64,000 nt of DNA. Source: Sphaerolaimus hirsutus. Its lineage: Eukaryota; Nematoda; Chromadorea; Monhysterida; Sphaerolaimidae. Below the pieces are notes generated by a model that saw only the letters and a program-made list of their open reading frames with translations, made no database searches and was not told the origin of the DNA. A program made the position numbers and the translations under genes. Positions 1-64,000 of this stretch are shown one piece after another (the stretch's first letter is position 1; the number at the start of each line of letters is the position of its first letter). The DNA is taken from the NCBI GenBank assembly GCA_964036195.1, contig OZ038451.1, positions 22,523,927-22,587,926 of the forward strand, written 5' to 3'.

Positions 1-319
1 CACCTGGTACATTTCAGCCGGGATTACAGCTCAGCGACGTTTGACGTGAAATTATGTCGTAAAATTGATTACATTAAAATGGACAGAGGTACAGCGTTGA
101 ACTTTCAGAAGTAGATAGTTCTAGTAATTGTGTGTAATGTCCCCAAAAAATAAGAAAATCATTATTATTTAATAAGTTATTAATTTTACGTCAAAATTTA
201 CACATTTTACGTCAACATTTTATGTCAAACATTTTACGTCAACAACAAAATTTTGACATTAAATTAATAGCTGCCAACTAGTGTATGCAGGCCCACCCAC
301 CAACCAAAACCTCACCAAC
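1..319. repeat. MED24 intron with remnants of a GACGTGAAAT-type inverted-repeat element
   Basis: The first 60 bases (GCTCAGCGACGTTTGACGTG) resemble the end of the large palindromic element at 19471-19872. Bases 180-250 carry repeated TTTTACGTCAA motifs in the opposite orientation. This suggests a decayed copy inside the intron downstream of MED24 exon 5. No exon is seen here. Confidence 0.4.
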
Positions 320-2784
320 CTTCAAAAACACGAACGCGACCATATTAGTCTCGGCGCGGACGGGCGCCCCGGCGGCGGCGGGGTCCAACAGCAGCAGGAA
401 GGCGCCCCTGACAAAGTCCTTGACTGCGAGCCACCAGGGCAGCGCGAGCGCGGTGCGCAGCGACTTCAAATCGGCCGCGATGCGGTCGTGGTGCGCAGAC
501 AGGCGGCACGCGCCGTACACCGCCGCCAGGGTTAGGGCAGCAGGGTGCGAGCTGTTGGGTATTTTTGACAAACAACGTTTTTTGGAAAAAAGCAGGCATC
601 GAAACCGGCTTTTTGAGCCAAAATTTTCAGTATTTACTCATTCACTAGGTAGGTATTTTCGATTTTTGTGGCTATTTATGACTTGATTCACACCACTCAT
701 TTTGATGCGTAGGCGTACAGCACACTCAAAATTGGCAACATGAATACAAAATTTCGAAACTTTTTTGCAAAGTTAAACGGTAACTCAAAGTCGTAACTAA
801 AAAACGATCGTATCTTAAATCGACCGAACTGAACGAAATTTCAGTAGTTTTCCGTCTTGTCGTAGAGTTACGACCGCAAAACCATTAAAACTTTCGAATT
901 CACATTTCCAATTTCGAGTGGGCGGTGTGGCAATAACCCCACACGCACCTAAAACCCCATATAACCCCCCCCCCTCACAAACCTAGAAGGGTTCAACTCC
1001 CTGGGATCGAGCATGGGCGCCATGGGCCTGGTGAGCAGCGCCGGCACACTATTCACCTTCTGCACGTAAGTGCGCAGTTCGATTTTCACCCCGTCCGATA
1101 GCCACTCGCTCGCGTCTGACGCCTGCTGCAGCGCGGCCAGGGCGCTCGTGAGCTCTTTGAACGCATCTGGGCGGAGTTTACGCTGGCGTCGAATATCGAG
1201 TGACGAGAAATCGACTTTGTTTATTTGATTGAAAGTGATGAGAAATTGCGATCGATTCGGGGACAAACCTCGAAAGTGGAAAAGTGTCGAGAAAAGTGGT
1301 AAGTGGTAAGTGATGTCGATAAGTGGAAGCATTTTCGCTCGCAAGATTATTATGTAGCGAGAGAAGCGACAACAAGCACTTACGGCAGCGCACACGCTGC
1401 AGATGTCCACCGAGCGCAAATGTCCACTGGGCGCACGCAAATGTCCACTGCGCATAAACACCCCAATCCCAACCCCCACCAACCCTGATTGCCGATCTGA
1501 TCAAAGTGGACGCAGAGCGCAGCGAAGGGGTTGTGCACGAGCGCCAGCGACACGGTGATCAAGTCGGTGAGCGTGTCCTGCTTGCGGGTGGCCAGCGCTG
1601 ATTGGCCCGCGCGCGCCAGCCACGACAGTGTGGACGTGACCAGAGAGGCGAGACGGTCGCACGCGTACGCGTCCGAGCTGGGGGGTTGGGTTTAAAGAGG
1701 GTTTTTTAGAAGAAAAAAACTTTTTTTAAAGTGGAGGCTTTTTTATTATTTAAAAAAAAAACAGTTTTTATCGGGAAAAAATTGTGTGCTAACACTGATC
1801 AGCGCTCAGCGTTGTGTGATATTCGGGATTGTATATTTATTAATGCCAGACCAGACAATTAATTTACTCTCTTATTTATCTTGCTTACGTTTTTTCTATC
1901 AGAAGTTTCACTTTTTCACCCCTACTTGATTTCATTGCCTACTTATTTTTACCTATCTGTCATTTTGCCAATTTTATTACCATTTCAATGTTTATCCATT
2001 AACTCCTTTGATCCCATGTTAAAGAGACACAAAAAACCTCTGGAACTTGGCACCCATCCAAAAAAGCGTCAGAACGACGGACAAACCTGTCACATCTGAG
2101 CGAATCCCGAACGAAGTTGAGTAGATCTAGCAAAGCTTGAACGCATAGATCACGCGATAGATCCTTGTAATCGATGACTGCTTCCAACAGCGCCGTGTGC
2201 GGGATCACCTGAATTGCGTTTAATTAGGTTGTTAGAGTTTTAGGGATTGTTTGTAATTTTGGTGGGGGAATAGGGCGTGGCATTTGAGTAGGTCACATTT
2301 TTAGCCTGTGTTGGTATTTTATATTTTGAAATCATTTTCATTGAAATAGGTATATATAATAGACGAAAACATGTAGGTAAAACTGAAACGACGTCACTAA
2401 TTTGGATTTCACTAATCTGTCAATAAAATTCATGGAAATTTATGGAAAAACACGACGTCAGAATTTTAGGTGGCACACGGTAAATCGGCTTGCGGTAAAC
2501 GGTGCGGCACAGAAAATTCTGCCACGCTACATAGTTCCCATCAACCCCCCCCCCCAAAAAAAACACACCTGCGCCGCAAGGGTGTAGCTCAAATAATTAA
2601 ACATGAGCTTGTTGGGCACCTCTGACAGGGTGGCCTGCTTGATCAACAGCCGCGGCAGCGCGTGCAGCTCACTCGCGTCTTGGCTCAGTGCCAAGCGCAG
2701 CCGTTCTCCCCATTCGAGTTCGGTCCAGCGGTCGCGCCACGCCTGAGCGACAAGCGCCTCCAGCGAGACGCGCAGTTGCACCAT
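320..2784 (-). CDS. MED24: Mediator complex subunit 24-like protein, N-terminal part (gene continues off the left edge)
   Basis: MED24 is a tail-module subunit of the nuclear Mediator complex, which links transcription factors to RNA polymerase II. Five coding exons are read on the minus strand: 2569-2784 (ATG at 2784), 2087-2208, 1484-1677, 983-1166 and 320-551. All have GT/AG borders and matching phases, giving 316 codons without a stop. The match to animal MED24 rests on the first exon (QAWRDRW, then LMFNYLSYTLAAQ), on the SRDLCVQALLDLL block in exon 2, and on the PWWLAVKDF and AFVFLK blocks in exon 5. These occur in the same order as in vertebrate MED24. The ATG was chosen because it opens the conserved helix at the family's usual start. 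The last visible exon ends in phase 0 at FLK, so at least two thirds of the protein lies beyond base 1. The family assignment is from memory of the human protein; exon edges are inferred from splice signals. [Confidence was missing from the original answer; 0.5 is a placeholder.]. Confidence 0.5.
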
Positions 2785-5294
2785 GGTTTTTTTTTTTGAA
2801 ATGTATATTTTAGATGGCGGCTAGGTGGACCCTGGAGAATGTTTATGATTGTATTTGTTTTTTATAACTTTTTGTATTTAAACTTGGTGAAAGACAGAAT
2901 TGTTTATATTGAGTTGTGAAATAATAAAAAATGTCACAAGTTTAACCAAAAAACATTTAAACACCGCCGCTATCAATAGCAAAAGTAGTTTTTTTTCTTA
3001 TTTCACCTTTTTAAAATCTATTTTGCGTTTGTTTCAAGCTTTCCCAGTTGGGAAGGGCCCAAATTCAATTTGAACGTAAGGCGCCTGACACACGAGAAAG
3101 CGCAAAAAATTGAACGAGCACAATCTCAACGCTGCTAGGCGCCTTGCGCGCGCTTCATCTTCAAATTGGATCTGGGCACTGGCGAATGTAGAGCAAAACG
3201 TTTTTGATTTGTACGCGCGTGCACATTCGCATCTCCAATGCGTTTTCAGAAATTTCAAATACATTACGTCCGGGCGGCGCGCAGCTGCAGCTGCAGCCGC
3301 ACGTGCATTGGTATGTCGACAGAAAATGATAAATACATTGTAAAATCCACTTTACAATTGATACATTTACATAATTTACAATTTACATTTGAAATCCAAC
3401 CATACAATCGCTGTTAAATGAAAAAATAAGCAAATGGCAAATCACATGCTTCTGGCACTTGCGCACGGCGCGCCCATGCAGTCGTCCAGTAATAGCAAAA
3501 GGCAAAGCGTGTACGCATACAAGCGAGCATGCGTATTTACATGCCGCTCTATCAGAGGGCCCAGTCTTTGCGAGCGTCAGAGCGTAGGTAGCGGCGGCTG
3601 GAAACAGACGCGGCTGCACGTGCAGCGCGGCGCACAATCGATCCCGCCGCCGCGGCCCGAATCCTCGTAGAACGAGCGCGCCCGCTCGGGCCGGTCTCGC
3701 TGCAGCTGGCGGAGATATCGCGCGTCGAGTGTCGATCGTGTCGATATCGACAATTTTGGAAAATATCGAAGGTCGATGTGCATATTTACCTATATCGAAG
3801 TGTGGTCATTTTCGCGATCCTAGTGATGGGAATGGGAAGGGGAAGGGATGGAAAGCGCAGCTGAAATTCGTAGTCTGCTGGGGGCACTCACAAACCGTGT
3901 AAAATTTCAAACGTCATACAATGTGCCAAAAGTCATGTAAAATTCCCTGGAAAATGGCAAAAAGAAGTTTGCATGGCTTTTTGCAAGATCTGGGTGTGGG
4001 TGGGTGGCGGCACATTCAGCTACGATCTCTGTCAAACAGTCAAGAATTTGCATGATACGAATGATATCCCAGGTTATAATAATGCAGACGCAACGTTAGC
4101 ATTTTGCAGCTTTGCAGAATGGCCAGCTAGCTATCCCAGGGTAAATTCTGCACAATGTCAGGTGCCGTCAACTGTAAAATGTCAAGTAAACTCACAATTC
4201 CAGATAAGTTGACATTTGAGACTTTACTCGTCAATTGCCTAGTCACTGGAAACTTCACTTGTTAAAGAAAAAGGAATTTGAAATTGTCAGATATTTGGAT
4301 CTTGACAGGGATTGTATTTTACAGCGTATACCCGGCAGACATCACACTTAGTACGGAAACCTACCGTAACCCATCTGAATAATGAACCAAAATTATACAG
4401 TTTTTTCATCATCATAATATGTTGTTTTTACTATGGAATAATTAATTACGAAATTTATCACAAGATTTTATTCAAATATTGGTAGGATTTTGCACATACT
4501 TTGAGGTCCGCCGAGTATAAATATGATTTTTGGTAGTTCTGGCTTTCTCCTGGCATTTGAGAAACACTATTTACCGTATTTCTTCTAATAGAACGGCATA
4601 CCTCCAATAGAACGGCACCTCCAATAGAACGGCAGGTTTTGGCCTTTATTTGCACTCACAAAAACAATAGAACGGCAGCCTCCAATAGAACGGTACCTCC
4701 AATAGAAGTTTACGAAAAAAATAGAACGGCGCTCTTCTATTAGAAGAAATACGGTATTTTCTGTAGGGCTTTGGGTGTTTCTAAATGTCATACAAGCTTG
4801 TCAACTGACGTTTTTAAAAAGCAGCTAGGTTAAGTGACATACTTGTATAAAATAACATTTAAAAAATGCGACAACGTTGCAGAGGAAACCCAATGGCAGC
4901 ACTTCGAAATTTGGAAGTTTTTCAATGTGCGCAATATTTCGCAGAACTGCAATGGGCAAAAATCTTTCTTCACGCGAGGCACAAACGAGGCAGGTACAAG
5001 TGACATGTCATAGATTTTTACAACTCAGCCAGTCAGTGTCCACACATGAAATAAAATACACGAATAACAATGAATATACGGCGGCAGTGCACACACGCGC
5101 ACTCGTGCCAGCCGGGCGGGCCGCATTAGCGCACATTACATACACACATCAATACACACCCGCAGATGTACATTTCACATACTTGAATTCATAAATACAT
5201 GCCATCATCCAGTGTATTGAAGTTCAAGTTCACAACTCAAGCGGGAAGTTCACAACTCACAACTCAACTAAGAGAGAGTATAGCTATATAAATA
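2785..5294. other. Gene-free stretch upstream of MED24 with decayed repeats
   Basis: No exon was recognised. The stretch holds AT-rich sequence, short GC-rich patches near 3270-3310 and 3590-3720, a decayed introner-like copy at about 3878-4000 and the AATAGAACGGC element listed separately. The MED24 promoter should lie just above 2784, but no motif stands out. Confidence 0.4.
4573..4758. mobile_element. Short inverted-repeat element with CTCCAATAGAACGGCA repeats
   Basis: The ends are inverted copies: TACCGTATTTCTTCTAATAG on the left and its complement, ending ATACGGTA, on the right. Between them the unit CCTCCAATAGAACGGCA recurs. A second copy of the family lies at 18678-18858. The terminal TACCGTATTTC is shared with the CCGTATTTCCTCGAA family, so they may be related nonautonomous DNA transposons. 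Confidence 0.6.
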
Positions 5295-5613
5295 GGGTGT
5301 GCGTCATTAAGACAAAAGCGCTTTAAGACAACAGTAGCTTTAATAGAACAAAAATGCTCATTGAGACAAAAGTTCTGGGTCATGTCATGTTCCAGGTCGA
5401 AAAATATAAATAGACTTTTCTAATTACGATAAAAAATATAAATAGATTTTGTAGCTTTTTGGTGATGCAATTAGGCTGGAAGTAAGGTAGTTAAAGTAGA
5501 ATTGACACAATGAACTTTCACATGAACATAACTATCTTCAAACACTACAGCGTTTTTGTAGCATTAAAGTTACTGTTGTCTTAAAGCGCTTTTGTCTTAA
5601 TGGGATACCCCCA
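5295..5613. mobile_element. Nonautonomous inverted-repeat transposon with 8-bp target duplication
   Basis: The inner ends CATTAAGACAAAAGCGC (from about 5304) and GCGCTTTTGTCTTAATG (to about 5602) are inverted repeats. The flanks repeat TATAAATA (5287-5294 and 5614-5621), an 8-bp duplication as left by hAT-type transposases. No transposase is encoded. Confidence 0.65.
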
Positions 5614-5651
5614 TATAAATACACTAGTGAGAGAGAGGGTATAGCTCTATA

Positions 5652-5830
5652 CACACTAGTTTTCAACTGAAATTTTGAAACTCATAAATCGGTCTTGAAC
5701 AAATCTAGAGTTTACTGAAATGAGATGTCCGTCAACTCCAGTTGATGGGGATCAAAAATAACTTATTCAATTAAACTCAAATGCGTTCAAAGCTGATTTA
5801 TGAGTTTTTAAATTTTTAAATTAGTGTGTG
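5652..5830. mobile_element. Foldback MITE, CACTAGTT family
   Basis: This is a palindromic element starting CACACTAGTTTTCAACTGAA and ending in TTAGTGTGTG. The arms carry CTCATAAATCGG and its complement and meet near GTCAACTCCAGTTGA. Copies or halves recur at about 20950-21115, 24637-25037, 26207-26395, 26783-26960, 27153-30530, 30650-30770, 51713-51852 and 55411-55596. Confidence 0.7.
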
Positions 5831-7170
5831 CAGTCACTAAAATACCGCACAAACAGTAATCCAAGAAAAATTTCGCCCGCATCATGGCGTCAGCCGAAAA
5901 CCGAAGCCTCAGTCAAAACAACTTGCAAAAAACGCGTGAAACCCCGGGATGACGGCACAAAAACATGTGATTTTGTAAATATGACAGTGCGAGCGTGGGT
6001 CTAGACGGCTGGATGGGAATGGTAAGCCGGCGATGTTTACGCAACGAAAAGCGGACCGCCTTTTTGCGTAGGAAAGCATCGCAGCTAGTCTAACTTGCCG
6101 CTTTGCTGCTGGCTGACGCGGGACGCTGGGCCCGGGGCCAAATTCAAAGGTTGTCAAGTCTAATGACGAGACGGATGTCAAGATGAACTTTTTCTCAGTG
6201 TCAAACGGTTGCGACTGGGATTGACAATTGACACTTGACACGGCGCGTAACTGTATCCCGCGCAAGACGAATGCAGACAAATGCGTTCGCACTGGCGAAG
6301 TGAATTTTTGCCGGGAATTTCGACGTGATCATAAATAACAGCAGGTAAAATACTCCTTTGAATCTGCAAAACTACACATTTTCCAGATAAAATGATAAAG
6401 AATGATCGATTTTAAGTGTACTTCACTCTTAAAGCCGTGAAAGCGGTGCAAGCAAAGACAGCCAACGCGCTAAAAGGGTGCAACTCGACTAACAAAACCG
6501 TTGTGTTGATTTTAGACACTTCGCTAGGCGTGTACAAAAATGTTTTGGTCAAATTCGACGTTTTGAAGGTAGTTTATCGCTCGTGTGCAAGAATTTCGAA
6601 AATTGAGGAACGGTATTTGGAAAAAAAAAACACAAAACAGAGAAAATATAGAGAGTTGAAGCTAAAAGTCTGTCAGAAATCGAAATATCACACAGAAGAT
6701 ATTGTTGGGTCAAACGTGTCTGCCCGACCCCTCTCTACCGCTGTTTCGAAATATTTTTCGTGCCAAAACATTGCCAAATATTTTACAGAAATGTAAAAAA
6801 CGCAATAATTTGTTCATATCAGCGACGAAACAAACAAATTGGTCGATGATAGCTCAAAAGCGCCGGACAATAAAGTTGGTTGTTTTTGATATTTAAAAAA
6901 ACTTTCAGAAAACCTTCTTTAACTATTTGATCGATAAATCAATCATTTACGCAATCAATCGACAAATTAATTGAAATCTGATTTCACAATTCTACTGAGT
7001 CATTCGAACTAAAATACTTGAAAAAGTTGTAAATTTTCTCAAATAAAATTGCGCACGACATTCAAATTTATCCGGGGGAAAGTGTCAATTTGTCACTAGA
7101 CTTTTTCTACTCAAAATGAGATAAGCCTTGGTCTACCCGGCACATTTTTTATAAGAACCAAGATGCAGCA
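5831..7170. other. Intergenic stretch without recognised genes
   Basis: I see no supported exon here. A lysine-rich 126-codon open frame at 6416-6796 has no recognised domain and no splice or homology support. The rest is unique-looking AT-rich sequence. Confidence 0.4.
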
Positions 7171-7173
7171 GTT

Positions 7174-8962
7174 AGTGATGCAGAAGCGCCATGGCGCTGG
7201 CGCCTGTCGTTAGCGCCAAGGCAAACATCGCAACAACAAGTACCGTATATCCTTGAATAAGACAACCCCGCAGAAAAACACCCCCTTGAATAACTCCCCC
7301 TGTTGACCATGTGAGACAAAAATAACTCCCCCTTGAATAACCCCCTTTTGGTCATGTGAAGAAAAAATACCACCCTGAATAACTCCCCGTGTGGGTCTCT
7401 GTATTGTGTATCCACAATGTGTATTTGAATGATTCAGATGCCAATGAACATGAATTTTAGCATGAATACTTTGTTTTTGTTGTTGTTGAATAAAGTGCCA
7501 GTTCTGACGAAATAATAACTCCCACTTGAATAACTCCCCCCCTTCAAAACTTCTGACAAAATAATAATTCCCCCCTTCAAAACTTCTGACAAAATAATAA
7601 CTCCCCTGAGGTCCTATTCGAGGATATAAGGTCCTTTTATGTGGCGCTTGGCGCTATTTTTTTCTTTGTATTTTTCCGTTTTTCCGTATTTTGACTAGTG
7701 ATGTAAAGGCACCGGGGCACCGGTGCCCCGGTGCTGGGCACCGAAGGGCACCAGCACCGGTGCTGGTGCGGTGCCATTGCAATCTTCAGGGGTGCCATGC
7801 CGGTGCCGGTGCCATTTTTTTCAGAATAGCACCGGTGCCGGTGCGGTGCGGTGCCATTTTTTTGCCGGTGCCAAAGGTGCTAGCACCAGGGCAAAGTAAA
7901 AGGCACCGGGAAAGGCACCGGCCAAGGCTTCATGTGCGGTGTAATTTTGTCCATAGTATGTGCTTATTCATATTTCAAAAAACAGTGATATATTTAGCCA
8001 ACCGTTTTTGCATATTTTGCAAACCTCCCATCAAATAAATATACCTACTGTGAAATCCATTATACCCGATACATGATCTGATGAGTGAATCTAAAATTTT
8101 GTTGAATTTTAAATCATTTTTATATTTTATATTTATTTTAATTTTTTGTTCAAAATTTGTTGTCAGTTTATGACAGAGATAGTTCCATTCTCTGTACAGC
8201 AACGACTCCGATCAGTAGACAATAGTGGCTATGGACATTGTAATGATTTAAATATTTTATCTTTCATTTGTAATCATTGTAATTGCTTCATAAAAGTGAT
8301 TGCCACATCATTCTGATCATTTTAAGTGCTCAACCATCAAAATCGGTTGATAATTCATGGAAATATGCACTTCCAAAGGTGAGACCACTGAGAATCTGCC
8401 CGATATTTACTTCGGAAATTCCAGCCCGGTGCGGTGCCTTTCGGTGCTAGCACCGGCAACCCGCCTGTGCCCTTCGGTGCCGGTGCCATTTTTTCCAAAA
8501 GGCACCGGTGCCGGTGCGGTGCGGTGCCATTTTCTGGCCGGTGCCCCAGGGTGCCAGGTGCCCTTTTCAAGCGTTGGCAAAGGTGCCGGTGCGGTGCGGT
8601 GCCATTTTTCCCGGTGCCTTTAACATCACTAATTTTGACCAGTATAAACTTTGTTTTTGTTGTTGTTGAATAAAGTGCCAGTTCTGACGAAATAATAACT
8701 CCCACTTGAATAACTCCCCCCCCCTTCAAAACTTCTGACAAAATAATAATTCCCCCCTTCAAAACTTCTGACAAAATAATAATTCCCCCTTCAAAACTTC
8801 TGACAAAATAATAACTCCCCTGAGGTCCTATTCGAGGATATAAGGTCCTTTTATGTGGCGCTTGGCGCTATTTTTTTCTTCGTATTTTTCCGTTTTTCCG
8901 TATTCCGACCAGTATAAAAGACGCTAACATCCTGGCGCTTTTTACATCACTATGCAACAAAC
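7174..8962. mobile_element. Compound region: older TAGTGATG element and CCTCGAATAAGA-type repeats, split by a younger element
   Basis: The left part starts TTAGTGATGCAGAAGCGCC and the right part ends GGCGCTTTTTACATCACTA, which are the ends of the TAGTGATG family. Flanks TGCAGCAG and TGCAACAA are possible decayed duplications. Inside, a 230-base segment with TTTGTTTTTGTTGTTGTTG, repeated AATAACTCCCC and GTCCTATTCGAGGATATAAG occurs twice as a direct repeat, at about 7466-7695 and 8648-8905. The two copies lie on either side of the element at 7696-8631. Confidence 0.5.
7696..8631. mobile_element. TAGTGATG element with GGTGCC/GGCACC arrays
   Basis: The ends TAGTGATGTAAAGGCACC and GGTGCCTTTAACATCACTA are inverted repeats. 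The 8-bp duplication ATTTTGAC flanks it (7688-7695 and 8632-8639), typical of hAT elements. Both ends carry dense arrays of GGTGCCGGTGC-type units around an AT-rich core. No transposase is seen. Confidence 0.8.
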
Positions 8963-9520
8963 TCAGATTTATATATGGGCAGTCGTTATTTTGGAGTACT
9001 ATTGACTCGTTTCGGGAGTTTTTGCACCCTCCAGAAATCCACTGTTTCTGTGTGTTCTCGCCGGCGCCGCTGTTTTTTTTATCTTTGTTCAAATTGACTG
9101 TAAAATTGATCGCCACCTGTAAAGCCATGTGTAGTGTGTACGTATTTATGTATTTTGTGTATTTACATACAATACATATTTAAGCGTATTGATCCTGTAC
9201 ATATTATTCAATTTCAGCCGTTATTCGATTCCTGTTTCTTTCAGTCAGATCCACTTTGTTCCGCAAAATGAACATATAAAAGGCAAAAATTTGGCGTCAA
9301 AATTCCGGTCACTTTTAATCACAAGCCCGGTGCCATGCGGTGCCAAATGCCAAGTAGCCGCCAGTGATAAATCGAAACTATTTACGAAATATTTTAACTT
9401 TTTTTATGGTCGCCCCGCGGCGACAGCGGCGCTAACAATGGCAAGATCTATAAAAATGCGGTTCAATTTTAAGTTGTTTCGAAGGTTTTGTTTCAATTTT
9501 TGAGTTGATTGTCTATATAT

Positions 9521-9995
9521 TTACCGCATTTCCTCGAAATACCCCAGGGGCCAGATTTAATACTCCCTACAGATTTGTAGGGTAGGGCGTACGCCCGACA
9601 GATTTTTTAAAGTTTAGCCGCATCGACGCACATGCACCGAGAGCAAGGCGGTTTGTAAAATACACGAAACTATCCCTTAAGGTCGCCGATATTGCAATAT
9701 AACGTATATCGCTTCGATTTTGGCTCGGAAATCACGATTTCGTCATTTCTTGACCGTCTGCCAATTCGTTTTTTATTTTATTTGTCGTCTGTCGGGCGTA
9801 CGCCCTACCCTACAAATCTGTAGGGAGTATTAAATCTGGCCCCAAGGGGGTTTATTTTTTTAGAGTGGAAATTTGAGGGGGGTATTTCAAGGGGGTTAAT
9901 TCAAGGGGGTTAATTAAAGGGGTGTTAATTCAAGGGGTGTTTATTCAAGAGGGGGGGGGTTAATTCAAGGGGGGATATTTCGAGGAAATACTGTA
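9521..9995. mobile_element. TACCGTATTTCCTCGAA-family element carrying a second element
   Basis: Left end ACCGCATTTCCTCGAAATAC and right end GAGGAAATACTGTA are inverted repeats of the CCGTATTTCCTCGAA family. The body has repeated AATTCAAGGGG units. The element at 9547-9843 sits inside it. Confidence 0.65.
9547..9843. mobile_element. 297-bp element with perfect 56-bp terminal inverted repeats
   Basis: Bases 9547-9602 and 9788-9843 are exact reverse complements over 56 bases, beginning GGGGCCAGATTTAATACTCC. The 185-base interior is unrelated and too short for a transposase. No target duplication is obvious. Perfect ends suggest recent insertion or mobilisation. Confidence 0.8.
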
Positions 9996-11212
9996 TTTGA
10001 GTTATTGAAATTGACAAGGCATTTCAATAACTTGCGGGTATCACAAGTTTTTGAACAATGTGCGTTGAATGTCATTAATATGAAAATTAGATTTTCGAAT
10101 ATTTCTGACAAACATCCACCAAAGAACGTTTTTCTGTGCGTGGAAAAACCTAAAAATAAAATATTTGAAACCGCATCGTTCGGCGCTAATTACATCCTTA
10201 TGACACGCCCATCAAAGCTTACTGCTTTTGTGCCGCGGCGCGCCGCACCGCGACCACGAGTAAAATTTTTATACTATACGACTGCACACTTTTCCGCAAA
10301 ATCTACCATACCCCTCTGAATAAAAAACGAAAATATTATATAACTTTTAACCACAGTATTTGCATTGGCTTCACCAAGGTAAAATTTATCACATAATTTA
10401 TCATTAATTATTTATTTTATTCATCAGATTATGGTAACTTCGAGCAAAAAGCACGCTGACAATTGAGCATATGCGAAAAACACATCCAATTTGGATTGAT
10501 GTGTGCGCCTGCGAACTGGTGCAACAAAAACGGCTGACAATAATGAGTCGACCGTTTAGCAAGTTGTCACCGCGCGCAATCCAATGCCTGTTTCAATGTG
10601 TAGAACGGCGGCCCGGTGTGATTTGTCAATGTGGTTTCCATTTCACGTTTTTTTGCGCGGTTCTTGCAGTGCTGTGAATTGCGCATTGTAGTGCAAGTTC
10701 ACCGTTCAGGGTTCTATTTTTACGTTTTAAAATCAGCCTGACTTTACATTTTCCACGTCTGAGGAAGCAATGAAGAGGCTATCCGATTTTTTTCAGGTTT
10801 CGAAATGGTTCAGATGAGCAATTTGTTGATTCATGTATGTTTTGGCGGGTTCGGCGAAAAAGCTTTCGCAAAGGCGCCTGGAACTGGAGCGAAATTAGGA
10901 TTTTTTGATGAGCGAGAACAATTTGACAGTGATTCTGCCGTGTACCAGGGTTTTTTTCCTACTTACCTAGTCTGTCAAATTCTTTTCAGTGACACGGACC
11001 GCTGTGTACAGGATATTCACGTAGCGTCACATCAATGTCAACACGCGTCTGAACGAAGGCGCCGAAATTTTGCTGTTACATTTGGCTTTCACCATAAACT
11101 GCAAGTTTACATATGCAAACTAAGTCGTGCAAAATCATTACTGTGCATTATTAGTTTCAGTGTCAAAATGACTTGCATTTCTTCACTCAAAATGACCGTG
11201 CATGCGACACCC
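9996..11212. other. Intergenic stretch without recognised genes
   Basis: Open frames of 104 and 145 codons (10005-10319 and 10805-11242) show no domain, coding bias or homolog I recognise. They are probably chance. Confidence 0.4.
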
Positions 11213-11377
11213 GTGGGCAGTCCCAGACCCTGTGAAGTGTAAAGTAAAGTAATTGTGATTTGTAAAGTAATTTGCATGACAATTTACACTTTACTGGACA
11301 TTTGTCATGAAAATTGACACTTTGCATGACATTTTTCGTGACATTTGACACTTTACATTGTCTGTGATTGGCACCAG
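11213..11377. mobile_element. Introner-family element, intergenic copy
   Basis: It starts GTGGGCAGTCCCAGACCCTG and ends with the inverted form, GTGATTGGCACCAG. Repeated TGTAAAGT, TTGCATGACA and TTTGACACTTT blocks lie between. It matches the family of 14076-14268 but is shorter and decayed. Confidence 0.7.
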
Positions 11378-12140
11378 CTGAGTGTTCGGTAAAAATTCTC
11401 CACAACACCTATGAAGTTGCAAATTTGATTTTGCATACGCAAAGGCGCGAGCTGTCGCGACAGCACAGTCGCATCGCTTGTTTAGTGGGTTATTTCACGG
11501 CCGGATATGAGCCGCGGATATTGTCGGTGAGGCATTTTTTACGACGGCCACAGATGCAACACCGTGCCGGGCTCCCGGATCGTAAACCGCGGTAATTATT
11601 CCCGTCTCACAAGTGCGTATAAATGTGGCAAAAAGCAAATGGAAACAGCCAGGTCACGGCTATATTTGGTTTTTATTTCAAGCTGGCGCACCGTCAATCG
11701 GCTATTGGCTACCTTTATTATGTCAAGTACTTTTTACGCAAAAAAATCTAGACTTTTTATTTTTGAGCCTTTTTTTTCTTCCTAGTTCCTACCCATTTGT
11801 TGATACGTATTTTCAGCATTATCAGGGTCTTTGAGAGTACCGAAATTTGTTTGCATTGGTGAATTGATTTATTAGGTCACGCCGTGTTTCATATACCTAA
11901 ATCAAATGCAGGCCTATTTTCAGTGATTAAAAAAACATCAAAGGTCACCAAAAGGAAACTACGCAAGTGCCTCTTGAGACAGAAAACAACGTGGCGTCGG
12001 TGCGCTGCACAAAAAAACATACCATAAAAATAGAAACACTTCTAAAACATTCCATTTTCTAACAATAATTTTACCATTTTCTAATTCTAATTCCCACTCT
12101 ACCCCATCAATCTCTATCAACGGTTGTAGGAAGAGAAAGA

Positions 12141-12205
12141 ATGACAACTTCCAAGATCTTTATCAAAGCTACTCCATTATTAGCAGCCGCGTTATTGTCG
12201 CTGTT
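12141..12205 (+). CDS. Candidate signal-peptide exon for the SBSPON-like gene
   Basis: An ATG at 12141 opens a short frame with a basic start and the hydrophobic run LLAAALLSLL, which looks like a secretion signal. A donor GTTTCA after 12205 would leave phase 2, which fits the acceptor before 13299. The SBSPON family is secreted and the next exons lack a signal, so this is a reasonable first exon. Both the donor and the link are inference; the frame otherwise stops at about 12239. Confidence 0.3.
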
Positions 12206-12720
12206 GTTTCAGGCGTCAGTTTTTACCTGCGCGCGCTGATTTCTGGGCCAGGTTTTTTTGGCACGCCTTTTCCACGGTGGTGCATTGAAAAAAATTTGTC
12301 CCCATTTCAAAGTCGTTGCTTAAATTTTTGCAACTGTATTTTTGGTGTTCTCTGTGTCGTGTGGAATGTGACAATGTCTTTTTGCGGCCATATATTTGGA
12401 AATTTACGTTAAGAGCCACGGCTGAATAAAAAAACGTTCAAATATCACCATCATTTTTCGAAAAATACGATAGGTTATCCATGGCGTGAGTCAAGGCTTT
12501 CATAAAATGTACAACTGAAAGAAATAACAAAAAATTACAAAAATCCGTCAACACCCATCAAAAAGGCACTAAAGGCACATTTTAGTGTCAAAGTTTGTCG
12601 AAACCTGACCCACCACATCACACCCGCCAAGCAAAAACTGACCGCCGCCATGTGCACCCTTCACACGCCGGCTGCGCGCTGGCACGTCTGTGCTGCCCTG
12701 GCAGAAATGTCTCTTGCCAG

Positions 12721-12916
12721 GTGCCATTCCCAGACCCTGTAAAGTGCCCTGTAAAATGTCAAATGTCACGCAAATTGTCAAAAGCCATGTAAAATGCCTT
12801 TGGAAAATGGCTGAAAAGTCGTTTGCCATTTTCCAGGGCATTTTACAGACTTTTGACACTCTGCTTGACATTTGACATTTTACAAGGCACTTTACATGTT
12901 CCGTGAGTGCCCACAG
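12721..12916. mobile_element. Introner-family element, full-length copy upstream of SBSPON-like exons
   Basis: The copy begins GTGCCATTCCCAGACCCTG and ends GTGAGTGCCCACAG, so it has the same GT...AG layout as the intronic copies. The two arms pair over most of 196 bases and meet at AAGTCGTTTGCC. It lies between the candidate signal exon and the next exon, inside a presumed intron or intergenic DNA. Confidence 0.75.
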
Positions 12917-13298
12917 GCTTCCCATCTGATTTCTCTGGCCCATGCAGCCACTAGAAGGGAGGCGAGTTTGAATGAGGATGGTACAAAGTTGACCGTGGTC
13001 ACCGAGTTGAAGGGAGGAAGGGTGGGTAATCGCAGGTGAGTGGGGTTTGTTGTGAGCGAAAATCTTTTTAAAATATTTCGGTGCAGGACCGATACCTATA
13101 CGACACAGGTATCGTATCGTATTTCCTCGAATACACCGTCGAATCCACCCCCTCTGTGAAAAAAATGAACAGCCACTCGAATTAACCCCACTCAAATTTC
13201 TGCTTGCTGAAAAATAATTCACGTGTTTTGTATTTCAAGGAATACGCTACTCCCAAAGACATCAAAGACACACATAATTTTCAAACGACCGCATGCAG

Positions 13299-19026
<5,728 letters not shown>

Positions 19027-19162
19027 ATATTTAGATTGGAAATTACAGTGTTTTTTTGTGCAGATAATCGGAAATTATACATTGAATTTTGAAACTGCCT
19101 TCTGATGTGCCCACATGATATTTTTGTCTGATCTTGCTCACGTTTGCAACTTTCGGAGCTTC

Positions 19163-19320
19163 CTGGCGCCGCTGCCAGACCTTGGAGAATGTAAAAAAGT
19201 CAAAGTAAACATGTCAAAAGTGGTGTAAAATGTCATGTTAAATGTCAAATGTTCATTCATTTTTACTAGTTGTTTGACATTTTTCATGACATTTTATACA
19301 GGGTCTGGGAGTGGCACCTG
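19163..19320. mobile_element. Introner-family element, intergenic copy
   Basis: CTGGCGCCGCTGCCAGACCT and the inverted GGTCTGGGAGTGGCACCTG bound the copy, 137 bases after the SBSPON-like stop codon. The right end is intact and the left end is diverged. Confidence 0.68.
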
Positions 19321-19470
19321 TGTGACGGTTCATTCTCATCAAGCAAAGCACTCTTTTGCATTTCCTCCAATTTTCTATTTTACAAATTTTCATGGATGTA
19401 AAACATTTTCTGCAATTTATGTGAATGATGCGCCGAAATGTTTATGTATGCTTGTAGTTCACTTGTGTAA

Positions 19471-19872
19471 AGCGGGAATTAGAGCTCAGCGTCGATTCGA
19501 CGTGAAATGATGACGTGAAATGTTTTCGTGAAATTAATTACACGAGTGTGGATCATGCTACGGGTCTACAATTTTCTAAGGATAATATATGAATCCGTCA
19601 TTGCTTGCAATAGTCTGACGTGAAATGTCAAGTTGTTCCCTGACACTGTGACGTGAAATGATGATGACGTGAAATGATAAAAATTGAATTTTTCAATTCG
19701 CTCTAGTTGTGGCTGATAACACTCAGTATTGGACACGATTAAGGTATTGATTCATATATTATCCTTAGAAAATTGTAGACCCGTAGCATGATCCACACTC
19801 GTGTAATTAATTTCACGAAAACATTTCACGTCATCATTTCACGTCGAATCGACGCTGAGCTCTAATTCCGGC
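19471..19872. mobile_element. Large palindromic element with about 125-bp near-identical arms
   Basis: The left arm (19471-19595) starts GGGAATTAGAGCTCAGCGTC and contains GATCATGCTACGGGTCTAC. The right arm (19748-19872) is its near-exact reverse complement. The centre holds GACGTGAAATGATGATGACG. The interior is too small for a transposase. The arm identity suggests a young insertion, or arms kept alike by conversion. Confidence 0.75.
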
Positions 19873-20061
19873 CTAATGAAACCTTTGAGTAATTTAGTTT
19901 CGATTTTAATGAATTACCTACAAACATTCAATTTTTTATGCATCGTACTCGTACATAAACCTAAACGTTTCTGCATAGTGTAGTATTTGATTACAATAGT
20001 GAATTTGTGTGATGACAATATTTTTACATCACTAAAAAGACGCACATGTCTCCACCCCACA

Positions 20062-20565
20062 GTTGTTAAAAGTACCGAACTTTTTTCAAAGTGTACATAA
20101 ACATAAGGTATTTATTTTTTACTCACCCCCTGACTACAGAAAACATAAAGTATTTTTATACTTTTAATCACGAGTAAACGTGAGTAAATGTACTTTTCCC
20201 AGAAAACGTAAGAGTGAGTATTTTTTATGAATCATGCCACAATTTTCACTCAAATCCTAATTTTCATACATTTTTGCACATTTTCACTTTCAAATTCATT
20301 AGTTCATATACTTTTTGCCTATTTTAACCAATTTTTGTCTATAGGTATATGTGTTAATATACCCTTTTTTGGCTATTTTTCTCATTTTATGCCTCGAAAA
20401 CGTTTGAAATCTGAAATACGTTTTCTGTACTCAAGTACTATCAAAAAGTATACGTAAAAGCGAGTACATGAACGTTTTTTTCTCGGGGGAAACGTAAATG
20501 TATTTACCCTGTACTCGAGTATACGTATTAGTCCAGTAAAAGTAAATGCGTTTAAACAACTATGC
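20062..20565. mobile_element. Element with AGTTGTT ends and AAAGTA-rich body
   Basis: CACAGTTGTTAAAAGTAC on the left and GTTTAAACAACTATG on the right are inverted. The motif CATGTCTCCAC occurs just outside both ends and may be a target duplication with slippage. The body has repeated GTAAAAGTGAGTA-like motifs. Confidence 0.5.
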
Positions 20566-21115
20566 ATGTCTCCACAATATGTAGCATAATGATACTTATC
20601 CGCCCTGGTATTTGGAGCATCTTGGCGACATGCCGTCTGTGCAATGTGCAAAAAAAGCAACAGAAAAATGATAAAACTGTTTACTCGTCTCACCCACCTT
20701 CACGTGGGCAATCAGGAACCATTTGAAACGAACTGCAGTTTTGTGTGAAATTTATTCGTTCATTGAGCCCGATTCATTTACCCGAAATCATACGCTGCCC
20801 GATCCAATGTGCTTGGGTTGCAGTTCCGCACCCTGTAAATTGTCAAATGTCATGCAATGTCAAAACAAGGTTTTGGTCAATTTTGTATCCCTAACAGAAC
20901 CACATGACGTGAAACCTCGCGTGAACGTGATAAATATTGCGTGTGCACAGATTTTGGTGAACTCATAAATCGGCATTGAACACATTTGAGTTTGCTGGAA
21001 TGAGTCTTTCTTAATACCCATCAACTGCAGTTGACAGACCCTGATTCTGGTCAACTCAAATGCATTCAATCCCGATTTATGAGTTTACCAAAATTTGGCA
21101 GCAAACTAGTGTGCG

Positions 21116-23025
21116 GAGCGCCATTTAGGTTTAAACGCCTTTCCTGGACTGGGTTCGAAAAGAGGGTCCAATGGACATTTCACCTCATAAAAAGGCACCG
21201 CAACTACGCGGTCATTACAATACGATGAATCGGGCTGCCCGACATAACTGTCGGGTAAATTTATTCCCACTCCCTTGAGTTCTCTTAACAGTTTCGATAT
21301 GCAAAGTGAGCCCTTCAGTCGCATAAAAGTCGGGGCCCGAATCTTGCCGCGCCGGGTCATCAATAAAAAGCGTAAAAATTGCCAGCTAAATCTGGTCTCG
21401 TGGTTAGAGTTGTCAAAAGGTAAATACGTAAACAATAATTGCAGAAACACTATATACCGTATTTGCTTGAAATACCCCCTTTCATAATGGACACTACATA
21501 CGAATTAATACACCCCCTCGAAATACCCCCACCAGAAATCAGTGTAAATAGAATGTACCTAATTGCACAATAACTGCAGTTTGTGATGTGTGTAATGCAG
21601 AAAATACGTTAACAACAATGACGGTGTTACGTTAGAACAGGGTTATAGTTTATAAAATATTTACCATCTACACATTTAACCTATATAAATCTATTGACTC
21701 TTATACATAACGGTTATTGTTGCATTTGTCTACGCATTGCGTACGTTACAAACAACAAATAAGTACTGGGAGTTCAAGAAAATTCTGGCGAAATAACACC
21801 ACCCCTTGAAATACCCCCTCAAAATTTGCACTATGAAAAATAATCCACCTGGGGAATTCTCGAGGAAATACGGTATTCGAGTAATTTTTTGAAGATCAAA
21901 GTTGAACTGTGATCAAAATTTTAATGGTTTAATGAAATGGTATAATATCATTGTTAAGTTAAATATAATAAAAAAATGATTTTTAGGTAAAATAAGTGAT
22001 TTCATAAAATTACTTTACACAGCTAAAAATGAACTTTGGCTACCGTTTTCATATACCCATTTGATTGATTCATAGTTGATGAGCTCCCACAAAATGTAGT
22101 ATTTATTATAAATGAAAAACTATCATTTTTTAACTACGGTACCTATCCTTGCTCTATGGAAATGGAATAGACATCACCGTCACTGACAGATGATCAACCA
22201 ACAGAAGTACCTATTTACTTTCCATCAAAATTTCAAGAAATAAATGTTTGTCATCAGAAGAACGCAATCTCGGAAATGGGAAAAACGTCACGCAGTGAAT
22301 GAGTTTTTCGGGGCGTGTCGATACGCGACCAATTGCAGACAGAAGGGCACGGGTATCAGACAGAAAGGCGCTTTTCAGCAATATGTTCTTTTGCGCTGTT
22401 TTGATTTTGCACTGCAAGGTTTGCATGTGCAAGTTTAAAAAAAGAAAAAGGCGGAGTCACGTACAAACGAGGAATGTTTTTTCCCATCATGTTTTTTCCT
22501 TTTTTTGCTGGAATCATTTTTTTATTATTAATTATGCCGTCATGATGGAGTGTTTTCTTCAGAAAATGCACAGCATGCGGTCCGCCGAGTTATACCTAGA
22601 TTCTAATTCTGCAAAGTTCAGTTGTGCTTAGAGTCAACAAAAATTATCGCATAAAAATTGCCAACCTATCACATAAAATAACTTTAAACATTCTCTTACA
22701 CAAATACACTTTAACTCAAGGCAACACTCGTCGTAACTTCATTCATAAAACTCAATTCATAAAAGTTTATGAAGGCGAACCCGTGACTCGTCAGTTCAAG
22801 TTTACGTCAAATCAAATGGTGAATAGAACGGAGGAAAAAAAACATTTACCTACTAATTGCATTTGCCTACTCGATTTGAGTAGGAGTTTTTCAATTGATG
22901 GCATAAATTTATGAATGGCCCCCAAAGATGGTTGTGAATGGGACAAAGTTCGTCGCGTTTCCGCTAAATTACCTATAATGTATTTATGCGGCCAGACTGC
23001 ATTTAGTTGAATGAAACGGCGGTCG
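21116..23025. other. Gene-free stretch with several short repeats
   Basis: No exon was recognised. Short hairpins such as GGGCTGCCCGACATAACTGTCGGG are present (21233-21256). A CCGTATTTGCTTGAAATACC element lies at 21455-21875. At 22530-22605 there is a fragment (GATGGAGTGTTTTCTTCAGA) of the GGTATACTCGGCGG element seen whole at 47737-48010. Confidence 0.4.
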
Positions 23026-24222
23026 GGTGGCAATCCCGGACCCGGTAAAATGTCAAATGACCAGGGTTGGCAAAATCTCAGAAAAAAATAAAAATAAAAT
23101 AAAAATAAAATGGAATATTCAAGGATAAAATAAAATAAAATAAAATGGAAAATTTAAGAATAAAAATAAAAATTGTATAAAAATTCGAATTTTTGTATAT
23201 TTTTTAGTAAAATTGTATAAAAATTCGTATTTTTGTAAAATTGTATAAAAATTCATATTTTTTGTAAAATTTTATCTCATTGCTTGAGTTTCTACCTGTT
23301 TATTCATGGATCTGGGAGCAGTCCCAAGTGTAAAGTGTCAAATGTCATGTAAAATGTCATGCAAAGTGTCAATTGTCATGACAAATGTAAGGTAAAGTGT
23401 AAATTGTCATGACATGTAAAAAATAAAGTATAAATCATCAAGCAAATTGTGTCCAAATCTTATGTTTTATATCTAAATCTTATGTTTTGTATCCAAATTA
23501 TGTTGTTGTTGAATCCAAATCTTATGTGAACATTTGGATACAAAACATAAGATTTGGATACAAAACATACTATGGATACAAAAACACAAGATTTGGATAC
23601 ACAATTTACACTTTGCATGACATTTGTCATGACAATTGCCACTTTGCTTGAAATTTGACATGACAGTTGACATTTTGCATGACAATTGACACTTTACTTT
23701 ACATTTGTCATGACAATTGACAAATTTCATTACATTTTACAAATGTGCCCAGCATACTCCACTAGTCCTTCTACTGAAAATGCAAACCATTCTTATTAAT
23801 AATTGTAACTTTACACTTGCAGCTAGCTAACAATACATACTGCATGCAACTTTTGAAAAGTAAGGGAAAAATTTGTCACAGGTTTTTCATGTATAGGTCT
23901 AATTATAACATTTTTCTGGCCTTGCATGCATGATTATGATTTTTGTAAAATTTTTGTAAAAATTTTGTAAAATGTGTCAGTTTATTTTATTAATGACTTT
24001 TGGGAATAAAATAAAATAAAATGAAACAAGAATAAAATTAAAATAAAATAAAATTTTTATACAATTTTTATACAATTTTACTAAAATGAATTTTTATAAA
24101 ACCAACCCTGCAAATGACATGCAAAGTTTCAAACGTACGTTTGCCATTTTGCAGGGCATTTTACATGACTTTTTACACTTTGCATGACATTTTACATTTG
24201 ACACGTCCGGGATTGTCACCTG
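23026..24222. mobile_element. Introner-family element split by a hAT-like element that itself carries an introner copy
   Basis: The outer copy starts GGTGGCAATCCCGGACCCGG and ends TCCGGGATTGTCACCTG. It is interrupted at 23062-24110 by a CAGGGTTGG element. Inside that lies a second introner-family copy (23312-23752, CTGGGAGCAGTCCC to TGTGCCCAG), whose centre has repeated ATCTTATGTTTTGTATCCAA units. This is a three-level nest. Confidence 0.78.
23062..24110. mobile_element. CAGGGTTGG element, 8-bp duplication (hAT-like)
   Basis: CAGGGTTGGCAAAATCTC on the left and AACCAACCCTG on the right are inverted ends. CAAATGAC is exactly duplicated at 23054-23061 and 24111-24118. AAATAAAATAAAAT tracts fill the subterminal regions, similar to the fragment at 50545-50680. 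Confidence 0.85.
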
Positions 24223-24740
24223 ATTGTGAGCTGGTAGTGGGTGGGTTGAATTTATATAAAATTATCTGGATCAAATAAGACTTAAATAGATGAATCTGGC
24301 AAGACGACATAACAATTTGACGCCGCTAAGCAGAAGTAAGCTTGTGTTTTTCAGATGAACAAAAGATGGAGCTTTCGACCAAACACAGTCTGTTTTTCAG
24401 GGTAGAAAACCATGTCGCGTGAAGAGAAACACTGCTACTAATAAATCGCAATTTACATCGCAACGATTTTGCACAACTGCATTTGCACATATTGGATTGG
24501 CCTGCGCCTGCAAATTTAAATGTCTCAAAATTAAAGGTCGAAACTATTTGACCTTAAATCGCAACCAAAAATTCCAGACATTCAATTATGCGAAGCCGAG
24601 ACAATCACCACTCAATCGTTCAATGTCGCTGCACACACTAGTTCACCAATGAAATTTTGAAAATTTAGTAAACTCATGAATGAGCCTTTAGCGGATTTGA
24701 GTTTACAAATATAATGGTCTACATTCTTCTCTCCGTCAAC

Positions 24741-24922
24741 TAGGGTTGGGAACCCGACCCGAACCAAACCCGATACACGCACACTTCATGGAACCGACAA
24801 CCGAACCCGACTCTACTACCCGAACCCGAACCCGATACTCGCAATTTTTTTAGAACCGATACCCGACCCGAACTTTTTGGACCCGTTCCCGGAACCGGAA
24901 AATTTTGAAATTCCCAACCCTA
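24741..24922. mobile_element. Short TAGGGTTGGGAACCCG element, 8-bp duplication
   Basis: TAGGGTTGGGAACCCGACCC and TTCCCAACCCTA are the ends. CCGTCAAC is duplicated at 24733-24740 and 24923-24930. The body repeats ACCCGAACCCGA. It sits inside a CACTAGTT foldback MITE (24637-25037). Confidence 0.85.
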
Positions 24923-25029
24923 CCGTCAACTGCAGTTGATGAACATCTAATTCCAATGAACTCAAATGCCACTCAAAGTTGATTTGAGTTTACAAATTGT
25001 TTAGTTGACTGGCAGTAAATGTGCCTACA

Positions 25030-25376
25030 GACACTAGTTTCACCGTGACTTTGTGGGAAAACTGAATTTTTTTCAAATGCAAATTAATCGACACGGTTGA
25101 CTGATTTTAGTTAATTTTTATGTGAATTTAAATTAATGAAAGTTTAAATTTGAAAACTAAAACACATATAGCATACAATAAGAGTAGGCTGAATGTAGGG
25201 TTGGGAACCCGACCCGACCCAAACCCGATACCCGCACACTTTTTGGAACCGATACCCGACCCGAACATTTTAGGACCCGATACCCGAAAATTTTGAAATT
25301 CCCAACCCTAGCTGAATGTCGCCATGTGGCCATTTCAGTTTTCACATCGGTCACGGTGAAAACTAGTGTGTGTAGG
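25030..25376. mobile_element. CACTAGTTTCACCGTGAC inverted-repeat element
   Basis: CACTAGTTTCACCGTGACTT and its inverted form ending GGTCACGGTGAAAACTAGTG bound it. The element at 25196-25310 is inserted within. A partial relative begins near 27605. Confidence 0.6.
25196..25310. mobile_element. Short TAGGGTTGGGAACCCG element, 8-bp duplication
   Basis: This is a 115-bp relative of 24741-24922 with the same ends and ACCCGATACCCG units. GCTGAATG is duplicated at 25188-25195 and 25311-25318. Confidence 0.85.
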
Positions 25377-25632
25377 GCCCATGCCATCAATCACCGCCGC
25401 CCGACGAAACCACACTTTCTCGGCCACTAATCACGAACTTTTTTCCCCGTTCTTTAATATGACATCGTCGAAATTTACCGCCGTCATATCGCATCGGAAA
25501 CTCAAGGTTATCTGATAATTGCCGGGCGTACCTCCGTTTGAATTCGAATGAAACTGTTGCTTATAAATACCCGTCACTCTTGGGTTTGACTAAAGAGTCC
25601 GAGAATTTACGATTTTATTTTGTTATTTGTCT

Positions 25633-25767
25633 CCTGGGAGCAATCCCAGACCATGTAAAAATGCCCTGTAAGATGTCAAATGTCGATCAAAGTGTGAAAA
25701 GTCGTGTAAAGTGCCCTGGAAAAATGTAAACGTCAGGCCATTTTACATGGTCTGGGATTAGCATCAG
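25633..25767. mobile_element. Introner-family element, intergenic copy
   Basis: CTGGGAGCAATCCCAGACCA and the inverted GGTCTGGGATTAGCATCAG bound it. The right arm is shortened. It lies in gene-free DNA between the SBSPON-like and CAP genes. Confidence 0.65.
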
Positions 25768-27288
25768 GAACCGATCCCGCGCCATGAACTGATAAAAGTT
25801 AGAATGTGGAGTGACAAATTTTCAACAATTTCAAAAACATGCCTACAGATCATCTGAAACTTCAGTTCACTTCAAAAAAGCAGTGCCCCAAAAGCGTGAA
25901 AGTTTATAAATATAGCATGAAACCTGTCAAAAAGCCATTGCAAATCGAGAGCGCATTATTTTATGTACAACTGAATCGGACTACCCGAAAAAAAACGTGT
26001 CGGGCTGGTCGAATTCGAGCCGATATGACAATAACAATTCACCCTCATTTAAATATACGCCCTTAATGTGCAAATTATTCGCTCTTCTAATCGTATCAAG
26101 GTGGTATTTTTGTCGAACCCGATTTGATGTAGGTAAAAATAAATAAATTTGTAAATAAAAACACTGCTGTTTTTGCACCGGACCGGATCAAATGAGTTCG
26201 CCGGCCCGCACACTAGTTTACAACTGAAACCTTCAATGCTAATAAATCTGTTAGAAACACATTTGAGTTTACCATTACGGGAATTCCGTCAACTACTTTC
26301 GATGGAGATGAAAAATTATTCATTATGGTCAACACAAATGTGATTAAAACAGATTTAGTAGTAGTAGTCTGGGAATTTTCGGTTATCAACTACAGTGCTT
26401 GGCGCCTTTAAATTGAACCGAATTTTTATCATGCGATAATTTTCCATGTGATCGCAGGACAGCTATCGGCATTGTTTCAGCGCATGCAGGTATCATATTT
26501 ATTTTATTTATTGTACTTAACGTGCATTTAATTGCCCACACCTTGTGATCATCAAGCGTCATTATTTTACAAAGTTTTTCTTTTTGACTTTTTCTTTCGA
26601 CGTCTGCCAGTTTAGATAAATGATCGTCGACGGGGATATCAAATTTATATTTATTTATTTGCATGCGTGCGGCCGTTTTTCTTCCGTCTCGAATATTCAG
26701 TTTAATCAAATTTTGATCGGAATTTTACATAGGGACATATTTATTACACGCGCAAAATCTCCCAAATGAGACAATGTGCCCACAGACTTCGAAAACTCCT
26801 AAATCTGGTTTCAGCGCATTTGAGTTTTCTGGAATGAGCCATTTTTAATTTCTGTCAAGTGTAATTGACGGACATATCATTCTAGAAAACTCAAATGCGT
26901 TCAAGGCTTATTTACGAGTTTTCAAAATTTCGGATGAAAACTTTTCACTGTGTGCGGGCGCAATGGGACACGGTCTAAAAAATAGAAAAAACAACCTATG
27001 ATGTTGATATCGATTAAGTCGGAGTCATTAATTTCAAAATTTCAAAAACAAGGCAGCATTTAGGAATAGTGGTGCAAAGGCGCCAAATAGCTGGCACCAT
27101 TTAAATTAGACAATAGAAACGTTAATGGTACCGTTGGCGTATTGGCCCTGCACACAGTATTTGACAACTGAAACTTCCAAAGCTGATAAATCTGTTTAAA
27201 GTACATTTGAGTTTACCGGAAAAGAGCATCCGTTAACTACGGTTGACGGGGATGTAAAATTATTCATTGTGGTGAACTCAAACGTGTT

Positions 27289-30200
27289 TAGCATTCGAAA
27301 AAAACCCCGTGATTTATATTTTGAAAATCACAATAAATATAAATAACCCGTGATTTATATATATTTATATTTTTCCAAATTCTGAGTGATATATTTATAT
27401 ATATTTTTTAAATTGGAAAAAATCACTGAGAAAATCGCTCATACTTGATACATTGTGGTGCAATGATTGCGCTTTATGACTAAAACATGCAATCTGTGCA
27501 AGAGACATTTGCAGGGATTTTCCCCAGAAAATCTGTCTGTTCATGTAGAGCATTATTGGGTTAAAATTGTATTTGAAGTAGGTAAATATTGTTAGCCTAC
27601 ACATACACTAGTTTTCACCCTGACTTTTTTGAATACTGAAATGGCCAAAAATGGTGACATGTTTCCATCAAGTTTTCCACTACTGAATGCTATACCATAT
27701 TTCCTCGAAATACCCCCCACTCTAAATACCCCTTGTTGAGAAATACCCCCTCAAAATCGGCACTATGAACTTATAAACCCCCCCCCCCCTGTCGCGAAAT
27801 ACCCCCTAAAATTGGGCACTATGAACTTATAACTTACCCCCCCTCGAAATACCCCACCCCAATTTACTAATAATGCAGTTTGTGATCCGGGAAATGCAGA
27901 ACACATGTTAAAAACAATGACTGTGTGATGTTAGAACTGGTTATATACTGTCTACATACATATATAAGTCCATTGAGTGTTATAAATGGCAGTTTTTGTT
28001 GCATTTTTCGACATTTGTGTACATTTCAAACAACAATTTAGTAATGGGATTTGAAAAATTTCTGGAAAAATGATCAACACCCCCTCAAAATACCCCCCTC
28101 NNNNNNNNNNNNNNNNNNNNNNNNNNNNNNNNNNNNNNNNNNNNNNNNNNNNNNNNNNNNNNNNNNNNNNNNNNNNNNNNNNNNNNNNNNNNNNNNNNNN
28201 NNNNNNNNNNNNNNNNNNNNNNNNNNNNNNNNNNNNNNNNNNNNNNNNNNNNNNNNNNNNNNNNNNNNNNNNNNNNNNNNNNNNNNNNNNNNNNNNNNNN
28301 GACATTTGACAATATTGACGCTGCCGAGGGAGGGCGCAAGCGACCCACCCATAATATGGTCCGACACACCAAAATGTGGAAATCGCAAAATTGAAATCGC
28401 AATAACTTCGGAGCGCGACAAGCTACGGCAAAACAAATTATACCATTGAATAGCCCGTGTCGAAAAGTACCCCCATGCAAATTTTCAGATCAAATGGTCG
28501 AGTTGGGAGGAAGTTATTGCACATTTTCTTTTCTAGACAGTGTTGTCGTTGTTCTTGTTCTTGTTGTTCTTGTTCTTCTTGTTCTCCCGACAATCTTCAA
28601 ACTGCAATAACTTCCTTGAAACACGACCGATTTTCATGGTTGATGGCTCATATGAAAGAGCATATGATGCCATTTCTTATTTTCGGAAATTTTTTTCACA
28701 GGCTCCGCCCACTTTGGTACGGTATCTGTTTGAAATTTTCAAACCTCAATAAATTTATAATTTGAATACAAATGGGGCAATAAAAAAAATTTGTTGATGT
28801 GTGCCATGACTAGAGCTTTCAAATGAGCCAATTTTTGGCAATTTTGGTACAGATTTACAAAAGTTATTCAAGTTTGCTTATTTTGTGTAAAATGCGCAAA
28901 CATGCCTGAACTACTGCTTGATGTGATACTGAGCATGTGACCTTGCATGCTGATTACTTTCAGTCATAAAGTTGTAGTGGTTAATGTAATGTAGTTGTAG
29001 TCGTTTGACCCCCCTCAAAATTTCCACTCTGAAAAAATAAAGCCCCAGGGCGTAATTCAAGGAAATACAGTATGTTCAGTTTTCCCAAATGGCATGAATT
29101 TTGGTGGGGTGGTATTGGCGAATCACTAGTTTGATCACAACTCAAACTCAAATGATGGCAAATGGTGACATCACTATCAATTAGTTTTCATTTTCTATGT
29201 GACAAAAATGTCAACTGTTTTAGTAACTTTTTATTTATGTCATCCTGCTATGAATTCTATGGTTATGTTTTAGGTATAAAGCATCTCTCTATCTTTAACA
29301 TACTTTTCTGAAATAAAACATGACTTTAAATCAAAAAATACCAATTTGATGTGATCAAAATTTTTCTACAGTGATTGCAAGCTCAGTTTACCATTTTTGA
29401 AAACTGACGATGCTTGGTGACACGCAACAATGTCGGCTGTTGTCAAGTATTGGGAACAACTGTGGAAAACTGTCACCATGGTGTCACCAGAGCCACTAGT
29501 GTCATCACAATGTTGCCAAAACGTAGCCATGTGCCCAAAAATGAGTTTTCACAGCACATCACCAATGAAAAAGTGCTGAGCATGAGCACCTATTTAGTCA
29601 AACGTCCATTGCCACAACCAGGTGCTATAGGTTGAGAGCTAAATATTTGCAGTGCAAAATATTTTTGAAGTTTTCATTGAGGTTGAACTGAAGGTTGAAT
29701 TTTTCTGTGATATTTGCTTGATGTTTTCACTTGTAAAATACTGTATAACTGAATACTGCTTGTGGAATGATAATAAATAGACTGTGGTACCTTAGAGTAC
29801 ATTTTGTGTGCTTGCAAATGGTAAATAAAGCCCAGAATATTGCTTGAAATTGAAACTAAGCACAAGTAATTATTTGAGATTTTTTACGAGCTTACGAGTT
29901 ATTTTTCCAGTAATTTAATTATATTTTCTGGAGACCTAGAGTGATTTATATATACCGTATTTCCTCGAAATACCCCCCCCCCTCGAAATACCCCCCTCAA
30001 AATGGACACTATGAACTTATAAACCCCCCCTCGAAATACCCCCCCCCCCAAATTTAGTGTATAGAGAACATAAATGACAAAGGCTGCGGTTTGTCATCCC
30101 GACAATGCAGAACACACGTTAAAAACGATGAATCTGTTATGTGAGAACAGTGTTTGTACGTCTACACACTTATAAATGTCTTTAGAGTCTTATAAACGGC

Positions 30201-30463
30201 GATTTTTGTTGCATTTTTCGACGTCTGCGTACGTTTCAGACGACATTTTAGTACTGGGATTTCAAAAAATTTCTGGCGAAATAATAAACCCCCCCCCCTC
30301 GAAATACCCCTCCCCTCGTTTAACCCCCCCTCAAAATTCTCACTCTGAAACAATAAACCCCCCGGGGGTATTTCGAGGAAATACGGTATTGATATTTTTT
30401 CCAATATTGGAGTGATATATTTATATGTATCTTCCAAAAAATCGGTGATTTTTTCGAATGCTA
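27289..30463. mobile_element. TAGCATTCGAAAAAA element, 8-bp duplication, with two nested elements and the gap
   Basis: TAGCATTCGAAAAAA and TTTTTTCGAATGCTA are inverted ends. AACGTGTT is duplicated at 27281-27288 and 30464-30471. Subterminal GTGATTTATAT and AGTGATATATTTATAT motifs occur at both ends. It is inserted in a CACTAGTT foldback MITE (27153 to about 30530). CCGTATTTCCTCGAA elements lie at 27694-29072 and 29953-30388, and the assembly gap is inside the first. No transposase frame is visible outside the gap. Confidence 0.78.
28101..28300. other. Assembly gap (200 N)
   Basis: Exactly 200 unknown bases, a round size that suggests a placeholder. The left edge is in poly-C rich repeat sequence. 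Confidence 0.98.
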
Positions 30464-30562
30464 AACGTGTTTCAAGCGGATTTCTCGGTTTAGCAAATTT
30501 CGGTTGTCAACTAGTGTGTGTGTGTGTGTGTTGGCACAATGGGCACATTTTTATGTGTAGCT

Positions 30563-30620
30563 CTGAGACCACTCGCAGACCCTGTAAAATGCCCTGTCAA
30601 ATAACAAATGTCATGCGGTG
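30563..30620. mobile_element. Introner-family element, left half only
   Basis: CTGAGACCACTCGCAGACCC followed by TGTAAAATGCCCTGTCAAA is a left arm. The right arm is missing, and a CACTAGTT-family fragment follows. Confidence 0.55.
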
Positions 30621-30816
30621 AACAATAAAAAAAAATTGACATCTTTTCGATCATATTCGATCTTCGTCTACAGTAGTTGACGGACATCTCATTGCGGTAA
30701 AATCAAATCTGTGCGAAATGTGCAAAGCTGTTTTATAAGTTTCCGAAATTTTGGCCGTAAACTATCCTGTCTGGCACTTTTGCATGCAATTATGTTCGCA
30801 ATTAATATGTATGACC

Positions 30817-31714
30817 TAGTGATGGAATGGCGCCATGGCGCTGGCGCCATTTGAGGGCGCCAAAGGGCGCCGCGCCATGGCGCCATTGGCGCTTGGCGCC
30901 CTTTTTCTGTGGCGCCCTTGGCGCCTGGCGCCCACATTCTGACAGGCGCCATGGCGCCCTTGGCGCTTGGCGCCATTTTTCTGTGGCGCCCTTGGCGCCT
31001 GGCGCCCTGCTTTTAAAGGGCGCCCAAAAGGCGCCAGCAGGGTTTCAATGTGAGTGCTGTAAAAATGGAAAAAAAATGAAAAACGCATTCATGGATGATC
31101 TGAATTCGCCAGAAATATGGACGAAGTGGTGTGAGTGGGTATAAATCTTTTGTGCAACGGTTCATCAGACGAGAATGATGGAACGTTGAACTTGCAAAAT
31201 CATAAATCAACGGCTTCAATTCGTTGCAATTCCGTTTTTTTGTCCATTTCGAGGAAACATTGATCGGAAAAGTCAATTTGAAGTGAATAGATTGTAGTCA
31301 AATGACAATATCCATTGTGTTTGAATTGTCATTTTTTTGTGAATTTTTTTGTTACTAGTGTTGTCTTTGTTCATTACACCCTGGAGAACGCAAATTAAGT
31401 AGTGAATGCATGTACTAGGGTGCTGTAGAAACACTTTTAGCACACGCAGGGTGTTGTATGCACTTATTTATCCTGGCGCCCTTGGCGCCTGGCGCCCTAT
31501 ATTTCAAATGGCGCCATGGCGCCCTTGGCGCTTGGCGCCCTCTTTCCGTGGCGCCCTTGGCGCCTGGCGCCCGCTTTCCGAATGGCGCCATGGCGCCCTT
31601 GGCGCCTGGCGCCCTTTTTCTGTGGCGCCCTTGGCGCTTGGCGCCCACTTTCTGAATGGCGCCATGGCGCCATTGGCGCCTGGCGCCCTTTTTTCTGGCG
31701 CTTTTCCATCACTA
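30817..31714. mobile_element. TAGTGATG element with GGCGCC arrays, 8-bp duplication
   Basis: TAGTGATGGAATGGCGCC and GGCGCTTTTCCATCACTA are inverted ends. GTATGACC is duplicated at 30809-30816 and 31715-31722. Each end carries a GC-rich array of GGCGCCCTTGGCGCTTGGC-like units around an AT-rich core. Long open frames across the arrays are repeats, not genes. Confidence 0.85.
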
Positions 31715-31942
31715 GTATGACCGCACAAGGATGTTATATTTATGATTTCAGCTACCAAAATCACTACTAAATATTTATAGCTACCAATTTGTAATCTCAT
31801 AAACCGTGAACCAGTGGACAATTTTGTCTATATCTGTACATGTTCAGCCCACAACTGCAAAAACTACAACCTACACAGCTTGGCCCACAATTCCTTTTTT
31901 CTTAAGAAAAAGGAGTTTTTTTTAAATAAAAAAGTCACAAAA

Positions 31943-34900
31943 ATGGTCGCCATAACAAACTACTGCCAGTGGACAATGAATTTAAATTTAATTGCCGCCG
32001 CCGTGGCAATACTATGTTTCATTTCGTCAACTGTGACGGCGGTTTCAGAGTATTCTGGAGCTATGATTGCTCCCGCAGAGCCTTTTGTGATTAGGTTTGT
32101 GAATAAATTTAACTTTTCTTTTTTACCACTTAAAAACGATGAAAATTTCTAAATATACGCGACCGTTTGATGACTAAAGTCATGTGAAGGATTTTGCACC
32201 AAATTCACCCATCGACCAAAGATTTCGGTCTTATTTCAAATGGAATATGGCAGATTTCATTTAAAGAGTGTGGTCAGTGGGCTATACCATTGCATCTGCA
32301 GCTAAAATGACCGTAAACTGGCCGTTACAAATTGAGTGTAAACTGGCCTGACCGGTTTTGATTTTGATTGGTGGGTCGTGCAACGATGTTCACATCCACA
32401 TACCGTTTTTCCTCGAAATACCCCCCTTGAATTAACCCCCCTCGAAATACTCCCCTCAAAATGTCCACTCTGAAAAAATAAACACCCTGGGGGTATTTCG
32501 AGGAAATACGGTACTTAAAAATTGTAGTTAGTCAATCAACTACCACACAATATAAATTCCTTTACGAAAATGCACAAAGTTCACTTGAAAATTGTTCTGC
32601 AACCCGTCAACTAAAATGACGTTGACCTGATGAGTTGACATTTAAACCAGTTGACATCCAGTGTGCCAAAGCCCTAAAACGTGTAGGTAGTATTTTGAAT
32701 CCCTACCACCAATAACCTCACCCTAATAAACCGCAGTTTGGACGGGAGTGTGGTCGACCAAAATCAAGGGACCAGCGTCAGAGAGAAACGGAATGCAAGA
32801 TGGCGGCCACTGCTCGTCAGATCCATGCCGCCAAACAGCGAAATGCAGGAATTCCTCCTTCAGAAGCACAACTACTACAGGAGTTTGGTGCGTATTACTG
32901 TACACATTTGATTGCAGCGTAGACAGTACATAAAGACACAAAATATTCAGCTGTTGCAAGGGAGCATTCCATATGGTTGGAAAGATATGCACCGTATATC
33001 CTCGAATAAGATCACGGAGTTATTTCTACGTCAGAGTTTTTGAGGGCAGAGGGGTTTTTCAAGGGGGGAGTTATTTTTTCCTCAGAATTAGGTACATTAT
33101 GTAACTGTTATCGCTGCCATAGGCTTATATTCTTACACACTGCACACACACCAAACGTAGCTTTATTTAGACTTCATTGATGGGTTTTTTAAATTGAGCC
33201 AACATCTTTTCCACCTATCACCGGGGGGGAGTTTTTCAAGTGAGGGAGTAAGTCAAGGGGGGTGGGTTTTTTTATCCTCATTCGGCCAACAGGGGGAGTT
33301 ATTTAAGGGAGGAAGTTTTTCAAGGGGGTCTTATTCGAGGATACACGGCACCTAGATAAATATGTTTGAAGGGGCAACATGGGGCCGTACCAAGTTAAGT
33401 GGCAGGCCGAACTTGTAATGCAATTTAAATGTCAGGCAAAATTTCGGCAATTCAAATGTTTGGTAACGGTTCAAATTTTACGACACAATTGAAATTTGAA
33501 GTTTTGCCGGACATTTAAGCGTACTGCGCGGAACTGACTGAGCTATGCCAACAGTACAGCACTGAAAATTCATGAAAATATAAAAACTGATAATCTTGAA
33601 TCTAGGGAACACAATGCAACAATAAATCAACCCCCGCAGGTGCCGGCGACGAACATGCGCTACATGTACTGGTCGCCGCACCTGGCCGCGTCGGCGCAGA
33701 GGCACGCCAACACCTGCGACTTCAACCACTCCAGAAACAGGCGCAACACCGGCGAGAACATCTGGTGCCAATCCCAGACCCTGTAAAACGCCCTGTAAAA
33801 TGTCAAATGTTACGCAAAGTGTCAAAAGTCATGGAAAATGCCCTGCAAAATGGCAACTCGGTTGCCATTTTGCAGGGCATTTTCCATGACTTTTGACACT
33901 TTGCGTGACATTTGACATTTTACAGGGCGTTTTACAGGGTCTGGGAGTGCCCCCAGGACGGCGCCGTACAGCAACTACAAGGAGGCCGTGTGGCTCTGGT
34001 ACAGGGAGGTCGACCCAAAGTACGGCTGCCAGTGCCCGCATCACTATAAGCACTGCTGCGGGCACTATACGCAGGTGAAGGGTACAGACACTTTTGGGGA
34101 GGTTGGCACCACCGCGGCAATGGGCCCGCACGCACTAGTTGAATCGTGAATTCGTGTCAACTGAATGTCAACTAAATAACAGAAAATTGGAAGCATCATA
34201 CTTATACAAATCAAAATTTATGATATAAAATTAACTAGGTATATGCCCTTATCACATCGGAAAGTTGAAATTACATAATTAATCAAAATTTTGTTGAATT
34301 TAGTTGACACGCATTTCGATGTGAACTAATGAGTGCTACAACATACATGCGCATTTTTCATTGACGAATGCATGAAGAATGCGTGAAGCAGTTAAAGCAC
34401 AGGGCAAAAGCGGCTACAGTTAGGAAGTACCAGACGGAGAAATTACATCCACATCGTCACCGTCTGATGGCAATCCTAGAACGTGCTGAATGTCATGTAA
34501 AGTGAATAAATCGTGTAAGATGACAAAAATTTATTTTATTTTGTTTACTGGACATTTGACCTCTTTATGACAATTTTCATGACTCGTCACATAACAACTG
34601 TGTCTTGAAGTGTCACTTGACAAATGCCCAGTTATCGCATCTAGTATTGAAAAAATCATCAATTTTTAGAAAATATAATCAAATCGCATCCCAAAAACCA
34701 TTCAACTCAGTCAGTCCCACACAGGTAGTCTGGGCGGACTCGTACCAAATGGGCTGTGGGGCGGCGCGCTGCCGCGACGTGCAGGGCGTGTTCGGCATGG
34801 GCATGCGCTACGTGCTCGTGTGCCACTACAACCCGTCGGGCAACACGCTCGTGCGCACGCCCGCCGGCACCTACGCCCTGCCCGCATTCAAGTGGCAGAG

Positions 34901-34973
34901 GGCTGGATTGAAGGGCTGTTCCGAGTGCGATAAGAGGCTCAAGAATTGTTCCAATGGGAAACTGTGCTATTGA
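31943..34973 (+). CDS. Secreted CAP (SCP/TAPS, CRISP-type) domain protein
   Basis: Five exons: 31943-32094, 32737-32887, 33640-33764, 33957-34074 and 34725-34973 (stop TGA), in consistent phase, encode about 264 residues. The first exon has a hydrophobic signal (LNLIAAAVAILCFISSTVTA). The CAP fold follows: helix 1 LLQKHNYYR, then WSPHLAASAQRHANTC, GENIW, the signature GHYTQVVW with a downstream Cys, and YVLVCHYNPSGN. The histidines of the CAP cavity are in HANTC-type and GHYTQ positions. A short C-terminal Cys cluster (GCSECDK...NCSNGKLCY) recalls the CRISP hinge. CAP proteins are secreted and have many roles, so no specific one can be given. The start at 31943 has an ACAAAATGG context; ATG 31976 is also possible. 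Intron 3 is exactly one introner. Confidence 0.9.
32401..32514. mobile_element. Short TACCGTTTTTCCTCGAA-family element in CAP intron 1
   Basis: TACCGTTTTTCCTCGAAATA and its inverted form ending GAGGAAATACGGTA are only about 114 bases apart, so this is a minimal member of the family. Confidence 0.65.
32990..33352. mobile_element. CCGTATATCCTCGAATAAGA element in CAP intron 2
   Basis: CACCGTATATCCTCGAATAA and the inverted TTATTCGAGGATACACGG bound the element, with GGGGGAGTTATTT tracts inside. It is the AATAAGA subtype of the CCGTAT group, like the repeats at 7243-7640. Confidence 0.6.
33765..33956 (+). mobile_element. Introner: element exactly equal to CAP intron 3 (192 bp)
   Basis: The intron runs from GTGCCAATCCCAGACCCTG to GGTCTGGGAGTGCCCCCAG with no extra bases. 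The exons join TG + G as Trp in GENIW-TAPYS. The two arms are near-perfect complements over about 90 bases and share variants not seen in other copies (AAAACGCCC, CATGGAAAAT, CCTGCAAAAT). The RNA could therefore fold into one long hairpin. Confidence 0.92.
34128..34340. mobile_element. GTTGACATCACAAATTCG palindromic MITE in CAP intron 4
   Basis: CACTAGTTGAATCGTGAATT with GTGTCAACTGAATGTCAACT on the left, and GTTGACACGCATTTCGATG on the right, form the arms. Related copies lie at 35010-35222, 57903-58085 and 58426-58650. Confidence 0.6.
34464..34600. mobile_element. Decayed introner-family copy in CAP intron 4
   Basis: GATGGCAATCCTAGAACGTG and TGAATGTCATGTAAAGTG are recognisable on the left. 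The right end is unclear. Confidence 0.45.
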
Positions 34974-35540
34974 GAGGGGATGAACGTGATTGGAACTCGA
35001 TGGGTCCACACGCACGCTAGTTGACATCACAAATTCGTGTCAACTGACTGTCAACTAAATGACACAAAAATTAAAGCTTCACACGTCACAGAAACAATGA
35101 AGATTAGGTAAAGTGTCAGGACATGAAATAAACTATGCTAGAAAAACTGAAATCACATAATTAAACAAAATTTAGTTGAATTGTGTTGACACGAATTTTG
35201 ATGTCAACTAGTGTGTCAACTAGGGCCCGATGAGCGACAAATTCGCGTTCTACATATTCGTTGCGGGCGGCGAGATAGGACCAGAGGTGACTAGACCAAT
35301 CACAAACAACTGGGCCAGAATCCGGCTTGAGGCGAATACAAAAAAGGCAATAAGGCGCAAAAAGTTATTAAAAAAGCTTCAAAAAGTCATTTGTTTAAAA
35401 AAAACAGCTCCCACTTGGAACCAGGTCTTGAAATAAATATAAGCCAATTACTAAATACATACATACTTCACTTACGCAAGATTAAACCTTTTGGATTCAC
35501 AAAAAAACTGGCGTGTCCCGTGACGGGTCTAGTCAAGCTC

Positions 35541-35663
35541 TTAGGGGCCCCAGGGCCCTGTAAAATAATGTCAAATACTATGCAAAGTGTCAAAAGTTGT
35601 GTAAAATTCCCTGTAAAATGGCAAACATTTTACATTATTCTACAAGACCTGGGAGCGCCCGCT
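35541..35663. mobile_element. Introner-family element between CAP and ANAPC1
   Basis: TTAGGGGCCCCAGGGCCCTG and TACAAGACCTGGGAGCGCCC are diverged inverted ends, with TATGCAAAGTGTCAAAAGTT inside. Confidence 0.55.
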
Positions 35664-36526
35664 GATCCATGTTCTCAAGCGATAAGTACAATGTACACAA
35701 CATTAAAATGCGGGTGAAAGATGCAAATGCACAGAATACATTTACTCGGATTTGCACATCAGAGTTTGCATCAGAGTTTGATGATAAAAAATCATTTCAG
35801 AGTGATGTAACGCAACCAAAAATTATCTGAGCAGTTGGGATTTGTCTCATTTTTACAAGCAAAGCTGTATCCAACCGCATTTACTATTATACTTTAACGC
35901 CAAAATTAAGAGAAACATTCAAATATTATACATAAATGGTTTCACAAACATAAACAAATGGATTTCAAACTCTGATTGCAATTTTCTGCTGCAGGTATAC
36001 ACAGTGATGTTTTTTTAGTCTGTTGACGGCACACCTTACAATGAAATGTACCATATTCCATCTGAATAAACGAACAGACATAAATAAATTTTTTCTCATC
36101 ACATAGCTCCCACTTTTGGTTAATTTGGTGCTCAATTTTTAACGTTACCATACCTATTTATCAAAATATGGTATGATTTATTGTATAGCATTCTGTCCGT
36201 TTAGTAAACATACATTCCATGTCATAAACTATTTGATTTTTGTTGAACTAAATATGAAATGATAAAAGAAGACCGAAGGCAGCGCATTACCAAATTTAGT
36301 TCAAGATCAAAACTTTACGGCGAGTTTTTACACCAATATGGAAATATAAACAAATCATTGGTAAATGTCATCATCAATTTGAGAGAACACAAATTACTCC
36401 TAGGCGTGGAGTAGATTCTGTAAGTCATGATTTTGTACAAAGCTTTAAGTGACGTGGAGCGAATTCATTTCACCCGTTCAAAATAATAATTTTTAAAAAA
36501 ATCGCAAAAAATAAAAAATCATGAAT
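35664..36526. other. Region downstream of the ANAPC1 stop codon
   Basis: AT-rich DNA lies between the convergent CAP and ANAPC1 genes, and I see no exon. It should hold the ANAPC1 3' untranslated region. The nearest minus-strand AATAAA I noted is near 36180. Confidence 0.35.
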
Positions 36527-39500
36527 TCACACAACGCGTGACAGCGCAAAAGCACACCTAGGGTGCACTTTAAAAGTCAACAAATGCTTCAAAATGCTAG
36601 CCTTTCTCTTCACAACTTGAGTATCACTAATACCATCTGGCACCGTGCCAACTTCACAATCAACTGCATCAAGGACCGCTTGAAGCTGTATTGGTGAGAT
36701 TCCACATGCAGCGGAAATACCCACCGCTGTACTCAACGAACGAAAGTCATCCAATGGGGAAGCGTTTCGTGTGGCTGACAAAAATGACTTGAGCCCCTGG
36801 CGAATATTGCCTGCGCAATGAAACTCTTGTTGAGATGTTGTTAAGTGGTTGATATTTCTTGCTTGATTCGGTCCCGTACAATGATATTTGGAGCAAATAT
36901 TTATGTAATTGCGGAAAACGTACAGCAAAGATCCTTCCGGAATCAATATTTCAAACTCGGCACATCTCACAACAATTATCTCCAACAAAAAATGCAAAAA
37001 AACACACAAGATCGGCTGATTTAGCACATGAAGTACATATTTACATAAATGCATGGAATAGCTGGTGTAATTTCTGATTGGATAGATAACTACAAAAATT
37101 AAGGGTGTGTTCATTGCAAACAGAAAAAAGCTTTTCGGATGTATTTAGTTTTTAACACAGAAATTAGCCCAAAACATAGATAAAATCAGATCAATTTGAT
37201 TTCAATTTACTTTTGCAATTGGACTTTTTGTCAAATCCACCGCCAAAAACGAACCACCACTCATAGTCACATTAGCCAACATGTCGTCGATCCATTTCTG
37301 GACCATTTCATTCGCCAAGGGCACCGTGACCCCTTCGCAACTGCGGTCCAATGTTACTCGATGCACAGCGGCCGCTAATCGAACTTGGGCCACATCTCGA
37401 GCGCACATTGTCTCGTTTGGACGTTGCGACCATTTTGTTGTTTTCTGTGAAGAGGGGGGGGGGGCTTGAGATGTCTTTTTGGGACAAAATGTGGCTATTC
37501 GCGCAGTGTTGAGTGATAAGGGAAAAGTTGTAGCGGATAGTAATGCAATTTAGATGTTTACGTCACTTATCATAAAAAACGCCACTTGAAAACCTGATCC
37601 AACGTTCCCGGGGGCTGGTCCCGCACCTTGAAAAATCCATATAAAATGTCATACGGACATGTCTGCATGTAAATGTCAAATGGTCGGGAAAAAATAAAGA
37701 AAAAATTTCTGGGCATTTTACATGAAATATTGATGACAAATTTGTTTGGCACATGACGTTTTACAGGGTGTGGGATCGGCCCCAGATCAACATTCAACTA
37801 AAATCAAACCAAAGCCGCACTCACCAGATGCAAATTAATCAAACAAGGCATCGCCAGTGGACACTCCTGTTTGTCGCACCACAGCGCCACCGACGCGATC
37901 AAATCCTCGAACGGGTCCGACTCGGCGCCGAGGCACAAGGGGCGCCACACGTTGGCCGGGCGCATGACCAGCGCGGCCGCCTTGTGCTCGCTGTCCGGCG
38001 CCCCGTCCGAGCTGTGGGGCAGGCGGCCGGCGCGCAGCATCACCGGCAACATGCCCTGGTGGTTGTTTAGGAGACGCCTGGGTTACGGTAGAATTTTCTC
38101 GCACCGTATTGCTCGAAATAGCCCAGGGGGTTTATTATTTTGTCAAAATTTCATGGCGGGGGGGGGGGGGTAATTCGAGGGGGCTTATTATCTCGTTAGA
38201 ATTTCTATGTTTTCGGTTGAATCATTGCTTTTACATATAGTGAAAAATCTGCTTTGAAATAGTTCGAAATAAGTAAAAATTTCAACTAAATTCCAAATTT
38301 CAAATAGCTACACTAATAATTCAAGTGAAACTGCAAGGCAAAATGGCATTCAGTTATGCATAATGTTCATCATCCATAAAAAGTATATTTCAAGGGGATT
38401 AGATTTTCGCCAGCTCACTCAGGATTGGAGGTAATTCGATGGCGGAGGGGGTTTAATTCGAAGAAATATGTTAGTACTTTAAAATGACCAAAAACCAAAA
38501 ATTCTAACACCCTCTAAAACCAACCTGAGTGCGGCGAATTGTCTTCTCTTAGTCAAGTCAAATCTAACGGGCCAATATCTCGCATCGTCCACATTCACCG
38601 CTTTGAGCAGTTTCAACTCGGGCAGCAAACAGGGCGCGCGCATGTGCACGCTGCACTCGGAGTATTCGTCGGCGGCGGCGTAGTCCACGCGGATTGTGAG
38701 CGTGGACATGGTGGGCGTGCCCGTGTTGGCGCTCGTGTCCACCTGAGGTCGAGGGATTGTGGGATGTTATTGAGGATTGTAAATTGAGTTTAGATTTAGA
38801 GGTATTGATACACGGGAATTTTGGACTCGAAAATATATTTATTCAAGCTCGAAAACTATCAGCTCGACATCTGGTGGCAGTTTCGCAGCCGGTCGGGTAA
38901 AATGACCAATTTATGAAAAATGCCAAAAGTTCAGTAAATTTAATATATATTTTTTTTAATTGACATTTTAAATGACATTCCAGACTTTATGTTACACTTT
39001 GCGGCACTGCAAAAACCTCAAAGCACAAATCACTCGCTACTTATGCATGCGAAAAATCTAGCCAACCGGCAGGACGGCCCTTTGATCGGCGGCAAACACC
39101 CAGAAATGTCTGAGCGCCTGCAGGTACTGCTTGTTGTCGTCCATGGAGGTGGCGAAGCGCGGGTAGAAGGCGATCAGCATGCACGCGATCGACAGGTCGT
39201 CCGTTTTAAGAGAGTACCGCCCGCCGCCCAGAAGACACATGCCCACTGGAAATATGGGTTTTATTCAAAGTGAAACGATTTTACACAGCGGGGGGCAGTT
39301 GTGAGTCCTGTATGTCAAGTGTCAAATGTCATGTGAAATGTCGATGAAAACAAAAAAATTATCACTGAAATTTTGATACTTTGCACGACATTGACAAATT
39401 GTGTACGACATTTTACATGACATTTAACACTTGACTTGACACTTTACAGGGCCCGGGACGGGGGTGCACTGATACGCACATCTGCCCGATACGCACATTT

Positions 39501-42500
39501 GCCCGTTTTTTTCACTTGACACTTCACTTGAAAAATAGCCATTTTTCATTGTTTTTCACTCGACACATTTTCAAGTGATTTTAGGATATGAGTGAAGTGA
39601 AAAAAGTTCGCTAATGTCATTGCGCAACTTTTTTCACTTCACTCATATCTGAAAATCACTTGAAAAAGTGTCAAGTGAAAAAAACGGGCAAATGTGCGTA
39701 TCAGGCCTGCCCCCCCGGGACTAGCACCATGTGAGAGATTCAATTTGCCCGACATACATTTTCGGTCAGACACGTTCACTGTATCCGAAGTTATACCCGG
39801 CAGACACGATACTCTACAAACAGATAGGAGTTATGTCTTCGGCTGGCAGACGGCCAGCCGAGAACTTATGGAAGGCGTGATCAAGATGTCGTGAAGACGA
39901 CGTGATGGCGAGAGATGATGATCGGGACGAAAGTAATCACGTCATGATGGAGTGTTTCCTCCGGAAAAATGTAATGTCATCCGAGTATACACGCTATCGA
40001 TTCAATGCGCTTCTGAATCAGCATCTTCAGAATCAGAATCAGGAATTATATCACACGCAATAAATCGGGCTGCCCGAACAATGTTGTCGGGCAAAAAAAC
40101 CTCGTCCCCTTCCATATAACCCACCAGCAGTGTGCGCAGCAGCATGAGTTCCATGCGTCGCATTGGGCGTCTTATCGACCGCATCTGCGGTCATGCGCAG
40201 CAGGCGGGCCACCCGCAGCACGTCCACGTTGCCCGTGCCGGCCATGACGGCGCCCAGCGCTAATACAAGGGAGTTGAGGCATGTGCTGAGAGTCCAGCGG
40301 CCGGCGCGCTCGCGCAAAGCGCCGTACTTCTCGGGCGGCTCGTAGTACTCGTCCATGACCATGCGCAGGTAGGACAGCTGAGAGTGGGGGGTTGGTTTGG
40401 GGTTGGGATGATATGACTTTTCGATATCGATACTCGATATTTTTTTATGAAACTCGATATCAAATGTTTTCAAAATTTTCGATATCTATAGCCGATATGA
40501 ACAAATGTTAACTGACTTGCCGGAAATGGAAAGGGGGCAATTTTTGCCGGAAATGTGAACTGCTATCGACCAAACCACACCCACCAGTGTTTCAAAGGCG
40601 GCCGCGTTGGCACTGCCAGCGAATCTCAAACCCATGGCGAGGCAGGCGCCAGCGACCACGTGGCAATACACCTGTGAAGATGGAAACTTCAACGGCAAAA
40701 CGGACGGAATTGGCGTGGCATGTCACAGCTTGGCACAAACAGCATTGAAAAATGTATGGGAGATTAATATTTAAAAATATATATCAGAAAATATAAAAAT
40801 ATACATTACACATGGATTTTAATTTTCGGGATTTTGAAGAAAGACAATTATACTTAGGTATTTTTGTGAAATTCTCTGAAATTTTTAAAAGTATATACAT
40901 AGCATTTATATTTATTTTCGTTTTTGTGGCTTTTCAGAGAGATTTGATTTTTTTTGAGAAATTTCCCGAGATTATATTTTCTCAAAATCACCAATTTTCC
41001 AACGCTAATCACAAAAAAATCTCTTTAAAAAGTCATAACTTCGCACACCAACTCTACCCCCACACACAAACCTGGGCAATACTCTCCTGATCGAGCAAGC
41101 TCATAACTCTAGCCTCCAAATACTCTGGATCATTAGGCATCGTGTCGCTGCCGGGGTCGTCGGCGGCGACGAGCAGCCGGGCGACGCGCTTGTCGCCGCC
41201 GCAGTGCAGCCGCCGGATGTAGCGCAAAATCACCGGCGGGACTTGCGACTCGACCCAGTCGCGGTGGGGACGGATCTCGTCCCACAGGATGAGGGACCGA
41301 CTCAGAACCCTGGTGTGGCGTGATGATTGGTGGGACGGCGCGGGACGATTTAACAGTGAGAAATCAGGTGGAAATGTAAAATACTATTTGAGAAGTGAGA
41401 AGTGAGGAGTAAAAAGTTAACAAGTAAAGCATAAAAAGTAGTCGCATTTTACTTCTCATTTAACTCCTCACTTTGCTTAGCTTTTAATCTTTTTCTTCTC
41501 ACTTCTCATTTCTAAAATGGTTTTTGACTTCTCCACTTGTGGAATCTATGTATTTATACAAACCGCAGCATCAAAAAGTCCGGCCGCACATCGTCCAACA
41601 GCGTGAGCGTCTGCGGCGGCTTCAAAGCGTCAGCCACCAGCTTGTCGCCCGTCTTCAAGAACATCAAGCCGAGCGCCATGGTGGCTGCGGGGGACGTGAT
41701 GTGAACGTTGACGCGCGAGCCCTCGCTGACCAAATTCGACGCGTCCGAGGGGCGGCCGCCGCACGCTACGCTCGCGGAGATGCTCGGTAGTTCTGCGAAA
41801 TGCGTGCAGATTTTTCGATATTGGGCACTATGTGGATGTTTATAGGCTCTACAGACAGATAAGTTGATATTTTAATGTCAACTGGTTTATGTCAATTCAG
41901 ATTACCTTTCTGATGTCGCAGAACTATCAACAAATGAAGGGTGTGCTTCTAAAAGTACCGATCTACAAAAAATCGATTTCGAGATAATCGCAATTGAAAG
42001 TTTGGAGTATGCAATACTAGGGTTGGAAAAAAAAACGTTTTTTTTTAACTCGATGTTTTTTTTAAAAAAACAACGTTTTTTTAAAAAAAACAACCTTTTT
42101 TTTTAAAGCTCCCAGATATGACCTAGTGTCAACATATATAGGTATATCAGACACTGGCAATACTCTGTGATGTTAAATATGACCATATAATGGCTGTGGA
42201 GCCATCGGATAGCATTATAAGTGGTGATTTGTGTCAAAAATATCCATTTTTCGTCGACATATCGTTCGTATATCGCCTTATAGTCGAATGTTCGTGACTT
42301 CAGGTAAAGTTTGGCACGGAATGGTGATCAAACAAGGTTATAAAAGGAGGTTGTTACTTTGGGAGTGAAGTTACACACTGTGGAGGTACATGGAAGCACA
42401 TTACCTCAATATTATATATTACAGCAACATATGTCGGCTTATTCACCCATGGTAGCACATAGAAATGGATGTTTTGATACTAAAAATGCAACAAAACCAA

Positions 42501-45500
42501 TGAAAACAACCACCAATGTCAATTTGTGTGTGAAATTGCGCGCTTGCGCGCAAAAATTTTGCAAAATACCTAGTGCTTGCTACTAAAAATTTTGGCCGAT
42601 GTTTTTTAAAAAAACAAAACATTTCGGACGTCATGTTTTTTTTTAAAAAAAACGTTGTTGTTTTTTAAAAAAACGTTAAAAAAAAAACATCGGCCAACCC
42701 TATGCAATACCCATACATGGGTATTGGGCATGGGAATTTTGGGTATGGGTATTTCGGCCATATTGTTGGGTATCCACATGCATGGGTATAATCATTGATT
42801 ATACACATAACACTAGCTATATAAAATTTAGTGAATTATATTTTTGTAGTACAGTACATTTTAAAGGAACAAATTGGTAATAACATGCAGGGACGTATCC
42901 AGGATTTTTGAGCGGGGGGGGGCTGTTTGTTTACGGAGCCCCGCGAGCGGGGGGGGCTCAGCCCCCCCCCTAAAATGTTGCCTACAAAGGGAGGTAATGG
43001 CGCCATGGCGCTGGCGCCATTCGTAGGCGTCACGCCATGGCGACATTGGCGCTGGCGCTAGCGCCAGAAATCACTGTATATGTAATGGAAATACACTACA
43101 TATAGAGCGACGGGCACACGATTGAGTGAAATTTCATGGATTTGAGTGTATGGGGACCGATCTGCTGATATTTTTGTGTGCGCGACGAATGCGCGCTTGC
43201 GCGCAAAAATTTTTACGCGGCACCTTGAGATTTGGTACCGAAAATTGCATTTTCCCGGTATTTTTCCGGTCTCGCCCGGGAAGGGGGGGGCTGCAGCCCC
43301 CCCCCGCCCCCCCCCCTGGATACGTCCTTGATAACATGTAGATCGGTATTTTTTAAAGCACAAAATCAGACAGCTGTAGATCGGTACTTTTACCCATAAT
43401 AAAAAAGCACAAAATTAGTTTTTGCTGAATCAGACGCCGATCTGACATCGGTACTTTTAGAAGCACAAAAAATAATGTGCAGATCGGTACATTTAAAAGA
43501 ACAATTTTGAAAAAAGTGTGTAGATCGGTACTTTTAAAGACACAAAAGCTGAAAAAGCTTGTAGATCGGTACTTTTAAAATTTCAAAAACCGAATTTTGC
43601 GATTTTTTTGCTTTTTTCGACCCCCCATATCTCAAAATTGAATTTCGCACCCTCCCACATATTATATATTTTTTTGAAGCGCATGTTTATGGGGACCCCA
43701 AAAATGGTCCTAACTCAAATTTAAAAAATTTGTAGATCGGTACTTTTAGAAGCACACCCTTCAAATGGGCTAGTGCCCATTCCGCATCAAAGCCCATTCC
43801 GCATGTACACCCATTATAGACACATTATGCCTGCAGGGGTAAGAAAGGGGGATGGGTAACACCACCCCCAACCGCCCAGCTATCTATCTATCCCTGGCAC
43901 AAATTTTTTTGGTTACATTCCCTTGAACACCCCCACACCCGCAAATTGCCTAGCTATCTAGCTATCTGGAGCGCTTTTGAGCAATTTTACCCTAATTTTC
44001 ACCAAAATTCCTTAATTTTCCTACTTCTTATAGATTTTCACCTTCAAAATAACTAGGTCATGTGTTTTATTACCTATTTTCAACATGCCAGGTATGATTA
44101 AATGTGTTCCAGGTTACATGCGGGATGGGTTTAGATGCGGAATAGAGCACTGCCCTTCAAATGTACATGGCGCATTCAACGTCGAGGCGTGTGCATTTGT
44201 AGGTCGTTCTGCGACACGCGAAATAAAACCAAATGTCAACTATCTTGTATAGCACCACATCACCCCAATCCAACCATCAGTATCCATAGCAATAGCCATC
44301 TCATGAGCCTCGGCCCCGGCGGCCGGCTTCTCGCCGCCCCTCACGTAAAGCATGAGCCGGTCGAGCAGCGACAAGGCGTGCCTGTCGTGCGCCGCGTAGC
44401 CGGAGCCGGACGCGCCGCAGCCGACCGAACGGACGCGCCCGCCCGCGCCCAGGTTGATCAGGCCGACGGCGATGCCGCACGCGAGCGCGTGCGCTTCGCG
44501 CTGCGGCCACACGTCGCCGTCGCCCGCTGAGGAGGGGGGTGGAAAGTGGGTGAAGAGATTTGAGGTGTGGAAAGGTGGGGAGGCGAGTTTTGGCAGTTTT
44601 TACAGGAGGTGCATGGAGAGTGCGTCGGGGTACTCGTCAAGGGGCAATCCCGCACCTTGTAAAGTAAACTGTCAAATGTTATGCAAAGTATCAATTAAAT
44701 TTTTTTTCTAGAAATCAACTTTTTGTACTTATCGATTTTTAGAAGTACGGGTCTCAAATACATAAAATACGAATTGCACAACGGACTAGAAATTCCCAAA
44801 GAGACTCTGCGATGGGCCGCTATTGTTTCCAAAAATGACAATTTTCGAAACGCGGAATGCAAAATTTCAGTGTGCAACTCATTAAACCGCTCAAACTTCA
44901 GTCAAGTCAACCCCCCCCATTAAACCTGCTGGCGGGCGGCCCAATTCACCCAGCAGCGCGTCGCTCATGGACCAGTGGCTGGTGGCGCAGTGCAGCAAGC
45001 CGATGCCGACCAGCGCGGCCACTTCCACGGTCCTGTCGATCGGCAACTCCACCAGCGATCGGGGCAATAGACACGTGGCGTGCGTTGACAGCATTTTGTA
45101 CGCCTGCGCGAATTTGCTGCGATTTGGCTGAAGTGTTAATCGCGATTTGTTTTAGAAGAGCGCCTTATAACAATATAACAATGGCATTATCAATGCATTG
45201 CCAATGTATTGCCAATTCCACAAGTTGAGAAGTAAAAACAAATCTTAATAACGCGAGTCACAACAAACCCAACCAAAACCAACGTTCAAATCGCTGGTGC
45301 CCACCAACGCGGCCGATATACCCAACAACAACCCCACGGTGGTCATGGGGTCGCACCTGGACAGGTACTCGTGCAGATCGAACACTGACAACTTGGGCAA
45401 GTGGCCGTTCAAGCCGAGCCCCATCAGGAAGCCGGCGTGCTGCGGCGTCATGTCGGCGCGCCGCCGCGGCATGTGGTACATGATCCACGACGAGTCGAGC

Positions 45501-48500
45501 GCCAGCTCGCCGTTGCTCCTGGGGGATAAAATAAGTTAGGTATTTAGAAATAAAGTTATTTAACATTTCATGCCATGCTGGAGCCGTCAGTTACAGATTA
45601 AAATATTTCGATTTGGAGTGGCTCCCTTCAAAAAATTCAGCGTTTAGTAGGCTGGACCACTGCGCCATAAATACTAAACTGAAGACTTTCGTGGCTACAC
45701 ACCCCAACCCAAATGCTGAAACATTGGGGAAGGTTAATTAACCATTTCTGCCTAGTAACACATAAAAAGACAACTTCGCAAAAAATGGCAATCACAACAC
45801 CAAAAATGGCAATTGCCACCCAAGCCACCTTTTCGCCCATGTGCTCTCCAGCCCAGAGGAGGGGTCCCTGAGCACAAAGCGCCCATTCGCGTCGGCTTTG
45901 TAGTGCTGCGGCGCGCCGGCCACCGGCGCCAACTGCAGCGCGGCCGCCACGCCGTTGTGGAAGCGCGGCCAGTCGAAGAATATGTTCTGAGATATATTTC
46001 AGGGTTATTTTCTCTGAATTATAGTGAGGAAAGTATCGTGAAGGGCGTTTCAAAGGTTTATGGGAGACGGATGTTTTAAAAACATCAGAGACTATAATTT
46101 TTTTATATTTTTTGTATTTGTATTTTTTTCCAGAATTTTTCAGGCAGATTTTATTGTGTTTATATTGTATCTGTGACAGAAAATACTAAAAATCCCTCAT
46201 AATACCCATTCTAAATGACTTCGGCGTCCAAATTTTGACTGAAATTTGCTCGAAAAACCCCCATTCTGATCGTGTTTTTTAAAACTCAGAGAACTACGAC
46301 GAACGAGTGCTGCACGAACCACCTTACCAAGCTGCACCCACCTCAGTACCAGGCAAATCAATCCTCATATTCCTGGGCGGCGTGCAGCCGTGCGTCACCA
46401 ACTCGGGTATGCCGACGGCGCTGGTGGCCGAGGGCGTGACGCAGCGGAAAGTGAGCGCGGCGCGGCCGAACGGCATGGTGGACGAGCGCACGCAGCAGCC
46501 CAACAGCCACGCTTCTTGGCTCTCTCGGTATTCCTGGTCTGATTGGCCCGGCTGCGGGGGATTGACAGGGTGGAAGATAGTGGCAGCTTTTCTACTTACC
46601 GGAGTTTTTCAAACGTTTTTTTTTGTTGAAAATGTTAGTTTGAAAAAACCGCATTCATGGTAACCGTTTTTAAAGTAATCTCGAGTGCTTGTTCACTAGG
46701 TATTTTGCATTTCTTTCATTTTCACATGCAAATAAAAGCTTCATTCAATGTTTGCTTTAAAAGCTGTTGTTTTCTTAAAAAAGTTGTTTTAAAAACGGGG
46801 TCGTTAAAAACATTATTGAACAGATCGAAAACGTTGTTTTCATCCCTGGTTCTACTTATGAGCGCCACCTCACAGATCCGAACCAACCATGATTTTCAAG
46901 GTGATATAAAACGGTCTGGAACTATTCAACATCCGTCTAACTCTAGCCACCCTCAAATCTGCAGGGAACCTTAATCTGAGATATTTCGATATGCCAGGCG
47001 AGTCCAGGCACCACATGCCGTCGTCAGTGGCGCCCAAGCCGGACTGCACCGGCTGCATGGGAGTTGGCAGCATGCCAAGATCACAGGTCGCTGGTAATAA
47101 TGAGTAGCTGAAAGTAGAGTGGACAAGAATGAGAAGGCTATAAATATCGGATGAAAAAAGAGAAAATTAACCTTTGTTTTGACGCGAACGGCTCGGGGGA
47201 ATCGGTGCGCGTTGCGTACAACAATTGGAGCAATGTCAACGCGACGCCATCGGGCAGCCGGCCGATAAAATTCTTATCCACGCCGAGTAGGGATGCTAGG
47301 CTTCTAGCCCTGAAAATTGATACAAAAACTATAAATACATGCAAGCAGGGGGCACTCACAGACAGTGTAGAATGCCTTGTAAAATGTTCAATGACCTGAC
47401 AAGTGTCAAAAGTTATGTAAAATGTATAGTAAAATTTTACAGGGCATTTTACATGACATTTTGCAGGGTCTGGGAGTGGCACAAGGAACCACAGCACAAA
47501 AACGTCAAATCGACCAACCTGTCCCCACCACCAACATCGGCACTCATAACCGCGTCGATACCGGCGTCGATAACACTCGCATCGACATTGACAGCGAGTC
47601 GACTGGACCACTGCTTGCCCAGCATGCGCTCCAACTGGGTGCGCGAGCGCAACTCGCCCAGAGCCGCCGCGATGCACGAGAAGGACACGCACACAGACGA
47701 TGGGCATGCTGCCATGTTGGGAAGGGGGCGAACACTGGTATACTCGGCGGACCGCATGCCATGCATTTTTCTGAAGGAAACACTCCATCATGACGTCATA
47801 ATTTATTTTAAAAAGTAATTGTTCTAGCAAAAAAGAAAAAAGTTTCAGGAAAAAAACATTTGTCGCGTGTGCGCGACTCCGCCTTTTTCTTCCTAAAATA
47901 TTGTGAAATATTTTTTTGTGAAAGTGCATAACACAAGTATCTTGCTCGCGCGTTATCGACCAAGACATAAGTAATTTTGGGCGCATACTTTGCGGTCCGC
48001 CGAGTATACCTGGGGGTAATTTCACACCTAGTCAAGTGTCAAGTAAGCTGATATAAACTTGATATAAAGCCAAAACTGAATTTGAACCATTGACTCGTTG
48101 CTTATCACGTGTAGGTACCCACTCTCGGTACCAAACTCCCATACCTGATCCACTGAGCCGCGCAACGGAGCACGGGGAAGACTGCGCCAACTGTCCATGG
48201 CTTTCAAATAGATTCGATAGCGCCGCGTACCCACTGTAGGCTTTCTCGCTGTGGAAAGTGATCCGCGCCTGGTTAAGCTTACTGCGCGCACCTGTGGAAA
48301 AATGTCAGGTAAAATTGTGGCATCCACTTTGAAAAATAAATGTAACTTTCTTTCATCGACAATAAGTCGGATTGGCCTCGAAGCCAGCGCAGGGAAGTCG
48401 TTCAGATACAGTTCGATGTAAGCCGGCCACTCAAACGACCTGTACAGGGCAAATTTTATGAGTCACCACCGCCAACACAAATTTAAAACATTTTGGGGGG

Positions 48501-51500
48501 CACTAAAAGACACTGTAAAACATCAAATGTCATGCAGTGTGAAAAGCCATGTAAAATGCCCCGTAAAAAGGCAAATCTTCCTTTTACATCTTCTCTGTCA
48601 TTTTACATCAATTTTGACACTTTACATGACATTTGACATCTTACAGGGCTTGCGGCATCAGAAGACCAACCTGGCAAATACGAGCAGAAACTTCGCAACC
48701 TGTACCAATTCACTTTCCGAACTACTCGAATCCATCTTTCTCTCTTCGTAAGCTGCATGCGCCGCGATAAAAACGTGCATCGTGTACGGAAAAAGTGGAG
48801 CAGTCGACTGTACGGGAATTTCGTCACGCGCATCCATTTCTTGATCAGAATGCGACTCGCTGGAATCTGGGGGCAGTCCCAGAACCTGTAAAATGCCCTG
48901 TAAAATGTCAAATGTCATGCAAAGTGTCTAAACGTTTATACAATGCCCAGGAAAATAACAAACGCGTTTGTCATTTTCCAGGGCATTTTACATACCTTTA
49001 GACACTTTGCATGACATTTGACATTTTCCAGGGCATTTTACAGGGTCTGGGAGTGGCACCAGAGCAAGGCTGCTGTGAATCCATTATCGATGCAACGATG
49101 CCGTCCCACCCAGTTGAACATAGGGTGGGCCGGACATTGGACACCATCAAGGTAAAATCCTGCAGGATAAAATATTGTTGAAAACTATGCCTTGGGGAGA
49201 CATTTTTATAGGCATAAGTAACACGTTTTAAATAGGTAAGACGATATCAAGAAGGTTGAACGTAGCACAGGAAATTTCAGAGTACCCATATTTGTTTCAT
49301 ATAGCCGTATATGTTTGCTGATTACTACTGATGATTACTGCTGATTACTCATTTGTGAGATCTAAAAACTGATTTTTAAAAAAAGCAACGTTTGATATCA
49401 AAAAGTCTATTTTTAAAACGGGGTATTTCAAAAAAAATTTCCACCACTATTTTCAAAATGCACACTTCAACCTCACACCAACCGAATCCTCTGGCATAGC
49501 ATCCGAAACGGAACTTCGCTGCCTGCGTCTCTTCAAATCCCTCTCACCCAACAAATCGCAAACACCGGCGCGGTGCTCGAGCGCCGGCTGCACGGCGTCG
49601 CCGAAGCCGGTCAGCTCGAACAGCAGCCGGAGGTAGGCGCGCAGCAAGTGCGCCTCGTCCGACCCGCTCGACCGCTGCAGCCACTGCGCCAGCAGATGCA
49701 TGGAGCGCTCGCGCGGCACGCTCTCCGATAGGCTCCGCCCACATTGGGTGACTGGGGAAAATGGGGATTAGTGCGTTTTCATGATTATTTTACGATCGAC
49801 ATTGTGTGGCTTGGGTGAAGCCGTATCAATTTTCAATGTTGCTATTTTTAATTCCATATTTTTCGATTAAAAATATCGTCACATGATATTTACAAAAATT
49901 AATGCAAAAATTTACGGGGCGAGAAACCCACCGAATAGCTCCTGGCATTCGGTTGACGGCAGGGTGAATTGTACACTGGTCCCGCAGTCAAGCTTCTGAA
50001 AGTGAGAAAGGACTATTAAAATTTAAAACCATCCAACAACCCAAACAATTACAATTTCTAGCACAATAAAAACACACGGCACAAATTCGACTGCCCACGC
50101 AGGCGCCCAGTGCGCAAATGCGGCCCGACAAATCGCTGCCGCTGGGCGTCGCGTGCAGCGGCGGCGGCGAGCATTCAATTCGGACCGTCTCCGGCGCTGG
50201 CACGCACAGCGCACCGAGCTGAGGGCGGAATGGACAAATTAATATTTAGGTGAACCGACCATGGCTTGTTTGAGCTTGAGGCAAACACAGATGCACTTTT
50301 ACAGTACAATAATTTCAGTAATGGACAAACTAATGGCAAATAACTCAAAGTTCGCTTTTACAGTTAATTAGAAATTTAATCAAACTTACCTTGGTGATGC
50401 CACTGTACAGTACCAGCGCTCCGCTTGATTCCAAGACAACCATGGTAACCTGTATGGAGATTCGATAAATATGTAGTCAGCACGATTCTCCAATTGGGGG
50501 GGGGTGGCACAGGGTAACGGAGATTCAGCTATCTATCCCAAGCTGGGTTGGCAAACTCTCAGAAAATAAAATAAAAACCAAATGGAAAATTTAAGAAAAG
50601 AATAAAAAAATGGAAAATTAGAAAATAAGTACAGAAGTTGTTTGAAAATTCGTATTTTTGTAATGTTGTAAAGAACTTCCTGAGAAAAACTGAAACTGAG
50701 GAATGAAAAACCTGAACCAACATCACTCGCAGTGACATCCTTGACTCCACTCAAAATCGTACAAGCGCCAATGCTCAAATTAGGCGCTTTCAATTCATCA
50801 CACTGAGCGTGAGTAGTATTTACTTTGAGGCACTTCAATTGGTCTGAACTGGCGGCCAAATAACACAAAAATAGTTGACCCAGCGCGTCCCGAGTGAGAA
50901 ACGATTTTGTCGCGCAGACAGTTGACGCTTCGCTCCTGAAAACGGTGGCAAAGAAAAATTGGAAATAAACTCCGCGGACGGCATGCTTTGAAGTTTTATG
51001 AAGGAAACACTCCATCATGACATCATCGTAAATAAAATAAAAATGTTTAAAAAACGTTTCAGGAAGAAATATTCATCGCAGATTTTTGTTTAAATATTTA
51101 CCTTTTTATGAAACTGGGTGCATAAGTATCCTGTTCACGCGTTATCAACCAAACATAAGTAATTATGGAAGCATACTAGTCGAGTATACGAAAATGTACA
51201 GCCAGAAAACCACCCAAAAAGCAACTCACTTGTTCCTCACAGGCGTCTCGGTCCAAATAAGCTGTAAACACAGTTCGGGCATGAGGGGTTCCTGTTCAAT
51301 AGGTGCGCCAAGATCAGTCATCTGAGCACTACCAGACCCTGTCAAATGCCCTGTAAAATGTCAAATGTCATGCAAAGCGTCAAAGTAATGTAAAATGCCA
51401 TGTAAAACTACAAACGTTCGTTTGCCATATTCCAGGGCATTTTACATGACCTTTGACACTTTGCATGACTTGTTACATTTTACATGACATTTTACAGGGT

Positions 51501-54500
51501 CCGGAGGTGGCACCTGACTGACGTGCATGCGCACACTGTGGCTCAACCTGCTGCCGCTCAGCGAGGGCGCGGGCGACGACGCGGCCACCATCGCCAGGCT
51601 GCCCTGCCGCTGCGTCGAGTTGGTCGCGCCGACGGTAGATGATGGCAGCCGCGCCTTGCGCACGGTGGCGGATGACCGGCGGCCGCGCGCGCTGCGAGCA
51701 GTCAACGCATGATATTGAGTTGACCAGAATGAGATTTCTGTCAACTGTTGTTGATGGAACTTAAAATAGCGTATTACGGTAAACTCTAAAAATGAGTTAG
51801 AAGCTAATTAAAGATTTTTTTCATATTTTTGAAATTTCGGTAGAAAACTAGGCATGCCCACTAAAATTAAAAGGAATGTATTTTTTCCCAGCACACTCAG
51901 ACCAGGGGGTATTCGAATGGGTTAATACGAGGATATACGGTAGCCGTAAATCAAAAAGTAGACTGCGAAAAACCGGGTCATTAAAAAGTGTGTTTTTTTC
52001 ATCCCTAAACCCACCTGCCATAGGCCAGCCTGGTGACCACTGAGCTGTTACTGGGCGACTTTGCCGCGCGGCGCGTACGAGCAGACGCACTGGATACATT
52101 TGCCGCGGAACGTACGGAGCGGCAAGAGGACTCGTTGGCGACACTGGGCGAGCATGGCGTGGCGCCGCAGAGCAGTTCAGATTGGGCCGCTACGTATTGG
52201 GTGTTGATTTGTGATGGGAAATTTTTTTATATATTTTTAATTGGTAGTTTTATATTTTTTTAAATGTTAGAAAAAATCAAACATACCAAGTTTGTTTGTA
52301 TTCCTATTTTTAGAGCATTTAACTGAGAGATTTAATAATATTTTCTTTTTGAGATTTTTTAAAAACTATCAGAAAATATATAAAATATCTGTTAAATATT
52401 TATTTATATCTTTTCCAGCTTTTATTGCCAGATTTTATTTTAATTTTATTAGCTTTTATTTTTTATTCCATACAGATTAAATGTTATTTTATTTTTGAGA
52501 GATTTTCTGTGATTATATCTTATTATATTTTTCCAAAATCACCCACTTTTAATGCTAGTGGAAATAGGTAACCAAACTATGCATTTATTTTTAACCTCTG
52601 GCCAACTGGAAGGCGAGCGGTTCGCTGTTTGATTCGACAAACGAACAGCTGCCGCTATTGTCGCCGGCCAATGATGAAGCATCGCGGAGGGACGGAGAAT
52701 TCCTGCACTCGTGGATGGAAAAAGTAAAAAAATTTGCCAAAATCACAATTAAATTCAAGACTTAACTAAAGAAGTTACTGCAGAAACCAACCCAATGCTG
52801 ATAAGACGAGACACAATTGGGCTTAGTATGGGTTGGGCTGAAACGTCCATTAACTGGGCAGTCATAGATCTGAAAAGGACAAGTTATATACTGTCACAGA
52901 AAATCAAACGTGATCCATTTAGGGGATTATACTAGCCTTTTATCCATTTACCAATTTTTTCAGGATCAGGATTGCGATCTTCAAATTTCGGGGTCGGGAT
53001 TGGAGCCCCGGAATCGGGATGATTAAATCCCGAAAATTATCGGGATTCGGGATCCCGTTTAAACCCAAAGTTCACTCAACCGAACCTGGTCTTCATAACC
53101 CTGGGGCCGCCTGAATCGCCCAGCGCGCTCGCATCTGGAGTGCTGGTGACAAAATCAGCCTGCGTCAATTTGCCTCGGCTCGGTCCGGTTGTCCTGGGGG
53201 CACTCCCAGACACTGTGAAAAGCCTTGTCAAATGTCAAATGTCAAGTAAAGTGTCAAAGTCATGTAAAAGTCCCTGGAAAACGTTCATTTGCCATTTTCC
53301 AAACCATTTCCTCACAACTTTTGACACTTTACCTGACACGTAACATTTTCCAGGCCATTTTACAGTGTCCAGGATTGTCACCTGGCCCTCTTGCCCACAC
53401 TCGTGCCGGAAACGAGTGCCGAACTACTGGACACCTGGGAGGAGAGCTGCGCCCCCGAGGGCGTGTTCACGCTGCTCGAGGGCACCAGGGAGGAGTTCGT
53501 GCACGTGGGCGTGGCGTAGGTGGGCGTGGTCAGCGAGGTGAACGAGCTCGTGTAGGACGAGCACGGGTTGGCGCCGTCGGCTGGGGGGGGGGGGGGTTGA
53601 ATGTTGGGCGCTGTTGTTGGTGTATACCTGGCTCTATGATGAAATGGTTTGGACAGAGAAAAGTCTCGCAATTCATTTAATAAGTGTGAAAAGTCATGCA
53701 AAATGCCAAATTTTATTTTATTTTCTAAATGTGTCTCTGACATGTTTCATGACCAGGGGTATCTTGAATTTTGTCCCTCCGAGTGGTTGGATAGATAGCA
53801 AATCGCTCCTCCGGAGGGATAGATAGCTGAAAAATTTTCTGGGGGGGGGGGGTTGGGGGGGGGGTTGTGGTGGTTCAATATATAGGCTTTTTCGGGGCAT
53901 AGAAGGACGAAAAAGGGAGAAAAATCGCTAAAAGTAGGGTAAAATAGCTCAAAATGGGTATACAAGCGCATATAGTACTTAAAATAGCTGAAAATAGGCA
54001 GTTAGATGCATGAACTAATGATTTTGGAGGTGAAAATCTATATATAGGTATGAAAAATAGGTATTTTGAGCGAAAATTTGGGTATAGTTTCTGAAAAATC
54101 GCTCCAGATAGGTAGATAGCTGGGCGATTTGGGGGGGTTTAGGGGGTAGTAGCCCAAAATTTTGCCTCCGGATAGATAGATAGCTGAGCGGCCTCCGGGA
54201 TAGATAAATAGCTGGGCGGTTTGGGGGGGGGCGTAACCCCCCCCCCATTCGAGACCCCTGTTCATGACATTTTACACTTTGCATGACATTTTACATTTTT
54301 ACAGGATGCGGGACATGCACAAGATTTACCAAAAACATTTAGGTACCCAGTTATATAGTTCAGTGAGCAAAAGCTGCCATTTTTCATCAATGTTACAGGA
54401 AACAATTTTACAAAAAAGTTAAAAATATCACGCAAAACTCACGCGACAGAAACGTGACCCGTCTGTAGACGGCGGACTCCAAGCCCAGACCCCCGACCGC

Positions 54501-57500
54501 GTTTGAACGCAGTATGGACGCGGGGGTGTACGCGTTGGCGGCGTTCTGGTAGCAGCGCCCGTTGGCGGGCGTGTGCGGCGACAGCAGCGACGCCATGTGC
54601 TGCTGCTCGAAGTTGCGCGCGGCAGAAAGCATCTCCTGCGGTTCACTTGTAGATAAGCATGAACAGAAATCGTGCAACGAAAGGAGATACCGTATTTGCT
54701 CGAAATACCCCCAGGGGGTTTATTTTTTCGCCAGTAAATTTTGAGAGGGTTATCACGAAGTTTTTCGAGGGTATTATTTCGTGAAGTATCATAGTAAAGA
54801 ATGGGTATTTAGATAGATAACCAAAACTGGTGATAAATGTGACAAAATAGGATATATTTGGACATATATACGTATGTAGGTATATATCTAAACAAACTAG
54901 TCTATGTGCAGCAGCAATGCAAATTGGTAGCAATTAATGCATGATGTATGTTGGGGGTCAATAGAAGTTGACTGCTTGAAAACCTCCAAAGTAAATATTC
55001 CAATCGTAAAATCCTACATCCGAATTTTTGAACAACCATAACCAACCGAATTTGTGGCTGCTTTAACGAAGTAAATCGAATGTAGTCCCGTGGAACTATT
55101 GAAAGCCAACGCCAGGGGTACCTTGCTATCGGAAAAAACGTATTTCAGGTTTTTATCGCAGGCGTACGTGATCTGTTCGGTACCCAACGAATCCATTGTT
55201 TTAGTCCGAATTATGATGGGCATCATTTCATTCAATGGATGCGTCAATGAATAATGCAACGGGGTGGGAATTTCCCAAGTATTGGCACTGTGCACTGCGC
55301 AACTGCCCAACTGCAGAAGTAAACCTTTGGGCGTCGACCAAATTCCATCCAGCTTCACCTGCGCGTGGAAACCAAACTGGACCAGTGCCAGAAATTGATT
55401 GTATGGCTCTAAAAACACTAGTTTTTAAACGAAATTTTGAAGACTCATAAATCAGTTTTTAACACATTTGAGTTTACTGAAATGAGATGTCCGTCAACCC
55501 CAGTTGATGGGCATTTCAAATTACTGATTCTAGTAAACTCGAATGCGTCCAAAGCTTGAAGCTTGAAATTTTACGTTGAAAACAAGTGTGTGGACACTGG
55601 TATCGGTAAATCGGTATGAGTAAATGGCTACTGGTAATTAATGTAAAAACTTCATACACGGTAATTTAACGGTATAAACTTGGCAATGGCTAAAATGCAC
55701 TGTAAAGTGGGTCATACGGTTCAAACTAGGGTGTCACATTTCTGTTTCCGTTTTCCGTTTCCGCAGGAAAATTTTTACCTTTCCGTTTTCCGGCAGATGA
55801 AAATTTTTCACCTATGTATGTATGTAACTACCAGGTTCTTGTGTCTCTCTTATATACTCAGCAGCAGGGACGTAGCCAGGATTTTTGAGCGGGGGGGGGG
55901 CGGATTGTATACGGAGCCCGGCGAACGGGGGGGGGGGGCGGCGCCCCCCCCCCCCTAAAATTTTACCCCTGTTGTAGGGGAATGGCGCCATGGCGCTGGC
56001 GCCATTCGTAGGCGCCACGCCATGGCGCCACTGGCGTTGGCATTGGCGCCAAAACAGCAGTATACGTCTGTATTTTACTGGCATATACAGCGACATGGAC
56101 AGAAATTGAGTCCATTTTCACTGGCTTTAAGGCCGCGGAGACTGGTCAGCCAAAAATATATGTTGTGAAGGGAGAATGCGCGCTTGCGCGCAAAAATTTT
56201 TCAAACTGTCGACAAAATCGTCTTCTGAAAGTGCCATTTCTGGCACATTTTTTGGTCCGGTCCGGGAAGGGGGAGGGCGGCCGCCCCCCCGCCCCCCCCC
56301 CCTGGCTACGCCCTTGCTCAGTAGTATACTGTATTCTCATTTTTTAAATATTTTTCTTATTATGTGAAACTGCATGCCAAATACATAAGTAATTTTGGAC
56401 ATACTTTGCAGTTTGCTGAGTGTACTTTTTACTGTTCAGTTACATCAAAGTTCACTTTTGCTAAATTCTTATTGTTGTTGTAGTGTACATTTGCTACCTT
56501 TTGATGATTTTTGTTGGTTCAGGCTTGAACTACAAGTGAAGTTACTGGCATGATCCATAGTTGCAGAATGTACAGCTACCACAATCAAAGCCAAACAAGC
56601 AAACATGCATGCAGGTTTTTCTTCTGCAAATTTTTCCATTTCCATGCAAATTTCGCTCTTTTTTCCGTTTCCGTGAAAGTTTCGCTTTATTTTTTCCGTT
56701 TCCGTGAATTTCACTTTCCATTTTCCGGCCGATAATTTTTTGTACCTTTCCGTTTTCCGACAGAAAATTGTTTTTCATCTTTCCGTTTTCCGTAAAGTGA
56801 AAAAATTTTACTTCTCCGTTTTCCGTAAAAATTTTTTTTGACACCCTAGTTCAAACGAGATCAACTTTTCGGGATCGGGATACAAAAATGAACACTGGAG
56901 GTTTCTTTCACATTTCACAGTGCAAAAGTTATTTGTAAAAGTCGAAAAAAATTCCGGTATCAGGATTGCGGAAATTTTTATAGGGATCGGGATTTGAAAA
57001 TTATCGGGACCGAGTGGCATTTCAAACTTTCGGGATCCCGTTTGAACCCCAAAACCAGATAAAGCCTCCAAAAAGCCACGCCCATCTGAACATAACCCCA
57101 CACTCACACTATTGGGCATGGGCGACACGAACTGCTCGCCGGTGCGCCTGTCCACCGACACCAAGCTGCGCTGGGTGACCAAGCACAACGTGTCAACCGG
57201 TCGACCGTCGCTGCCCAGTGTCATCCCACTGGACACGGCGATCATGGGCAGATCGCACGTGAATCGATGCCACACCGCCTGGAATTGGGTTGAGATTGGG
57301 TTCGGGTCCCAGATGGACACTGAGCAATGTCAGATTTTTGCCATGGATGGCCTCTAAATTCCATATGGTATAAACAATCTGCACTTGACTGAAATTGCAT
57401 CCGACGATAGTCAGATTTCCGAAAAAGTTTAAAATACCCAGCTACGATAATTAATCGAAAATTTTACTTATCAATTGACAGAACATTCGTGGCTTCGCCG

Positions 57501-58319
57501 AAAAGTTTGCTGCGAAACTTGAATCTGTGCGTGATAGCCTACAGGCGGCGAGCATTCATGCCGAAAAAATGTGCCATGAACAAACGACAACCCCCCCCCC
57601 CACCAAAAAAAGAAAGAAAAAATCGCCTGGAAAATTAGCATCAATCACAAACCACAACAAAACACCGACCGTGATAAACGGGTGCCCATCGGGACTCGTA
57701 AAGTGGGCGGGGTCAACAGAGCGAGACCTGCGAAGACAGGCGCCGCCCTCGGACAGGTGCACCTCCTCGTAGGTGCCCTGCTCGTCCACGTGCAGCATCA
57801 TGTTGCCGGGCTGCGAGTTTTAGAGTCATGTTTTGTCTCTGCGAAGTGTATTTAGTAGGCAGACACTTCAGTATGGTCAACTCAAATGCGTTCCAAGCTC
57901 ATCTACACACGCTAGTTGACATAGCAAATTTGTGTCAACTCAATGTCAACTAAACAACACACAAAAAATTTAAAAGCACCGCTGCTTACAATCCAATGAT
58001 AATTAAGTGCTCTATCAGACAGGACAGTTGAAATCACACAATTTAGTTGACAAGAAATCAGTTGACATCCAGCGTGTGGCGCTATAGGCTGCAAACCAAC
58101 GCGGGTGTAGTTTTCGGTCAATTTATACTTCAAAGTATGAAATTCAGAAAAAAACCCATCTCCACCAACCAGAACACACAAAACCCGCAAACAAACCATC
58201 TGAGCACCATCTAACGACACGTCGCCCATCCAGTCGGCGATCTCGTCGCAGCGGCGCGAGTCGCACAGGCGGCACGCGTCCCGTTCCGGCCACTCGGCCG
58301 CCCGGCCGCAAGTGATCAT
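36527..58319 (-). CDS. ANAPC1: Anaphase-promoting complex subunit 1 (APC1), complete, 38 coding exons
   Basis: Scaffold of the APC/C ubiquitin ligase that drives mitotic exit. Exons: 58197-58319, 57670-57810, 57108-57278, 55047-55376, 54443-54635, 53382-53580, 53086-53193, 52792-52869, 52596-52702, 52015-52189, 51514-51691, 51230-51321, 50722-50935, 50390-50449, 50078-50218, 49932-49995, 49483-49751, 49060-49159, 48671-48866, 48347-48439, 48145-48281, 47519-47708, 47172-47309, 46888-47107, 46342-46533, 45829-45986, 45284-45518, 44926-45103, 44275-44526, 41564-41792, 41072-41309, 40585-40671, 40125-40377, 39067-39245, 38525-38742, 37825-38077, 37211-37444, 36527-36796. All phases agree: 6693 bases, 2230 residues (human 1944). 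Markers in order: beta-propeller part, PLMPELCLQLIWTET, NGVAAAL, proteasome/cyclosome repeats (GFLMGLGLNGHLPKL, GLLLGISAALVGTSD), AGACLAMGLRFAGS, CLLGGGRYSL, LQALRHF, LLPELKLLK. Exons 1-2 (about 88 residues) are Cys-rich, resemble the human start poorly and are least certain. Introns 51322-51513, 48867-49059 and 53194-53381 are introners. Confidence 0.92.
37613..37786. mobile_element. Introner-family element inside an ANAPC1 intron
   Basis: GGGGGCTGGTCCCGCACCTT and the inverted GTGTGGGATCGGCCCCAG bound the copy. It is contained in the longer intron 37445-37824. Confidence 0.62.
38103..38475. mobile_element. ACCGTATTGCTCGAAATA element in an ANAPC1 intron
   Basis: CACCGTATTGCTCGAAATAG on the left and AATTCGAAGAAATATG on the right are inverted. 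GGGGTAATTCGAGGGGG tracts lie between. It is a member of the CCGTATTTCCTCGAA group. Confidence 0.55.
39287..39460. mobile_element. Introner-family element inside an ANAPC1 intron
   Basis: GGGGGGCAGTTGTGAGTCCT, then TCAAGTGTCAAATGTCATG, and the right arm ending CTTTACAGGGCCCGGGAC. It is adjacent to a separate inverted-repeat element at 39475-39712. A more decayed copy lies at about 38873-39005. Confidence 0.5.
39475..39712. mobile_element. Inverted-repeat element with ATACGCACATTTGCCCG arms
   Basis: Bases from about 39490 (ATACGCACATTTGCCCGTTT) pair with bases ending about 39701 (AACGGGCAAATGTGCGTAT). The centre repeats TTTTTCACTTCACTCATATC in both orientations. The element is fully foldback. 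Confidence 0.6.
42018..42702. mobile_element. TAGGGTTGG element, 8-bp duplication
   Basis: TAGGGTTGGAAAAAAAAACG and CATCGGCCAACCCTA bound it. TGCAATAC is duplicated at 42010-42017 and 42703-42710. The body shares GCGCGCTTGCGCGCAAAAAT with 15281-15971 and with the CAGGGACGTA elements. Confidence 0.85.
42888..43330. mobile_element. CAGGGACGTATCCAGG element, 8-bp duplication
   Basis: CAGGGACGTATCCAGGATTT and the inverted CTGGATACGTCCTTG bound it. ATAACATG is duplicated at 42880-42887 and 43331-43338. Long G and C tracts and a GGCGCCATGGCGCTGGCGCC block are inside. The second copy is 55865-56316. Confidence 0.85.
43768..44155. mobile_element. Element with CCCATTCCGCAT ends, 8-bp duplication
   Basis: GGCTAGTGCCCATTCCGCAT on the left and ATGCGGAATAGAGCACTGCCC minus one base on the right are inverted. 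TTCAAATG is duplicated at 43760-43767 and 44156-44163. It inserted exactly at the edge of the 41937-43761 element. CTATCTATC units lie inside. Confidence 0.75.
44640..44702. mobile_element. Introner-family element, one arm, in an ANAPC1 intron
   Basis: GGGGCAATCCCGCACCTTGT followed by CTGTCAAATGTTATGCAAAG. The second arm is absent. Confidence 0.5.
47344..47485. mobile_element. Introner-family element inside an ANAPC1 intron
   Basis: GGGGGCACTCACAGACAGTG and the inverted CAGGGTCTGGGAGTGGCAC bound it. It lies inside intron 47310-47518 with about 33 extra bases on each side. Confidence 0.66.
47737..48010. mobile_element. GGTATACTCGGCGGACCGCA element
   Basis: Perfect 20-base inverted ends, GGTATACTCGGCGGACCGCA and its complement, are 274 bases apart in an ANAPC1 intron. 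The body has CACTCCATCATGACGTCA and GCGTGTGCGCGACTCCGCC. Fragments recur at 22440-22605, 39940-39995 and 50958-51190. Confidence 0.75.
48497..48660. mobile_element. Introner-family element near-filling an ANAPC1 intron
   Basis: The minus-strand intron 48440-48670 begins GTTGGTCTTCTG, then enters the element at GCCGCAAGCCCTGTAAGATG. The far end is GTCTTTTAGTGCCCCCC, followed by 58 further bases before the acceptor. It may be an introner that later switched splice sites. Confidence 0.6.
48867..49059 (-). mobile_element. Introner: element exactly equal to an ANAPC1 intron (193 bp)
   Basis: Read on the minus strand, the intron starts GTGCCACTCCCAGACCCTG and ends GGTTCTGGGACTGCCCCCAG. Exons join G + AT as Asp (QQPCS-DSSES). 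Both arms share the variant GTGTCTAAA in place of GTGTCAAAA. Confidence 0.92.
51322..51513 (-). mobile_element. Introner: element exactly equal to an ANAPC1 intron (192 bp)
   Basis: On the minus strand the intron begins GTGCCACCTCCGGACCCTG and ends GGGTCTGGTAGTGCTCAG. Exons join in phase 0 (MHVSQ-MTDLG), just before the conserved PLMPELCLQ block. The exon before and the intron end both finish TCAG, a possible short duplication. Confidence 0.92.
52950..53062. mobile_element. Fragment of GGGATCCCGTTTGAACC element
   Basis: Repeated CGGGATTCGGGATCCCG units end in GTTTAAACCC. Related copies are 55718-57047 and about 58690-58885. Confidence 0.5.
53194..53381 (-). mobile_element. Introner: element exactly equal to an ANAPC1 intron (188 bp)
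   Basis: On the minus strand the intron begins GTGACAATCCTGGACACTGT and ends CAGTGTCTGGGAGTGCCCCCAG minus the first two bases. Exons join AG + G as Arg (VGKRA-R-TTGPS). The change ACCCTG to ACACTG is shared by both ends. Confidence 0.9.
53682..54320. mobile_element. Introner-family element split by a hAT-like element
   Basis: The left remnant AAAAGTCATGCAAAATGCC and the right remnant TTTACACTTTGCATGACATT to GGATGCGGGACATGCAC are one introner-family copy. The element at 53754-54260 interrupts it. It lies in ANAPC1 intron 53581-54442. Confidence 0.6.
53754..54260. mobile_element. CAGGGGTATC element with GATAGATAGCTG repeats, 8-bp duplication
   Basis: CAGGGGT and ACCCCTG are the ends. TTCATGAC is duplicated at 53746-53753 and 54261-54268. 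The body repeats ATAGATAGCTG and has poly-G and poly-C tracts, as at 14935-15110. Confidence 0.82.
55411..55596. mobile_element. CACTAGTT foldback MITE in an ANAPC1 intron
   Basis: AACACTAGTTTTTAAACGAA to TTGAAAACAAGTGTGTGG. The centre GTCAACCCCAGTTGATGGGC marks the turn of the hairpin. Confidence 0.65.
55718..57047. mobile_element. Three-level nest: GGTTCAAAC element containing two further elements
   Basis: The outer element starts GGTTCAA at 55718 and ends GATCCCGTTTGAACC. The element 55727-56848 (TAGGGTGTCACATTTC to TTTTGACACCCTA) is inserted with GTTCAAAC duplicated at 55719-55726 and 56849-56856. Inside it, 55865-56316 (CAGGGACGTAGCCAGG to CTGGCTACGCCCTTG) has CTCAGCAG/CTCAGTAG at its borders (55857-55864, 56317-56324). 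The middle element is full of TTCCGTTTTCCG units. Confidence 0.8.
57903..58085. mobile_element. GTTGACAT palindromic MITE between ANAPC1 exons 1 and 2
   Basis: CACACGCTAGTTGACATAGC and the inverted CAGTTGACATCCAGCGTGTG bound it. A relative lies at 58426-58650, upstream of the ANAPC1 start. Confidence 0.65.
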
Positions 58320-58885
58320 TTTGGGGACGTTCTATTTGGACTTGATTAATTGAAGGTCCATTAATTTGAGTGGAATAAGATCTGTGCGACTGAGATGGGT
58401 GTTATTGCGTCGCGATAATGGGCTCACACACACAAGTTGACATAGCAAAAAATGTCAACTGCATGTCAATTAAATATTATCAATAAATTTTTTTTAAGAA
58501 TCACACTCAATAGAAACAATGAAAATTAAGTGTCACGTTATAAAATTAACTATGATCCATCAGATAGGAAAGTTGAAATAGCATAATTAACCTAATTTGA
58601 TTGATCGATTCTATTTAATTGATTGACACTAATTTTTATGTCAACTAGCGGTTACTCGATCCAAAAGTTAAGTTGAAGTTCATCATCATCATGGAGGTTT
58701 CTGTTCACTTTGTTTAGTGCAAAACGTTATTTACTTGCTAAAAAAATTCCGGGATCGAGCTTGAGAAAAAAATTTCGGGATCGGGATTCGTTTTTTGAGA
58801 TTTCGGTATAGGGATCGGGATTGAGGTTTCGGGATCTCAAAATCCCGAAAATTCTCCCGAAATTCGGGATCCCGTTTGAACCCTA

Positions 58886-60287
58886 GTTTAGACTTTAGAC
58901 CCTGCAGATGGGACCCACAGAAGGCTGCGGATGGAATTAAAATACCTAGTTTAAATGTTCATAAATACGGCTGCAATTTTAGTTTCATCAGTTCATTCCG
59001 TAACCGAGTAAACCAGTAGTAAATTTAGGCAAGAATTAGCTAACAACATCCACGTGGAAGTTTGAAACATGCAAATATTTTGTTTTGCTAAATAACATTT
59101 ACAAAAACACAATAAAAATGTCAGCACGAAATTTTTTAAAAAGCCGCCAGCACCATGTCTCGGGCCAAAGTGAATATAACTATTCCTATAAAAGTGAAGA
59201 AAAAAAGAACACCCCCGGTATAATGAGACCATATCATTTGAAAATTCAATGTATTTTATTATGTGAAAACGCTTAGGTACATAAATATATATGTATACAT
59301 AATATACACAAACATGCAAACGATCATTTCCTAAGACTTTACTTACCTATCTCATAAAATAAATTGAGGCGTCTAATAAATACTAAAAGTCGACAGTTCA
59401 CAAAATGCGATTTTGTGTAAATCGCATTTTAAGTTTCAGACTCAATTCATGGCATATGCTGCGTGTTCAATAAAGCACACTCACGCCTACCATTAAGTTC
59501 CAATGTTGACAATAAAGTGTCAAATTTAAAACTTCTCGCCCCAATTTTTTGTGCGGAAGTAGCCCCAGATGACGTTTCCGGGCCAAACTCGAAATTTTCA
59601 ACGTTTGGACTTACCGACTTTTATAATTGGACGCCTCAAATACATACCTGATTAAACCAGTAACACACACGTTGGTGACATGCAGGTATATATGTACAAG
59701 TTTGGAAGGCGTGAAACAACAATATTCATCATATTTATGTTCATAAATACAGGATTTCAGCAGGTTTTGGACATCTATGGATAGAATAAATAATTGGACT
59801 ATCTTTTGGACATCTGAATAACCTTCGAGGGAATTGATAGCTAAAATTTCGGGTCAGCTAACATACTTAATATTTTTCTTACACAAATACACACGTAGTT
59901 GTCAAGGCATTTTCACAACGTGAGTCTATTACCATTAAATCGCTAGCAAATTTGTTCAAAATGGTCTGTTCCGCAACCGAAGCATATCTATATTGATCTA
60001 TATTGATAGCAGAAAATTTCATTTTTAGGCTAGTAGAAGGACTTTTTCTGCCTTTTGTCAGGTTGAAGTCCAGTATTTATCACTCATGTAATCTGATAAA
60101 ACCTCAACGACGAATGCAACTAATCTGTCACAAGTTATGTACTAACAAAAAAAACTTAAATAATCTCTCATTTGAATATAAATGAGGGGTCTCTGGTTGG
60201 TGAAAAGTCTAGACTTTATAGATAATAACACAATTATACATGTACAATAGATCTGGGTTTTTGTACAAACGCAACAGTGCAATGCCA
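58886..60287. other. Spacer between ANAPC1 start and CENP-A stop
   Basis: No exon was recognised. It is AT-rich with a short hairpin (AAAATGCGATTTTGTG... AATCGCATTTT) at about 59402-59430. The ANAPC1 promoter and the CENP-A 3' end should be here, but no clear signal is visible. Confidence 0.35.
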
Positions 60288-61607
60288 TCACGCCACCGAC
60301 AAAAATCTATCGCCACGTATTCTCCTTGCCAGGTCCATGTCCTTGGGCATGATGGTGACGCGCTTGGCGTGGATGGCCAGAAGGTTGCAATCTTCCATTA
60401 GACCCACTACGTACGCTTCTGATGCCTCCTGTACAAGGGTGGAGGTTAATCGTGAGATAAGCATTTTTGTGCACAGGCAGGAAATTCATCACGCAAATTA
60501 ACATTTCAGGGGTTTGTTTTCAATAATTTTGTTGTATTTTTAATAACAAAACTTCCATTCCAGCATGCTAACTAGGGATGAAAAAAAACGTTTTTCAACC
60601 ACCAGTTTTCAAAAATACATCGTTTAAAAATAATAATTTATGATAAATGTATGATTTTTTAAAACGACCCCCAACCCCGATCATAACAAACCAAAATGTT
60701 GTGTCATTTGTGTAACAAACAACCATCATAACAAACCAACCAGTGTGATTGACGCCGAATCAAAACCAAGTTCAAAATGTAAACATCAACTGCTAATGTG
60801 AACATAGTCCCCTACCTACATTTTAAAAAAAGAAACAGATAGTCGACTAACATGGAGCGCATGCAGAGCGCTGGCTTGAAAACGTAAACTGTTCGTGCGC
60901 GATATCCTGCACGCGATTTCTCGGACCAACCGATAAAAAGGCACTTTCGGCAGGCACAGATTTGTTATTTTTTGGAGTCGCCTAATTTCCTGCAGTGCTC
61001 GCTGGCCTGGAAATAATGGAGAAATGGTTAGAAAGTATGGCACTCAGAATATTTTGAGTACTTCTTACACATAACTCCAGATTCTCGTCACTCAGCAAAA
61101 AAACCCCAAATGATTAAGGCTCCAGTTTGAAAGAATAAAAAGTCAAACATACGAAAGCAAAGAGAGTAAGTAGCACCCAAGCCCCATCAAACGTCAAAAG
61201 ACAACACGAAACGATCAACCGAAACAAACCAGGCCTAAAGCGGCGCTTCTTTGGTGTCGCTTTTTGCTTGACCTGATCTCTGGGTGCCACCGGCTGCCGG
61301 CTAGCCACTCGTTTCGTTTGAAGTTTTCCGGTAACTGGCGTAGTTTTGCCGCGCTGCGCCGCCGGCGTCTCCCGCTGCGAGCCGCTCGACGGCGTGTGGC
61401 TCAGCCGCGAGGAGCTGTTGCTGTGGGCGCCGAAACTGAAAGGAAACGCTTTGTTGGCACTAGTCCAAAACGATTACCAAAACGTGAAAAGTCGACGCAC
61501 ACTTGTGAGTCGCCGGAAACGAGTCTGAGGCGCTTTTGCGGCACGCCGCCGCCCGGAGCGACGACGCTTTTCCGCGCTCGATTCGCAGTATTTTTCGTTC
61601 GCACCAT
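60288..61607 (-). CDS. CENPA: Histone H3 variant, probable centromeric H3 (CENP-A)
   Basis: Four exons: 61501-61607 (ATG at 61607), 61230-61435, 60852-61006 and 60288-60428, consistent in phase, encode 202 residues. It opens MVRTKNTAN, like H3, then has a long diverged basic tail of about 105 residues. The histone fold follows: [47 protein letters not shown] and [18 protein letters not shown]. Loop 1 (between EIA and LRF) is CRISRTNS, two residues longer than in canonical H3, a hallmark of centromeric H3. The gene has introns and the tail lacks canonical H3 sequence. CENP-A replaces H3 in centromeric nucleosomes and seeds kinetochores. The first intron is only 65 bases, and its donor GTGCGT is the least certain border. 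A replication-independent H3 variant is the alternative, but the tail and loop make it less likely. Confidence 0.85.
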
Positions 61608-62029
61608 CGTTGCGGCTGAGAGGTCACTCTCACGCTCTGCTTTTGCGCAATAGGAAATAACGATTTGGATACGAGAATGTTTTCATTGTATAGGGCAAAT
61701 TATAGCCGGAATGACGATTAAATCGACATTAGACGTTGAATTGCAGAATTTACGCGAATTGTAATTCATTTTTAGGAATGGACCGTTGGTGTACGCTAAA
61801 ACACTCAACACATCAATTTATAAATTTGACTTTCAACTTACTGTATCCAAATGAAATGTTACACTATTGGCTGTTTGCCAGCAACATTTCGCTTAACGGC
61901 GTCGTTCAAAACTTCGGAAGTTACGGCTTCATGCAAAAGTTAAATAAAATTAAAATTAAGTTAAATAAATCAACAAAGTTAAAATTAAATATGCCGCCAC
62001 GCTAACGCGACGCGATGCACGCACCTCAG
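61608..62029. other. Region upstream of the CENP-A start
   Basis: No exon is seen. It should contain the promoter and 5' untranslated region, but no motif is convincing. An 89-codon open frame at 61736-62005 has no recognised domain. Confidence 0.35.
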
Positions 62030-62235
62030 AGCACTCCCAAACCCTGTAACATGTCAAATGTCATGCAAGTGTCAAAAGTCATGTAAATTTTCTGTAAAGT
62101 GTCAAATGTTATGCAAAGTGACGAAAAGTCATCTCAATTTTGTGTAAAATGTCAAATGTCATGCAAACTGTCAGAAGTCATGTAAAGTGGAGAATTCATT
62201 TTCGAGTTAAATGGACACAGGACATTTTACATGAC
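62030..62235. mobile_element. Introner-family element, expanded copy
   Basis: AGAGCACTCCCAAACCCTGT begins it. The unit TGTCAAATGTCATGCAA...GTCATGTAAA then repeats about three times. The right end is interrupted by a TAGTGATG element start at 62236. Confidence 0.6.
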
Positions 62236-62420
62236 TAGTGATGTGAAAAGCGCCATAATTTTAACGCCAAGCGCCAGAAGCACCATGGCGCTTTTTGCTT
62301 TGGCGCTAACGCCAAGCGCCAGCGCCAGGCATTTTGGTCCTGGCACCAGTCAAAAATAGCGCCAAGCGCCATGGCGATTTTCATGGGCATGGCGCCACAG
62401 CAAAATAGCGCCAAGAGCCG
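62236..62420. mobile_element. TAGTGATG element fragment with GCGCCAAGCGCC units
   Basis: TAGTGATGTGAAAAGCGCC starts it, followed by GGCGCTAACGCCAAGCGCC-type units. No right end was found before a CCGTAT-group sequence begins. Confidence 0.55.
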
Positions 62421-63043
62421 AGGGTTTATTATTTCGCGAGCAAAACTTGAGGGAGCGGGGGGGGGGGTATTACGAGGGGAGGATTATTATTTCCTCAGCA
62501 AAAATTTTAGGGCGTATTTCGAGGGGGTAATACAAGGGGAGTTAATTCGAGGTAATACGGTAGATAGCTGGAGCGTTTGGGGGAAGGTAAAAAACACCCC
62601 ATTCTGAACCCGATTCACGCAATTTGCATCAAAGCTGATTTTTAACCATTAAAAGCATTACATTCTTTAGATTTCTAATTTCTGCTTCTGTAGTTACCGT
62701 ATTTCCTCGAAATACCCCTTCTTTTTTTGGCAATTTCCGAATTTTTTTGGCTAGTTTTCGAATTTTTTCAAATAATTTTCGAATCTTTTTGGCAAAATAT
62801 TGAATCTTAAGCTTAAAACACAGAATTTGGACTGTCTTCATGTTCTGCTCAGTTTTTATAACCTTATTTTTACCATAATTTAGCATTAAAAATGGTGGAA
62901 GGACTTTTGCAAACCAGTGTGCTGCTCCTTCATTTAATTCACACATTGGTACATTTTATTCACCAACACAGCAAAGGCAATAAAAATAACAATGAAAAAT
63001 TGGCATCAAATAAAATATCGGCATAAAAAATTTGGTATCAAAT

Positions 63044-63437
63044 ACCGTAATTCCTTGAATTAACTCCCGTGCTGGCTGCCCCCTCAGGTTTATTGTTTCA
63101 GAGTGGAAACTTGGGGGGGTTAAACGAGGGTAGGTATTTCGAAAGGGTTATCATTTTGCGAGAAGTTTTTCAAAATCCCAGTACTAAATTGTTGTTTGTA
63201 AGTAACACAGATGTCAACAAAAACTGCCATTTATAAGACTCTATAGACTAACACACACACACCTGTTGTAACACAACACAGTCAGTGTTTTTGGCATGTG
63301 TTCTGTCTTTCCAAGATCACAAACCACATTCCATTCTCTATACACCAAATTGGGGAGGGGGGGGGGGGTATTTCGAGGGGGTATTATTAAATTCATAGTG
63401 TAAATTTTGAGGGGGGTATTTCGAGGACATACGGTAT
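63044..63437. mobile_element. TACCGTAATTCCTTGAA element, possible ATCAAA duplication
   Basis: TACCGTAATTCCTTGAATTA and the inverted TTCGAGGACATACGGT bound it. ATCAAA occurs immediately outside both ends, the clearest flank duplication for this family here. Confidence 0.65.
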
Positions 63438-63741
63438 CAAAAACGGATGTGTCGATGTCTGCCTCTTTCACCGCAGATGACATTTCAACGTTTTTTTGTT
63501 ACGTTTCGCCTTTTCATACGCGTCCTGTATCAATTGTCGATTTATATAGCACGTTGAACTTAAGAGTTGCCTTGAATTGACTGAAAAATTCGAAAACTAT
63601 TTTCGAATTCTTGAATTTTCGAATTTTTTGAAAAATAAATCGATTTTTAAGTGTTTTTTCTAGGGGCGAAATAAAAATTCGAAAATTCCGAAAAAATTTG
63701 AAAATTCGAAAATGTTTTCGAATTTTCGAATCATTTTTGCC

Positions 63742-64000
63742 ATCGTTACCCCCCAGATTGAGTGTAAAGAGAACGTACATGACAAATACTGCAGTTTGTG
63801 TTCTGCGTAGTGCAGAACACATGTTAAAACAATGTTGGAATCACGTTAGAACAGTGTTTATACCATCTACGTACTAATATTAGTATACAGGAGTTGATAC
63901 ATGTCAGTTATTGATACAATTTTCTACCCCAGCGCACATCACAAACCACGATTTTGTACTAGAATTTCAAAAAAATTTCCTGTGAAACAATAACCCCCCC
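63742..64000. mobile_element. CCGTAT-group element interior, cut by the window edge
   Basis: TACCCCCCAGATTGAGTGTA, TGCAGTTTGTGTTCTG and GCAGAACACATGTTAAAACA match the interior of the copies at 27694-29072 and 29953-30388. It ends in CAATAACCCCCCCC at the right edge. Confidence 0.55.

Follow-up and report, generated by a model that had tools for sequence, protein, structure and literature searches.

A palindromic CWG-inserting transposon family as a very probable source of introns in the nematode Sphaerolaimus hirsutus

Introduction

The portion of the introner survey of Gozashti et al. (2022; PMC9860276) available to us reports introners in only two groups among animals and land plants, both of them animals. 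Like the element described below, the introners of that survey are non-autonomous and intron-creating, and many carry target-site duplications (TSDs) and terminal inverted repeats (TIRs). The introner elements of Amoebophrya, in the available text (PMC7789003), are likewise hairpin introns with inverted repeats, having direct repeats of 3-5 nt at their borders. Among DNA transposons, NuwaI of the PHIS superfamily is described, in the accessible part of PMC4482050, as making CWG duplications, as having GGG ends (its TIRs usually start with GGG), and as occurring in animals only.

Here we describe an element that very probably belongs among the introners, judging from its sequence: a non-autonomous palindromic DNA transposon (a MITE) that inserts at CWG and, when an exon receives it in the appropriate orientation, would be spliced out at its own ends. 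None of the titles and abstract openings listed in our literature searches describes this family.

Results

We identified five GT..AG introns, in three genes of the window (the whole 64-kb stretch of DNA that was analysed), which align with one another from end to end. They are copies of a single palindromic element, and each of them lies in splice sense. One interrupts an SBSPON-like gene (14076..14268, forward strand; 193 nt, CAG on either side) and one a CAP-domain gene (33765..33956, forward strand; 192 nt, CTG upstream and CAG at the 3′ end). The others are in ANAPC1, on the reverse strand: 48867..49059 (193 nt; in coding sense, CTG upstream and CAG at the 3′ end), 51322..51513 (192 nt; CAG on either side), and 53194..53381 (188 nt; CAG on either side), the last a likely intron. 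In coding sense and coordinate order they start with GTGCAA, GTGCCA, GTGCCA, GTGCCA, and GTGACA; all end in AG, four of them as CCCCCAG and one as GCTCAG. The element folds into a strong hairpin: for 33765-33956, z = -24.7, and 0 of 200 shuffles were equally stable. The initial annotation had proposed that these five introns, of 188-193 nt, are one element and that each keeps the reading phase; the coordinates, lengths, and end-to-end alignment bear this out, and the reading frame stays open through the junction when each is removed. It had also taken the flanking protein blocks to be recognisable, which stands for two of the junctions: the Pfam CAP domain spans that of 33765-33956 (residues 4-82 of the 83 joined, E 1.8e-9), and the alignment of ANAPC1 with APC1 (PDB 5g04_A) extends 13 residues upstream of that of 51322-51513 (independent E 2.7e-9). 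The APC1 alignment at 48867-49059 is weak, extending just 6 residues upstream (independent E 0.029); at 14076-14268 the downstream exon alone matches (Somatomedin_B, 3.5e-7); and for 53194-53381, where the query is unaligned to APC1, the support is frame continuity only.

There are 27 element-like stretches within the window, including these five introns; several of the others are partial. Three further copies were not recognised as introns. One, of full length, is located at 12718..12916 (forward strand, CAG on either side), and two are on the reverse strand: 11211..11377, with both ends recognisable and, in splice sense, the outer triplets CTG and CGG, and 19163..19320, with CAG on either side in splice sense. 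The element is thus a dispersed repeat rather than an intron-only sequence. It is found genome-wide in the 348 Mb assembly, with 2,109 exact left ends and 2,482 exact right ends (counted separately, not jointly); the left end starts GTGCCA and the right end, read inward, is GGGGGCA(C/G)TCCCAGACCC. It has the features of a MITE, being short, bounded by TIRs, flanked by a TSD, and present in many copies.

We sampled 90 loci from 100 listed places and removed 12 without a right end, four with a right end at six edits, and three duplicates, leaving 71 copies (in one of them, L094, the right end was placed 3 bases too far). The triplets flanking these copies were CAG/CAG in 28, CTG/CTG in 20, mismatched CWG in 14, and other in 9 (Fisher p=1.8e-5). 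Since the W on the left and the W on the right agree, the triplets represent a 3-bp CWG duplication, and this agreement rules out that CTG..CAG is merely the end of the inverted repeat. In an additional set of 20 copies picked by the right end alone, the left end was found in 19, with GGT there in 19 of 19. The CAG share is higher at right ends (1,515:967) than at left ends (1,117:992; chi-square p=3.5e-8), although these are different sets of exact ends and other causes are possible. The duplication, which went unnoticed in the initial annotation, is by its sequence the predicted determinant of the 3′ splice site; with a CWG target, the target base would choose whether the intron ends in AG or TG.

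These observations suggest the following mechanism. A transposase acting in trans would insert the hairpin of ~195 nt at CAG or CTG, duplicating three bases (the duplication itself is observed). The left duplicate and the element together read C(A/T)G|GTGCCA, which would be used as the 5′ splice site, while the right end of the element supplies CCCCC and the right duplicate CAG, putatively the 3′ splice site. Splicing would then take out the element and one duplicate, restoring the coding sequence, as frame and protein homology suggest. Insertion at CTG would produce an intron with a TG end, which a subsequent T-to-A mutation of the right duplicate would convert to AG; the pattern comes from a small sample, and the order of events and a role of selection are our proposal. 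GTGCCA is a weak 5′ site by the usual consensus, and the near-perfect hairpin may conceal a branch point. The element also contains inner candidate sites, GTAAAA 18 nt inside and ACAG 19 or 31 nt before its end. A 5′ border at CCCT|GTAAAA, which would retain 18 nt and preserve the frame, or a 3′ border at TTTTACAG, which would retain 19 nt and break it, might be used instead. Both motifs are present, but we consider such inner borders unlikely: GC stands in place of the inner GT in the SBSPON-like intron and in 2 of 18 right-selected copies (L134 and L142), whereas every one of these copies has the outer GT, and either inner site would insert residues within conserved domains.

Comparison of the two orientations of the 71 sampled copies revealed Pfam matches in 13 of 62 joined open reading frames in splice sense and in 0 of 55 in antisense (those of L105, L030, and L016, for example, had no match); in 9 of these 13, the matched domain extends over the junction. 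No Pfam match was found for 58 of the 71. Among the CAG/CAG copies, L100 has a match and L022 has none; the match of L094 is under the curated cut-off. We also scanned 8 of 18 right-selected copies, chosen by eye: a copy in OSCP1 is clear, with domain matches across the junction, one zinc finger is below the cut-off, and six gave no match (two of the eight reading frames began with extraneous letters, a single one in the first case and about nine in the second, and neither matched). Composition-based exon calls were dropped, as they tracked GC content, were blind to strand, and missed the clear exons at L114, L119, and L128.

The initial annotation had suggested comparing intron positions with those of relatives; here the comparison is with paralogues of a single gene, that for CAP, within this genome. 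In two of them the intron is absent, residues 1-83 being matched as one open frame (the sequence of one paralogue was inspected). Intron loss in these paralogues is possible in principle.

The proposal that these introns are themselves members of a palindromic transposon family is supported by the CWG duplication, by Pfam junctions in splice sense only, and by the two intron-less paralogues. Alternatively, the repeats may have inserted into pre-existing introns, with borders that coincide by chance or because the old intron sequence was lost afterwards. Many copies are located away from recognisable exons, so copies within old introns surely exist; the 58 copies without a Pfam match leave room for this reading, and the absence from the CAP paralogues could reflect loss. 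For the window introns and the Pfam-supported copies, however, we consider it very improbable, given that the ends of the element are exactly the points where the frame closes, that each border carries the duplication, and that no remnant of intron sequence is left; the intron-less state of two paralogues counts against it as well. Slightly less probable still is spread through RNA, by reverse splicing and retrocopying, in place of DNA transposition. It would predict the splice sense seen in all domain-supported copies, but the same bias is also expected from selection on insertions in exons; the CWG duplication and the long TIRs speak against it, as do copies at sites without any sign of coding sequence.

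CTG/CTG copies occur at C1:5421078 within a CHPF-like gene and at C1:25514176 within a trypsin. Two TG-ended copies (L018 and L084) lie inside domain-supported exons; no further CTG/CTG copy had a Pfam match over the cut-off (L107 and L010 had no match, L120 and L126 weak ones). A right-hand T-to-A change, making AG, was seen in 5 of 7 left-CTG copies in Pfam-supported exons vs 5 of 27 other left-CTG copies (p=0.014), the latter being those without a Pfam match, some of which may nevertheless be exonic. It is conceivable, if somewhat doubtful, that CAG targets yield GT-AG introns at once, while CTG targets yield GT-TG introns that are spliced enough to persist, aided by a nearby upstream AG, until T-to-A gives AG. 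There is about an even chance that the TG-ended exonic copies are no GT-TG introns at all, being young, harmful, or unfixed insertions, or spliced at another AG. Full-length CTG/CTG copies are the least diverged from the consensus, as young insertions would be (median 0.087, n=9, vs 0.117 for CTG/CAG, n=6, and 0.118 for CAG/CAG, n=15; no significance test was applied, and L018 and L084 are too short for this set), but both TG-ended copies sit in otherwise intact-looking coding sequence. L018 has an in-frame AG 18 nt inside the exon, the use of which would drop six residues, yet an AG-ended copy lies in the same gene 1,044 bp upstream; for L084, the initial 33 nt of the exon contain a single AG, which is not in frame. 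The human data, in the available text (PMC2374985), can be read both ways: TG is never the sole 3′ splice site of an intron, but TG is known to function in tandem with an AG a little upstream, as would be the case here.

An autonomous relative of the NuwaI type would be expected to combine these ends with a DDE transposase ORF and a Myb/SANT ORF. The assembly contains 163 PF13359 matches. In 30 PF13359 loci examined, no transposase with the element ends was found, bar one lone end match (L058), and a young PF13359 transposase family was rejected as the autonomous partner, since the ends of that family differ and the introner end occurs at 1 of the 30 loci.

Discussion

A hairpin transposon that lands as an apparent ready-made intron is a rarely seen route of animal intron gain, and one that could be studied here under way: thousands of intact ends, visible duplications, and paralogous empty sites allow a direct test of transposon-to-intron conversion and splice-site recruitment. 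The family also allows one to ask whether a non-AG acceptor can serve as a stepping stone. If the GT-TG then AG path is true, intron birth and maturation would be traceable stepwise, and TG-ended introns would be natural experiments on acceptor recognition.

We provisionally place the element family near NuwaI (PMC4482050). The two share the 5′-CWG-3′ duplication and an animal host. Of the two ends of our element, the right starts with GGG (GGGGGC), as is usual for NuwaI, and the left with GTG (GTGCCA), so that the agreement in TIRs is partial; an intron function is unmentioned in the available text on NuwaI.

Amoebophrya is a dinoflagellate, and the borders of its introner elements are described in the available text as mostly non-canonical and variable (PMC7789003), whereas those of the CWG element are fixed at GT and AG (or TG). 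Among animals, Fritillaria (PMC13326754) and Eurytemora (PMC5714493) have numerous introns that depart from the GT/AG rule, but with other border classes, and the accessible parts of these papers name no CWG element. Similar to the human TG 3′ splice sites (PMC2374985), the TG acceptor here would be near an AG; the human TG is, in the text available, always alternative to AG, while that of the CWG element would be a frame-restoring acceptor newly made by transposition. The introner survey (PMC9860276, as far as its available text goes) describes one mode in which the 5′ site is carried by the element and the 3′ site is co-opted from the duplication. The same would hold for the CWG element, which may overlap with the surveyed families, with the difference that here the target base would decide between AG and TG.

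Five Predicted Introns in the Window

The predicted introns at 14076-14268 (SBSPON-like gene), 33765-33956 (CAP gene), and 48867-49059, 51322-51513 and 53194-53381 (ANAPC1) are copies of one element, as the initial annotation had proposed: the five cut-out stretches align along their whole length, all begin with GTG and end with AG in the coding sense, and with the element removed one open frame runs through all five junctions, so that the claimed reading phase is indeed kept. The triplet directly before each of them is CAG or CTG (coding sense). Protein homology supports the junctions in CAP and at two of the three ANAPC1 introns (one of them weakly); for the third ANAPC1 intron, and for the SBSPON-like exon upstream of its intron, the basis is frame continuity. 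The joined ANAPC1 query aligns to APC1 (PDB 5g04_A) around those two introns; upstream of the junction the alignment covers 13 residues at one and 6 at the other, where it is weak (independent E 0.029). The CAP intron is the best-supported case, with a Pfam domain spanning residues 4-82 of the 83 joined.

A search with the joined CAP sequence returned two paralogues on contig C7 (63 and 61% identity), which contain residues 1-83 as a single open frame without stops; the DNA of one reads GENLWAAPYSNY uninterrupted where the window gene reads GENI, intron, WTAPYSNY. The simplest reading of these sequences is that the window gene gained its intron by insertion, since duplication and exact ends occur alongside intron-free paralogues; formally, the paralogues could instead have lost an intron. 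The left TG of the CAP copy falls in a tryptophan codon common to the paralogue, so the left duplicate is probably the original and the right one the altered one.

Element Structure and Copy Number

The element is a nearly perfect hairpin (RNA fold of 33765-33956: -164.6 kcal/mol, z = -24.7). Read inward, its left end is C(A/T)G-GTGCCA(A/C)TCCCAGACCC and its right end, unlike the left, C(A/T)G-GGGGCA(C/G)TCCCAGACCC; because of this mismatch the outer bases are unpaired in most predicted folds (among 63 folded copies, 50 leave the first two bases unpaired, and 62 the last two). Among 20 copies selected by the right end only, the left end is present in 19 and carries GGT in 19/19, so GT is a property of the whole family, exonic copies being no special case.

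In the 348 Mb assembly (762 contigs; the window is C2:22523927-22587926), the 29-base left end gave 13,427 matches with at most 3 mismatches (reversed control, 0), a figure that is not an element count, as the right end can also match this pattern within 3 mismatches. Exact 20-base left ends numbered 1,117 (CAG) and 992 (CTG), and right ends 1,515 and 967 (controls, 0). Some copies at nearby places on contig C1 have identical flanks (L023-L025, L069/L070, L088/L089), which suggests either local duplication or haplotypes that the assembly contains twice.

Other repeats occur in the window: a further dispersed repeat, whose ends read TACCGTATTTCCTCGAAATACCCCC and whose interior contains ..AAAATAAACCCCC.. 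(families D15-D18, D20), at 18212-18511, 21434-21877, 27672-27840, 29009-30404, 32380-32529 and 54667-54712; a 124-nt inverted repeat (I2; 19472-19595 and 19749-19872), whose arms are 99% complementary with 153 nt between them and which is listed under a name unrelated to the introner's; and two tandem arrays with a ~33-nt unit (CCCCTTCAAAACTTCTGACAAAATAATAA..) and similar surroundings (D12; 7503-7639 and 8685-8853).

Target Duplication and Predicted Splice Sites

From 90 of 100 left-end places listed, all on C1 and C2, we obtained 71 distinct copies with both ends. Their left/right triplets were CAG/CAG in 28, CTG/CTG in 20, CTG/CAG in 10, CAG/CTG in 4 and other in 9, and W matches between the two sides of this CWG target-site duplication beyond chance (p = 1.8e-5). 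Splicing at C(A/T)G|GTGCC...CCCCC(A/T)G| would excise the element with one duplicate; a CAG target would give both splice sites correctly at once, and a CTG target an intron ending in TG. In 56 of the 71 copies an ACAG lies near the element end, the first such motif standing 19 nt inside that end in 23 copies and 31 nt inside it in 20; its use as acceptor would leave extra bases in the message.

The longest junction-spanning open frame in splice sense has at least 55 aa in 62 of the 71 copies. A Pfam scan of these joined frames found 15 families at E <= 0.001, and none in 55 antisense frames; single rescans attribute matches to 13 copies, probably an underestimate of the exonic share (13/71) because the joined fragments have only ~100 aa. 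The domain crosses the junction for CHGN (L017, L018), carnitine acyltransferase (L032), cullin (L083), trypsin (L084), KxDL (L100), oxysterol-binding (L114, 3e-38), peptidase M16 (L119), glutamine amidotransferase (L128) and, from the right-selected set, OSCP1 (L133, 3.9e-19); calpain (L031) has one domain on either side, LRR (L011) and GPCR (L073) were also matched, and Tho1/MOS11 (L094) fell below the curated cut-off. L028 and L146 have similar zinc-finger stretches (..YLKHTHPDLI.. and ..YWKHTHPDMI..; Pfam matches below cut-off) with the element at different positions. The longest antisense frame of a CTG/CTG copy, L105 (C2:9486850-9487800), looks protein-like by eye and has no Pfam match; were it exonic, the borders of the intron would be GG..AG.

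Pfam-supported copies with a left CTG have a right CAG in 5/7 (L017, L073, L083, L114, L119) and a right CTG in 2/7 (L018, L084), compared with a right CAG in 5/27 of other left-CTG copies (p = 0.014). CAG is also commoner at right than at left ends genome-wide (exact ends, unmatched sets, p = 3.5e-8). Both the exonic excess, in small numbers, and the genome-wide one, in unmatched sets, agree with selection for AG, short of proof.

The two TG-ended exonic copies may be spliced at the TG, be spliced at another site, or be young harmful insertions. The alignment of joined L018 with chondroitin sulfate synthase 2 (PDB 9q8z_A) extends across the insertion site; the same gene also holds the AG-ended L017, 1,044 bp further upstream. 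L084 interrupts the conserved YP-W-QV of its trypsin domain. Human TG acceptors are described, in the portion of PMC2374985 available to us, only as alternatives to an AG; in L018 an in-frame AG lies 18 nt into the exon, and its use would drop six residues. Median divergence of full-length copies is 0.087 for CTG/CTG (n = 9), 0.117 for CTG/CAG (n = 6) and 0.118 for CAG/CAG (n = 15), the first being nominally slightly lower; L018 and L084 fall outside this set.

Comparison with Known Transposons and Introners

NuwaI transposons, found in animals, have a CWG duplication and GGG ends (PMC4482050, in part). The CWG duplication and the GGG of its right end place our element with them provisionally, since its left end is GTG instead and no transposase with introner ends was found among the PF13359 loci read. 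Those loci (L039-L068, genome-wide) form a young Harbinger-like DDE family, many copies being ~99% alike; it was rejected as the introner's autonomous partner, its end (..GTGTGCG(T/C)GGGGCC adjoining AAT/ATT/TAT) being unrelated to the introner's.

Introners are a known kind of element. According to the part of survey PMC9860276 available to us, families differ in which splice site the duplication supplies, one mode resembling the use made of it here, and among animals and land plants two groups, both animals, have introners. The CWG family may already be counted in that survey; no description of such a family came up in the literature searches. Apparently new are a CWG rule that leads to AG or TG, the class to which the transposon belongs, and the scale of the family for an animal.
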